Shown here one piece after another: positions 1-47,382 of a stretch of 47,382 nucleotides of DNA. The notes below the pieces were generated by a model that saw only the letters and a list, made by a program, of their open reading frames with translations, made no database searches and had not been told where the DNA came from. The stretch is from Paramagnetospirillum marisnigri. Lineage in GTDB: Bacteria > Pseudomonadota > Alphaproteobacteria > Rhodospirillales > Magnetospirillaceae. Position 1 is the stretch's first letter, and each line of letters starts with the position of its first letter. The stretch covers positions 117,411 through 164,792 of the forward strand of contig NZ_LWQT01000020.1 of NCBI RefSeq assembly GCF_001650715.1, read 5' to 3'. The translations under genes were made by a program, and so were the position numbers.

Positions 1-22
1 GGGGGGCGCGGCCGCGCCCCCC
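1..22. repeat. Perfect GC-only palindrome at window edge
   Basis: A 22-bp perfect palindrome whose arm is GGGGGGCGCGG. It lies 18 bp beyond the stop codon of the leftward gene at 41-406 and could be the stem of its terminator. The window ends before any T-tract could be seen, so a terminator role is only inferred. Confidence 0.5.
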
Positions 23-40
23 GCCGAACCGGACTGAGGA

Positions 41-406
41 CTAGCGAGGCTGAATACGGGAAATGTCGACGACCTCGTCGTCGGATGAGCCGTATCCGTC
101 ATAGTGGATTTTGTACTTGTCACCCTGCACTTGAACGACCTTGGCCGGGTACCAGTCGCCCTTCCAACTCACCTTGATTTGAAGGCGGTCGGGGCCGACC
201 CATTCATCGTATTCCTTGCCGTAGCCGGTATAGGTGATGAAGCACTTTGCCACCTCGCTCTTTTCTACCTTGGCCGGGTACCAGTCTCCCTTCCAATTGA
301 CCTTGACCGTCTTGCCAATGGGGCAAAGATCGGCGGCTGAAGCCGATACAGGTGAGAAACAAACGAGGGCAGTGGCTGCAGCAACCGCGAATGCTTTCAT
401 CGTCAT
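41..406 (-). CDS. Secreted protein with two Tudor-knot-like repeats
   Basis: A 121-residue protein with a Sec signal peptide (hydrophobic stretch, then a likely cleavage after ASA near residue 24). The mature part is almost entirely two tandem repeats of about 35 residues, each starting WKGDWYPAKV and followed by an I-x-Y-x-GYG-x-x-x-DE motif. This resembles the SH3-like Tudor-knot/chromo barrel fold, which normally binds proteins or nucleic acids inside cells; export is therefore unexpected. The ATG at 406 has an AGGAGG sequence 5 nt upstream, so it is preferred over the in-frame ATG at 400. The protein appears complete. The ligand is unknown. Confidence 0.8.
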   Translation of the reverse strand: MTMKAFAVAAATALVCFSPVSASAADLCPIGKTVKVNWKGDWYPAKVEKSEVAKCFITYTGYGKEYDEWVGPDRLQIKVSWKGDWYPAKVVQVQGDKYKIHYDGYGSSDDEVVDISRIQPR

Positions 407-495
407 TCAATCCTCCTTCGCCATTGTTAGGTCGAAGCCAACTTGACCGTCTCAGATAGCCTGGCGCCATACCAGGGTATTGAAAAGCGGAGGAG

Positions 496-2157
496 TCAGC
501 CCATCAATGCCGCCGCCGCCGCCCGCGCGTGGTCGGTGACGGTCTCGCCCGCCAGCATGCGGGCGATTTCCTCGCGCCGCTGATCGGGCGACAGCGGATC
601 GACGCCGGTGAAGACGGCGCCGTCGCGTTCGGCCTTGGCCACCCGGTAGTGATGGCCGCCCGCCGCCGCCACCTGGGGCGAGTGGGTCACGACCAGCACC
701 TGCAGCCCCTGGGCCAGGCGGCCGAGACGGTCGCCCACGGCGGCGGCCACGGCGCCGCCGATACCGGAATCAACCTCGTCGAACACGATGGTGGGCGTGC
801 GCGACACCCGAGCCAGCACCACTTTCAGCGCCAGCATGAAGCGCGACAGCTCGCCGCCCGAGGCGATCTTGCCCAGCGGGCCGGGGGCGGCGCCGGGATT
901 GGTCGCCACCTCGAAGCCCACCGCGTCCAGGCCGCTGGCTCCCCAGCCGGTTTCCTCCTGCGGGGTGACGCGGGTCTGAAACCGGGCCTTCTCCAGCTTC
1001 AGCGGCGGCAGTTCGACGGCCACGGCCGCATCAAGGGCGGCGGCCGCATCGCAGCGGGATTTGGACAGGGCGCGGGCTTGCTCCACATAGGCGGCGCGGG
1101 CCGCCTGCTCGGCGCGGGCGAGGCGGGCGAGGTCGCCGCCGCCGCCTTCCAACTCGGCCAGTTGGCGCCCCAGCTTGTCCTTGAACCCCACCAGATCGTC
1201 GACGGCCATGCCGTGCTTGCGGGCGCTGGAGCGCAGGGCGAACAGGCGTTCCTCCACCTTTTCCAGGTGACGGGGGTCGAGGTCGATTTCCGACGAGGCC
1301 CGTTCCAGCAGGCCGGTGGCCTCGGCGGCCTCGAACGCGGCGCGGTCCAGGGCGGCGATGACGCCGTCCAGCTTGCCTTCCGCCCGCTCAGCTACCCGTT
1401 CCAGGGCGCGTTGGGCCGAACGCAACGAGGCTTCCACCTCGCCCTTGTGGGTGAGCGCGGTCTGGGCGGCGTTCATGGCCTCCAGCAGCTTTTCGCCATG
1501 CATCATCACGGCGCGGGACTGGGCCAGCGCCTCTTCCTCGCCCGGCTTGGGGTCGAGTTGGCACAGATCGTCGAAAATCTGGCGTAGGGAGTCTTCCTCG
1601 GCCTTGGCGCGGGCCAGATCGGCCTCGGCGGTTTCGCGGGCGGTGCGGGCCGCGCGCCAGCCGGTCCAGGCCTCGGCGGTGGCGGCGCGCCGCGCGGACA
1701 GGCCGCCGAAATCGTCCAGCACGCCAAGATGGGTGGCGGCGTCCAGCAGGCCGTGGCTTTCGAACTGGCCGTGGATTTCCACCAGTTCGTCGCCGACCTT
1801 GCGGAGCAAACCGACGCTGACCGGCTGGTCGTTGACATAGGCGCGCGAGCGGCCATCGGCGGTGAGCACCCGGCGCAGCACGATGGGTCCGCCCTGGGCG
1901 TCCATGTCCTGCTCGGTCAGCAGGGTACGGGCGGGGTGATCGGCGGCGGGATCGAATTCGGCACTAACCGAGGCCTGGGCGGCGCCACGCCGCACCAGCC
2001 CGGATTCGGCCCGGGCGCCCAGGGCGAGGCCCAGGGAATCGAGAAGGATGGACTTGCCCGCGCCGGTCTCGCCGGTGAACACCGACAGCCCGCCATCGAA
2101 GGAAAGATCAAGGCGCTCGATCAGGACCACGTCGCGGATCGACAGCGAAACCAGCAT
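496..2157 (-). CDS. recN: DNA repair ATPase RecN
   Basis: SMC-like ATPase that acts at double-strand breaks. The 553-residue length is normal. The Walker A motif GETGAGKS is at residues 29-36. The middle is a long Ala/Glu-rich coiled coil, and the C-terminal head carries the ABC signature (GGELSRFMLALK) and Walker B followed by the D-loop region (IVFDEVDSGIGG). The start codon lies 3 bp after the bamD stop, so both are probably on one transcript. The bamD-recN order is common in alphaproteobacteria. No SOS box was searched for. Confidence 0.97.
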   Translation of the reverse strand: MLVSLSIRDVVLIERLDLSFDGGLSVFTGETGAGKSILLDSLGLALGARAESGLVRRGAAQASVSAEFDPAADHPARTLLTEQDMDAQGGPIVLRRVLTADGRSRAYVNDQPVSVGLLRKVGDELVEIHGQFESHGLLDAATHLGVLDDFGGLSARRAATAEAWTGWRAARTARETAEADLARAKAEEDSLRQIFDDLCQLDPKPGEEEALAQSRAVMMHGEKLLEAMNAAQTALTHKGEVEASLRSAQRALERVAERAEGKLDGVIAALDRAAFEAAEATGLLERASSEIDLDPRHLEKVEERLFALRSSARKHGMAVDDLVGFKDKLGRQLAELEGGGGDLARLARAEQAARAAYVEQARALSKSRCDAAAALDAAVAVELPPLKLEKARFQTRVTPQEETGWGASGLDAVGFEVATNPGAAPGPLGKIASGGELSRFMLALKVVLARVSRTPTIVFDEVDSGIGGAVAAAVGDRLGRLAQGLQVLVVTHSPQVAAAGGHHYRVAKAERDGAVFTGVDPLSPDQRREEIARMLAGETVTDHARAAAAALMG

Positions 2158-2160
2158 GGC

Positions 2161-3063
2161 TTACCAGAACTTGGCCCAGTTGAACCAACCGCCGCTGGTC
2201 TTGGCGGCGTCTTCCTTCTTGGGCTGGGGGTCGGGCTTGGACTTGTCCTTCCAGAAGGCGACGGAATCCAGCCAGCTCTTGTCCTTGCGCTTGGCGGGGT
2301 CCAGGTCGCCATGCTCGACGATGGCGTAGGTATCGGTATACCACTCGCTGCCGGGGAAGTTGTGGCCCAGCACCGCCGCGGTGCGGGCGGCCTCGCCGTC
2401 CAGGCCCAGGATGACATAGACCTCGACCATGCGGTGCAGGGCTTCCGGCACATGGCTGGTGGTCTGGAACTGCTCGGCCACGGTCTTGAAGCGGTTCAGC
2501 GCCGCCAGATACTGCTTGGTGGTCAGGTAGTAGCGGCCCACCGACATTTCCTTGCCGGCCATGTGGTCGCGGGCCAGGTCGATCTTCAGCTTGGCGTCGC
2601 GGGCGAAGGTGCTGGTGGGGAAGCGGTCGACCACTTCCTGCAGGGTCTTCATGGCCTGCTCGGTCATCTTCTGGTCGCGGGCCACGTCGGTGATCTGCTC
2701 GTAGAAGCACAGGCCCTTCAGGTAATAGGCATAGGCCACGTCGCGATTGCCGGGATGCAACTGGATGAAGCGGTCCAGGTTGATGATCGCGTCGTCGTAT
2801 TTGTTGCGCTCGTACAGCGCATAGGCGCCCATCAACTGGGCCTTGGTGGCCCAGACGGAATAGGGATGCTGGCGGTCGACCTCGTCGAAGGCCTGGGCCG
2901 CCTTGTAGTATTCCCCCTGGTCGATCATATCCATGGCGGAGTTGTAAAGCTCCTCCACCGGACGCTCCACATACTCGTCCTTCTTGCCGGAGCAGGCTCC
3001 GAGGGCCAGGAGGGCCGAAAGCGCCAACGCGATACCGTGGTTTCGGAGGGATGCCGGAGTCAT
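2161..3063 (-). CDS. bamD: Outer membrane assembly lipoprotein BamD
   Basis: Lipoprotein subunit of the BAM complex, which folds beta-barrel proteins into the outer membrane. The N-terminus is a type II signal peptide with lipobox LGAC, the lipidated Cys being followed by Ser-Gly. The 300-residue body consists of TPR-like helical repeats, for example the segments around EYYKAAQAFDEVDRQHP and YDDAIINLDRFIQLHPG. Length and repeats match the YfiO/ComL family. It is followed 3 bp later by recN. Confidence 0.95.
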   Translation of the reverse strand: MTPASLRNHGIALALSALLALGACSGKKDEYVERPVEELYNSAMDMIDQGEYYKAAQAFDEVDRQHPYSVWATKAQLMGAYALYERNKYDDAIINLDRFIQLHPGNRDVAYAYYLKGLCFYEQITDVARDQKMTEQAMKTLQEVVDRFPTSTFARDAKLKIDLARDHMAGKEMSVGRYYLTTKQYLAALNRFKTVAEQFQTTSHVPEALHRMVEVYVILGLDGEAARTAAVLGHNFPGSEWYTDTYAIVEHGDLDPAKRKDKSWLDSVAFWKDKSKPDPQPKKEDAAKTSGGWFNWAKFW

Positions 3064-3142
3064 GGAGACGGATTCGCCCAGGGACTGTTCGCGGGAAGGC
3101 CGAACTATAGCACGGCGTCGCGCCAGGGGAAGAGCGAAGCCT

Positions 3143-5365
3143 TCACCCGCGCAGCGCCTGCAATTCGCCGATGGTGACGCGCAGCCGGGCCGACAGCCCC
3201 ACCGCCACCGCCTGGATGATGGTCAGGGCGAGATGGGGGTGGTCGGCGGCCAGGATATCGAAGCGGCTTCGGCTCAGGGCGTAGACCTCGGTCTCGGTCA
3301 AGGTCAGGGCGTCGGCGATATGCCCGCGCGCCTCGACGAAGCCCATGCCGCCGATGATGTCGCCGGGGCCGCAGGTGGTCAGGTGATAGGTTTCCTTCTT
3401 GTGGATGGGCACCAGGATCTTCACCGCGCCACGGCGGATCAGGTAGAGGCCCTCCTCGCCCTCGCCCGCCTTGAACACCTTCTTGTCGGGGGGGAGCGAG
3501 CGGGTCTCCAGCACCGCCTCCAGCGCCGCCAGTTCGGCGTCGCTGCAATTGGCGAACAGTCCCATGTCGCGCAGGTCCAGCGGGCGGACATCGCTCTGGT
3601 CCACAGGCATCTCTTCCAGCTTCTGGGCCTCGACCCATTCCAGGGCGTCGTCCAACTGGCGGAAGGCCAGGGCCTTGTTGGTGGGGCGCACCACCCCGGT
3701 CTCCTTGAGGAAGCGCTTCATCTTGAGGCCAGAGGGGAGGCCCTTGGGGATGTCGCAGAAGATCAGATAGGCGCCGTGCTCCTCCAGCCGGTCCTTGATC
3801 TGCTCCAGCACATGGGTGGCGGTGATGTCCAGGGACTGCACCCGGCGCATGCTCAAGATGACGTATTTCCGGGCCTCGGCCTCGGCCTCCAGGGCGGCGT
3901 GAAGCTGGCTGGCGGTGCCGAAGAACAGGCTGCCTTGGAGTTCGAACACCACCGTCTCGGCCCCGCCCTGCTCCAGCAGTTCCATGTCGCGCCGGTTGCG
4001 CGAGCGCTTGGAGAAGATCTCGCTGCCCTCGATCCGGTGGCGGACCACCGAGGACCGGGTGTTCTCGCGGATGAACAGCAAGATGGCCAGGGCGACGCCG
4101 ACGCCGGATGCCGCGATCAGGTTGACGAACAGCGCCACCAGGATCACCGCCAGGATCACCATGAAGTCGAAGCGGGTGGAGCGGGTGAAGAAGAAGGCCA
4201 GGCTGTGGCGGTCGATCATGCGCAGGCCGATGATCATCAGGATGGCGGCCAGGGCCGCCACCGGCACCCAGGCGATCAGCGGCGCCAGCAGCAGGAAGGC
4301 GGCCAGCGAGAAGACCCCGCACATCAGCCCCGACAGGCGCGATGTGCCGCCCGACGACAGGTTGATCAGAGAGGCGCCCATGGTTCCCGCGCCGGGGACA
4401 CCGCCCAGCATGGCCGAGGTCATGTTGGCCAGACCCTGGCCGATCAGTTCCCGGTCGGAATCATGGTGGCTGCCCGACATGGCGTCGATGACCAGGCAGG
4501 TCTTCAAGGTGTCGATGGACAGCAGCACCCCCAGGGTCAGGGCGGGCAGCAGAACCTTGGCCAGCAGGGCGGTATCCAGGGCGCGGAAGGCCCGCCAGCG
4601 CGTCCCGGCCACGTCGCCCAGGCCCCCGCTTCCCTCGACCAGGGTTCCCACCAGCAAGGAATTGCCGTCGGTGTCCATCAGGGCGGGATCGGCCAGCCCC
4701 AGCGCCAGATAGGTGACGACGCCGGCCAGCAGCGACAGGATGGCGGGGGGCACGGCGCGGGTCAGGCGCGAACCCAGCAGCATGACGGCGATCACCACTA
4801 GGCCAACCGTCACCGCCTGCCACTTCCAGGACGAGGGCTCGGCCAGGGCCGCCCACAGCCCGGCGCCGCCATCGGCACCCAACAGGCGGGGAATCTGGCT
4901 GGCGATGATGATCAGGCCGACGCCGGAGAGGTAGCCGCTGACCACCGGATAGGGAATGTACTTGATCAGGCGTCCCACCCGGGCTAGCCCCAGAACGATC
5001 TGCATGCCACCGGCGATCAGGCCGATCATGCCCAGCAGCACCAGAACCTGGGCGGGGCGCAGCCCCTGCTGGGCGAAGGCGATGGCCTGGGCCGACAGAA
5101 CGGCGGCTGCCGGGGCGCAGGGGGCGCTGATCAGCCGGGTGGAGCCGCCGAAGACCGGGGCCACCAGACCCATGGCGATGGCCCCGAGGATGCCCGCCAC
5201 CGCGCCCTGGGCGGCCAGCGACCCTCCCAGCGGCGCGTGAATGGCGACGCCGAAGGCGATGGCGGAGGGCAGGGCCACCAGCATGGCGGCCAGCCCGCCC
5301 CACAGGTCGCCCATATAAGCCTGTCGTGGAGTCTTGGGTAAGTGTTCCATCATCCCGACGCCCAT
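3143..5365 (-). CDS. SulP-type anion transporter with STAS and cyclic-nucleotide-binding domains
   Basis: A 740-residue inner-membrane transporter of the SulP/SLC26 family. Residues ~20-430 form the polytopic SulP core (early LPSAIAFGVA motif, later GAGTMGASLINLSSGGTSRLSG). A STAS domain follows at about 450-570, and a Crp-like cyclic-nucleotide-binding domain (FKAGEGEEGLYLIRRGAVKI) at about 600-730. The substrate may be sulfate, bicarbonate or a dicarboxylate and cannot be assigned. The cNMP domain is an unusual addition and suggests gating by cAMP, cGMP or a related ligand. The ATG at 5365 has AAGGGA just upstream; in-frame ATGs at 5353 and 5350 are alternatives. Confidence 0.9.
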   Translation of the reverse strand: MGVGMMEHLPKTPRQAYMGDLWGGLAAMLVALPSAIAFGVAIHAPLGGSLAAQGAVAGILGAIAMGLVAPVFGGSTRLISAPCAPAAAVLSAQAIAFAQQGLRPAQVLVLLGMIGLIAGGMQIVLGLARVGRLIKYIPYPVVSGYLSGVGLIIIASQIPRLLGADGGAGLWAALAEPSSWKWQAVTVGLVVIAVMLLGSRLTRAVPPAILSLLAGVVTYLALGLADPALMDTDGNSLLVGTLVEGSGGLGDVAGTRWRAFRALDTALLAKVLLPALTLGVLLSIDTLKTCLVIDAMSGSHHDSDRELIGQGLANMTSAMLGGVPGAGTMGASLINLSSGGTSRLSGLMCGVFSLAAFLLLAPLIAWVPVAALAAILMIIGLRMIDRHSLAFFFTRSTRFDFMVILAVILVALFVNLIAASGVGVALAILLFIRENTRSSVVRHRIEGSEIFSKRSRNRRDMELLEQGGAETVVFELQGSLFFGTASQLHAALEAEAEARKYVILSMRRVQSLDITATHVLEQIKDRLEEHGAYLIFCDIPKGLPSGLKMKRFLKETGVVRPTNKALAFRQLDDALEWVEAQKLEEMPVDQSDVRPLDLRDMGLFANCSDAELAALEAVLETRSLPPDKKVFKAGEGEEGLYLIRRGAVKILVPIHKKETYHLTTCGPGDIIGGMGFVEARGHIADALTLTETEVYALSRSRFDILAADHPHLALTIIQAVAVGLSARLRVTIGELQALRG

Positions 5366-5448
5366 TTTCCCTTGTTCCGCCGGTCAGGGGAATAGTGTCG
5401 GCCCCACTGTCATAATTTCGCAACTGCTTTCTTGAAACGACGGCGCCG

Positions 5449-6741
5449 TCAATGGCCGTCGGTCTTGACGAGTGCCTTGCGCAGGCGGCGCATGCCCAGC
5501 CAGACCGCGCCCGCCACGACGGGCAGGCCGATCAGCCCGGCCAGGTCGTAATCCACCGGCAGGCCCAGGGATTTCAGTCCTTTGCTCAGATAGCCGATCA
5601 GGCCCAGCAGGTAATAGCTGATGGCCACCACCGAGAGGCCCTCGACGGTCTCCTGAAGCCGCAACTGCAGCTCGGCGCGGCGGTTCATGGAATTGAGCAG
5701 GTCGCGGTTCTTCTCCTCCAGGGCGATGTCGACGCGGGTGCGCAGCAGGTCACCCGCCCGCGACACCCTTGTGGCCAGCAGTTGCTGGCGTTCCGACACC
5801 GAATCGCAAGTGTTCATGGCCGGACCGAGGCGGCGGTCGATGAATTCGGCGAAGGTCTGCAGGCCGGGGATGCGCTCCTCGCGCAATTCGGCGATGCGGC
5901 GGACCACGATGGCGTAGTAGGCCTTGGCGGCGGAGAGGCGAAAGCTGGTGGCGGCGTCCAGGTGCTCGGCCTCGGCGGCCAGCCCGGTCAGGCGTTCCAG
6001 CAAGTCCCGGTCGTTCTGGCGGATGGCGGGATCGGCCAGTTGGGTGACGATGCCGCCCAGTTCGGTATCGATGCGGGCGATCTCGACCGCCGCGTGGCGG
6101 GCCAGGGGAAAGGCCAGCAGCGCCATCATGCGATAGGTCTCGATTTCCAGCAGCCGCTGCACCAGACGGCCGACCTGGCCCCGGGTCAGGCCCAGGTCGC
6201 GCAGCACGAAACGGGCGAAACCATCGGCATGCAGGCGGAAATCGGTCCAGGCCTCGCCCGCGCCCCACAATACCTTGGCTCCCACCAAGGAATTGCCGTC
6301 GAAGGCGGGGCCGAGATCGTCGGGCAGGTCCCTGGCCACCGCCACATGCACGGCGGTCATCACCTCGCCGGGCAGGGTTTCCAGCCAGTCGGCGGGCAAC
6401 AGATCGACGGCGCTGGCGGCGAAGGGGGCGTCGAACGGGTCGAAGCGCATCACGGTATAGGTGGAAAACTCGTTATGGCGTTCCCAGCGCAGGCGAAAGC
6501 CGCCCAGGTCGCGCACCACATGGACGCTGTCGCCGCCGGGGGGCTCGGCGCCGTGGGTGGCCAGCAGGCGGGCGAGATGGGCGCGCTCCTCGTCGGCGGT
6601 GGCGTGGACCAGGGCCAGTTGCGAGGCCCGGGCCGGGCTGCTCAGCACCTCGTAGGGACGGGCATGGACCTCGCCCGCCAGGATTCGGCGCAGGCCGTGC
6701 TCGCGAAAGCCGATGCTGCGGATTGGCGCGCCTTCGGTCAT
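5449..6741 (-). CDS. DUF3422 family membrane-anchored protein
   Basis: A protein of about 430 residues matching the DUF3422 family by its N-terminal IRSIGFREHGLRRILAGEVHARP segment and overall build: a soluble N-terminal domain, a long helical part with regular Glu/Arg (likely coiled coil), and two C-terminal membrane segments separated by a short loop, ending in a basic tail. Function unknown. The reading frame is open further upstream to 7029, but that part overlaps divergent tldD and looks non-coding, so ATG at 6741 is chosen. The start is only 103 bp from the tldD start, implying a compact divergent promoter. Confidence 0.85.
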   Translation of the reverse strand: MTEGAPIRSIGFREHGLRRILAGEVHARPYEVLSSPARASQLALVHATADEERAHLARLLATHGAEPPGGDSVHVVRDLGGFRLRWERHNEFSTYTVMRFDPFDAPFAASAVDLLPADWLETLPGEVMTAVHVAVARDLPDDLGPAFDGNSLVGAKVLWGAGEAWTDFRLHADGFARFVLRDLGLTRGQVGRLVQRLLEIETYRMMALLAFPLARHAAVEIARIDTELGGIVTQLADPAIRQNDRDLLERLTGLAAEAEHLDAATSFRLSAAKAYYAIVVRRIAELREERIPGLQTFAEFIDRRLGPAMNTCDSVSERQQLLATRVSRAGDLLRTRVDIALEEKNRDLLNSMNRRAELQLRLQETVEGLSVVAISYYLLGLIGYLSKGLKSLGLPVDYDLAGLIGLPVVAGAVWLGMRRLRKALVKTDGH

Positions 6742-6844
6742 TGCCCATATAGCTCCAATGAGAGATGCTTGGTCCCCAAGATGTACACCCATCGGCGCCG
6801 TCCGCCAATTCGATCCGGGCCGCCAATTCCCCTCAGGAGCCTCC

Positions 6845-8278
6845 ATGCCCCACGCCGCCATGGCCCAAAAACTGTTCTTCGATCGCGCCGGACTGGACGA
6901 GGCCTCGGTCCGCCGTCTGGTGGCCGAGGCCCTGCGCGGCGCCGATGACGGCGAGCTGTTCCTGGAATACCGCCAGTCCGAGTCCATCGTTCTCGACGAT
7001 GGCCGCATCAAGAGCGCCAGCTTCGACACCGGCCACGGCTTCGGCCTGCGCGCCGTCTGTGGCGAGGCCCACGGCTATGCCCATGGCACCGATCTGACCG
7101 CCGAGGCCATCCGCCGGGCGGGCGAGACCGTCCAGGCGGTGCGCGGCGGCCGATCCGGCACTCTTGCCGATGGACCGGCTCGGGGGGCGAAGCCGCTCTA
7201 TACCGCGCTCAATCCCCTGGCCCAGGTGCCCTTCGAGGACAAGGTCAAGCTGCTGGAAATGATCGACGCCTATGCCCGGGCCAAGGACACCCGCACCCGT
7301 CAGGTGACGGCGTCGCTGACCGGGGCATGGCAGGCGGTCTGCATCATCCGCCCCGATGGCGAGTTGGCCGCCGATCTGCGCCCCATGGTTCGGCTCAATG
7401 TGGGCATCGTGCTGGCCGATGGCGACCGCATGGAGACTGGCGGCCACGGCATCGGCGGCCGCATCGCCTATGCCGGGGTGATGGGGCTGGGCGACTGGAA
7501 GCTGTGCGTGGACGAGGCTCATCGCCAGGCCGAGGTCAATCTGGGCTCGATACCGGCTCCGGCGGGCGAGATGACGGTGGTGCTGGGGCCGGGCTGGCCC
7601 GGCGTCATGCTGCACGAGGCGGTGGGCCACGGCCTGGAAGGCGACTTCAACCGCAAGGCCACCTCGGCCTTCTCGGGCAGGGTGGGCGAGCGGGTGGCTG
7701 CCCCCGGCGTCACCGTGGTCGACGACGGCACCATTCCCGACCGGCGCGGTTCCATCTCCATCGACGACGAAGGCACGCCATCGGCCCGCAACGTGCTGAT
7801 CGAGGACGGCATCCTGGTGGGCTATCTCCAGGACCGGCTCAACGCCCGGCTGATGGGGGTGGCGCCCACCGGCAACGGGCGGCGCCAGTCCTATGCCCAT
7901 GCCCCCATCCCCCGCATGACCAACACCTTCATGCTGGAGGGCGACAAGGAACCGGGCGAGATCATCGCCTCGGTCAGGAAGGGGATCTACGCCGTGAATT
8001 TCGGCGGCGGCCAGGTGGATATCACCAGCGGCAAATTCGTGTTCTCGGCCTCGGAAGCCTATCTGATCGAGAACGGCAAGGTGGGGGCGGCGGTCAAGGG
8101 CGCCACCCTGATCGGCAATGGTCCCGACGCCATGACCAAGGTCGCCATGATCGGCAACGACCTGATGCTGGACCCCGGCATCGGCACCTGCGGCAAGGAC
8201 GGCCAAGGGGTGCCGGTCGGCGTGGGCCAGCCGACGTTGCGCATGGACGGCCTCACCATAGGTGGAACGGCTGTATGA
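6845..8278 (+). CDS. tldD: Metalloprotease TldD
   Basis: Zinc metalloprotease subunit of TldD/TldE, which processes modified peptides and is required for microcin or antitoxin degradation in characterised species. The zinc-binding HExxxH motif is present as HEAVGH near residue 257, followed by GLEGDFNRK. The 477-residue length is normal. ATG at 6845 is preceded by AGGAG with 5-nt spacing; the open frame upstream to 6713 overlaps the divergent DUF3422 gene and is discounted. It ends at a strong terminator. No tldE is in the window. Confidence 0.95.
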   Translation: MPHAAMAQKLFFDRAGLDEASVRRLVAEALRGADDGELFLEYRQSESIVLDDGRIKSASFDTGHGFGLRAVCGEAHGYAHGTDLTAEAIRRAGETVQAVRGGRSGTLADGPARGAKPLYTALNPLAQVPFEDKVKLLEMIDAYARAKDTRTRQVTASLTGAWQAVCIIRPDGELAADLRPMVRLNVGIVLADGDRMETGGHGIGGRIAYAGVMGLGDWKLCVDEAHRQAEVNLGSIPAPAGEMTVVLGPGWPGVMLHEAVGHGLEGDFNRKATSAFSGRVGERVAAPGVTVVDDGTIPDRRGSISIDDEGTPSARNVLIEDGILVGYLQDRLNARLMGVAPTGNGRRQSYAHAPIPRMTNTFMLEGDKEPGEIIASVRKGIYAVNFGGGQVDITSGKFVFSASEAYLIENGKVGAAVKGATLIGNGPDAMTKVAMIGNDLMLDPGIGTCGKDGQGVPVGVGQPTLRMDGLTIGGTAV

Positions 8279-8413
8279 CTATCGTTTATAGCGAGATAAC
8301 CTTACTTCGTAAGGGTGAAATGACGGGGTAATTATCCTTGGATTTTTTCTGAGTAGATATACGGATGCACCCGTATCCATAAAATTTTCATGGGTCTAGT
8401 CTTGAATTCGTCA

Positions 8414-8447
8414 AGGGGCTCGCCATCGGCGACGCCCCTGTTTTTTT
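8414..8447 (+). terminator. Rho-independent terminator of tldD
   Basis: Stem AGGGGC-TCGCC paired with GGCGA-(C)GCCCCT around an ATC loop, followed by G and seven T. It lies about 135 bp beyond the tldD stop and just before the small gene at 8466. Confidence 0.85.
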
Positions 8448-8465
8448 GAAGTCAGGACATTTGAC

Positions 8466-8711
8466 ATGGTAAAATTTGGCCCAATAGAAGGCCCCTGCGG
8501 TTGGGAACAGCGCGCCTCCGCCCTGGATCTGGAAGAACTGCATCAGGTGCTGAACTGTGCCGCCGAGCGTGGCTGTGCCCTGTGCGTCAGGTGCAGCGAG
8601 CGGGCGCTGGAAAAGCTGCTGGTCATCGCGCGGCGCGAGCGGACTTTCGGTTTTCTGGCCCTGGAGCGGCTGGAGGCGGAGATGGAGGTTGCGGGAACCC
8701 TGGGGCTTTAG
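8466..8711 (+). CDS. Small hypothetical protein with clustered cysteines
   Basis: An 81-residue open frame with no family I recognise. It contains a Cys cluster (CAAERGCALCVRC, four Cys within 13 residues) flanked by two predicted helices, which could bind a metal. AGGA lies 8 nt upstream of ATG. Its last 4 bases overlap the end of convergent cca. It sits directly after the tldD terminator, so it needs its own promoter or readthrough. Coding status is plausible but unproven. Confidence 0.5.
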   Translation: MVKFGPIEGPCGWEQRASALDLEELHQVLNCAAERGCALCVRCSERALEKLLVIARRERTFGFLALERLEAEMEVAGTLGL

Positions 8712-10039
8712 GCCATCTCGCGCAGTTTTTCCAGGCACTCCTCGCGGTCGGGGAGGTAGTCCTGGTCTTCCCACCACGACTCCAATTCTGCCAGCCGACG
8801 CCCGATCTCCGGCCCGTGGGCGACACCGAGTGCCAGAAGGTCGCGGCCCTTGACCGGCAATTCCACCGGCACCCAACTCTTCGCCATGTCCAGCAAGATG
8901 GTCCAGGCCGCGCTTTCGGCGGGCGAGGTCCGCGCATCGAGGCTGCGCTTGGCCGCCCAGGCCAGCAGGGTCAGGTCGCGGACTTCATCCCCACCCAGCT
9001 TGCGCAGGGCGCGACGGATTTCCCGCCCCTCCATGTCGTGACTGACCCGCACCCGGGGCTGGGCCATGGCCATCAGGCGGCGGGTCTGAAGCCCCGACAG
9101 CTTGAGCCGTTCTCCCACCGCCTCGGCTCCGGCCCGGTCGGTGTCGAGCATGGCCGCCAATCGGCGGATGGCATCCACATGGATGTCGTCGCGGACCAGA
9201 CCCCGGCTTTCCAGCCAGGATAGCACCCGCAGGCGCCCGAAATTCCGGGCAGCGGGCAGGATATGGCCCAGGATGCCCAGGCTGTGCATGGGCAGCAGCA
9301 CCGTGGCGGGGTCATCGGCCTGGAGCAGGCGCAGGATTTCCCCCGCCACCCTTTCGCCCGACAGAGTGTCCAGCAGCGGCGCCAGCTTGCGGCAGGCGGC
9401 CAGGGCGCGGGAGTCCAGGTCGGTACGGCGTCCGTAATGGGCATGGAAGCGGAAGAAGCGCAACAGGCGCAGCGCGTCCTCCCGGATACGCTCGGCCGGA
9501 TCACCGACGAACTGAACCCTCCCGGCCCCCAGATCGGCCAAGCCATCGAACGGGTCGTAGATCCGTCCCTGAGGATCGGCCGACAGGGCATTCATGGTGA
9601 AGTCGCGGCGTGACGCGTCCACCAGCCAGTCATCGGTATATTCCACCCGCGCCTTGCGGCCGAAACTCTCCACGTCGCGGCGCAGGGTGGTGATTTCGAA
9701 ATGGGCCTTGCCGATCACGGCGGTGACGGTGCCATGGTCGATGCCGGTGGGAATGGCGTGGATATGCGCCTCGTCCAGCAGCGCCAGAACCCGCTGCGGC
9801 GGGTCGGGGGTGGCGATGTCGATATCCTTGATGGGGCGCTTCAGGACCGAATCGCGCACACAGCCGCCAACGAATCGCACCTCGGCCCCATCGGCCATCA
9901 GGGCGTGGACAACCGCCTGGGTCTCGGGCTCGGCCATCCAGTCCTGGGGCTCCAGCTGCCCAATGGCGCCGCCATTTCGCAAGGAGGCCAGCGACACCCG
10001 GCCGCTCAGGTCACTGCTCGCCACGATCCGCCAGAACAT
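8708..10039 (-). CDS. cca: CCA tRNA nucleotidyltransferase (class II, PcnB-like)
   Basis: Adds or repairs the 3' CCA end of tRNAs. The nucleotidyltransferase head has the GGCVRD motif and the catalytic DxD (KDIDIATPD); the RRDFTMNAL segment and neck motif (RIREDALRLLRFFRF) follow, with a helical tail to residue 443. The frame from ATG 10039 overlaps the end of the upstream Nudix gene by 29 bp. A GTG at 9997, beyond the Nudix stop, would give 429 residues and is a good alternative because the intervening residues are not conserved-looking. Downstream partner of the Nudix and DUF1285 genes in one leftward cluster. Confidence 0.93.
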   Translation of the reverse strand: MFWRIVASSDLSGRVSLASLRNGGAIGQLEPQDWMAEPETQAVVHALMADGAEVRFVGGCVRDSVLKRPIKDIDIATPDPPQRVLALLDEAHIHAIPTGIDHGTVTAVIGKAHFEITTLRRDVESFGRKARVEYTDDWLVDASRRDFTMNALSADPQGRIYDPFDGLADLGAGRVQFVGDPAERIREDALRLLRFFRFHAHYGRRTDLDSRALAACRKLAPLLDTLSGERVAGEILRLLQADDPATVLLPMHSLGILGHILPAARNFGRLRVLSWLESRGLVRDDIHVDAIRRLAAMLDTDRAGAEAVGERLKLSGLQTRRLMAMAQPRVRVSHDMEGREIRRALRKLGGDEVRDLTLLAWAAKRSLDARTSPAESAAWTILLDMAKSWVPVELPVKGRDLLALGVAHGPEIGRRLAELESWWEDQDYLPDREECLEKLREMA

Positions 10040-10697
10040 CCGAAAGGTTGACCAGAATTCCCGCCGTCGCGCCCCAGATCAGCTTGTCGTCCCAGGTCAG
10101 CGCCCAGAACGGGCGCTGGCGGCCCTTGACTTCGCGGTGCTGCAATTGGTGATTGGCCTGATCCAGCACGAAGGCCAGCGGTACCTCGAACACCTCGGCC
10201 ACCTCGAAGCTGTCGGGCGACAGCGAGAACCCCGGCTCGATCACCCCCACCAGCGGGGTGATGACGAAACCGGTGCCGGTGATGTAGTCGTCCAGACGGC
10301 CCAGGATGCGCACCAGATGGGGGGCAAGGCCCACCTCCTCCTCGGTTTCGCGGAGCGCGCAGGTGGTGAAGTCGCCCTTGTCGGCATCTTCCAGCCGGCC
10401 GCCGGGAAAGCTGATCTGGCCGGGATGATGCGCCAGATGGGCGGTGCGCCGCGTCAGCATCACCGTCATGCCCTCGGGCCGCGCCACCAGGGGAACCAGA
10501 ACGGCCGCCGGTGTCAGCAGCCCCTGCTCGTCGAAGGGGTCGCCCGGGCGCACGGCGCCGTTGCGAATCATGGCGTCGAGGTCGAAGTCCGAGCGGCCGC
10601 GCGGATCATGGCCAAGAGCCAGGTTCCGGGCGATGGCGTCGCTCGTCAGTCGGAAGGATCCAGCCTTCCCAATGGAAAGAATATCCCGCTGCTCCAT
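10011..10697 (-). CDS. Nudix hydrolase, CoA pyrophosphatase-like
   Basis: About 228 residues with a Nudix box spanning GGRLEDAD through CALRETEEEVGL, preceded by HPGQISFPGG. That preceding motif is typical of the CoA diphosphatase (NudL/YeaB) group, so hydrolysis of CoA or a related dinucleotide is likely. The ATG at 10697 would overlap DUF1285 by 52 bp; starts nearer the DUF1285 stop (such as CTG/GTG codons) cannot be excluded. The gene overlaps cca downstream, so the three genes are probably co-transcribed. Confidence 0.88.
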   Translation of the reverse strand: MEQRDILSIGKAGSFRLTSDAIARNLALGHDPRGRSDFDLDAMIRNGAVRPGDPFDEQGLLTPAAVLVPLVARPEGMTVMLTRRTAHLAHHPGQISFPGGRLEDADKGDFTTCALRETEEEVGLAPHLVRILGRLDDYITGTGFVITPLVGVIEPGFSLSPDSFEVAEVFEVPLAFVLDQANHQLQHREVKGRQRPFWALTWDDKLIWGATAGILVNLSDVLADRGEQ

Positions 10698-11224
10698 AGG
10701 CCGTAGACTTTCTCCCCGTCCCGGTCTTCCTCCCATCCCTGGGACACCAGCTCATAGTACACGGATCGGGTCAGGCGCGCCTCCAATCCTTTCCTGACCA
10801 GAACGTATGGAGAGGGCTCGCCACTACCGACGGATTCGACGATGCGCAAGGGATGCCCGGCATCGACGGTGACGAGTTCGTCCATGTTGGTGCGGAAGCT
10901 GATGACCTTGTCGCGGCCCGAGCCACAGCTGAACATCTCCACCGCCAGGAAAGGGACGTCCTCCACCTGGATGCGGCCCATCTCGCCCGGAGTGATCAGC
11001 AGATATCCGCCATCCGGCGCCCGGTGCAGCACCGAGGCGAACAGGCAGACCATCTCTTTGCGGTTGATCGGCGAGCCGTGGTAGAACCAACGCCCCTGGC
11101 GGTCGATGCTGATGCCGAGATCGCCGCAGTCGTCGGGCAAGTCGCCCGCGAAATCCAGGTCGCCCGTGTAATCCAGGTCTGGGGAAGGCAGGGTCAACGG
11201 CCGCTCCTGAAAATTCTGGTCCAT
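10646..11224 (-). CDS. DUF1285 family protein
   Basis: A 192-residue cytosolic protein matching DUF1285 (ISIDRQGRWFYHGSPINRKEMVCLFASVL, then a beta-rich C-terminal half). Function unknown; known family members form a small two-domain fold. ATG 11224 is chosen because the upstream open frame runs through divergent moxR. It heads the DUF1285-Nudix-cca transcription unit, and its start codon faces that of moxR across only 21 bp. This grouping is conserved in alphaproteobacteria. Confidence 0.85.
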   Translation of the reverse strand: MDQNFQERPLTLPSPDLDYTGDLDFAGDLPDDCGDLGISIDRQGRWFYHGSPINRKEMVCLFASVLHRAPDGGYLLITPGEMGRIQVEDVPFLAVEMFSCGSGRDKVISFRTNMDELVTVDAGHPLRIVESVGSGEPSPYVLVRKGLEARLTRSVYYELVSQGWEEDRDGEKVYGLWSSGIFFPLGRLDPSD

Positions 11225-11245
11225 ATGTCCATCCAGGTGCCCCTC

Positions 11246-12253
11246 ATGACCACCCAGAGCATTTCCGAGCCCGACACCGCCGTCTCCCCGGCCGCCATCG
11301 AGGCGCTGGAGAGTCGGCTTGCCCGGGCACGCGCCGAGGTCGCAAGCGTGATTTTCGGCCAGGACAGCGTGATCGACGAAGCTCTTATCACGCTGCTGGC
11401 GGGTGGTCACGCCCTGTTGATCGGCCTGCCGGGCCTCGCCAAGACCCGGCTGGTCCAGACCCTGGGAGTGGTGCTGGGACTCGCCGACAAGCGGGTCCAG
11501 TTCACTCCCGATCTGATGCCTGCCGATATATTGGGATCGGAAGTGTTGGAGGAAAGCCCCTCGGGGCAAAGGGCCTTTCGATTCATTCCCGGGCCGGTGT
11601 TTTGCCAGTTGCTGATGGCCGACGAGATCAATCGCGCCAGCCCGCGCACCCAGTCGGCCCTGCTGCAGGCCATGCAGGAACGCCGGGTCAGCATAGCGGG
11701 CGTGCCCCACGCCCTGCCCGATCCTTTCCATGTGCTGGCCACCCAGAACCCGCTGGAGCAGGAGGGCACCTATCCCCTGCCCGAGGCGCAACTGGATCGC
11801 TTCCTGATGCAGATCGACGTGGGCTATCCCGACGCCTCGGCCGAACGGCGCATGCTGATCGCCACCACCGGCGCCGCCGAGGCGCGGCCCCAGGCGGTGA
11901 TGAGCGCCGACGCGTTAAGGGATGCCCAGGCTCTGGTGCGGCGCCTGCCGGTGGGCGAGGCGGTGGTGGACGCGATCCTGGCCTTGGTGCGGGCGGGACG
12001 CCCGGAAAGCACTTCCCTGGCCCTGGTGCGCGACGCGGTGGCCTGGGGACCCGGTCCCCGCGCCGCCCAGGCCCTGATGCTGGCGGTACGGGCCCGTGCC
12101 CTGCTGCAAGGCCGCCTCAGCCCCTCGCTCGACGATGTCGCCGCCCTGGCGCCGCCCATCCTGCGTCACCGCATGGCGCTGGGCTTCGCCGCCCGCGCCG
12201 ATGGCGCCACCATGGATCAGGTGTTGGGGGCGTTGCTGGCGACGCTGGGATAA
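11246..12253 (+). CDS. MoxR-family AAA+ ATPase
   Basis: AAA+ chaperone-like ATPase of 335 residues. Walker A is GLPGLAKT, Walker B LLMADEINRA, sensor 1 ATQNPLEQEGTYPLPEAQLDRF. MoxR proteins usually act with a VWA or DUF58 partner encoded directly downstream; here there is none, and the stop codon lies within the 3' end of a convergent histidine kinase gene (37-bp overlap). AGGTG lies 6 nt before ATG 11246; the in-frame ATG at 11225 lacks a ribosome site and abuts the DUF1285 start. Confidence 0.92.
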   Translation: MTTQSISEPDTAVSPAAIEALESRLARARAEVASVIFGQDSVIDEALITLLAGGHALLIGLPGLAKTRLVQTLGVVLGLADKRVQFTPDLMPADILGSEVLEESPSGQRAFRFIPGPVFCQLLMADEINRASPRTQSALLQAMQERRVSIAGVPHALPDPFHVLATQNPLEQEGTYPLPEAQLDRFLMQIDVGYPDASAERRMLIATTGAAEARPQAVMSADALRDAQALVRRLPVGEAVVDAILALVRAGRPESTSLALVRDAVAWGPGPRAAQALMLAVRARALLQGRLSPSLDDVAALAPPILRHRMALGFAARADGATMDQVLGALLATLG

Positions 12254-14052
12254 TCGGCTGACGGAAAATCCTCCGCCGGAAGCCAGATATGGACGGTGGT
12301 TCCCTGATGGGGCGCCGAGTCCAGCCACAGGCGGCCGCCATGGATGCGTGCCGCCTTCATGGACGAGGACAGGCCCAGCCCGGCGCCGGGATAGGTGGCG
12401 CGGGAATGCAGGCGCGAGAACGGCCGGATGATGGTCTGCAGGTATTCCGGCTCGATGCCGATGCCGTTGTCGGCGATGTCGATGCGCCAGCCGGGACCCT
12501 CGCGCGCCGAAGAGATGGTCACCACCGGAGGAGTGTCGGGGCGGACGAATTTGATGGCGTTGCTGATCAGGTTCTCGAACACGATGAACAGCAGCACCGG
12601 GTCACCCGGCAGCACTGGCAACGCGCCCACCTCGAAACGGACGCGGCCGTCGCCCGACATGGCGCGGCACTCGGCCAGGACCTTGTCTACCACCTTGCGG
12701 CAATCCACCGGGACAAAGGCGGCCATGGGGCGGTTGGATCGGGTGTAATCCGCCAGCCCCTTGACCAGCAGGTTGAGCTGGTTGGCGCCGGTCTGAATGA
12801 CGTTCACGTCTTCTTGCACCCGCTCGGACATGTCGGGGCCGAGATCGCGGCCCAGGCGCTGGGTATAGGACAAGATTTCGCGGATGGGTTCCTTGAGGTC
12901 ATGGGACGCGGCGAACAGCAGTCGTTCCAGCTCCGCCTTGGCCTCCACCAGCATGTCGGCGCCGTGCTTCTGCATGGTGATGTCGCGGATGGATGAGCGC
13001 GATCCCAGGGACTCTCCGGCGCCATCGAAAATGGGTTGCCAGGACATGGCCACCCAGATTTCACTCCCGTCGCGCTTTCGGATACGGAACTCCCGGTCCT
13101 GGCCCGATCCGCCCTCGCTGGCAAGGGCCAGGTCCTCGCGGATCGACGGGCGGTCGGCCTCCAGCACCAGCGGCAGCGGGAAATCGGTCATGGCGTGGCA
13201 TTCGGCGACGGTATAGCCGGTGATGGCTTCCACCGCGGGATTGACCCAGCGCAGGCGGCCATCGGGGCCGAACCAGTTTTCCCAGGCATAGGTGTAGTCG
13301 GCGATGGCGCGAAAGCGCTTGTGGCTTTCCTCCAGGTCGAGGATGCGTGATTCCACCGCCTCGGCCATGGTGTTGAAGGTCTGGGTCAGCACCGCGATCT
13401 CGTCCTGGCCCTCGATCTTGAGACGCTGCGAGTAATCACCGCGCGCCAGTTTCAGTGAAGCGCGGGCCAGCATATGCAGGTGTCGGGTCAGCCAATAGCC
13501 GATGACGGCCAGCAGGCCGATGGTCAGCACCACTTCGGTGGCGGCGATGCCCAGGCTCTGGCGCAGCAGTTCGCTGCGCGCCAGTCCCAGGAAGCGGGTG
13601 TCGATGCCGTAACGGACCTCGCCATAGCGCTGCCCCAGGAACACCACGTCGAAGGCTCCCTGATACTCGTCGAGATCGGACGAGAGCAGGCGCGGGGAGG
13701 GCGGCAGCGGTTGGCTGGCGTCGCGCCCGACCGAGGCCACCACTTTCCCCGCCGTGTTGCTCACCACCATATAGGTGATGCTGCCCGATGCGCCCCAGCC
13801 GTCCAGGATGCTTTGCAAAGCGGCGTAGTCGCGTTCCGCCAACTGGCTGGCCAGGGTGATGTTGAAGGATGATTCCTGGGCCTCCAGGCGCACTTGGGCA
13901 TTGCGGGTCAGATGGGTTTCGATCAGGCGAACGCCGTTGGCGACCAGCAGGGTCAGCATGACCACCTCGACCACCACGCTGACCAGCAGCAGGCGCAGCC
14001 GCAGCGAGTTGCGCATGACCACCGAAGGCGGGTAGGGGAAACTGGCGCTCAT
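12217..14052 (-). CDS. PAS/HAMP sensor histidine kinase
   Basis: A 611-residue membrane kinase. There is a first membrane helix near residues 18-40 and a periplasmic sensor region, then a second helix near 165-190 and HAMP (ASLKLARGDYSQRLKIEGQDEI). A PAS domain with PAC (SSIRDITMQKHG) follows, then a HisKA domain with phospho-accepting His in ASHDLKEP, and an ATPase domain with N box ENLISNAIKF and glycine boxes DNGIGI and GAGLGLS. ATG 14052 overlaps the TGA of the upstream PhnD-like gene (ATGA), so the two are translationally coupled and probably one sensory unit. No response regulator is adjacent. Confidence 0.92.
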   Translation of the reverse strand: MSASFPYPPSVVMRNSLRLRLLLVSVVVEVVMLTLLVANGVRLIETHLTRNAQVRLEAQESSFNITLASQLAERDYAALQSILDGWGASGSITYMVVSNTAGKVVASVGRDASQPLPPSPRLLSSDLDEYQGAFDVVFLGQRYGEVRYGIDTRFLGLARSELLRQSLGIAATEVVLTIGLLAVIGYWLTRHLHMLARASLKLARGDYSQRLKIEGQDEIAVLTQTFNTMAEAVESRILDLEESHKRFRAIADYTYAWENWFGPDGRLRWVNPAVEAITGYTVAECHAMTDFPLPLVLEADRPSIREDLALASEGGSGQDREFRIRKRDGSEIWVAMSWQPIFDGAGESLGSRSSIRDITMQKHGADMLVEAKAELERLLFAASHDLKEPIREILSYTQRLGRDLGPDMSERVQEDVNVIQTGANQLNLLVKGLADYTRSNRPMAAFVPVDCRKVVDKVLAECRAMSGDGRVRFEVGALPVLPGDPVLLFIVFENLISNAIKFVRPDTPPVVTISSAREGPGWRIDIADNGIGIEPEYLQTIIRPFSRLHSRATYPGAGLGLSSSMKAARIHGGRLWLDSAPHQGTTVHIWLPAEDFPSADYPSVASNAPNT

Positions 14053-14969
14053 GGCCGCTTCCTTTCCGGATGGTCGACCACGCTGGCATAGGGGCGCGCG
14101 GTCTCGATATCCGAGAATTCGATGGGGATCAGCCCCAGGAAGCCGCCCGCCTTCAGGAAGGCCTTGCCCCGCTCGGTCCCGTCGAAGGCGGCCAGCGAGC
14201 GGCGGATGGCCTCCACCGTCTCGGCGCCCAGGCGGGGATGGGCCATGGTGAACTGATGCGGTACCGTCAGGCGGCATTCGAAGGTTTCGACCCGGCCGCT
14301 GATCTCGGGCGGGACCTGCGCCAGGGGCGAGCGGCCGCTGATGGCGGCGTCGGCCTCGCCCAGGGCGACGGCGCGGATGGCGGTGGAATGGTTGGAGGCC
14401 TCCACCAGTTGGTAATCACGACCCGCCACCAGCCCGTGGTCCGAGCGCAGCCACAACTCCGCCACCACCGACAGCGCCGTCAGCCGGTCGGCGGTCAGCA
14501 CCCGCTTGCCCCGCAGTTGGGAGGCCGAGCGGATATCGCTGCCCTTGGGGACGATGATCAGCGGCCGCAGCTCCAGTTTGTAGCGGAACAGCGGCACATA
14601 GCCGTGGTCGGCGGCGATGACGCCGAAATGGGGTGCGGTGACGATGATGTCGAAGGTCTCTTCCCTGACATCATCCAGGTAGTCGTGGAAACTGCCGGAG
14701 GTGTAGAGCTCCACCGGACGGCCAAGGGAGTCTTGTAGATGCAGACGCAGCGGATCGTATAGACGCAGCAGGCTCAGGGTGGCGATGGTGGGCAGGAGCC
14801 CGATGCGCAGCGGGGAGGTCGGGGCGGAATCCGCCCCGGCTTTCGCCGCTCCGACCGCCAGGCCGGACACGGCAACCGCCACCACCGCCACGACCATGAA
14901 ACACCGGCCGAGCAGACCGCAGACCGCAGCGGTCACGCCATTTCTGACGAGCCCCAGGGAGAACCCCAT
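14049..14969 (-). CDS. PhnD-like periplasmic substrate-binding protein
   Basis: A protein of about 306 residues of the phosphate/phosphite/phosphonate-binding PhnD type (PF12974-like): LRIGLLPTIATLSLLRLYDPLRLHLQDSLG, FDIIVTAPHFGVIAADHGYVPLFRY, then SQLRGKRVLTADRLTALS. A hydrophobic signal or anchor segment lies at about residues 20-45. No ABC permease or ATPase genes accompany it; instead it is coupled (ATGA) to a histidine kinase, so a sensing role is more likely than transport. ATG 14969 has AGAGG 6 nt upstream; a TTG at 15020 would add 17 residues. Confidence 0.82.
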   Translation of the reverse strand: MGFSLGLVRNGVTAAVCGLLGRCFMVVAVVAVAVSGLAVGAAKAGADSAPTSPLRIGLLPTIATLSLLRLYDPLRLHLQDSLGRPVELYTSGSFHDYLDDVREETFDIIVTAPHFGVIAADHGYVPLFRYKLELRPLIIVPKGSDIRSASQLRGKRVLTADRLTALSVVAELWLRSDHGLVAGRDYQLVEASNHSTAIRAVALGEADAAISGRSPLAQVPPEISGRVETFECRLTVPHQFTMAHPRLGAETVEAIRRSLAAFDGTERGKAFLKAGGFLGLIPIEFSDIETARPYASVVDHPERKRP

Positions 14970-15053
14970 TTCCAGCCTCTTTGGCGGCAACCCCATCGCA
15001 ATTTTTACATCAGCGCCCAAAGGACGTCACGACGGCATTGGGCATGGCTGATC

Positions 15054-16595
15054 CTAGGATTTGTCCTTCTTCGGCCGCCTGGCTGCCTTGCCCAGGGCTG
15101 CTTCCAGGGCATCGGCGACGGTGCGCATGACCTTGACCCGGGCGAGGTTCTTGGAATTGGCTTCGATCAGGGTCCAGGGCGCGTTGGTGGTGGAGGTCCG
15201 CTCGACCATGTCATTGACCGCCTGTTCGTAGACGTCCCACTTTTCGCGGTTGCGCCAATCCTCGTCGGTCAGCTTCCACTTCTTGTATTCGATCTCGCCC
15301 CGAGCGGTGAAGCGGGCCAACTGCTCCTCGGAGGTGATGTGCAGCCAGAACTTGCACATGACGATGCCGTGGTCGGTCAGTTGTTCCTCGAAATCATTGA
15401 TCTCGCCATAGGCGCGGCGCCAGGCCTCCTCGGTGCAGAAGCCCTCGACCCGCTCCACCAGCACACGGCCGTACCACGAACGGTCGAACACGGTGACGCG
15501 CCCGGCCCGGGCCACATGGCGCCAGAAACGCCATAGGTAGTGCTGGGCCCGTTCCTCCTCGGTGGGGGCGGCGATGGGAATGACCTGATAGTCGCGGGCA
15601 TTCAGGGCGTTGGTCAGGCGGCGGATGGTGCCGCCCTTGCCCGCGGCGTCCCATCCCTCGAACACCAGGGCGGTGGACACGCCCTTTTCCTTGGCCACAT
15701 GGTAGAGATGGGCGAGGCGGGCACGCTGCTCCTGCAACGCCTTGCCGTATTCGGCGCCTTCCAGGCTCTGGGTCATGTCCAGGGAAGACAGGATCGACGG
15801 CTGGCAGGTCAGCGCCGCCGGGGCGGTGGGCTTGGCCTTGGCGGCCTTGCTCTTGATCTCGGCATGGACCTTCTTGGCGGCGTCGCGGGCGGCCAGATGC
15901 TTGGTGATGGAGTCCTTCAGGGTCTGCAGCACCACCGCCGAGCGGTAGCGGGAATCGGCACCCTCGACGATCTGCCAGGGGGCGTGGCCCTTGCTGGTGT
16001 GGCGGATCAGGCGTTCGGCGGCGCCGATGAACTTGTCGTAGAGGACGAAATGCTCCCAGTCGGTCTTGGTGACCTGCCAGGCGGTCATGGGATCCTTCTC
16101 CAACCCCTTCAGCCGCTTCTTCTGGGCTTTTTCCGACAGATGCATCCAGAATTTGAGGATCAGGGCGCCTTCGTCGGCCAGGGTCTTCTCGAAATGGACG
16201 ATGCGTTCGAGATTCTCGTCCAGTTCGGCGACGGTGGTCTTGCCATAGACCCGGTCCACCAGCGGCCGGTGGTACCACGACGACAGGAACAGCCCCACCT
16301 TGCCCTTGGGCGGCAGATCGCGCCAGTAGCGCCAGAATTCCGGCCGCTCGCTTTCCTCGTCCGAGGGCTTGCCATAGGCCCGGGTGACGATCCAGCGCGG
16401 GTCCATCCATTCGTTGATCAGGTTGACGGTCTCGTTCTTGCCGGCACCGTCGACTCCGGCGAACAAGATGATGACCGGAAAGTCGGCGTCGCGCAGTTGC
16501 TGCTGCAGCGCCAGCAGTTCGGTGCGCAGGCCCGGGGCCATGGCATCGAATTCCTCACGCGGGATTTTGCGCCCAAGTTCGGCGGCTTCAAACAT
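15054..16595 (-). CDS. pap: Polyphosphate:AMP phosphotransferase (duplicated PPK2 domain)
   Basis: Transfers phosphate from polyphosphate to AMP, giving ADP. The 513 residues hold two PPK2 domains in tandem. The first has Walker A GVDGAGKN at residues 47-54 and the lid-type SSWYHRP. The second has FEGWDAAGKGG and DRSWYGR. The two-domain form is characteristic of Pap (class II PPK2). It stands upstream of the PhnD-like/kinase pair in the same direction, separated by 84 bp from the chosen PhnD start, so polyphosphate or phosphate status may link them; that link is inference. Confidence 0.92.
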   Translation of the reverse strand: MFEAAELGRKIPREEFDAMAPGLRTELLALQQQLRDADFPVIILFAGVDGAGKNETVNLINEWMDPRWIVTRAYGKPSDEESERPEFWRYWRDLPPKGKVGLFLSSWYHRPLVDRVYGKTTVAELDENLERIVHFEKTLADEGALILKFWMHLSEKAQKKRLKGLEKDPMTAWQVTKTDWEHFVLYDKFIGAAERLIRHTSKGHAPWQIVEGADSRYRSAVVLQTLKDSITKHLAARDAAKKVHAEIKSKAAKAKPTAPAALTCQPSILSSLDMTQSLEGAEYGKALQEQRARLAHLYHVAKEKGVSTALVFEGWDAAGKGGTIRRLTNALNARDYQVIPIAAPTEEERAQHYLWRFWRHVARAGRVTVFDRSWYGRVLVERVEGFCTEEAWRRAYGEINDFEEQLTDHGIVMCKFWLHITSEEQLARFTARGEIEYKKWKLTDEDWRNREKWDVYEQAVNDMVERTSTTNAPWTLIEANSKNLARVKVMRTVADALEAALGKAARRPKKDKS

Positions 16596-16713
16596 GGCAT
16601 TTCCCCCTGATCCCGATCAACCCAGGGAAGAAGCCTAGGATCAAAACCCAAGGAGATCAAGGACGCGCACAGCCCGGGTGGGCGTTTCCGGGAGGGGCAG
16701 GGCGGGCTTGAAG

Positions 16714-17487
16714 TCAATCCGATTCTGGTTTCGCGGCCTTGCTCATATTGCGAAGCATGAACTCTCTCGGAGGTATTCCTTCAATAAAGGTATTGTTGCT
16801 GAGAAATTTTCTATGGTAATTAAAATTGATCTCGTCCCAATTCTTGTTGAATCCTTTGCCGTAGCGTTCGTGCCAGCGGTCGATGAATGCTTGCAGGTCG
16901 CGGTCCTGACAGGTGGATTTGTGGACGGACGGCGAGATATCTTCTTCGGTGAACTTGTCGGCCAGGCGGATGCCGGGAAACTGGGTGCAATAGCCCTCGT
17001 GGCTCCATACCCGCAGCGACAGGTCGGGATCGGCGAAATGAGCCCGGTAATAGGGGTCGTACCAGCCGCCGACCGCCTCCAGGCTGGCCCGCGAGATCAC
17101 TGGGAAATAGGCGTAATACAGCCCGTAGACCGTTCCGAACGCCTCGGCATTGGCGCGGTCGATGCCGCCCAGGAAGGGAAAATGGATGTCCTCGCCCTTG
17201 GCGATTTCCTCGGCCAGTCCGTCCAGCCATCCCGGCAGGGCGATGTGGTCGTCGGCGAAGGCGACGACGATGTCGCCGGTCGAGGCGGCATAGGCATCGG
17301 CATGGGCGGCGACGGTTCCCCTGGGGGTTTCCTCGTGGACATGGAGCACCCCGGGCAGGTCGACGCGGAAGGGGGCGACCAGGACGATCTCGTAGTCCAT
17401 GCCCTGGGAGGTGGCGTTGATGGACTCGATGGCGGAAACTGCGTAATCGCGCCGCAACGACGGAAGCATGATGGAGAAGCTGGACAT
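16714..17487 (-). CDS. GT2-like glycosyltransferase
   Basis: A 257-residue GT-A fold protein. The N-terminal SFSIMLPSLRR strand and the GDIVVAFADDHIALPGWLDGL segment with an Asp-Asp-His in the DxD position are typical of family 2 enzymes. There is no membrane segment, so the protein is probably cytosolic. The acceptor and sugar cannot be predicted. The C-terminal third (DRWHERYGKGFNKNWDEINFNYH) is not a motif I recognise. It lies downstream of the tRNA-Ala terminator and shows no strong ribosome site. Confidence 0.75.
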   Translation of the reverse strand: MSSFSIMLPSLRRDYAVSAIESINATSQGMDYEIVLVAPFRVDLPGVLHVHEETPRGTVAAHADAYAASTGDIVVAFADDHIALPGWLDGLAEEIAKGEDIHFPFLGGIDRANAEAFGTVYGLYYAYFPVISRASLEAVGGWYDPYYRAHFADPDLSLRVWSHEGYCTQFPGIRLADKFTEEDISPSVHKSTCQDRDLQAFIDRWHERYGKGFNKNWDEINFNYHRKFLSNNTFIEGIPPREFMLRNMSKAAKPESD

Positions 17488-17535
17488 GGGGAAGCGCCGG
17501 GCCTGTGTTTCAGGCTGGAGTATAGGGGGGACGAC

Positions 17536-17568
17536 AAAAAGGGCCTAGCCGTTTTCGGCTAGGCCCTT
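17536..17568 (-). terminator. Terminator of tRNA-Ala
   Basis: Read leftward, an 11-bp perfect stem (GGGCCTAGCCG with its complement) with a 4-nt loop is followed by five T. It lies 10 bp past the tRNA 3' end, so it terminates the tRNA transcript. Confidence 0.9.
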
Positions 17569-17575
17569 GATGTCT

Positions 17576-17651
<76 letters not shown>

Positions 17652-17762
17652 TGAATTCTTCAGACCGTCGGGCTTGGGGCCCCGTCGGTGGAGGCGGAAC
17701 ATATGGATTTAGGCGGAGGCTTGCAAGCGAAAAAATGCAGGCCCCGTTCGAAGTTTCGAGGT

Positions 17763-18146
17763 CTAGACCTCGTCCTCGATTTCCTCGTCCATGTGCTCCA
17801 TGACTTCCGCCATGTCGTCGTCGTCCTCGCCCAGGTCCGAGGCGTCCTCGATCAGGCCGCTTTCATCGTCCTCGGCGCTGTCGTCATCGGCGGGGAGGGC
17901 ATCCTCGTCGTCGTCCACCACCACAAGGTCATCGACCTCGAGATCGGCGATGGCCGGGTTGACGGCCACGGGGGCCGCGATCTTGGGCTCGGCCGCCGCC
18001 GAGCTGCCCCGGCGGACCTTGAAGGTCACCTCCGGCTCCACCGTCGCATTACACTTCGGGCAGATGATGGGAGTGCGCGTCAGGTCGTAGAAACGGCATC
18101 CGCAGCTCTGGCAGGTGCGCTTCTGTCCCCATTCCGGCTTGGCCAC
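17763..18146 (-). CDS. FYDLN acid-domain zinc-ribbon protein (TIGR02300 family)
   Basis: A 127-residue protein. The N-terminal zinc ribbon has [11 protein letters not shown] and ICPKC, followed by a basic patch and a very acidic tail of Asp/Glu runs. This is the FYDLN-acid family of alphaproteobacteria; its function is unknown and nucleic-acid or polymerase contact is only a guess. The start is taken as GTG 18146, because AGGAG lies 8 nt upstream and the sequence [11 protein letters not shown] follows. The much longer frame upstream crosses the intergenic region. It is divergent from aroA across 189 bp. Confidence 0.88.
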
Positions 18147-18335
18147 CTTCGGTACTCCTGTAACTTCACTGTCTCGGGGCCATTTGCCATGTTCGCCCCC
18201 CCGTGTCAAAACGAAAAAGCGCCCGCGGTGCAGCATGGAACCCCCAGGCGCATCCCGCTCTATGACGTGGAAGCCGCCTGTGGTAGAGCTTCGGCGGCCG
18301 TTGGCCCGCAGCGGCATAAAATGTGTGGAGAGGTC

Positions 18336-19670
18336 ATGGCCAAACCCCTGATTTCCTCGCGTGTCTCCCGGCTTGCCGGATCGGCGCGGATTCCCGGCGA
18401 CAAATCCATTTCCCACCGTGCCCTGATGTTCGGGGCCTTGGCGGTGGGGGAAAGCACCGTGACCGGCCTGTTGGAAGGCGACGACGTCTTGCGCACCGCC
18501 AGCGCCATGCGGGCGTTGGGCGCCGAGGTCGAGCGTCTGGCCGATGGGTCGTGGCGCCTGTTCGGACGCGGCGTCGGCGGGCTGGTGGAACCGGCCGACG
18601 TGCTGGACATGGGCAATTCCGGAACCGGCGCCCGCCTGCTGATGGGGCTGGTGGCGGCGCATCCCTTCACCACCATTTTCACCGGCGATGCCTCCTTGCG
18701 TTCGCGCCCCATGCGCCGGGTGTCGGCTCCGCTGGAGCGCATGGGCGCCCGCTTCGTCGGCCGCGATGGCGGCCGGCTGCCCATGGCGGTGGTGGGCGCC
18801 ACCCAGCCGTTGCCCATCACCTACGAGCTTCCGGTGGCCTCGGCCCAGGTGAAGTCGGCCATCCTGCTGGCCGGGCTCAACACGCCGGGCGAGACCACGG
18901 TGATCGAGCGCGAGGCCACCCGCGACCATACCGAACTGATGCTGCGCAATTTCGGCGCCACCGTGCGGACCGAGGCGGCCGAGGGCGGCGGCTTCGCCAT
19001 CACGGTGACCGGCTATCCCGAACTAACCGGGCGGCCGGTGGTGGTGCCCGCCGATCCCAGTTCCGCCGCTTTTCCGGCGGTGGCGGCGCTGCTGGTGGAA
19101 GGCTCGGAGATCCGCCTGCCCGGCGTCGGCACCAATCCGTTGCGCACCGGCCTGTACCAGACCCTGCTGGAAATGGGCGCGGATATCTATCTGGACAATG
19201 CCCGCGACCAGGCGGGCGAGCCGGTTGCCGACCTGGTGGTGCGGTCCTCGCGCCTCAAGGGCGTCGACGTCCCCGCCGAGCGGGCGCCGTCCATGATCGA
19301 CGAGTATCCCATCCTGGCCGTGGCCGCCGCCTTCGCCGAGGGCACCACCACCATGCGCGGCCTGGGCGAGTTGCGGGTCAAGGAAAGCGACCGCCTCGCC
19401 GCCATGGCGCGCGGCCTCGCCGCCTGCGGCGTGGCGGTGGAGGAGACCCAGGACACCCTGATCGTCCACGGCACGGGCCGGGCTCCGGCGGGCGATGCCA
19501 CCGTCACCACCCATTTCGACCACCGCATCGCCATGTCGTTCCTGGTGATGGGCATGGCCTCGGCCCGGCCGGTCAAGGTGGATGATGCCGAGGCCATCGA
19601 CACCAGCTTCCCCGGCTTCGCCGCCCTGATGAACGGGCTGGGCGGGAAGATCGAGGCGGTCGGCGAGTGA
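18336..19670 (+). CDS. aroA: 3-phosphoshikimate 1-carboxyvinyltransferase (EPSP synthase)
   Basis: Shikimate-pathway enzyme joining PEP to shikimate 3-phosphate; 444 residues. Motifs include GDKSISHR (residues 21-28), [12 protein letters not shown] near residue 92, [20 protein letters not shown] and [21 protein letters not shown]. The last two segments closely resemble class II enzymes such as Agrobacterium CP4. CP4 tolerates glyphosate partly through Ala at the position equivalent to Gly in GNSGTG; here Gly is kept, so the enzyme is predicted to be sensitive. ATG 18336 follows GGAGAGG. It is upstream of cmk and rpsA, the usual alphaproteobacterial order. Confidence 0.96.
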
Positions 19671-19799
19671 GTGGGGGATATTGAGACTTGGTTGATAAAC
19701 CCTCTCCCGCGGGCGGGCGACGGGAAATGGGGTGCATCCCTGTGCCTCTGTGGTTCAACAAACGGATGAGGCGAAACCGCCTTCTGGAGCATTGACCGC

Positions 19800-20432
19800 A
19801 TGACCATCATTGCCATCGACGGACCGGCGGCGGCCGGCAAGGGAACCCTGGCGCGGCGCCTCGCCGCCGAATTGGGCTTCGACTATCTGGACACCGGCCT
19901 GATCTATCGGGCGGTGGGAATGAAGCTGGTCCGGGCGGGGCAGGACCCTTCCGACACCGCCTTGGCCGAGGCCACGGCCAGGGCTCTCAGCCCCACTGAT
20001 CTCCAGGCGGGCGACCTGCGCGACGACACCGCCGCCACCGCCGCCTCCAAAGTGGCGTCCATCCCCGGCGTGCGCGCCGCCCTGCTGGACTTTCAGCGGG
20101 TGTTCGCCCGCCATCCGCCCACCGGCAAGGGAGCGGTGCTGGATGGCCGCGATATCGGCACCGTGGTCTGTCCCGACGCGGAGGTGAAGCTGTTCGTCAC
20201 CGCCTCGGCCGAGATTCGCGCCCGGCGACGCTTCAAGGAATTGCAGGACAAGGGGCTCGATACCGGGTTCGAGACCGTGCTGGCCGACCTGAAGGAGCGC
20301 GACGAGCGCGACCGCACCCGTTCGGTGGCGCCGCTGATCCCCGCCGAAGGCGCGGTGGTGCTGGATACTTCGGACCTGGACGCCGACCAGGCCTTTGCCC
20401 GGGCGTTGACTCTGGTCCGCGCCGCGCGGTAA
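19800..20432 (+). CDS. cmk: Cytidylate kinase
   Basis: Phosphorylates CMP and dCMP. The 210 residues include P-loop GPAAAGKG (8-15), the [10 protein letters not shown] substrate segment and [13 protein letters not shown]. This length and these motifs are normal for Cmk. It lies 129 bp after aroA and is followed by a hairpin terminator or attenuator before rpsA. Confidence 0.96.
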
Positions 20433-20456
20433 TCTCCGCGTCCCGCAAGTGAAACG

Positions 20457-20493
20457 CCGCCTGGGCCTGCCCCGGGCGGTGGTTTTGTTTTTT
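20457..20493 (+). terminator. Terminator or attenuator between cmk and rpsA
   Basis: A 9-bp stem, CCGCCTGGG against CCCGGGCGG (one T-G pair), with loop CCTGC, followed by a T-rich tract interrupted by G. It could end cmk transcripts or control readthrough into rpsA, whose own leader follows. Confidence 0.8.
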
Positions 20494-20546
20494 GCTCAAG
20501 ACCGCCGGAGACAACCGGCTGGCCTGAAATATCGATCGAAAGGAAC

Positions 20547-22235
20547 ATGACTGTTATGACTATGGAAGATTTTGCCGCCCTGCTGGATGAGTCCCTGGGC
20601 GTCGGTGGCTCGTTCGAAGGCTCGGTGATCACCGGCCTGATCGTCGAGGTCGATGGCGACGTCGCCGTGATCGACGTGGGCCTCAAGTCCGAAGGCCGCG
20701 TGCCCCTGAAGGAATTCGCCACCGCCGGCCGTACCGCCGACGTGAAGGCCGGTGACCGCGTCGATGTGTTCATCGAGCGCTATGAGGACCGCAACGGCGA
20801 AGTCGTTCTGTCCCGCGAGAAGGCCAAGCGCGAGGAAGCCTGGACCCTGCTGGAGAAGTCGTTCGAGGCGCAGCAGCGCGTCAACGGCGTGATCTTCGGC
20901 CGCGTCAAGGGTGGCTTCACCGTCGATCTGTCGGGCGCCGTGGCGTTCCTGCCGGGCAGCCAGGTGGACATCCGCCCCGTGCGCGACATCACCCCGCTGC
21001 TGGGCACCCCCCAGCCGTTCCAGATCCTGAAGATGGACCGCTCGCGCGGCAACATCGTGGTGTCTCGCCGCGCCGTGCTGGAAGAGACCCGGGCCGAGCA
21101 GCGTTCCGAACTGATCGAGAACCTGAAGGAAGGCCAGATCCTGGAAGGCGTGGTCAAGAACATCACCGATTACGGTGCGTTCGTGGACCTGGGCGGCGTC
21201 GACGGCCTGCTGCACGTCACCGACATCGCCTGGAAGCGCATCAACCACCCCTCCGAGGCGCTGCATATCGGCCAGACCGTCAAGGTGCAGGTCATCCGCT
21301 TCAACTCCGAGACCCAGCGTATTTCGCTCGGCATCAAGCAGCTTGACGCCGATCCGTGGGAGGGTGTCGAGGCCAAGTATCCGGTCAACGCCAAGTTCAC
21401 CGGCCGCGTCACCAACATCACCGACTACGGCGCCTTCGTGGAGCTCGAGCCCGGTGTCGAGGGTCTGGTGCACGTCTCCGAGATGTCCTGGACCAAGAAG
21501 AACGTCCATCCCGGCAAGATCGTCTCCACCTCCCAGGAGGTCGAGGTCATGGTGCTGGACGTGGATCCGCAGAAGCGCCGTATCTCCCTCGGCCTGAAGC
21601 AGACCATGAACAATCCGTGGGAAGGTTTCCTGGATCGCTTCCCCCAGGGCACCATCGTCGAAGGCGAGATCAAGAACATCACCGAGTTCGGCCTGTTCGT
21701 GGGCCTGCCCGGCGATATCGACGGCATGGTTCACATGTCCGATCTCGACTGGGAGAAGTCCGGCGAAGCCGCCATCCAGGACTTCAAGAAGGGCGATGTG
21801 GTCAAGGCCAAGGTCCTGGACGTGGACATCGAGAAGGAGCGGATTTCGCTCGGCATCAAGCAGCTGTCCGAGGATCCCTTCCAGAACGCCGCCGCCGCCA
21901 TCAAGAAGGGCGACGTGGTTACCTGCACAGTGACCCAGGTCACCGAGAACGGCCTGGAAGTGGCCGTCGAGGGCATGACCGGCTTCATCCGCAAGGGTGA
22001 GCTGTCGCGTGAACGCTCCGAGCAGCGCCCCGAGCGCTTCGCGGTCGGCGAGAAGCTCGACGCCAAGGTCACCGCCTTCGAAAAGGCCGCCCGCAAGATC
22101 ACCCTGTCGGTGAAGGCGCGCGAGGTCGAGGAAGAGAAGCAGGCCATGGCCGAGTACGGTTCGTCCGACTCGGGCGCCAGCCTGGGCGACATCCTGGGTG
22201 CCGCCATGCGCAAGGCCCAGCAGGAAGACAAGTAG
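20547..22235 (+). CDS. rpsA: 30S ribosomal protein S1
   Basis: Binds mRNA on the small ribosomal subunit. The 562 residues contain six S1 repeats; domains 3-6 show the clear I-T-D/E-Y/F-G-A/L-F-V signature (VVKNITDYGAFVDL, RVTNITDYGAFVEL, EIKNITEFGLFVGL). The first two are the ribosome-docking domains. The C-terminal tail (SLGDILGAAMRKAQ) is typical of alphaproteobacterial S1. AAAGGAAC lies directly before ATG 20547. A strong terminator follows. Confidence 0.98.
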   Translation: MTVMTMEDFAALLDESLGVGGSFEGSVITGLIVEVDGDVAVIDVGLKSEGRVPLKEFATAGRTADVKAGDRVDVFIERYEDRNGEVVLSREKAKREEAWTLLEKSFEAQQRVNGVIFGRVKGGFTVDLSGAVAFLPGSQVDIRPVRDITPLLGTPQPFQILKMDRSRGNIVVSRRAVLEETRAEQRSELIENLKEGQILEGVVKNITDYGAFVDLGGVDGLLHVTDIAWKRINHPSEALHIGQTVKVQVIRFNSETQRISLGIKQLDADPWEGVEAKYPVNAKFTGRVTNITDYGAFVELEPGVEGLVHVSEMSWTKKNVHPGKIVSTSQEVEVMVLDVDPQKRRISLGLKQTMNNPWEGFLDRFPQGTIVEGEIKNITEFGLFVGLPGDIDGMVHMSDLDWEKSGEAAIQDFKKGDVVKAKVLDVDIEKERISLGIKQLSEDPFQNAAAAIKKGDVVTCTVTQVTENGLEVAVEGMTGFIRKGELSRERSEQRPERFAVGEKLDAKVTAFEKAARKITLSVKAREVEEEKQAMAEYGSSDSGASLGDILGAAMRKAQQEDK

Positions 22236-22265
22236 TCGTCCCGCGGTGATCTGACCTGAAGAAGG

Positions 22266-22303
22266 CGAAGGCCCGCATTCGCAAGGATGCGGGCCTTCGT
22301 TTA
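22266..22303 (+). terminator. Terminator of rpsA
   Basis: A 13-bp perfect stem (CGAAGGCCCGCAT with its complement), 8-nt loop, followed by TTT. It lies 30 bp after the rpsA stop and 6 bp before the next ATG. Confidence 0.85.
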
Positions 22304-22308
22304 GGATA

Positions 22309-24102
22309 ATGCCGGACCTTATCGCGTTCTTCCTTCCCTCGGCGTCCCAGCTCCTAGCCCTGGCCGGAGTGCTGGTGGTGGCCTGCGGATTTTCCGTCAT
22401 CGGTGCCGCCCTGGGGGGCCGTGACCGCCTTCCCGAGGCTGATCTGCTGGTTGGCTGGTCGGTGGTGGCGCTGGTCTTCGTGGTGTTCGGAGGTTGGCTG
22501 GGCTTTGCGCTGACGCCGCTGGCCGTTCTGTCCGCCCTGCTGGCCTTTGGTGCGGGGGTGGTGCTGTGGCGGCGCGGCGAGCCGATGCTCGATCGCGATT
22601 CCCTGAAGGTTATGGCCTGGATGGCGCCGCTGCTGCTGGCCACCGCCTCCATGGCGCCCAGTCAGTGGGACGAGTTCACCCAATGGCTGCCCAATTCCCG
22701 CTATCTGGTGCTGTTCGACCATTTCCCCGGTGCCGCCCATCCGCCCTCGGACAGCGTGTTTCCCGCCTATCCCCCAGGCATCACCGTGGTCTATCTGCTG
22801 GTGTCGCGCCTAGGAGGAGGGTTCTTCGACACCATCGCGCCCTGGTTCAACCTGCTGCTGCTGGCGGCGACCGCCCGGCTGGCGGTGCGACTGTTCCGGG
22901 GCGACGATCAGCCGACGGGATGGACGGTGTGCGCCTGGGGCGTCCTGGCGGTGACCTCACTTGGCACCACCTTCGTGCCAAAGCTGGTGCTGTCCGGATA
23001 TGCCGATACCGCCACGGCGGTGGCGGTCGCGTTCTCGGCGGTCCTGGGCTTGCGGCTGCGCCAGGGGCGTGCTCCGGTGATCCAGTTTGGTTTTGTTTTC
23101 GCCCTGTTGCCCATGACCAAGCAGGGCAATTTTGCCTTGATGGGGCTGCTGCTGGTGGCCCTGGGCCTGGATGCGCTGCTGCGGCGCGAACCCCTGATGC
23201 ATCTGGGGCGGCGACTGGCCCTGGGGCTGTTGCCCATGGCGTTGGCGGTGCTGGCTTGGCGGCTGCACGTCACCGCCGGGGTGGGGGAACTGTCGGTGCG
23301 GCCGCCCGCCACCTGGGAATGGCATCTGCTGCCCGCCATGCTGACCAGCATGAAGGACGTGGCCCTGTCCAAGGGCGGCTATTTCGGCTTCGGCCTAGTC
23401 CTGGTGGTCCTGGCGGTGGCCGGTCGCGGCCGGTCGCGGCTGGTGACGCTGTTCGCGCTGTGCTTCCTGGGCTACAACCTGTTCCTGCTGTTCGTCTATC
23501 TCGCCATCCTGGCGGGCTATGAGAGCGCCAATGCCGCCTCGTTCTGGCGCTACAACACCCATCTCGGCCTGTTCCAGATGCTGGTGCTGGCCCTGGTGGC
23601 GGGCGAGGCGTTGCGGCGCTTAGGGCTGTGGGGACGGCCGGACCTTCGCCGCGCCGCGCTGGCCCTGGGTGGTCTGGCGGCGGTGGCGGTGCCCTTCGCC
23701 GCCCTCAAATGGATTCGCTTCGACCGCAATCCCGCCAAGCTCGACGCCTATCGGGTGATCCGCGAGATGACGCCGCTGGTGCCGTTCGGCGCCCCCATGC
23801 TGACGGTGGACGCGCGCGGCACCGGCTTTTATGGCAATTTCGCCAGCTACCACATGGGATATGGTCGGCGCATGGTGGCCAATGTCACCACCTTCAACGT
23901 CGATGGCCTGGGCCAGGGCTTGGCTGCATACCGCCCGGCCTATCTGTGGGTGCGCACCCTCAATCCCGCGGTAGTGGCCGTGCTGGGATTACCCCTGGAC
24001 GAACGGGCCTCGCATCTGTTGGCGGCGGAGGGCACGGGATGGCGGGTCGTCAAGTCCTGGCCCTATCCCCCCGGTCTCGATCCGGCGGCGGAAAAGGAGT
24101 GA
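22309..24102 (+). CDS. Polytopic membrane protein, GT-C glycosyltransferase-like
   Basis: A 597-residue integral membrane protein with about 10-12 hydrophobic helices and a soluble C-terminal tail of about 130 residues. An acidic loop after the third or fourth helix (SQWDEFTQWLPNSRYL) and a later VFPAYPPG segment resemble the first-loop Asp/Glu motif of GT-C enzymes that use lipid-linked sugars. The family is not certain. The next gene is a GT2 enzyme of the dolichol-phosphate-sugar synthase type, which could supply such a donor; that partnership is inference. Confidence 0.7.
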   Translation: MPDLIAFFLPSASQLLALAGVLVVACGFSVIGAALGGRDRLPEADLLVGWSVVALVFVVFGGWLGFALTPLAVLSALLAFGAGVVLWRRGEPMLDRDSLKVMAWMAPLLLATASMAPSQWDEFTQWLPNSRYLVLFDHFPGAAHPPSDSVFPAYPPGITVVYLLVSRLGGGFFDTIAPWFNLLLLAATARLAVRLFRGDDQPTGWTVCAWGVLAVTSLGTTFVPKLVLSGYADTATAVAVAFSAVLGLRLRQGRAPVIQFGFVFALLPMTKQGNFALMGLLLVALGLDALLRREPLMHLGRRLALGLLPMALAVLAWRLHVTAGVGELSVRPPATWEWHLLPAMLTSMKDVALSKGGYFGFGLVLVVLAVAGRGRSRLVTLFALCFLGYNLFLLFVYLAILAGYESANAASFWRYNTHLGLFQMLVLALVAGEALRRLGLWGRPDLRRAALALGGLAAVAVPFAALKWIRFDRNPAKLDAYRVIREMTPLVPFGAPMLTVDARGTGFYGNFASYHMGYGRRMVANVTTFNVDGLGQGLAAYRPAYLWVRTLNPAVVAVLGLPLDERASHLLAAEGTGWRVVKSWPYPPGLDPAAEKE

Positions 24103-24166
24103 TTCGGTTGACATTGCCGGGCTTTTCCAAAAGTCTGTGGCTCGGCTCCCAACCTCCGGAAGGCCC

Positions 24167-25105
24167 ATGACCTCCATCGCCGTCCTGATCCCGTGCTACA
24201 ACGAGGAACACTCCGTCGAGCAGGTGGTGCGTGACTTCCGCGCCGCCCTGCCCGAGGCGGAAATCTTCGTCTACGACAACAATTCCAAGGACCGTACCGC
24301 CGAGTTGGCCCGCGCCGCCGGGGCCGTGGTTCGCTCTGAACCGCTGCAGGGCAAGGGCAATGTGGTGCGGCGCATGTTCTCGGATATCGAGGCCGATATC
24401 TACGTCATGGTGGATGGCGACGCCACCTACCACGCCCCCAGCGCCCCCGCCCTGGTCAATCGCCTGGTGGAGGACAATCTGGACATGGTGGTGGGCTCGC
24501 GCTTGCGCACCGAGGAGGCGGGCGCCTTCCGCGCCGGGCACCAGTTCGGCAACCATCTGCTGACCGGCTTCGTCGCCTGGCTGTTCGGCGATCGCTTCTG
24601 CGACATGCTGTCGGGCTATCGGGTGTTCTCGCGCCGCTTCGTCAAGTCGTTTCCCGCCATGTCGGAAGGCTTCGAGACCGAGACCGAGCTGGTGGTGCAC
24701 GCCCTGTCGCTGTCCATGCCGGTGGCCGAGATCGAGACGCCGTATTTCGCGCGGCCCGAGGGCTCGGTGTCCAAGCTCAATACCTATCGCGACGGCTGGC
24801 GCATCCTGATGATGATCATCAAGCTGCTCAAGCGCGAACGGCCGCTGGCGCTGTTCGGCTCCATCTTCGCCCTTCTGGCCGGGCTGGCGTTCATCCTGGC
24901 CGAACCCGTCTTCGCCACCTATATGCAGACCGGCCTGGTGCCGCGCTTTCCCACCGCCATCCTGGCCACCGGCATCATGATCCTGGCCTTCCTCAGCCTG
25001 ACCGCCGGGCTGATCCTGGACACCGTCACCCATGGGCGGCGCGAGGCCAAGCGTCTGGCCTATCTGTCGCACCGTGCCCCGGGAGCTCCGCCGCCACGCC
25101 CATGA
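24167..25105 (+). CDS. GT2 glycosyltransferase (polyprenyl-phosphate sugar transferase type)
   Basis: A 312-residue enzyme. The GT-A domain opens with IAVLIPCYNEE; the DxD motif is in MVDGDATY and the acceptor region in GFETETELVVHA. Two membrane segments lie at about residues 230-290. This architecture resembles dolichyl- or undecaprenyl-phosphate glycosyltransferases, acting at the inner membrane. ATG 24167 has GGAAGG just upstream. Its stop TGA overlaps the holC ATG (ATGA), so the two are translationally coupled despite unrelated roles. Confidence 0.85.
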   Translation: MTSIAVLIPCYNEEHSVEQVVRDFRAALPEAEIFVYDNNSKDRTAELARAAGAVVRSEPLQGKGNVVRRMFSDIEADIYVMVDGDATYHAPSAPALVNRLVEDNLDMVVGSRLRTEEAGAFRAGHQFGNHLLTGFVAWLFGDRFCDMLSGYRVFSRRFVKSFPAMSEGFETETELVVHALSLSMPVAEIETPYFARPEGSVSKLNTYRDGWRILMMIIKLLKRERPLALFGSIFALLAGLAFILAEPVFATYMQTGLVPRFPTAILATGIMILAFLSLTAGLILDTVTHGRREAKRLAYLSHRAPGAPPPRP

Positions 25106-25557
25106 CCCAGATCGGCTTCTATCACCTGATGCGTCTGTCGCTGGAGCAGGCCCTGCCCAAATTGCTGGACAAGGCCCTGGCGGCGGGGCATCGGGCGGTG
25201 GTGCTGGCGGGTTCGCCCGAGCGGGTCGAGCATCTGGCGGAAAAGCTGTGGACCTATGAGCCGGATTCATGGCTGCCCCACGGTTCAGCCAAGGACGGCG
25301 AGGCCGAGTTGCAGCCCATCTGGCTGACCGACACCGACGAGAATCCCAACGCCGCCACCATCCTGGTCATGTGTGACGGCGCGTCTTCGCGGGCGGTGGA
25401 TGGATTCTCCCGCTGCCTCGACCTGTTCGACGGCAACGACCCCGAGGCGGTGCAGGCCGCTCGTGAACGCTGGAAGACCTGGAAAGCCGCCGGGCATCAG
25501 CTGATCTACTACCAGCAGACCGATCGCGGTGGCTGGGAGGAAAAGGCGCGGACCTAG
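25102..25557 (+). CDS. holC: DNA polymerase III chi subunit
   Basis: Chi links the clamp-loader complex to single-stranded-DNA-binding protein. The 151 residues open with the family start TQIGFYHL, followed by VVLAGSPERVEHLAEKLWTYEPDSWLPHG and a C-terminal DRGGWEEKAR. Length and motifs match HolC. The start overlaps the stop of the glycosyltransferase gene by 4 bases. Confidence 0.93.
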   Translation: MTQIGFYHLMRLSLEQALPKLLDKALAAGHRAVVLAGSPERVEHLAEKLWTYEPDSWLPHGSAKDGEAELQPIWLTDTDENPNAATILVMCDGASSRAVDGFSRCLDLFDGNDPEAVQAARERWKTWKAAGHQLIYYQQTDRGGWEEKART

Positions 25558-25790
25558 GCGGAAAGGACTCGTGCCGCCCCGCCCGGCGGTGTCGGCTCGA
25601 AGCGGCCCCACCGCCAAATCCAATGATTCCGGACCGCGTCCCGTCCCCATCCGCCCGGGCCGTCTGGACAGCTTGACGGGCATGGGATAATGTTCAGCCC
25701 TGCTTCTTCAAGGGAATCACCGCCCGTCCGCCATTCATCGCCGACGGCGGGTCGGTTCCGGCTCACCTTCCATACGGGCATCGCACCTTC

Positions 25791-28430
25791 ATGCGTCTTT
25801 CCGGCTTTGTCGTCCTGCTCCTGATCATTCTGGGCAATCTGGGCTTCTGGGCGGCCATCAACCGCCCCCAGACCGGCCTTCCCTGGGAAGGTAACCTGAA
25901 AAGCGTGTCTTTCTCGCCCAGCCGGGCCGACGACGACCCCACCCTGGTGCGTCGCTATCCGTTCCTCGACGAGGAAAGGCTGCCGACCCGGGCCGAGATG
26001 GACGAGGATCTTGCCCTGCTGGCGGGTAAGGTGCTGCAGGTCCGCACCTATTCCACCCTGGAAGGCCTGGATCAGGTCCCCGAGCTGGCGGCGCGCCACG
26101 GGCTGAAGGCTCTGCCCGGCGCCTGGCTGGACGAGCGTCTGGCCCGCAATGAAGTCGAGATCGACAATATCATCCGGATCGTGCGCGACAATCCCACCGT
26201 CGACCGGGTGATCATCGGCAACGAAAACCTGACCCTGCACCGCCTGACCCCCGAGCAGATGATCCGCTATCTGCGCAAGGTGCGGGCCGCCCTGCCCGAG
26301 CGGGTCAAGGTCAGCACCGCCGAGGCCTGGGCCATCTGGCTGGATCATCCCGAACTGGCGGCCGAGGTGGATTTCCTGACCATCCACACCCTGCCGTTCT
26401 GGGAACCGGGTGGCATCCATATCGACAACGCCATGGCCTTCACCAAGCGCATGGTCAATGACGTCAAGGCCGCCTATCCCAACAAGCCCATCTTCATCGG
26501 CGAAGTGGGCTGGCCGTCGGCCGGGCGCAATTACGGCGCCTCGGAACCGTCGCTGGTCAACCAGGCCCTGTTCCTGCGCCATTTCGTCAACTGGGCGCAC
26601 GAGGAAGGGCTGGACTACAATATCGTCGAGGCCTTCGACCAGCCCTGGAAGGTCAACCTGGACAACACCGCGTCGGAAAAGCATTGGGGCATCTATACCG
26701 TCGAGCGCCAGCCCAAGTTCAGCTGGATCGGCCCGGTGATCGAGTTCGAGGAATGGCCGGTCCAGGCCGGGGCCGCCACCGTCATCGCCCTGCTGCCGGT
26801 GGTGTTCTTCCTGCTGAAATGGCAGACCCTGCGCCTGCCCGGCAAGATTTTCTTCGGCGTGCTGGTGCAGTTCGCCTCGTCGCTGGTGATCTGGACCATG
26901 TCGACGCCGGTGATCCAGGACGTGGCGCCGGGCACCGGCCTGATGCTGGGATTGCTGCTGCCGGCCCAGTTGCTGCTGCTGGTGGTGGTGCTGATCGCCG
27001 GCATCGAGGTCACCGAGCTGACCTGGGCCTCGCGCTTCAAGCGCAACTACCACATGCAGCCGCCGGAAGAGTGCAAGAATTTCCCCAAGGTTTCCATCCA
27101 TCTGCCCTGCTACAACGAACCGCCCGAGATGGTGAAGCTGACCATCAACTCGCTGCTGGCCATGGACTATCCCAATTTCGAGGTGATCGTCCTGGACAAC
27201 AACACCAAGGACCCACTGGTGTGGGGCGCGGTGAAGGACTACTGCGAGTCGCTCAACGATCCCCGCATCCGGTTCTATCATCTGGCGCCCTGGCCCGGCG
27301 CCAAGGCGGGCGCCCTGAATTTCGGCCTGACCGTCACCGCCGAGGATGCGGTGGTCATCGGCGTGGTGGATTCCGACTATATCGTCAACAAGAACTGGCT
27401 GAAGGGGTTGATCCCCTATTTCGAGAACCCCAAGGTCGGCCATGTCCAGGCGCCCCAGGACCACCGCGAATGGGAAGGCGACCTGTTCAAGGAAATGATC
27501 AACTGGGAATACGCTGGTTTCTTCGATATCGGCATGGTCTATCGCAACGAGGCCAACGCCATCATCCAGCACGGCACCATGACCCTGATCCGCAAGGAGG
27601 CCCTGGAAAAGGCCGGGCGCTGGGGCGAATGGTGCATCGTCGAGGACGCCGAACTGGGCCTGCGCTTCATGAAGGAAGGCTATGAATCGGTCTATGTTCC
27701 CGACCGCATCGGCCATGGCCTGGTTCCCGACAGCTTCATGGCCTACAAGAAGCAGCGCTTCCGCTGGGCCTATGGCGCCATCCAGATTCTGAAAGCCCAT
27801 TGGCGCTCGCTGATTCCGTTCAAGCAGACCGGCCTGACCGCCGGGCAGAAATACCACTTCGTCTCGGGCTGGCTGCCCTGGATCGTCGATGGCCTCTATC
27901 TGCTGTTCGTGGTGGCCAGCGTGTTGTGGTCGCTGGGCATGGTGTTGGCGCCGCGCTATTTCGGCACGCCTCTGGCCTTCTTCACCCTGCCCACCGTGGG
28001 CGTGTTCGTGGCCAAGATCTTCCACCACTTCTTCCTGTACGGCACCCGGGTGAAATGCGGATTCCGTCAACGCGCCCTGGCGGCCATCGCCGGAATGGGG
28101 CTGACCTATTCCATCGCCTGGGCCATGTGGCAGGGTATCTTTACCAAGTCGACTCCCTTCATGCGGACACCGAAGATGGCCAACAAGGCCGCCTTCACCC
28201 AGGGCTTCCTGATGGCCTCGGAAGAATCCGCCCTGATGCTGGCGCAATGGATCGCCGCCTTCGCCGTCCTGATTCCCGCCAACAATTTCGGTGATCCGGC
28301 GGTGCGGCTGTGGTCGCTGGTGCTGGTGGTACAGTCCATGCCCTTCTTCGCTGCCCTGATCACCTCGCTGATCAGTGTCATGCCCTCCAAGGCGGAAGTG
28401 CCCAAGGCCCCGGCGCCCGCCGCCGCTTAA
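25791..28430 (+). CDS. GH17-GT2 fusion, beta-glucan synthase-like
   Basis: An 879-residue membrane enzyme. After a signal anchor (residues 1-24) comes a glycoside hydrolase 17-like domain with both catalytic acids visible: Glu in IIGNENLTL and Glu in IFIGEVGWPSAG. Two or three membrane helices follow (about 320-415). The GT2 synthase domain then shows HLPCYNEPPEM, the DSD motif in GVVDSDYI, EDAELGLRFMKEGY, and the processive-enzyme motif QRFRWAYG. Four or more helices close the protein. This build matches enzymes making beta-(1,3)- or (1,6)-linked glucans, such as NdvB/NdvC of Bradyrhizobium. The exact linkage cannot be read from sequence. There are 233 bp with no gene upstream. Confidence 0.85.
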   Translation: MRLSGFVVLLLIILGNLGFWAAINRPQTGLPWEGNLKSVSFSPSRADDDPTLVRRYPFLDEERLPTRAEMDEDLALLAGKVLQVRTYSTLEGLDQVPELAARHGLKALPGAWLDERLARNEVEIDNIIRIVRDNPTVDRVIIGNENLTLHRLTPEQMIRYLRKVRAALPERVKVSTAEAWAIWLDHPELAAEVDFLTIHTLPFWEPGGIHIDNAMAFTKRMVNDVKAAYPNKPIFIGEVGWPSAGRNYGASEPSLVNQALFLRHFVNWAHEEGLDYNIVEAFDQPWKVNLDNTASEKHWGIYTVERQPKFSWIGPVIEFEEWPVQAGAATVIALLPVVFFLLKWQTLRLPGKIFFGVLVQFASSLVIWTMSTPVIQDVAPGTGLMLGLLLPAQLLLLVVVLIAGIEVTELTWASRFKRNYHMQPPEECKNFPKVSIHLPCYNEPPEMVKLTINSLLAMDYPNFEVIVLDNNTKDPLVWGAVKDYCESLNDPRIRFYHLAPWPGAKAGALNFGLTVTAEDAVVIGVVDSDYIVNKNWLKGLIPYFENPKVGHVQAPQDHREWEGDLFKEMINWEYAGFFDIGMVYRNEANAIIQHGTMTLIRKEALEKAGRWGEWCIVEDAELGLRFMKEGYESVYVPDRIGHGLVPDSFMAYKKQRFRWAYGAIQILKAHWRSLIPFKQTGLTAGQKYHFVSGWLPWIVDGLYLLFVVASVLWSLGMVLAPRYFGTPLAFFTLPTVGVFVAKIFHHFFLYGTRVKCGFRQRALAAIAGMGLTYSIAWAMWQGIFTKSTPFMRTPKMANKAAFTQGFLMASEESALMLAQWIAAFAVLIPANNFGDPAVRLWSLVLVVQSMPFFAALITSLISVMPSKAEVPKAPAPAAA

Positions 28431-28450
28431 TTAGAATATCGTTATTTATC

Positions 28451-28486
28451 AAATCCCTGCCTATGGTCATAGGCAGGGATTTGTTA
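28451..28486 (+). terminator. Terminator after the glucan synthase gene
   Basis: A 14-bp perfect stem, arm AAATCCCTGCCTAT, with loop GGTC and the trailing arm ending in TTT-G-TT. It lies 20 bp after the stop and, being A-flanked on one side and T-flanked on the other, may work in both directions. Confidence 0.85.
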
Positions 28487-28592
28487 TGTCAACGATCTTA
28501 TGGCTACTGGAATTATGACAATTTAGCGCGCCCCCTTATCTTGCGGCGCGGTATACTACTTCCGTTTAGTGCCGAGGATGAGGAGGATGGTC

Positions 28593-30317
28593 ATGCCAGC
28601 CCGTGATGAGAACGCCAGCTTCCCGACGACCCGCTTTGGCATGGTTCCCAAAATCATGGGACTCGCCGTGTGCGGGGTCGTGGTGCTGGGCATCTCGGTT
28701 ACCTTGCTGGCCTGGGCCCTGCTATATGCCGCGGCTGCCGACGCGGCGCGCGAGCGGGTCGACACCAATATCAAGGTCGCCTGGGACGCCTTGAAGGCCA
28801 AGGGCACCGCATTCAGCATCGGTGACGGCAAGCTGATGGCGGGCGAGCATGCCTTGAACGGCAATTTCGAGGTGGTGGACAAGGTCAAGGCCCTGGTGGG
28901 TGGCTCCGCCACCGTGTTCATGGGGGATACCCGTGTTTCCACCAATGTCATGAAGCCGGACGGCTCGCGCGCCATCGGGACCCAGTTGGCCAAGACCGCC
29001 GCCTATGACGCCGTCTTCAACAAGAAGACCGGTTTTCGCGGTGAGGTGGACATCCTGGGCGAGCCCTACATGACCGCCTACGACCCCATCACCGACAAGG
29101 ACGGTGCCGTTATCGGCATCCTGTATGTGGGGATCAAGAAGGCCGACTTTCTGACGGCCGCCAACCGGACCCTCTATTCCATCATGGGGGCCACCACCCT
29201 GGTCACCCTGGTCACCATCCTGATCAGCTGGCTGGTGGCGCGGCGCGGCATTGCCATTCCCCTCAATGGCGCCATCTCGGCCATGCGCGATCTGGCGGGA
29301 GGTGAATTGAACGTCCTTATCCCGCCCATCGACCGCAAGGACGAGATCGGCGAGGTCATCCGCGCCCTGGCGGTGTTCAAGGCCAATGGACTGGAACGCC
29401 ATCGCCTCGAGGGTATCCATGCTGCCGAGCAGGAGGCGCGCAATCGCAGGCAGGAAACCATCGAGCGGCTGACCGCCGATTTCCAGGCCAGCGTCAAGAC
29501 GGTGCTGCAAAGCGTCACCAATTCCGCCCATCAATTACGGGATTCCGCCCAGTCCATGACCAGCATCGCCGAGGATACCTCGCGCCAGTCGACGGTGGTA
29601 GCGGCGGCGGCGGAACAGGCCTCGGTCAATGTGGAGACCGTGGCGGCGGCGGCGGAGGAACTGGCCGCCTCCGAGCACGAAATCGCCCGCCAGATCACCA
29701 ATTCCACCGATATCGCCCGGCGAGCCGCCAGCGAGGCCGACCGGGTCAACGGCATCGTCGCCACCTTGTCGGAAGCCACCGGGCGCATCGGCGAGGTCAT
29801 CACCCTGATCAACGACATCGCGGCCCAGACCAATCTGCTGGCCCTGAACGCCACCATCGAGGCGGCACGGGCGGGCGACGCGGGCAAGGGTTTCGCCGTG
29901 GTGGCCAACGAGGTCAAGAACCTGGCCAACCAGACCACCAAGGCCACCGAGGAAATCGGCGCCCAGATCAATTCGGTGCAGTCGGTGACCCGCGACGCGG
30001 TGACGGCCATCCGTGGCATCGGCGGCACCATTTCTGCCATCACCGAGAATGCCTCGGCCATCGCCTCGGCGGTGGAGGAACAGACCGCCGCCACCGGCGA
30101 GATCGCCCGCAATGTGCAACAGGCCTCCAGCGGCACCCGCGAGGTCACCTCCAGCATTGCCCTGGTGAATCAGGGAGCCTCCACCACGGGAAGCGCCGCC
30201 CATCAGGTCCTGTCCACCGCCGACGATTTGTCGCGCCAATCCGATGCCCTTGCCAGCGAGGTCACCCAGTTCCTCGATGCCATCAAGGCGGTGGGCGAGC
30301 ATCGCCACGCCGCCTGA
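28593..30317 (+). CDS. Methyl-accepting chemotaxis protein with Cache-type sensor
   Basis: A 574-residue chemoreceptor. A membrane helix at about 24-48, then a periplasmic Cache3/Cache2-like ligand domain ([52 protein letters not shown]). A second helix lies near 200-222, then HAMP and the signalling hairpin, whose tip is [36 protein letters not shown]. There is no C-terminal CheR-binding pentapeptide. ATG 28593 has AGGAGG 6 nt upstream; a GTG at 28569 is rejected. The ligand is unknown. Confidence 0.94.
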
Positions 30318-30333
30318 CCCCTGTTGTACCGTC

Positions 30334-30372
30334 TGACCAGTCCCGCCCCCCGGATGGGGAGGGGACTGGTCA
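30334..30372. terminator. Long stem-loop between chemoreceptor and hupU
   Basis: A stem with arm TGACCAGTCCC closing a G/C-rich loop. There is no T-tract after it on the plus strand, so it may be a weak terminator or a transcript-stabilising hairpin. Confidence 0.5.
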
Positions 30373-30446
30373 TTCAGCCCGCCCCCTTGCACCGGCCTTG
30401 CCGCTCCGCCTAATGTGAGACGCAGGAGTCAGGACCAGCGGATTTC

Positions 30447-31463
30447 ATGGCGACATCGGGCAAAGCGTTTACCGTTCTTTGGCTGCAGGCCGGGTCCTGC
30501 GGCGGCTGCACCATGTCGGCGCTGGCCGCCGAGGATGTGGGGCTGGTCAAGACCCTGGGCCGCTTCGGTATCCGCCTGCTTTGGCACCCGTCCTTGTCCG
30601 AGGAGAGCGGTGCCGAAGCGCTCGCCATCCTCGACGCGGTGGCCGAAGGTCACCAGGAACTCGACTGTCTGTGCGTCGAGGGGGCGGTGCTGGACGGCCC
30701 CAACGGCACCGGCCGGTTTCAGATATTGTCGGGCACCGGATTGCCCATGCGGGACTGGATCACCCGGCTGGCGCCGCGGGCGCGGCATGTGATGGCGGTG
30801 GGCAGTTGCGCCGCCTTTGGCGGCATGCCCATGGCGGGCGATAATCCCACCGATGCCCGCGGGCTGCAATTCGATGCCTGGGAGAGTGGCGGTGCCCTGG
30901 GCAAGGATTTCCGCTCGGCGTCGGGACTGCCGGTCATCAATGTCTCGGGTTGTGCGCCGCATCCCGGCTGGATGGTGGAGACCCTGGCCGCCCTGACCCT
31001 GGGCGATTTCGGGCCGGAGCGGCTGGACTCCCTGGGGCGGCCGCGCGCCATCGCCGACCACTTGGCCCATCACGGCTGCGGCCGCAACGAGTTCTACGAG
31101 TTCAAGGCCAGCGCGGCGCGGCCCTCCGATCGGGGGTGTCTGATGGAAAACCTCGGCTGCCGTGCCACCCAGGCGCCTGGAGACTGCAATATCCGCCGTT
31201 GGAACGGCTATGGCTCGTGCACCGATGCGGGCTATGCCTGCGTCAACTGCACCAGTCCCGGCTTTGAAAGCCCATCGGGGCCGTTCCAGGAAACCGCCAA
31301 GCTGGCGGGCATTCCAGTTGGTCTGCCGGTGGACATGCCCAAGGCCTGGTTCGTGGCCCTGGCCGCCTTGTCCAAATCGGCGACACCCCAAAGGGTGCGC
31401 ACCAACTCCCATGCCGACCATGTGCTGGTGCCTCCGGCACGCCGGGCGCCAAAACTGCCATGA
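30447..31463 (+). CDS. hupU: Regulatory [NiFe]-hydrogenase small subunit
   Basis: Small, iron-sulfur subunit of the cytosolic hydrogen sensor (group 2b, HupU/HoxB). It has 338 residues and no twin-arginine signal, unlike membrane-bound uptake enzymes. Cluster ligands are visible: CGGC at residues 18-21, GSCAAFGG, NVSGCAPHP, and the C-terminal Cys-rich part (CLMENLGC, C in GYACVNC). It overlaps hupV by 4 bases (ATGA). In relatives, HupUV senses hydrogen and controls a HupT kinase and HupR regulator; neither gene is nearby here. Confidence 0.9.
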   Translation: MATSGKAFTVLWLQAGSCGGCTMSALAAEDVGLVKTLGRFGIRLLWHPSLSEESGAEALAILDAVAEGHQELDCLCVEGAVLDGPNGTGRFQILSGTGLPMRDWITRLAPRARHVMAVGSCAAFGGMPMAGDNPTDARGLQFDAWESGGALGKDFRSASGLPVINVSGCAPHPGWMVETLAALTLGDFGPERLDSLGRPRAIADHLAHHGCGRNEFYEFKASAARPSDRGCLMENLGCRATQAPGDCNIRRWNGYGSCTDAGYACVNCTSPGFESPSGPFQETAKLAGIPVGLPVDMPKAWFVALAALSKSATPQRVRTNSHADHVLVPPARRAPKLP

Positions 31464-32911
31464 CCGGGACCACCCGCCGTCTGATCATGGGGCCGTTCAA
31501 CCGGGTCGAGGGCGACCTGGAAGTCGCCCTGGATATCGCCGATGGTCTGGTCGCCGAGGCACGGGTGACGGCGCCGCTCTATCGCGGCTTCGAGCAAATT
31601 CTCCTGGCCCGCCCGGTCTCGGATGCCCTGGTGATCGCGCCGCGCATCTGCGGTATCTGCTCGGTATCGCAGTCGGTGGCTGCCGCCCGCGCCATGGCCC
31701 GGCTCGCCCCGGTGGATGCCCCCGCCAATGGCCGCCTGGCCGCCGACCTGATCCTGGCCTGCGAGAACGCCGCCGACCACCTGACCCATTTCACCGTCTT
31801 CTTCGCGCCGGATTTCGCTCGGGCCTGCTATGCGTCACGCCCCTGGTATGATGCCGCCCGCAGGCGTTTTGCCGCCCATGAGGGCGAGGCCTCCCGCGCC
31901 TTGCTGTCCGCCCGTGCCCGCTTCCTGCATGTCATGGGGCTGCTGGCGGGCAAATGGCCTCATTCCCTGGCGCTGCAGCCCGGCGGTGTCACCAAGGGCA
32001 TCGACCCATCCGAGAAGGTCCGTCTGCTGTCCATCCTGGCCGAGTTCCGCGAGAGCCTGGAAGAAGGGCTGTTCGCCGACCGGCTTGAAGCGGTGGCGGC
32101 GCTGGACAGTCTGGACCGCCTGAACGCCTGGGCCGAGGCCCAAGCCCCCGACCGGGGCGATTTCCGGCTGTTCCTCCACATCGCCCGCGATTTGGGATTG
32201 GAACGGTTGGGCAGGGGGCCGGGCACCCTGATGTCCTCGGGTAGCTTCGGGCTGTTCGGCCCGGGCGTCTGGACCCCGCATGGCGGCGTGCAGCCGTTGG
32301 ACCCATCGTCTATCCGCGAGGACCTCGTCCATGCCTGGATGGAGGGGGAGACCCGCTCGCCCTTCGATGGCCAGACCCGACCCGATGCCGACAAGCCGGG
32401 CGCCTATAGCTGGTGCAAGGCGCCGCGCCTGGGTGGCCACGCGGTCGAGGTCGGCGCCCTGGCCCGGCAGGTAGTGGACGGCCATCCGCTGGCCCGTGCC
32501 CTGGTCGCGGACCACGGCGGCGGGTCCGTCATGGCCCGGGTGGTGGCCAGGCTGCTGGAATTGGCGCGCCTGATTCCGGCCATGGAGGAGTGGGTCAGGG
32601 CCATCCGACCCGGCGAGCCCTTTTGCGACGCCATGCCGGAAGAGCCATTGGATGGTCAGGCGCTCGGCCTGGTAGAGGCCGCGCGCGGCACCCTGGGCCA
32701 TTGGCTCACCGCCCGCCAGGGTCGTATCGGTGGCTATCAGATCGTCGCCCCCACCACCTGGAACTTCTCGCCCCGCGATGGCGACGGAATCCCTGGGCCG
32801 CTGGAACAGGCCCTGGTGGGAACCCCCGCCGCGCCCGGCGATACCACGCCGGTCGCGGTGCAGCATGTGGTCCGCTCCTTCGATCCCTGCATGGTCTGCA
32901 CGGTGCATTGA
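31460..32911 (+). CDS. hupV: Regulatory [NiFe]-hydrogenase large subunit
   Basis: Nickel-iron catalytic subunit of the hydrogen sensor, 483 residues. The first metal motif is RICGIC at residues 62-67, followed by SVSQS, typical of HupV. The second is DPCMVCTVH at the very C-terminus. The protein ends at this His, so there is no C-terminal peptide for a maturation protease to remove, the known signature of hydrogen-sensing enzymes. It is coupled to hupU. It is the last clearly chromosomal gene before mobile-element remnants begin. Confidence 0.92.
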   Translation: MTGTTRRLIMGPFNRVEGDLEVALDIADGLVAEARVTAPLYRGFEQILLARPVSDALVIAPRICGICSVSQSVAAARAMARLAPVDAPANGRLAADLILACENAADHLTHFTVFFAPDFARACYASRPWYDAARRRFAAHEGEASRALLSARARFLHVMGLLAGKWPHSLALQPGGVTKGIDPSEKVRLLSILAEFRESLEEGLFADRLEAVAALDSLDRLNAWAEAQAPDRGDFRLFLHIARDLGLERLGRGPGTLMSSGSFGLFGPGVWTPHGGVQPLDPSSIREDLVHAWMEGETRSPFDGQTRPDADKPGAYSWCKAPRLGGHAVEVGALARQVVDGHPLARALVADHGGGSVMARVVARLLELARLIPAMEEWVRAIRPGEPFCDAMPEEPLDGQALGLVEAARGTLGHWLTARQGRIGGYQIVAPTTWNFSPRDGDGIPGPLEQALVGTPAAPGDTTPVAVQHVVRSFDPCMVCTVH

Positions 32912-33062
32912 AGGTAACCAGCTGATTTAATTTGATAAATTCGTAAGCGTCCAAAACTTATCCAAAACTCGTCCAATAAGCGGGCGTTAGCCCAGACGAA
33001 TTTCGATCCATTCGGACCCGCGAACATTGCGGGTGAGCGCCGTCATGTCGGGGGATTTGTGC

Positions 33063-33230
33063 CCCAACAAGCTGCCACTCACCGCCGTCCACCTGATGAA
33101 CAATGACGTGCTCGCCACTTTTGAAGAGCATGACGCGGTGATCGAGACCGTGCTGTCCGACAATGGCCGCGAATTCTACGGTCGCCCAGACCAGCATCCC
33201 TACGAGTTGTTCCTTCAATTTGAAGGCATA
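33063..33230 (+). pseudogene. IS481-type transposase fragment
   Basis: An 85-codon open frame (33027-33284) contains NKLPLTAVHLMNNDVLATFEEHDAV and then IETVLSDNGREFYGRPDQHPYELFLQ, which I recognise as the middle of an IS481-family DDE transposase around the second catalytic Asp. The N-terminal helix-turn-helix, first Asp and final Glu are all absent, and unrelated residues follow QFEGI. It is a decayed remnant and cannot be active. No terminal inverted repeats were seen. Confidence 0.75.
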
Positions 33231-33371
33231 CTCCCAACCAAGGAGGTGACCCGCCAGGAAACCGATGACACCATGGCCGCCTGACCGCCTATGAACGCGG
33301 CACTGTCAGCCGGTTACCATCTCTGTACAGATGGAGGAAACGAAAGCTTCGATGCTTCTCTTATAGTTCTA

Positions 33372-33512
33372 TTACGCGCAAGCTTGAACAGGCACCGGCC
33401 GGCCGCCGCGATAGGTCACCAGGAAGTCGGGTACGTAGGATCGAACACGACCGTCGGCATCGTCGTATTCGATCCGCACCGGCTGGCCGAGGCACTTGAA
33501 GAAGCCCAGTCA
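33372..33512 (-). pseudogene. TnsA-like transposon endonuclease fragment
   Basis: Read leftward between a TGA at 33512-33510 and a TAA at 33374-33372, the frame encodes CLGQPVRIEYDDADGRVRS followed by YVPDFLVTYRGG. This strongly resembles the TnsA N-terminal endonuclease core (QP-x-R-I-E-Y, then YxPDFLV). Only about 45 codons remain and both ends are cut by stops, so it is a relic of a Tn7-like or related element. Confidence 0.55.
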
Positions 33513-33752
33513 ATGGCCTTTGAGAAGGCGTGCGACCTGCCACAGGCCCATTTGTACAAGGTCAAACGACCCATGCCAGTGAAGGCGGATCAACGGATGA
33601 AGTCTGAAACGCTGGCCGTGCTATCCCCTGGAGAGGTCGTGAGCTTGGCCGAACGTGCCGGGAAATGGGTCAGTGTCGAGTATTTCAATCAGCTTACGGG
33701 TACAGCGCGCCAGGGCTGGGTGCTTAAGAAATATATGTGCCGCATCGACTGA
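33513..33752 (+). CDS. SH3-like domain protein, probably 5'-truncated
   Basis: A 79-residue frame from ATG 33513. Residues from about 20 onward form a bacterial SH3-like (SH3b) domain: KVKRPMPVKADQRMKSETLAVLS, GEVVSLAERAGKWVSVEYF, GWVLKKYM. Upstream codons in this frame (to 33291) are antisense to the TnsA-like remnant and look non-coding, so an older, longer gene was probably interrupted here. ATG 33573 is another possible start. Function unknown. Confidence 0.45.
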   Translation: MAFEKACDLPQAHLYKVKRPMPVKADQRMKSETLAVLSPGEVVSLAERAGKWVSVEYFNQLTGTARQGWVLKKYMCRID

Positions 33753-33773
33753 TGCGACGTGAGGGGCCGAGTA

Positions 33774-33878
33774 ATGCAGGGCGATATCCAGGATCAAAAC
33801 GCGGCAGGGAGATTTGGTAGGCTTCGTGCGGCCATCTCCTTGAGAGTGAGGCGCGCCCGCTTTAACACGCTTTTTTTT
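33774..33878 (+). CDS. ATG-initiated N-terminal segment out of frame with the 704-residue protein
   Basis: ATG 33774 has a fair ribosome site (GAGGGG, 8 nt upstream) and encodes MQGDIQDQNAAGRFGRLRAA then ISLRVRRARFNTLFF. It runs into a run of eight T at 33871-33878. Skipping one T joins it to FLAQTRQRLVILERNIRS, the frame of the next entry, which itself has no ATG start. The segment is likely the true N-terminus, separated by a frameshift or by transcriptional slippage. Confidence 0.5.
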
Positions 33879-33900
33879 CCTCGCCCAAACACGCCAACGC

Positions 33901-36015
33901 TTGGTGATCCTGGAGCGAAATATACGATCAAGGCTCGCCCCTTATTGGGCCACCATATCTATCCTGATTTGTGCGGCGATCTTCGCCGCATGGATGCCGA
34001 TGGAGTGGGGAAATTACAAGGCGGTGGAAATTGGGATCGGCCTGGGCGGGGCTTTGGCAACTGTGCTCGCGCTCGCCCTGACGCTCTCCGTCATCCCCAT
34101 TCAACGGGCAGCAGATCATTTCTCGGCCTCAATCATCCATCTCTACGCCAAAGACAAGACGTTCAGGCTTGCTTTTGGAACCTTGGTCGCCGCCGTGGTG
34201 CTGGCGTTCATGTCTGGAAGCGGGCTGTTCACCCTCCGCCCTAGAATGCTATTTGTCGTCCAGGCCGTATTGCTCGGTAGTGGCGTGGACTGTCTCCGGG
34301 CGTTCTATTGGCGCTTTCTCACCCTTCTTGACCCAGCAAACGCGCCACGCATTCTCACCCGACAGGCCGCACAGGCAATCCAGTGGGCAGATAGGGAGGT
34401 TCGGCGTTGCGCATTCGTCGAAGGATTGGACCCAAATGGTCCCAATCTTGATGACCGCTACCGCCGGGCAGGCATCTATTTTCGGGCATCGGCCTTGCTT
34501 GATCCTGTCAGACGTTGGAACAAAGACCTTCTGGAGATGGCCGCCAAGGCCCTGGAGCGCCGGGAGCAGAGTACGGTGGCCGAGATATTCAGCGGCCTTG
34601 GCTCAATTGCTGTCTTCTATCTGAATATAAAGAAAGAAAGCTCTTTCGGTCAGGACGAGGATCACATCGTCAACCCAATCTATGAGGGGATCATGACGGT
34701 GAGCAACCAAGCCGCCGCCCTTGGAATGGAGGAAACTTGTCAGAACGCCATCAAGGTGTTGGGCACGATTGCCGCCAACACGGCACAGATCACGGTTTCG
34801 TCCGGAAGGATCGTGAAGGCGCCGTACATCTATATGCCGCTGAGCTATATGGATCGCTGCGCGGAAACCGCCTTACAAAAAAAGATGCAGGATGCTGGGC
34901 TGGAAACCATTCGAATGTGCCGTCTGGTACTGGCCCATATCCCGGAAGCCTATGACACGCACGCGGTAGACGCGAGCCTCATCGATGTTGCGGCAAAGGT
35001 CGCCGCCGCCGGTTATGGCATGGGAAGCTGGGTAGTCGCGAATACCGCCGCTGACGCGATTGTGGAAATCGCCATGGCCGAGCTTGGGCGCGAGCGGTAC
35101 CGGCGAGCCGTCCTGCTGTCTAAGGCTTTCTATTACCTTGAATTCCTCCTGCCATTTGCCATTGCCTCGTCCACCAAGGTCGGGTTGATGGCTGGCTCAT
35201 TCCCTCCTTATGCTTCGACCTCCAACCACTCGCTGGCAAGTCTCATTCAAACGGCATGCAGTCTGATTCCCGGGCATGATCCTGAACACCCGAGGCGTGA
35301 CCGGCTGACACGGTTCTCAGAGGTGTGTGAAGCGACCGCGAAGCACCTGTCGGACGTAGCCAGCAAAGTGGATTTTAGCAGTTCGCTGGTGATGGCCGAC
35401 CTGATCATGGTCCTGGACGAGATTTTCAAGACGCTGCGCCAACAATTGGAAAGCCTCGACCCGAAGTTATCTGAGGACGAGAACGAGACCTTCGATAAGC
35501 TTGCCAGCCAGTTCATCTGGGCATCGGGTTGTTTCTGGGGGAGGGACAAGATCAACGCGGCCCCTGGAATGGCAGACGAGGTGGCGCGCATGCTGTCGGC
35601 TCACGCCGTTGCGTTTGTCCGCCTGGGGCATATCGACCTCGCAACCCAAGTTGCCCACGTAATTCGCCGAATAGCCGGGAATATCGCCAATCTTTCCCTG
35701 AACAGCATCTACGATGTGGCTGATGTCACCGCGCAGCTTTGGCCGATCAAGATGGCCGGGGACCTTGCCGCTCCTGAGCTTTCTGCCATCGCCGCCAATT
35801 TGATTGCCGCCCCCTACGGTGTTGACCCAAAGGACGAAGGGGAAATTCATCGCGTGATCGCACTTAGAGGCCAGCAGATGGACACGCCGTCGCGCCGCAG
35901 TGGGTACGAAGGAATGATGTTTCCCGACCCTATGGCCGAACTTTACGACCTTAAACGACAGATGAATCCTGATGCCCCTCCCGAAGAAGAAGACCTGGAC
36001 GACTTCTGGCCTTAG
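33901..36015 (+). CDS. Large membrane protein of unknown function (possible frameshifted 5' end)
   Basis: A 704-residue frame. Four hydrophobic helices occupy the first 150 residues (around PYWATISILICAAIFAAW, VEIGIGLGGALATVLALA, LAFGTLVAAVVLAFM, MLFVVQAVLLGSG); the rest is a long soluble, mostly helical region with no recognised motif, ending in an acidic tail. The topology recalls DUF2254-type proteins, but the match is weak. The only starts in this frame near the beginning are TTG 33901 or other rare codons; see the segment at 33774 for a likely N-terminus across a T8 run. GC and codon use are less biased than the chromosome to the left. Confidence 0.65.
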   Translation: MVILERNIRSRLAPYWATISILICAAIFAAWMPMEWGNYKAVEIGIGLGGALATVLALALTLSVIPIQRAADHFSASIIHLYAKDKTFRLAFGTLVAAVVLAFMSGSGLFTLRPRMLFVVQAVLLGSGVDCLRAFYWRFLTLLDPANAPRILTRQAAQAIQWADREVRRCAFVEGLDPNGPNLDDRYRRAGIYFRASALLDPVRRWNKDLLEMAAKALERREQSTVAEIFSGLGSIAVFYLNIKKESSFGQDEDHIVNPIYEGIMTVSNQAAALGMEETCQNAIKVLGTIAANTAQITVSSGRIVKAPYIYMPLSYMDRCAETALQKKMQDAGLETIRMCRLVLAHIPEAYDTHAVDASLIDVAAKVAAAGYGMGSWVVANTAADAIVEIAMAELGRERYRRAVLLSKAFYYLEFLLPFAIASSTKVGLMAGSFPPYASTSNHSLASLIQTACSLIPGHDPEHPRRDRLTRFSEVCEATAKHLSDVASKVDFSSSLVMADLIMVLDEIFKTLRQQLESLDPKLSEDENETFDKLASQFIWASGCFWGRDKINAAPGMADEVARMLSAHAVAFVRLGHIDLATQVAHVIRRIAGNIANLSLNSIYDVADVTAQLWPIKMAGDLAAPELSAIAANLIAAPYGVDPKDEGEIHRVIALRGQQMDTPSRRSGYEGMMFPDPMAELYDLKRQMNPDAPPEEEDLDDFWP

Positions 36016-36334
36016 CGGGTGCCACCTTCAACCTCGGCCTCACGGGGTGGCGCAAAAGGTCGTATAGAGAGGTTTCCGCCACCTTCTAACGGATAGCCCA
36101 TAAGCCGGACGAATCCGAAATCTTCAGCGTCAAGCCGACAATGGCGACAACAGGCGCTCTCTCCGGCGAATTACCCCCGGATAACGCCGCTAACTGACTG
36201 CCCTACAACGATTTCGTGGGTGAGTGAGCGCCCGAATCCATCCGCTCTATGGCTGTCGCCGTCCGGATTAAAGGTGCAAAATCCGGCTTAAAGCCGAAAC
36301 CGACAGTGAGCTTGCTACATAATGCCGGTGAAGT
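36016..36334. other. 319-bp intergenic region, no gene seen
   Basis: No open frame of note on either strand. It holds a few GC-rich imperfect repeats of CCGGCTTAAAGCCG type (about 36280-36300) but no clear terminator. It is the chromosomal side of the tRNA-Gln attachment scar. Confidence 0.6.
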
Positions 36335-36378
36335 TGGCTGGGGGACTAGGATTCGAACCTAGACTGGCGGAGTCAGAG
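36335..36378 (-). other. Attachment site: 3' fragment of tRNA-Gln(CUG)
   Basis: Read leftward this is the 3' part of a tRNA: anticodon loop CTCTGAC (anticodon CTG), 3' anticodon stem TCCGC, variable CAGT, T arm CTAGG-TTCGAAT-CCTAG, acceptor strand TCCCCCA, G and CCA. Similarity stops exactly at the 5' edge of the anticodon loop: the partner stem should read GCGGA but reads GCAAA. A 3' tRNA fragment ending there is the classic scar (att) left by tyrosine-recombinase integration. By geometry the island lies to the right and the intact tRNA-Gln should be beyond the right edge. Confidence 0.85.
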
Positions 36379-36538
36379 TTTGCTAGTGAAGCTGTAATAC
36401 ATTGTATTTCATAGCATATTTAAGCCAGAAATCAAACTGCTGACGAAACTGCTAATTTTTCTTGGTATTTCTCAATGTTTTCATCCTGTTAGGCCCAGTG
36501 CGGCTCGCTGCGGCGCAATGAGTTCGTTGTTTGTTCTT

Positions 36539-36632
36539 GGCGGCTCTTCGGTTGATAGCGTATGCTATAATGGGAAATCTGAGTGGATGGTTCGGCCCAG
36601 GCGGCAGGCCAACTTGTCGGTAGTCCCGACAA
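36539..36632 (+). promoter_or_regulatory. 94-bp leader repeat, copy 1 (upstream of tandem hemerythrin gene)
   Basis: Nearly identical to 37622-37715 (about eight differences by eye). It has an extended -10 box (TGC-TATAAT, 36563-36571), the stretch GGTTCGGCCCAGGCGGCAGG, and ends in a family C palindrome (arm ACTTGTCGG). It lies 75 bp upstream of the first hemerythrin start. The matching copy precedes the second hemerythrin gene, so it is best read as a shared promoter and leader. Confidence 0.7.
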
Positions 36633-36707
36633 GTTCCTTGGCTTTCGTTGATGCTGACTTATTATGCACTGTTCCTCCTCCATCAACAGCACTCCCTGGA
36701 GCGCACA

Positions 36708-37484
36708 ATGTCTCCGAAAGTCCTAAGAGCAATTGGGCACGCAGCAATGGATGCGCAGCATCTGCTTCTGATGGATTTGGTCCAGAAAATCGTCACAACA
36801 CTTAGAGAAGGAAGGAGTGATGAGGAATTCATAACGGCTTGCGTCGAATTCAAGGAGGCGCTTGCAACGCACTTCGCGGCTGAAGAAACTGCCCTCAAAG
36901 ACGCAAGCTATAGCAAAGCCAATGAACACAAAGAAAAACATAGAGAAATAATAAATTCAATATCGACCTCAATTGAAGCATTAAAGCTTGTAACATCAAC
37001 ATCGACAAAATTTTCAATTGTTAATGAAATTGAGGATTGCCTATATAATCACGAAATTGTTGATGACTGTGATTATAGCGGCATAGCGCATAACATTCCA
37101 GAAACCTACTGCTGGGACGATACGCTATCGGTCGGCATCGAATGGATTGACAGTCAGCACAAGAATTTATTCTCCATGGCAAAAGTGCTTGGTGAATATG
37201 TTCGCGCCGAAAATTGGAAGCTGGCACAGTTTGTTTACGCAAGAATAATTGATCATATTAAAAAGCACTTTGATGATGAAGAGCTTCATATTGGTCATAT
37301 TGGAGCAGATTTACTTTCACATCGCCGATCTCATTTGCATGCACTCGTAGCGCTAAATGATATGTGGGATGGCGATCACTCGGAAATACTTAAAAAAGTT
37401 GAAGAGTTCATATATCACTGGCTGCGGCAACACATTATTAATGATGACCAAGCTGATCTCGCAGACAATGATTCTGGTAAATAG
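36708..37484 (+). CDS. Tandem hemerythrin-domain protein
   Basis: A 258-residue soluble protein with two hemerythrin-like four-helix domains. Domain 1 (about residues 8-85) has DAQH, HFAAEE and H-x4-H (NEHKEKH). Domain 2 (about 150-225) has DSQH, HFDDEE and SHRRSH. Both keep the His/Glu pattern for a diiron site, so oxygen, NO or iron binding is likely; the family is known for oxygen carriage and sensing. ATG 36708 has GGAG 6 nt upstream; an earlier ATG at 36651 is less likely. The gene is strikingly AT-rich compared with the chromosome. The duplicated leader upstream suggests co-regulation with the gene at 37825. Confidence 0.85.
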   Translation: MSPKVLRAIGHAAMDAQHLLLMDLVQKIVTTLREGRSDEEFITACVEFKEALATHFAAEETALKDASYSKANEHKEKHREIINSISTSIEALKLVTSTSTKFSIVNEIEDCLYNHEIVDDCDYSGIAHNIPETYCWDDTLSVGIEWIDSQHKNLFSMAKVLGEYVRAENWKLAQFVYARIIDHIKKHFDDEELHIGHIGADLLSHRRSHLHALVALNDMWDGDHSEILKKVEEFIYHWLRQHIINDDQADLADNDSGK

Positions 37485-37621
37485 CTTTTCCTTCCGTTGT
37501 GCAAGTGAGTGTCTCGCTTTGCCTTCCTCACTGCGCGCCAAAATATAAAAATTATTTTATGTATTCTCAGTATTTGCCAAATCCATCCACTAATAAGAGG
37601 CGGGGCTTTTCTGCTGTTCAT

Positions 37622-37715
37622 GGCGGTTCTTCGGTTGGCCGCGTATACTATAATGGGAAATCAGACTGGATGGTTCGGCCCAGGCGGCAGGCCAACTTGT
37701 CGGGAGTCCCGACAA
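37622..37715 (+). promoter_or_regulatory. 94-bp leader repeat, copy 2 (upstream of single hemerythrin gene)
   Basis: Second copy of the 36539-36632 repeat. It contains TATAAT, the same GC-rich middle, and the family C palindrome, here with a damaged right arm (CCCGACAA then CAG). It begins 203 bp before the hemerythrin ATG. The rest of the 340-bp gap 37485-37824 shows no gene. Confidence 0.7.
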
Positions 37716-37824
37716 CAGCCTCCGAGCTGATGGCGCGCCTCCAATGTTTCAGAGCGCCCATGTCTTGTGCTACCGTTTCCATATTCGCCAAGATGGCGGC
37801 GGAAGCACTCGGGGGATTGCCATA

Positions 37825-38232
37825 ATGGATACTCGCTGGAAGCCTGAATATGAAGTTGGCCATCCGCGAATTGACTCCGAGCATCAAGTTTTTCTGGACC
37901 TGATTGAGCAATTTACAAGCGAGGCTGCGCGAGGAGTTGATGCGAAGCGCTTATCTCGACATTGCGCTGAACTATACAAATACGCAGATTTCCACTTCTT
38001 CAGTGAAGAGGGGCTTTTGGAGAGCGTTGGTTATAATGATCTCGAGGGACATAAGAGGCTTCACGCCGACTTGCTAAAGTCATTACGCATATTTATAGAG
38101 TCAATATCGATTGACTCTATTATGGCAGACGAGATGGCTGAGTTTCTGTTGGGGTGGTTTGTCAATCATACAACAGCAGAAGACCCAAAGCACATCCATT
38201 TCCTCCCTAAAACCTCACCGTACAATCGTTAG
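37825..38232 (+). CDS. Bacteriohemerythrin-like protein
   Basis: A 135-residue single-domain hemerythrin. The diiron ligands are recognisable: DSEH (helix A), H-x3-E in DFHFFSEEG, then GHKRLH, and the last ligands in WFVNHTTAEDPKH. The opening WKPEYEVGHPRIDSEHQ is typical of bacteriohemerythrins. ATG 37825 follows GGGGGA. Its stop overlaps that of the convergent gene at 38229 by 2 bases (TAG/TAA share TA). It probably binds oxygen or NO at a diiron centre. Confidence 0.88.
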   Translation: MDTRWKPEYEVGHPRIDSEHQVFLDLIEQFTSEAARGVDAKRLSRHCAELYKYADFHFFSEEGLLESVGYNDLEGHKRLHADLLKSLRIFIESISIDSIMADEMAEFLLGWFVNHTTAEDPKHIHFLPKTSPYNR

Positions 38233-38525
38233 CCCCCAGATAACAACTGATGACCCAGCGCATTTCCGACCTGATCGCTTAGTGCGGCCAGCCGATAACA
38301 GTTGACCCGCTCCATCTCGGTCGTCGCCACTGCCGCATATTTGGCCGAGATCGATGTAAGCCGCTGCGACAGCCGCATCAGCACCAGCAGCGACGGCTGA
38401 CGCTTTCGGGCCTTGGCGCAGGACATATAGCTGCGCGACTGGCCGAGCCAAAACCGTGAAAACTCATACTGGCTCTCGACCAACCACATATCGCGCAATT
38501 CCCCATAGATGACCTCCAGCAGCAT
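38229..38525 (-). CDS. DUF6626-like small protein
   Basis: A 98-residue protein. The opening LLEVIYGELRDMWLVESQYEFSR and WLGQSRSYMSC resemble DUF6626, a family of small proteins found on alphaproteobacterial plasmids and islands; its function is unknown. A helix-turn-helix-like layout is possible but not clear. GGAGGAA lies 6-7 nt before ATG 38525; the frame continues 5 codons upstream without a better start. Confidence 0.6.
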   Translation of the reverse strand: MLLEVIYGELRDMWLVESQYEFSRFWLGQSRSYMSCAKARKRQPSLLVLMRLSQRLTSISAKYAAVATTEMERVNCYRLAALSDQVGNALGHQLLSGG

Positions 38526-38555
38526 GGCCGTTCCTCCCAAGCGTTTAAGACCAGC

Positions 38556-38577
38556 TATTTAGCCCTGGCGCTAAATA
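38556..38577. promoter_or_regulatory. Inverted repeat in the 38526-38629 divergent region
   Basis: TATTTAGC, 6 nt, GCTAAATA: perfect 8-bp arms. It lies between two divergent genes (38525 leftward, 38630 rightward), so it is a candidate operator for one or both. Confidence 0.45.
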
Positions 38578-38629
38578 CGCTTGCGGAGCAGCGCCACGAT
38601 GGACGCTGCCGCAAGGAGGAGAAAACGCC

Positions 38630-38764
38630 ATGAACAGACTGACCTATTTGCCAAGGGGCTACTGCGAGATCGGATTTAACCGCGAAATCGTGCTGATCGA
38701 AGAAGCCGTACATCAGGCCATCATCGCTACGCTGCTAATGATGACGGCTCGGAGGTTGCCTTGA
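38630..38764 (+). CDS. Small protein of 44 residues
   Basis: Sequence begins MNRLTYLPRGYCEIGFNRE and continues with a helix-like IVLIEEAVHQAIIATLLMMTARRLP. It has a very good ribosome site, AGGAGG about 9 nt before ATG. The C-terminal half is hydrophobic enough to bind a membrane or a partner helix. The last 38 bp overlap the 3' end of the convergent gene at 38727. Unknown function. Confidence 0.5.
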   Translation: MNRLTYLPRGYCEIGFNREIVLIEEAVHQAIIATLLMMTARRLP

Positions 38765-39887
38765 ACTGAGGTGCTTTCAGGTTCGAGCTGCGGGTCGCCT
38801 GTAGCTCGAACTGCCAAGTCGTGTCATTGATCTGCACGATGCACCGTGACGGCACATCGCCGCGATAGCTCAGGAAGGCAAAGCCGCCAACCAAGCCAAT
38901 TTGTTGGCAACGCGTATCGCCAAGTTCATGGACGGCGCTGGCGACATGATTTTGGGGTAGCCTGCCGCTGGCCGCATCCGCCTTGGCCTGCAAGCTGGGA
39001 ATGAGATGGCCGCTGATGGCCTCGTACCACTGCCGTGCTTCCGCGCCCTGGCCCCGCTCCACATAGATCAGTTCCTCGGCACGTCGCGGAGTGCGGAAGT
39101 TCAGGCGGAACTCTTTTTCTCCGACTTCCAGTCGGCCTCGCACATGGCTGCGTGAGCCGCCATCGACCCACAGCGATATATTGGCCTTTTGGGAAATGGC
39201 CTTCACCTGCCCCGTTGGCCGATTGGCTTTTGCCTCCATGGGTGAATTGGCATTGGCTGTCTTTGGGTCTTTCCCTTGATGAAATGGCTCGTCCGATTTG
39301 GCGGCGAAGCCACGAAGTGGCGAAGCCGCATCGTCAATCACATTGGTATTCACCGCGATGGGCAAAGCCGCCTCGGTGATCTGGTGGCGAGCAACAGGCG
39401 AGCCGCCATCGACTTGGGCTGAAAGGCCATCGGTCGAGGCCGAAGGCATTGTGAACGCCAACGGCGTATCGATTAGTTTTAGCAATAGCCTAGCAATAGT
39501 GACTGGATAAGTCGTTGTGGTAACAGACGAATTAGCGCCTTTGGTGTGGAAACCGTGTGGGAAAGATGTGGAAACGGTGTGAAAAGCGTGTGGGAAACGC
39601 CCATGCAGATAGGCCATTCGGCCACTTGATGCATTGGCATTTGTGAAATCCACGGCCTGCCTGATCGGCCGTCGCTGTTCCTTCGTCAGTTGTATTGCGC
39701 CTTCGTGGGCCACCTGGATGCCATAATGCATGTCCAACTGCCTGACCAGCCAATCGCCCTGCTTGTCGGACGTGCGCCCCTTGGCGTGAAATGCCGCGAT
39801 GCAGCCGATGAGCATGTCGTCAAACCGCGCATCGCCGCGCAGGTCGCAAAGTCGGTTTAAGTATCTGTTCCATTGAATATCTGCCAT
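38727..39887 (-). CDS. Hypothetical protein with an internal 11-bp DNA repeat
   Basis: A 386-residue soluble protein I do not recognise. The N-terminal ~80 residues (IQWNRYLNRLCDLRGDARFDDMLIGC) look like a compact folded domain; the middle (about 95-250) is low-complexity and Ser/Thr/Ala-rich, hence probably disordered; the C-terminal ~130 residues (WVDGGSRSHVRGRLEVGEKEF) look like a beta-rich folded domain. The middle covers a tandem 11-bp repeat that is not in multiples of codons. GGGAGA precedes ATG 39887. The large linker suggests fusion of two separate domains. Confidence 0.6.
   Translation of the reverse strand: MADIQWNRYLNRLCDLRGDARFDDMLIGCIAAFHAKGRTSDKQGDWLVRQLDMHYGIQVAHEGAIQLTKEQRRPIRQAVDFTNANASSGRMAYLHGRFPHAFHTVSTSFPHGFHTKGANSSVTTTTYPVTIARLLLKLIDTPLAFTMPSASTDGLSAQVDGGSPVARHQITEAALPIAVNTNVIDDAASPLRGFAAKSDEPFHQGKDPKTANANSPMEAKANRPTGQVKAISQKANISLWVDGGSRSHVRGRLEVGEKEFRLNFRTPRRAEELIYVERGQGAEARQWYEAISGHLIPSLQAKADAASGRLPQNHVASAVHELGDTRCQQIGLVGGFAFLSYRGDVPSRCIVQINDTTWQFELQATRSSNLKAPQFKATSEPSSLAA
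39544..39598. repeat. Five tandem 11-bp repeats (GTGTGGGAAAC-like)
   Basis: Consensus RTGTGGRAAAS repeated five times with exact 11-bp period: starts at 39544, 39555, 39566, 39577 and 39588. Because 11 is not a multiple of three, the repeat does not give a peptide repeat in the overlapping gene, so it is preserved or generated at DNA level. One-helical-turn spacing would put all copies on the same face of the helix. Confidence 0.75.
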
Positions 39888-39904
39888 TTTCGTTTTCTCC
39901 CTCG

Positions 39905-39925
39905 AGCGTTTTCAGTTGAAACGCT
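39905..39925. promoter_or_regulatory. Inverted repeat upstream of the 386-residue gene
   Basis: AGCGTTT, 7 nt, AAACGCT, 17 bp upstream of ATG 39887 (leftward). The location suits an operator overlapping the ribosome-site region or promoter. Confidence 0.45.
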
Positions 39926-40142
39926 GGGGCGGCCTGGAAAACGCAATGAAAGAGGCTGTCACTGATCCCGTCGGACACAGCTAAGCCCCAGCATTGTATT
40001 TATGATGGTCGGCGCCCTATTTGTGGCCGCTTGGCAAAATAATTTTCTGCAATTTTCACGGTTTGCTCCATTGCTGCATAGCGCAAACCAGCACATTCAT
40101 AATTCGTTGATTATGCTGCTGAAATTCAGCGGAATAACGCCT
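39926..40142. other. Intergenic stretch without a gene
   Basis: Part of the 458-bp gap between 39888 and 40345. It is comparatively AT-rich around 40035-40135 and contains ATTCGTTGATTATG-like elements but no convincing gene. The right part of the gap holds one copy each of palindromes A, B and C. Confidence 0.5.
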
Positions 40143-40159
40143 TGTCGTGTTACACGACA
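40143..40159 (+). repeat. Palindrome family A, copy 1
   Basis: TGTCGTGTTACACGACA: 8-bp arms with one central base, T orientation. Followed 9 bp later by a family B palindrome. Confidence 0.9.
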
Positions 40160-40168
40160 CTCGTCCCT

Positions 40169-40183
40169 GTAGGTTTAACCTAC
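40169..40183 (+). repeat. Palindrome family B, copy 1
   Basis: GTAGGTTTAACCTAC, with outer T-G mismatch and then C. It forms the A-B composite unit with the palindrome at 40143. Confidence 0.85.
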
Positions 40184-40239
40184 GCATGGCACGCGCCCAC
40201 GTCGCTCATGCCGATGTGGCCCATCTGTCGGCCAGCTTC

Positions 40240-40260
40240 CTGTCCGGAATCCCGACAAGT
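40240..40260 (+). repeat. Palindrome family C, degenerate copy
   Basis: Right arm CCCGACAAGT is intact, left arm is altered (CTGTCCGG). Related to 36611-36634, 37692-37715 and 41034-41058. Confidence 0.65.
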
Positions 40261-40345
40261 AGGCGGCCGAGTGCGGCGCAACAATACGTCATAAATTGAA
40301 AAACTCTGTGGGTTTCCACGCCTTCCAGATGAGGCCAAGGTAATC

Positions 40346-40627
40346 ATGGAAGGCCCGCGAAGTTGGAATTCATCCGTCAGGAAAATGACCGAGGTGAAAA
40401 TGGCATTTGGCAGTGAACGGCGTGAACGCCATTGCATCGCCAAGCGAGTAGCGGCGATGGTCAGTTTGCAGCGGTCATCGAGCAATCCGCTGCTACAGGA
40501 ACTCGTGGATGTTGGCTGCCGTTGCGCCGAACTGAACCACTGCAAATTGGCCACTGCTTGCGGGGCAATCCATCGTGCATTTGCCCCGATGAATGCAGCT
40601 TCTCACGCCCAACCCTTTGCCGTGTAA
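40346..40627 (+). CDS. Small hypothetical protein whose stop lies in a palindrome
   Basis: A 93-residue basic, cysteine-containing protein (HCIAKRV, VGCRCAELNHCKLATACGAIH). AAGG lies 5 nt before ATG 40346; ATG 40385 is an alternative. Its TAA stop is supplied by a degenerate family A palindrome (40618-40634), so the C-terminus may have been altered when that element inserted. The overlapping leftward frame (40180-40554) is judged a shadow. No recognised family. Confidence 0.45.
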   Translation: MEGPRSWNSSVRKMTEVKMAFGSERRERHCIAKRVAAMVSLQRSSSNPLLQELVDVGCRCAELNHCKLATACGAIHRAFAPMNAASHAQPFAV

Positions 40628-40634
40628 CGCGACA
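40618..40634 (-). repeat. Palindrome family A, copy 2 (two mismatches)
   Basis: TGCCGTGTAACGCGACA, A orientation. Its central TAA ends the frame of the gene at 40346. Confidence 0.8.
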
Positions 40635-40662
40635 ATCTGTGGTTGCGCACAATCCGTAATGG

Positions 40663-40926
40663 CTATTCGCGATTGCCCAGGAGGACAGAGAGCTTGGCGA
40701 CTGTGTCGGCTTGAAGCGAGCGGATATTTCTCACCATTTCAATTGAGGTCCGATATGCCTCGTCGGCCTGATCAAGGGAGGCGATGGCTGACGGCGTAAG
40801 CTCACCGGCAGATTGAAGCCGATCGCGCAGGACAATGACACTCCGCCGAGCCTCGGCCAGCTTGTTCAGGAGGAAATCGCCGTTTTTGGCGATTTGCGCC
40901 AACGAGGCTATGTCAATTTCTCCCAT
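40663..40926 (-). CDS. Small helical hypothetical protein
   Basis: An 87-residue protein predicted to be all-helical (IASLAQIAKNGDFLLNKLAEARRSVIVLRDRLQSAG, then SIEMVRNIRSLQADTVAKLSVLLG), possibly a coiled-coil hairpin. A good ribosome site, GGAGG, lies 9 nt before ATG. No recognised family. It is divergent from the gene at 41108, with palindrome C between them. Confidence 0.55.
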   Translation of the reverse strand: MGEIDIASLAQIAKNGDFLLNKLAEARRSVIVLRDRLQSAGELTPSAIASLDQADEAYRTSIEMVRNIRSLQADTVAKLSVLLGNRE

Positions 40927-41033
40927 GCGCTCGCCCCTCCGCTGCGCACGATACTAAAGCCATAATTCCCTTGTTGATTTAGCTTGGCAACCCCCATTTC
41001 CACACATGTCATTCTCGCGGCCTGCATGTCTCC

Positions 41034-41058
41034 AACTTGTCGGGATTCCCGACAAGTT
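41034..41058 (+). repeat. Palindrome family C, perfect copy
   Basis: Perfect 12-bp arms (AACTTGTCGGGA and its complement) around a single T. It lies in the divergent region between 40926 and 41108. A second hairpin, GTCGG-AAAAA-CCGAC, is at 41078-41092. Confidence 0.9.
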
Positions 41059-41107
41059 GACCGCGTCCATAAATACCGTCGGAAAAACCGACAGCAGGAG
41101 AACGCCG

Positions 41108-41323
41108 ATGCGGATGTGGGAAATCGTGGCCGAGGAGATCAAGGCCAACAGCATCGGGGATAATTTGAAGAAGCAGGCCGACGCGAAGGCCGAACAAGCC
41201 AGGAAGCTCAAACAAGCCGCTTCCATTCAGAAGAAGCGCGAGCAGGTCAGCAGCACAAAAGCTTCCATGCTGAAAAAGCAAGGCGATCTGACAAAGCTCA
41301 TTGCAACAGGAAATCAGCTATGA
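41108..41323 (+). CDS. Small lysine-rich helical protein
   Basis: A 71-residue protein, about a quarter Lys/Arg, predicted to be one long helix or coiled coil (KKQADAKAEQARKLKQAASI, then KREQVSSTKASMLKKQ). AGGAG lies 8 nt before ATG 41108; an earlier in-frame start at 41006 would read through palindrome C and is less likely. Composition suggests binding to DNA or RNA. No recognised family. Confidence 0.5.
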   Translation: MRMWEIVAEEIKANSIGDNLKKQADAKAEQARKLKQAASIQKKREQVSSTKASMLKKQGDLTKLIATGNQL

Positions 41324-41327
41324 GCAA

Positions 41328-41461
41328 AAACATAATAAAAGCAGCATTTCATTATGTTTGCAGTTAATCCCTTGATTATCAATGCAGATAATCACCGTAG
41401 CGATACCGGCTATTTCACTCATATAATGTTTTACCTAGTGCGATAACATTTCATTAGGTAA
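41328..41461. promoter_or_regulatory. Three inverted repeats upstream of the short recombinase gene
   Basis: (1) AAACATAAT/ATTATGTTT at 41328-41359, 14-nt gap. (2) TGATTATC/GATAATCA at 41373-41394, 6-nt gap. (3) TTACCTAGTG/CATTAGGTAA at 41431-41461, one mismatch, 11-nt gap, ending 4 bp before the start codon and enclosing its probable ribosome site. Site 2 has the 6-bp gap usual for tyrosine-recombinase core sites; site 3 could mask translation. Assignments are inference. Confidence 0.55.
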
Positions 41462-41465
41462 AGCG

Positions 41466-42032
41466 ATGAAACAGGCCTAGGTACTCAGCGAAGCGGAACT
41501 GAAGCGCGTGCTGTCCGTGATCGCCAATCAACGCCATGCAGCACGCAACCGCATAGCGGTCATGTTGAGCTTCTACGCAGGAATGCGCGTCGGCGAAATT
41601 GCCCATTTGAAACTCGGCGATGTCCTTGATGGCGATGGCCGCGTGAAGGACCAGATCACGCTGTTGGCCCACTATACCAAGACCGCCGAGGCCAGAGCGG
41701 TGTTCGTCAGCGGCAAGCTGCGCCGCGAACTGGAACGCTTCCTGTCGTGTAACACGACAACAGATCGCGCTGCGCCGTTCCTCGTGACACAAAAGGCCAC
41801 TGCGTTTTCGGCCAACACGCTTTGCCAGCTCTTCGGACAGATTTACGCACTGGCCGGAATTGATGGCGCAACCAGCCACAGCGGTCGGCGGTGGTTTATC
41901 ACCCAGTTGGCCCACAGCGGCGTTTCCGCGAAGGTCATTATGACGCTGGCAGGCCATCGCCACTTGTCCACCACGCAGCGGTACATCGAGGTCAACGACC
42001 AGATGATGAAAGCTGCCGTGGAGGTGCTGTAG
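41466..42032 (+). pseudogene. Single-domain tyrosine recombinase with an amber codon and an in-frame palindrome
   Basis: From ATG 41466 the frame reads MKQA-stop-VLSEAELKRVL; TAG is codon 5 (41478-41480), probably a Lys codon mutated to amber. The rest is a complete catalytic domain: Arg in AGMRVGEI, Lys in HYTKTAE, H-x-x-R in SHSGRRWF, His in LAGHRHL and the nucleophile in TTQRYIEV. There is no N-terminal arm-binding domain, so it is of the size of FimB/FimE-like enzymes (about 188 codons). Restart at GTG 41508 would give 174 residues. A family A palindrome at 41743-41759 adds SCNTT in frame at a loop. Whether it is active is unclear. Confidence 0.75.
41743..41759 (-). repeat. Palindrome family A, copy 3, inside the recombinase gene
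   Basis: TGTCGTGTAACACGACA, A orientation, exact. It is read as part of SCNTTTD between the helix RELERFL and the conserved-looking RAAPFLVTQK, without breaking the frame. Confidence 0.9.
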
Positions 42033-42070
42033 CTGTACCCTGGTGGATGACCGGGATGTGCCATGATTGG

Positions 42071-42670
42071 TTAATCATCACGTGGCTCAGGAGGAAACTT
42101 ATGGGCGATGCCCTTATGGCACTCAATGCAGGATTTATTGTTGGGTGCGGCCTCCAATTTCATTTTTTGCCGGGCATCATTACCCTGCTTGTGAAACGCC
42201 ATAGCCTCGTAGCTATGACAGGTCCTACATTCGCGTGAATCGCTTCTGAGCATACTGTCCCATACACGCTCGGCTAATAGTCGCCTCCGGGCCTCGAATT
42301 TCTCTGGAGTTGAAATAGTACCAACTAATGTGTGGTATATATCGGCGGCTGCCTCAACCTTGCGGACTAATTTTGCCAGACCGGCCCTAGGAACATGGCA
42401 ATCCGAACAGATTACCCTGACTCCCGAAGGGTTACTGTAGTGGGAGGATTTCTTGTATTCCTCATATACAGTTGCTTCCATCTCGTGGCACGATATGCAG
42501 AATTCTAGGCTGTTTGTTCGCTGGATTATGGCATCTCCTGCCCATAACAGTCCAGCTCCGGCTAGAATTCCTACGATAAGGATAGCCCCAAGCGAAAGAC
42601 TGCGTGGCGGGCTCCAAAATGTCCGCCACGCAACTTTCAATCGACCAGCTGCCTTTGACAATAGCCCCAC
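42071..42670 (-). CDS. NapC/NirT-type tetraheme cytochrome c
   Basis: Membrane-anchored quinol dehydrogenase of 199 residues. One N-terminal anchor helix (SLGAILIVGILAGAGLLWAG), then four CxxCH haem sites: CISCH, CSDCH, CRTCH and CIECH, as expected for NapC/NirT. Such proteins pass electrons from quinol to periplasmic reductases. Its start lies 3 bp after the stop of the diheme cytochrome gene, so the two form an operon; no terminal reductase is adjacent. It is convergent with the recombinase gene. Confidence 0.92.
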   Translation of the reverse strand: MGLLSKAAGRLKVAWRTFWSPPRSLSLGAILIVGILAGAGLLWAGDAIIQRTNSLEFCISCHEMEATVYEEYKKSSHYSNPSGVRVICSDCHVPRAGLAKLVRKVEAAADIYHTLVGTISTPEKFEARRRLLAERVWDSMLRSDSRECRTCHSYEAMAFHKQGNDARQKMKLEAAPNNKSCIECHKGIAHKFPPEPRDD

Positions 42671-42673
42671 GCC

Positions 42674-43381
42674 CTATTGCCTCGGCAGCGTTAGGACATA
42701 GCTCACCAAATCGGCGGAGACCTGAGGGCCGAAGAGGCGGAGTGCGGGCATGGACTCCCCAGCTTGGCCATTCATAATCTTGTGCATCATTTCTTGTGGA
42801 TTCTGCACTGCGCCAAGCGGTTCGGCATTGGTGATTTTCTTGCCGTCCATTCCATGGCATCCGGCGCAAACCGTATTGTAATACTGCTCTCCCTTGACGA
42901 CATCGCCCTTGGCCTTCTTGGCCGCGTAGTCCACAAACTTAGTCATTTCGATCTGACCCTTGGAGACAAATAAGGCAAGGTCGGCGACATCGCGCTCGGA
43001 AAGATGTGCCTCTGTATAACTGTGAGTTTTGTCGCGCAGAACGGCGGCAATCGCTACAGGGTCTCGGCCCGCAGAACCCTGAATTCCCTTAATCCCTGTG
43101 GCATGTCCGCCGGTGGCATAGGCACCGTCCTTTCCGAGGTAGTCCCAGCCATGACATTCCTTGCAGCGCCAAGACACTTCCTTGCCATATTTCCCGCCTT
43201 TGTTTGGATAGGTAGCGTGATCGTCAGTTGGCTTTGACAGCTTGTTCTCAGTCCAGAACTTATCATAAAGACGGCCACCACGAGCAATAGACGACTCCTG
43301 CTCTCCTGCCTGCGCTCCCGTCGAAACCAACATGATGGCAAAAGCCAGAGAGAGCGCCATAGGGATACGAAGGGCACGCAT
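42674..43381 (-). CDS. Periplasmic diheme cytochrome c
   Basis: A 235-residue secreted protein with signal peptide (RIPMALSLAFAIMLVSTGAQA) and two CxxCH sites, CKECH near residue 70 and CAGCH near 170, each in its own cytochrome c-like domain. Axial Met ligands could be in the GESMPALRLFGP segment for the second haem. It is first in an operon with the NapC/NirT protein and is the likely electron acceptor of it. ATG 43381 has GGAG 6 nt upstream; TTG 43393 is unlikely. A Fur-box-like TGATAAT-T-CTTATTA lies about 25-45 bp upstream, a weak hint of iron control. Confidence 0.9.
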   Translation of the reverse strand: MRALRIPMALSLAFAIMLVSTGAQAGEQESSIARGGRLYDKFWTENKLSKPTDDHATYPNKGGKYGKEVSWRCKECHGWDYLGKDGAYATGGHATGIKGIQGSAGRDPVAIAAVLRDKTHSYTEAHLSERDVADLALFVSKGQIEMTKFVDYAAKKAKGDVVKGEQYYNTVCAGCHGMDGKKITNAEPLGAVQNPQEMMHKIMNGQAGESMPALRLFGPQVSADLVSYVLTLPRQ

Positions 43382-43436
43382 GGAAGTCTCCAAATGCAGT
43401 TAAATCTAATAAGAATTATCATCATGCGCATTATAG

Positions 43437-43598
43437 TCAATAGCTTGCTGGTTCGTCGCGTGGAGATCCGATTGCCCGCACCAGACGGGCCTGCTCCGAA
43501 AACGATACGCCATCGAGGATCAACTCCATATCGGCCAAGGCGAGCACGCGGCCAGCATTGATGGCTGTGACCTGAATGACGCTGATCGACCCCAACAT
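43437..43598 (-). CDS. Small hypothetical protein (53 residues)
   Basis: Frame MLGSISVIQVTAINAGRVLA followed by LADMELILDGVSFSEQARLV and a short tail. The opening strand-rich part resembles small conserved alphaproteobacterial proteins with a ...V-x-A-I-N-A-G...L-A-x-A-D-x-E-L... pattern, but the C-terminal half differs, so it may be truncated. No clear ribosome site. Its start lies within a perfect palindrome ACATACATCATGTATGT (43595-43611). Confidence 0.3.
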   Translation of the reverse strand: MLGSISVIQVTAINAGRVLALADMELILDGVSFSEQARLVRAIGSPRDEPASY

Positions 43599-43746
43599 AC
43601 ATCATGTATGTTCATCGGCATGTCGTGTTACACGACACGGCACTCGTAGGTTTTTCCTACACGAGCCTCCCGTCGGAAAAACCTACAGGACATTCCGCTC
43701 GGCTGTCGTGTTACACGACATGGCCATGCGTAGGTTTAACCTACGC
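43595..43746. repeat. Array of palindromes (two A-B composites and relatives)
   Basis: In order: ACATACATCATGTATGT (43595-43611), family A (43621-43637), family B with T5 centre (43646-43660), hybrid GTCGGAAAAACCTAC (43673-43687), family A (43704-43720), family B CGTAGGTTTAACCTACG (43729-43745). The A copies are exact and both in T orientation. About 150 bp, no gene on either strand, divergent region between 43598 and 43853. Confidence 0.85.
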
Positions 43747-43852
43747 ACTATTTTTTCGGGAACGATGGCAAGTCGCCGCCTGTCTTTTCGTTGTGATCCG
43801 CTTCAATCACCCATACCGTGTTCATTGTACGTTCCCATATGGAGAATTGGAA

Positions 43853-44290
43853 ATGAGCACGTTGGACAAGCTGAAGCTGATGGAAATCACCCGTAGGGCG
43901 GCGGCCAGCACGCCTGAAGGACATTTGCGAAACAGGATGGTCGAGGCCATCAACCAGCAGATCGCTGCTGCGGAAGCGATGCAGAGCGGCGAAAGCTTTC
44001 AGCTTCGTCGTCGGCATTGGGTGAAAGGCGCTGGTGGTGAGAAAACGCTACAGGAGAAGCTGATCCGCTTTCGGCCTTGGTACTGGCAGGAAACCAATGG
44101 CGCGTTCATGCTGGAAGTGCGCTACGGCAACAAGGTGATCGAGATCAAGCCGAAGAAGACGGCCATCGAGGTCGGCGCGGTGGCCGAACTGGTCCCGACT
44201 TTGACGCTGCTGCGTGAGGCCGTGGTCGCAGGCGAACTGGACAAGCAGTTGGCCGCCGCAAAAGGCCGTTTCGGCAAGAAGCTCGCGTAA
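43853..44290 (+). CDS. DUF6641-like protein
   Basis: A 145-residue basic protein. The opening STLDKLKLMEITRRA, the core IAAAEAMQSGESFQLRRRHWV, WYWQETNGAFMLEVRYGNKVIEI and AVAELVPTLTLLREAVVAGELD match DUF6641, a family common on alphaproteobacterial plasmids and integrated elements; function unknown. GGAG lies 8 nt before ATG 43853. The palindrome array is directly upstream. A GC-rich hairpin (CCAGCCCC/GGGGCTGG, 44300-44323) follows the stop and may terminate it. Confidence 0.7.
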   Translation: MSTLDKLKLMEITRRAAASTPEGHLRNRMVEAINQQIAAAEAMQSGESFQLRRRHWVKGAGGEKTLQEKLIRFRPWYWQETNGAFMLEVRYGNKVIEIKPKKTAIEVGAVAELVPTLTLLREAVVAGELDKQLAAAKGRFGKKLA

Positions 44291-44396
44291 GAAGCTTTTC
44301 CAGCCCCATACAAGCGGGGCTGGATTCATGAGTGCCGCACTACACGGTCCCCGGCTTTGAAGCGTGTGCGGCGGTTGGCAGCGCGAAAGCCACGGC

Positions 44397-44431
44397 GGTC
44401 CATATATAGAGTGTCGTGTAACACGACAACG
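44397..44431. repeat. Direct repeat flanking the Nudix gene, left copy
   Basis: GGTCCATATAT, 3 nt, then G plus the exact family A palindrome (44412-44428) and ACG. It matches 44970-45011 except for spacer length. Confidence 0.8.
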
Positions 44432-44501
44432 AGCATGGCTATTTATTACAGTTTTGAGCCAATCCAGCCTGTCACATTTGGGCCGCTGCCGTTATGGTCA
44501 C

Positions 44502-44518
44502 TGTCATGCAACGCGGCA
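44502..44518 (-). repeat. Palindrome family A, degenerate copy
   Basis: TGTCATGCAACGCGGCA, four differences from the consensus, directly upstream of the likely Nudix start. Confidence 0.5.
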
Positions 44519-44531
44519 AAGTGGGGGCGAG

Positions 44532-44966
44532 TTGGGAAGGTCAGTTCAGTCCGCAGCACTGCCATATCGCATTCTGCCTGACGGTTCCGTCGAGGTGCTG
44601 CTGATCACAACGCGGCGAACTGGACGATGGAATATCCCAAAAGGCAATGTTGCGGCTGGCTTTTCATTGCCAGCGTCTGCGGAGAAAGAGGCATTTGAAG
44701 AGGCAGGCATCCGAGGCCGAATTTCGGAAAATGCTGCGGCCATTTACAGAACGATCAAGCGCCTCAAAGACCGACAGCTCATTCTCGATGTCGTGGTCTA
44801 TCTGCTGCTGGTCGATGCGGAGGAAGAGAATTGGCCTGAAATTGGCCAGCGACAAAAGCGATGGGTGAGTGCCGCCGAAGCTGCCACGTTGCTGCAAGAG
44901 CCAAGCCTTTCCAATCTCTGCCTGTCATTGGCCGCGTCTCATTCCGTCGAGCGCCAGCAGAGCTGA
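44532..44966 (+). CDS. Nudix hydrolase
   Basis: About 144 residues with a Nudix box: WNIPKGNVAAG, then SAEKEAFEEAGIRG, with Lys in place of the usual Arg. The core opens with AALPYRILPDGSVEVLLIT and resembles small hydrolases of diphosphorylated compounds. No ATG fits this frame; TTG 44532 with GGGGG nearby is the most plausible start. The frame is open upstream to 44364, but that part reads through two palindromes. The original start may have been lost to insertion. The gene is bracketed by two direct repeats. Confidence 0.65.
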   Translation: MGRSVQSAALPYRILPDGSVEVLLITTRRTGRWNIPKGNVAAGFSLPASAEKEAFEEAGIRGRISENAAAIYRTIKRLKDRQLILDVVVYLLLVDAEEENWPEIGQRQKRWVSAAEAATLLQEPSLSNLCLSLAASHSVERQQS

Positions 44967-44969
44967 GGT

Positions 44970-45011
44970 GGTCCATATATTAAGGTGTGCGTGTCGTGTA
45001 ACACGACAACG
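44970..45011. repeat. Direct repeat flanking the Nudix gene, right copy
   Basis: GGTCCATATAT, 10 nt, then G plus the exact family A palindrome (44992-45008) and ACG. It begins just after the Nudix stop and lies 12 bp from the integrase stop. Confidence 0.8.
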
Positions 45012-45023
45012 GCCTGACCAAAA

Positions 45024-46451
45024 TCAGTCCAGCATATCGCTCAATCTGATCTTCGCTCGCCGCTGCGGCAGATTGGGATCAGGTTCAGCCTCGGGCGCAT
45101 CAGGATCAAAAGTCGGGCCTTCGGGCGCTTTCCGCAATAGCGCTTCGGCCATCGCGGGGTTCTCGGTCAGCATGGCGATCCATGTCTTCATATCAAGCTG
45201 CTGTTTATCGTGGGTCAGTTCCTCCGAGCGCTGCTGCGGCTCGTCCTGGCCGTAGTGCTTGCGGATCATCTCCACGCTCGTGCCCATGTTCTTCGCCAGC
45301 AGCCACACATCCACTCTGCCGTTGATCAGGCGGTCAGTCGCATAGGTATGGCGCAGACTGTATGGCGCGAATTTATCCCCATGTCGATCCGTGACCAAAT
45401 CGACCGTCTTGAGCAGAGCTTCCATTCCATGGATGAAGCTCTTGATCGGTTTTCCGGTCGCTCTGTCGGCGAATACAGGATCGCGGGGCTTGGTCCAAGG
45501 CGAAAATGACTTGATGTATTGCAGGGCGCTCCACGTATCCTCGCTGCTGACCGCGAGCCGTTTGCCTGTCTTTGTGTCATCACGGACATGGATATGGGTA
45601 ATCTTGCGAGTGCCAAACTCAGCCTTGGTCTCAACCAGTTCGCAATCTTCCCACCTGAGTTGCTGGTGCTCTTTCCCAGGGCGCAGGCCAGTCTCGAACA
45701 TGAACCGCATATAGCCACAGAGCATCTTGCGGTCATGCTGCACCACGGGGCCATTGGCACTCTCTATATATGGCCCCATGGCCGCTTCCACGCGCTTCCA
45801 TTCCGAGGGCGAAAATGCTGGCCGCCGATTGTCCTCGCGGGGGTCTTCCTCAATATCGGGGATTTGATCGCGCGTAATCCATTTGCGCTTCAACGCCGCC
45901 TTGAAGATGGCCTTGAGAATGAGGATTTCACCCGAGCGCTGCGTCTGCGCTTTCTTCGGCATTTTGGCCTTGATGAGCCTGCCGGCACGCATATATTCCC
46001 GCGTTTCCTCCTTGGAACCAGGGCCGCTAATCCAGTAGTTCAAGCGCCAAATCTTATACGCTTCGATGTGCTCCTGCTTGATCGCGTCGATGGCCTTGTT
46101 CTTGAAATACGGTAGCAGATAGCGGTCGATGACGGCCTTGTTGTCGCGTTGTGTCCGAGCCGTCTTTTTCCCTGACGCTACAGCGGCAGCGAGGTCTTCA
46201 AGGTACGCTTCGACCGACCGCTGGAAGGTGCGGCTGTGAATGGCAATGCCGCGACGGTAATCCGCAGTCAGTTCGTAGAACTTTTCGCGGGCGACTTCCT
46301 TGGCCTCGTCCAAATCGCGCTTGCCCGTCGCGCAGGTCACATAGCCTTTCATGCCGCGAATTTTGTATCGGGCCGTCCATGTTTGCGCGCCCATGTACTG
46401 CCGTTGATAGAGCGCTACAGCACCATCGAGGATATGAACAACGTCACCCAT
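45024..46451 (-). CDS. Tyrosine-type site-specific integrase
   Basis: Phage-type integrase of 475 residues, probably responsible for insertion at tRNA-Gln. N-terminal arm-type domain, SAM-like core-binding domain (about 70-190), then catalytic domain with Arg in FETGLRPGKEHQQL, Lys in DDTKTGKR, H/R in YSLRHTYATD, and nucleophile Tyr in IRKHYGQ. The C-terminal ~60 residues after it are an extra tail. The start lies 5 bp after the stop of the DUF2971-like gene upstream, so the two may be one transcript. The frame looks intact. Confidence 0.92.
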   Translation of the reverse strand: MGDVVHILDGAVALYQRQYMGAQTWTARYKIRGMKGYVTCATGKRDLDEAKEVAREKFYELTADYRRGIAIHSRTFQRSVEAYLEDLAAAVASGKKTARTQRDNKAVIDRYLLPYFKNKAIDAIKQEHIEAYKIWRLNYWISGPGSKEETREYMRAGRLIKAKMPKKAQTQRSGEILILKAIFKAALKRKWITRDQIPDIEEDPREDNRRPAFSPSEWKRVEAAMGPYIESANGPVVQHDRKMLCGYMRFMFETGLRPGKEHQQLRWEDCELVETKAEFGTRKITHIHVRDDTKTGKRLAVSSEDTWSALQYIKSFSPWTKPRDPVFADRATGKPIKSFIHGMEALLKTVDLVTDRHGDKFAPYSLRHTYATDRLINGRVDVWLLAKNMGTSVEMIRKHYGQDEPQQRSEELTHDKQQLDMKTWIAMLTENPAMAEALLRKAPEGPTFDPDAPEAEPDPNLPQRRAKIRLSDMLD

Positions 46452-46456
46452 ATTGC

Positions 46457-47221
46457 CTACACATCTAATATCCTTGATGAAACAACCCTACTCTCAAGTG
46501 ATGGGTGAAGCTCTCGCAATAGCTTCTTCACAAGAGATCCAAGCCAGTTTCCTGAGAACGGAGATACATATATGCTGTGAATTAGCTCATCAATATCAAC
46601 GCCTATACGGATAGGGTATAGCAGATCTTCACCGCCCTCTGATTTCGGGTAGTCAAGAACAATAAGCCTTGCCTCGCGCTCATATGAATAAAATGTTCTC
46701 TTTGTACACACAAGCTTGAGTCTATTAATTCTATTAATATCAATGCCGTTTGTATAATCAACCTCTCCTATGTAGCAAGGGTAATGTTTTTTGTCAGAAT
46801 GTTCCTTATTTTTATTATTGATTGACCTCCTTAATGAGCTGACCGTTGACTGGATAGCGATTCCTGATTTTGCCCCGCCAAGATATATCTTCCAAAGCGC
46901 GTAGGATTCATCTCTATCAATTGACCAGCAATTTACAGATGTTCCATTTCTATAAAGTTCGTACCACCCATACTTACTCGCGAACTCCTCATGTGCATCC
47001 CTGATAGTCATGCCTGATTTTATATATTTTGAAATTATAGACTTCTCAATATCATTTGGTATCCGCGCCTCATTTGCGTCTGTAAGATCGGAAGTTTTCG
47101 TTAGATGAATTTCCTTGTTAAGGACAAGATCAACAAACTTATCAATTCCAAAGTATCTCCATATTTTATTGTTCCCATGTGGTGATTTAACTTGGTCAGT
47201 TGACGTTACCTTGTAGCGCAT
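46457..47221 (-). CDS. DUF2971-like protein, AT-rich
   Basis: A 254-residue protein. WRYFGIDKFVDLVLNKEIHLTKTSDLTDANEARIP, then VNCWSIDRDESYALWKIYLGG and YEREARLIV match the DUF2971 family by layout (an N-terminal Y-x-x-F-S/G...L-x-F/L-x-x-P/S-x-x-x-D and the central CWS...ESxAxWxxY). The function is unknown; relatives often occur on mobile DNA near defence genes. The gene is far more AT-rich than the flanking integrase, indicating separate acquisition. A GGAG (CCTGCCAGGAGACGTAAATG context) precedes ATG 47221. Confidence 0.65.
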   Translation of the reverse strand: MRYKVTSTDQVKSPHGNNKIWRYFGIDKFVDLVLNKEIHLTKTSDLTDANEARIPNDIEKSIISKYIKSGMTIRDAHEEFASKYGWYELYRNGTSVNCWSIDRDESYALWKIYLGGAKSGIAIQSTVSSLRRSINNKNKEHSDKKHYPCYIGEVDYTNGIDINRINRLKLVCTKRTFYSYEREARLIVLDYPKSEGGEDLLYPIRIGVDIDELIHSIYVSPFSGNWLGSLVKKLLRELHPSLESRVVSSRILDV

Positions 47222-47382
47222 TTACGTCTCCTGGCAGGATCAGTCACCATTAACAATTGGGTAAAATCTGCTTCTTTGCGCAAAGCTATTATCAGTGCGA
47301 TAGATGGTCATGTCCCGTCGAGTGGTGTAGCAGCTTTTGCCTGGGGATGATGGCGTAGGGTGCGTAGCGCCCGGAGGCGTCA
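47222..47382. other. Right edge, no gene identified
   Basis: 161 bp with no complete gene. It may hold a promoter for the DUF2971-like gene. The last ~80 bp are GC-rich and resemble the flank of an insertion sequence, but no transposase or terminal repeat is visible, and no tRNA-Gln copy is present before the edge. Confidence 0.4.

Follow-up and report, generated by a model that had tools for sequence, protein, structure and literature searches.

How mobile elements change their cargo and insertion site while staying functional is usually described as mosaic, with the mechanism missing. The locus studied here raises this question through a 17-bp palindrome, hereafter A (TGTCGTGTWACACGACA; 16 symmetric bases and a single asymmetric central base), which recurs in a stretch of 47,382 bases, hereafter the window. 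What does this repeat do? Our analysis suggests that A may be a directional recombination joint for module exchange in a family of integrative elements, a reading to which we give an even chance.

A pattern scan of the window, allowing up to three mismatches, returned six exact copies, a seventh with two mismatches, and no further match (Table 1). One hundred dinucleotide shuffles of the window contained none, which confirms that the repeat is real. The preliminary description had counted eight copies. Seven of them were recovered, and the eighth, at 44502, is weak: it reads TGTCATGCAACGCGGCA, with four mismatches to A, and lies within the nudix reading frame. The two orientations described earlier exist for the central base alone, the remaining 16 being symmetric: it is T at 40143, 43621 and 43704, and A at 41743, 44412 and 44992. 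The repeat had also been described as confined to the island, which holds within the window, but not for the genome. A whole-genome search gave 13 copies spread over three related elements; seven of these, all exact, lie outside the window on contigs C52 (two) and C70 (five), both carrying the same element genes. All copies in this genome thus lie in related elements, in agreement with a dispersed repeat linked to mobile DNA. A literature search for the palindrome letters gave no paper, so "undescribed" stands as well.

Table 1. Palindromes, genes and promoter-like units in the window (positions counted from its first base)
Feature	Position	Strand	Remark
Promoter-like unit	36532..36635	+	TATAAT, hairpin, degenerate D palindrome; precedes hemerythrin gene
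Second promoter-like unit	37615..37715	+	C/D palindrome at its end; precedes hemerythrin gene
p388 homologue	38727..39887	-	kept across element family
Exact A	40143..40159		upstream of p388 gene
Palindrome type B	40169..40183		
A with 2 mismatches	40618..40634		28 bp beyond p111 stop codon
p111 homologue	40663..40926	-	kept across element family
Palindrome type D/C	41033..41059		CAACTTGTCGGGATTCCCGACAAGTTG
Small tyrosine recombinase (TyrR)	41466..42032	+	in-frame TAG near start in window copy
Exact A within TyrR gene	41743..41759		encodes SCNTT
Two cytochrome c genes, one NapC/NirT type	42071..43393	-	at cargo position
Remnant of SpoVG-like p104 gene	43464..43589	-	
Palindrome type E	43594..43612		AACATACATCATGTATGTT; upstream of DUF6641
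Exact A in palindrome array	43621..43637		DUF6641 upstream side; pattern scan
Exact A in palindrome array	43704..43720		DUF6641 upstream side; pattern scan
Palindrome type B	43727..43747		GTAGGTTTAACCTAC core
DUF6641 gene	43829..44290	+	
Exact A	44412..44428		joint of DUF6641 3' side with nudix module
Nudix hydrolase	44429..44991	+	single-gene module flanked by two A copies
Exact A	44992..45008		joint of nudix module with integrase 3' end
Long tyrosine integrase (INT)	45024..46451	-	

A belongs, with other palindromes, to a set carried by integrative elements of one family. The elements occur in Magnetospirillum and other alpha- and betaproteobacteria, often beside tRNA genes. No tRNA was found beside the window INT, and the contig ends where the window ends. 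An Rfam scan of positions 36000-47382 gave two matches, both below the gathering score. The 16 symmetric bases of A showed 27 mismatches versus 141.5 expected, and are five-fold more conserved than the flanks. Furthermore, the exact letters persist across elements with 22-66% identity in their matched proteins. In plasmid and phage collections the one match, of 66.6%, fell in the TyrR region and came from an Azospirillum plasmid. Searches with the AAA and p271 proteins drew no match in the plasmid collection, and a search with DUF6641 none in the phage collection. Among viral contigs, three stretches carry exact A.

REP/RAYT and Rickettsia palindromic elements are dispersed palindromes, some of them within genes. 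A had been likened to such a small mobile hairpin, inserting by itself, and it is indeed dispersed in and between genes. In addition, Comamonadaceae have a recurrent 75-bp repeat that ends in A and lies in what resemble ordinary chromosomal intergenic regions. Against this stands the lack of empty sites (0 of 261 matching-position comparisons, which count both directions of each pair and are not independent); a looser comparison gave some gaps below 17, from alignments stopping short or slipping. The genome also lacks a RAYT-type transposase, with no match to Y1_Tnp (PF01797), which was found in five of 14 control genomes. The copy in TyrR, previously taken for an in-frame insertion, shows no sign of one, because the loop of relatives without A has a similar length. 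There are also positions where a different palindrome type has taken over while the sequence on either side stays more than 90% identical. We therefore rejected a self-jumping hairpin as very improbable. The moving part seems to be the DNA between the palindromes.

Of 318 site pairs scored at A, 197 show homology between elements that breaks on one side; at ten shifted positions the figure is 120 of 666, intermediate-score pairs having been left out of both sets. Arms of A also exchange partners. At least two different partners were found for 13 of 22 arm clusters at A, versus 5/19, 1/9, 1/12 and 2/19 clusters at controls shifted by -120, -60, +60 and +120, of which -60 and +60 are poor controls, as A falls within an arm. 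Alignments ended at the edges of A 306 times against a control mean of 14, but the first figure is too high, as alignments are lengthened by the identical A copies. The counts relied on are flank comparisons without A itself, namely one-sidedness, partner clusters, p104 arms and polarity. L102 was excluded from the arm-cluster, alignment-end, one-sidedness, hemerythrin-module, p104-arm, conservation and polarity counts.

With A behind it, the p104 3' end is present 12 times and faces nine different partner arms. Its truncated forms, again with A, recur as repeats that end at most three bases from the A edge. No A follows p104 in L005, L006, L089, L092 or in one of the two L104 copies. From the first base of A onwards, L084 and L095 share 94% identity over 468 bp, and left of A only 43 bp are alike. 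One junction is clean and deletion-like. The polarity of most arm clusters is constant: the central base did not vary in 69 of 69 arms from 11 multi-partner clusters. The largest cluster has mixed central bases (15 A, 11 T), probably as neighbouring palindromes glue arms together, and the polarity of the p104 arms may be fixed by the p104 stop codon, because it lies in A. Not every copy is a joint, since A inside TyrR had the same two arms in 14 of 14 cases. Part of the same picture would also arise from recombination between 17-bp repeats, by homology or by slippage, or from selection on a site that happens to sit at gene ends.

Modules meet at A between INT and DUF6641. Family integrases were found beside three tRNAs (Gln, Thr and Arg). 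Over the last 300 bp, Gln-type integrases are 0.53-0.57 identical to the others, the level of shuffled sequences (mean 0.547, range 0.507-0.590), and the Thr and Arg types are 0.64-0.68 identical. On the DUF6641 side, past the palindrome, identity between integrase types is 0.88-0.95 (L100, which has an insertion about 160 bp away from A, excluded). Integrases of all three tRNA types meet this similar DNA at A or at a sister palindrome; in L092 the junction has no palindrome.

The same joint can be unoccupied or occupied. Of 15 elements, nine have a short junction. In five others it is filled between exact or one-mismatch A copies: by nudix in the window, by a small ORF and hemerythrin in L103, by the same small ORF and a response regulator in L093 (where the middle boundary is badly decayed), by a module with a response regulator in L104, and by 295 bp in L087. 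Each junction thus holds none, one or two modules, as an array of single-gene cassettes does. The hemerythrin module recurs beside a different integrase, 93% identical over 488 bp and between one-mismatch A copies, and nudix has no relative in other Magnetospirillum loci. Judged by eye, what repeats at these joints is the palindrome with about 10-25 bp more, and for p104 it is 81-145 bp. Modules do not all share one orientation: nudix, like the response regulator of L093, points towards INT. A short sequence predicts where modules meet in alpha- and betaproteobacterial elements. Genes that related islands have exchanged at these joints include the one deciding the insertion site, which hints at a little-known bacterial way of reshuffling mobile DNA.

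As a recombination joint, one copy of A would connect a single gene or gene block to its neighbour. A module entering at a joint would have a copy on either side, and recombination between two copies would delete the intervening DNA. A recombinase would bind the symmetric arms, and the asymmetric central base would set the direction. We infer that a dedicated recombinase acts at A, the likeliest candidate being TyrR, the elements' 188-aa tyrosine recombinase consisting of a catalytic domain only. TyrR is present in 11 of 11 A-bearing family genomes, and also in 13 of 44 genomes without A. Rep-type elements (L090, L096 and the like) have A and no TyrR in the stretch read; in L098, also Rep-type, TyrR lies just outside it. 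DUF6641 matches the presence of A as well as TyrR does, and occurs without A in seven of seven further loci, one of which, L143, adjoins an A-bearing element. We also considered DUF6641 as an obvious DNA-binding protein; its predicted structure (mean pLDDT 78.9) had no PDB match at E <= 0.001, and is therefore uninformative on function. A literature search for DUF6641 found no paper.

The palindromes could also form a dispersed operator network, in which element-encoded regulators bind A and its sisters B, C, D and E, and recombination is incidental because identical repeats sit at gene ends. RK2 KorA/KorB and P1 C1 are such regulators, binding operators dispersed through their elements. The short dyads of our elements, with different types side by side, look alike. 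Their strong dyad symmetry and sequence constraint would suit an operator, as would the grouping of several types upstream of DUF6641, where E-like types also occur in relatives without A. However, A is often found at gene 3' ends. By crude gene calls, the mostly intergenic sites outside Magnetospirillum lie within 100 bp of a gene 3' end in 16 of 43 cases (37% versus 6.8% random) and of a 5' end in one of 43 (random 4.9%), with ten more within 300 bp. In Magnetospirillum, by the same calls, a 5' end is no more than 100 bp away at six of 98 sites (random 7.4%), and 61 of 98 lie within reading frames (random 81%). The earlier view that these are not simply promoter operators is thus upheld. Terminator-like hairpins pointing at A within 90 bp accompany 5 of 141 copies, versus 10 of 1290 control places. 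Moreover, A copies also occur inside genes, integrase modules swap at A, and the proteins searched included no recognisable helix-turn-helix regulator. We consider an operator network, the regulator-site alternative named in the preliminary description, unlikely.

Alternatively, A may act as a structure, either as RNA at 3' ends or as single-stranded DNA during element replication or transfer, so that pairing would matter more than letters. The stems are perfect (7-8 bp, with loops of 1-3 bases), and arms change together between conserved flanks, keeping the symmetry (A to C, E to another palindrome). Replication-like genes (AAA, clamp-loader-like) are also present in the elements. Yet a pure structure would not need its letters kept across elements with such divergent proteins. 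A T-run follows the hairpin in only 2 of 141 copies, so we discarded an intrinsic terminator. A structural role appears quite unlikely.

The joint reading has partial counterparts among known systems, and A is small enough for a direct test in a laboratory plasmid assay. In PAISt of Streptomyces turgidiscabies, an 8-bp palindrome (TTCATGAA) at the 3' end of a gene is likewise a recombination site with modular excision; it is located at one chromosomal gene, and the part of the account used here mentions no dispersed copies within the island (PMC4057263). TyrR of L006 and L110 scored 29.3 and 44 bits against the IntI-type integrase model (TIGR02249, cut-off 265), and the window INT matched no NCBIfam model. 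FimB/FimE-type invertases are tyrosine recombinases of about 190-200 aa without an N-terminal domain. TyrR is similar in size and also lacks this domain, but its NCBIfam matches (35 and 39 bits) are below the cut-off of 221, and the constant polarity of most A arms gives no sign of inversion between copies. The attC sites of integrons are imperfect palindromes of 57-141 bp with R and L boxes. A, in contrast, is a near-perfect palindrome of 17 bp. As in the gene cassettes of integrons with attC/attI (PMC3053210, PMC4792948), single genes lie between recombination sites that are often at gene 3' ends, together with an element tyrosine recombinase, a promoter-like unit reading towards the cargo, and polarity. 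A cassette exchange distinct from integrons is conceivable, though we hold it only tentatively: a catalytic-domain-only tyrosine recombinase, acting on dispersed 17-bp palindromes whose central base gives direction, would shuffle cargo and swap integrase genes, and thereby provide a new tRNA target. If confirmed, A would make members of a so far unnamed element family searchable, and a second route of gene-cassette shuffling would stand beside integrons, differing from them in that module orientation is not uniform and the elements exchange their own integrase gene too.

Within the window, the 17-bp palindrome A (16 symmetric bases around one asymmetric central A or T) is present in six exact copies and one copy with two mismatches, all within 40143-45008; a scan allowing up to three mismatches found no further copy in the rest of the window, and none in shuffled window sequence. 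Of the eight copies counted in the preliminary description, the one at 44502 has four mismatches. The proposed confinement to the island holds inside the window but not for the genome, which has 13 exact copies on three contigs (six on C20, in the window, two on C52 and five on C70), at places sharing the same gene set.

The conserved genes around A encode INT, DUF6641, p271, the AAA protein, p104, TyrR, p111 and p388 (see table). In complete Magnetospirillum elements, the order from match coordinates is INT> <DUF6641 p271> AAA> p104> cargo <TyrR p111> p388>, and the cargo includes nudix, cytochrome, hemerythrin, response regulator, chemoreceptor and PAS histidine kinase genes. A tRNA was present in 11 of the 18 loci scanned, and INT is preceded by tRNA-Gln (CTG) in L083, L087 and L095, by tRNA-Thr (CGT) in L005, L092 and L094, and by tRNA-Arg (CCT) in L006 and L089. 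The window INT has no adjoining tRNA; the contig ends where the window ends. In L006, 48 bp of the tRNA end are repeated, probably marking the other end of that element. The AAA protein tail in L083 and L095 contains 63-bp in-frame repeats, each holding one A or near-A copy. A second, Rep-type element (L090, L096, L098, L108, L109) has INT, DUF6641 and A. A protein of about 300 aa that contains cysteine is also conserved in this type; by eye it looks like a replication protein, and a Pfam search gave no match for it.

Locations and descriptions of element features (L-numbers are compared loci, other positions refer to the window)
Feature	Location	Description
INT		long tyrosine integrase
p271		271 aa, uncharacterized
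AAA protein		matches clamp loaders (PHROG 168)
p104		104 aa, weakly SpoVG-like, score under Pfam cut-off
TyrR		188-aa tyrosine recombinase, catalytic domain only
Window TyrR	41466-42032	in-frame TAG close to start
tRNA-end repeat	L006:14386-14433	48 bp
~300-aa protein	L090:3555-4469	Rep-type element
AAA-tail repeats	L083:19113-19255; L095:9453-9658	63 bp, in frame
Window junction module	A at 44412 and 44992	nudix
L103 junction modules		small ORF and hemerythrin
L093 junction modules		L103's small ORF and response regulator, boundary between them badly decayed
L104 junction module		includes a response regulator
L087 junction module	one-mismatch A at 2932 and 3244	295 bp
Window promoter-like units	36532-36635; 37615-37715	91% identical, end in C/D palindrome
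E-like palindromes	L144:3872; L145:8190; L145:8297; L149:5137	upstream of DUF6641, A-less elements
~75-bp repeat with A	L111:7884; L111:10439; L122:5719; L009:2471; L010:208; L019:1484; L030:7906	Comamonadaceae

Exact A occurs in 11 of the 55 family genomes and in two of 17 genera, while the reversed pattern had no match in the same 55 genomes. Among 84,980 species genomes, 55 stretches contain exact A. Because chance alone should give about 30 exact matches in 257 billion bases (our own arithmetic, assuming uniform base composition), lone matches in unrelated organisms are probably coincidental. At least one element protein is found in 35 of these stretches. Of the 35, 19 come from outside the Magnetospirillum group, including many from betaproteobacteria, and the identity of their matched stretches is 22-66%; for two of the 19 (L013, L056), an integrase was the only match. 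The Pfam DUF6641 model matches 5/385 genomes of the own class and 2/274 of the class of a Limnohabitans genome (centre genomes included), and a more sensitive protein search found DUF6641 in 23 of the 55 family genomes. The exact 17-mer therefore travels with a diverged element family. Two neighbouring Limnohabitans elements (L110, L143) are 87-94% identical in TyrR, DUF6641 and INT; three exact A copies occur in the element that has p271 and the AAA protein, and no copy in the element where neither was found.

A is a boundary where modules were joined, mostly in one polarity. With 50-60 bp scored on each side and A excluded, 197 of 318 pairs match on one side only, versus 120 of 666 at ten shifted positions pooled (range 0 to 0.43). 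When the flanks (arms) were clustered, 13 of 22 clusters had several partners on the other side of A, versus 5/19, 1/9, 1/12 and 2/19 at shifts, two of these four controls (60 bp shifts) themselves containing A. The p104 cluster has 12 members and nine partners. The central base is constant in all 69 arms of 11 multi-partner clusters; in the largest cluster (26 arms), taken apart, it is mixed, and this cluster seems glued together by neighbouring B and E palindromes. At the TyrR copy, both arms stay together in 14 of 14 cases, with the central base flipped in three. Truncated p104 3' ends are repeated together with A within L091, L095 and L099, and stop at the edge of A or at most three bases from it. 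L084 and L095 are alike only from the first base of A rightwards, in blocks of 468 and 1848 bp (94% and 96% identity), apart from 43 bp that they have in common to its left.

The INT/DUF6641 junction was measured in 15 cases: nine short spacers (135-195 bp), five with modules, and L100, with an insertion away from A. Short junctions have A at the joint (L083, L095, L097, L005, L094, L085), a C-like palindrome instead (L006, L089) or no palindrome (L092), and the modules are bounded by exact or one-mismatch A copies. INT ends of the Gln type are 0.53-0.57 identical to those of the Thr/Arg types (shuffled sequence, 0.507-0.590), and beyond the joint the DUF6641 side is 0.88-0.95 identical between INT types, apart from L100 (0.62-0.66, because of its insertion). 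The L103 hemerythrin module is also found in L101, at 93% over 488 bp; there, one-mismatch A copies bound it and the adjacent INT is of another type.

The preliminary description favored a small mobile hairpin. Comparison of occupied with empty sites argues against this, as none of 261 matching-position comparisons (both directions counted) showed an empty site; A was unchanged in 218 and altered in 43. Some of the changes turn A into C, or one palindrome into another, with both flanks above 90%. In 106 pairs with both flanks at least 75% identical, the symmetric bases show 27 mismatches versus 141.5 expected from the flanks, and 95 pairs are identical in them versus about 34 expected. Inside TyrR, the codons of A are letter-identical except for the central base in the compared Magnetospirillum copies, L101 excepted, which has a 20-bp C-type palindrome there; in further TyrR relatives, including some with 87-88% identity, this place holds a different hairpin or no hairpin. 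The Magnetospirillum loci contain 245 17-mers with a 7-bp stem versus about 27 expected (uniform composition), including 100 A, 31 C (TGTCGGGNNNCCCGACA) and 25 B (YGTAGGTTWAACCTACR). E-like palindromes also recur and, as in A-less elements, one lies upstream of DUF6641 in the window; those in A-less elements suggest a separate DUF6641-linked site.

By crude gene calls, a gene 3' end is no more than 100 bp away from 16 of 43 non-Magnetospirillum copies (random, 6.8%), one copy is that close to a 5' end and six are inside genes (random, 81%); for Magnetospirillum, 28 of 98 are at 3' ends (random, 7.8%) and 61 inside reading frames (random, 81%). Wherever A follows p104, the p104 stop codon falls within A. 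A T-run follows only 2 of 141 copies, and a terminator-like hairpin faces A within 90 bp in 5 of 141, versus 10 of 1290 control places. Comamonadaceae loci carry a repeat, about 75 bp long, that has A at its end and in many cases TGTCCTTTTAAAGGACA after it; in the three loci whose reading frames were listed (L111, L009 and L019), its neighbours are ordinary-looking genes and the element genes are absent. Promoter TATAATGGGAA units (12 cases in the Magnetospirillum set) consist of a good promoter, in most cases a GC-rich hairpin, and after that A (five), near-A (five) or a D palindrome (two). Both units in the window precede hemerythrin genes, the downstream genes being known for these two of the 12. 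The layout, read here from sequence alone, is reminiscent of the integron platform promoter.

We read the joining at A as recombination at A, for which TyrR is the candidate enzyme, because it is present in every A-bearing family genome (11/11, versus 13/44 A-less genomes) and has all of the R, K, HxxR, H and Y residues, which we take to be those expected. The window TyrR would be 174 aa from a GTG start at 41508. DUF6641 presence matches A equally well (11/11 versus 12/44), and the Rep-type elements have A, none with TyrR in the stretch read (in L098 it lies just outside). Plain recombination driven by repeats may therefore explain the joining instead. Literature searches with the palindrome letters and on DUF6641, with subscription papers mostly outside their reach, found no paper. 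The nearest known systems are integrons, in behavior and not by family membership, and PAISt, in its use of a short palindrome at a gene 3' end.
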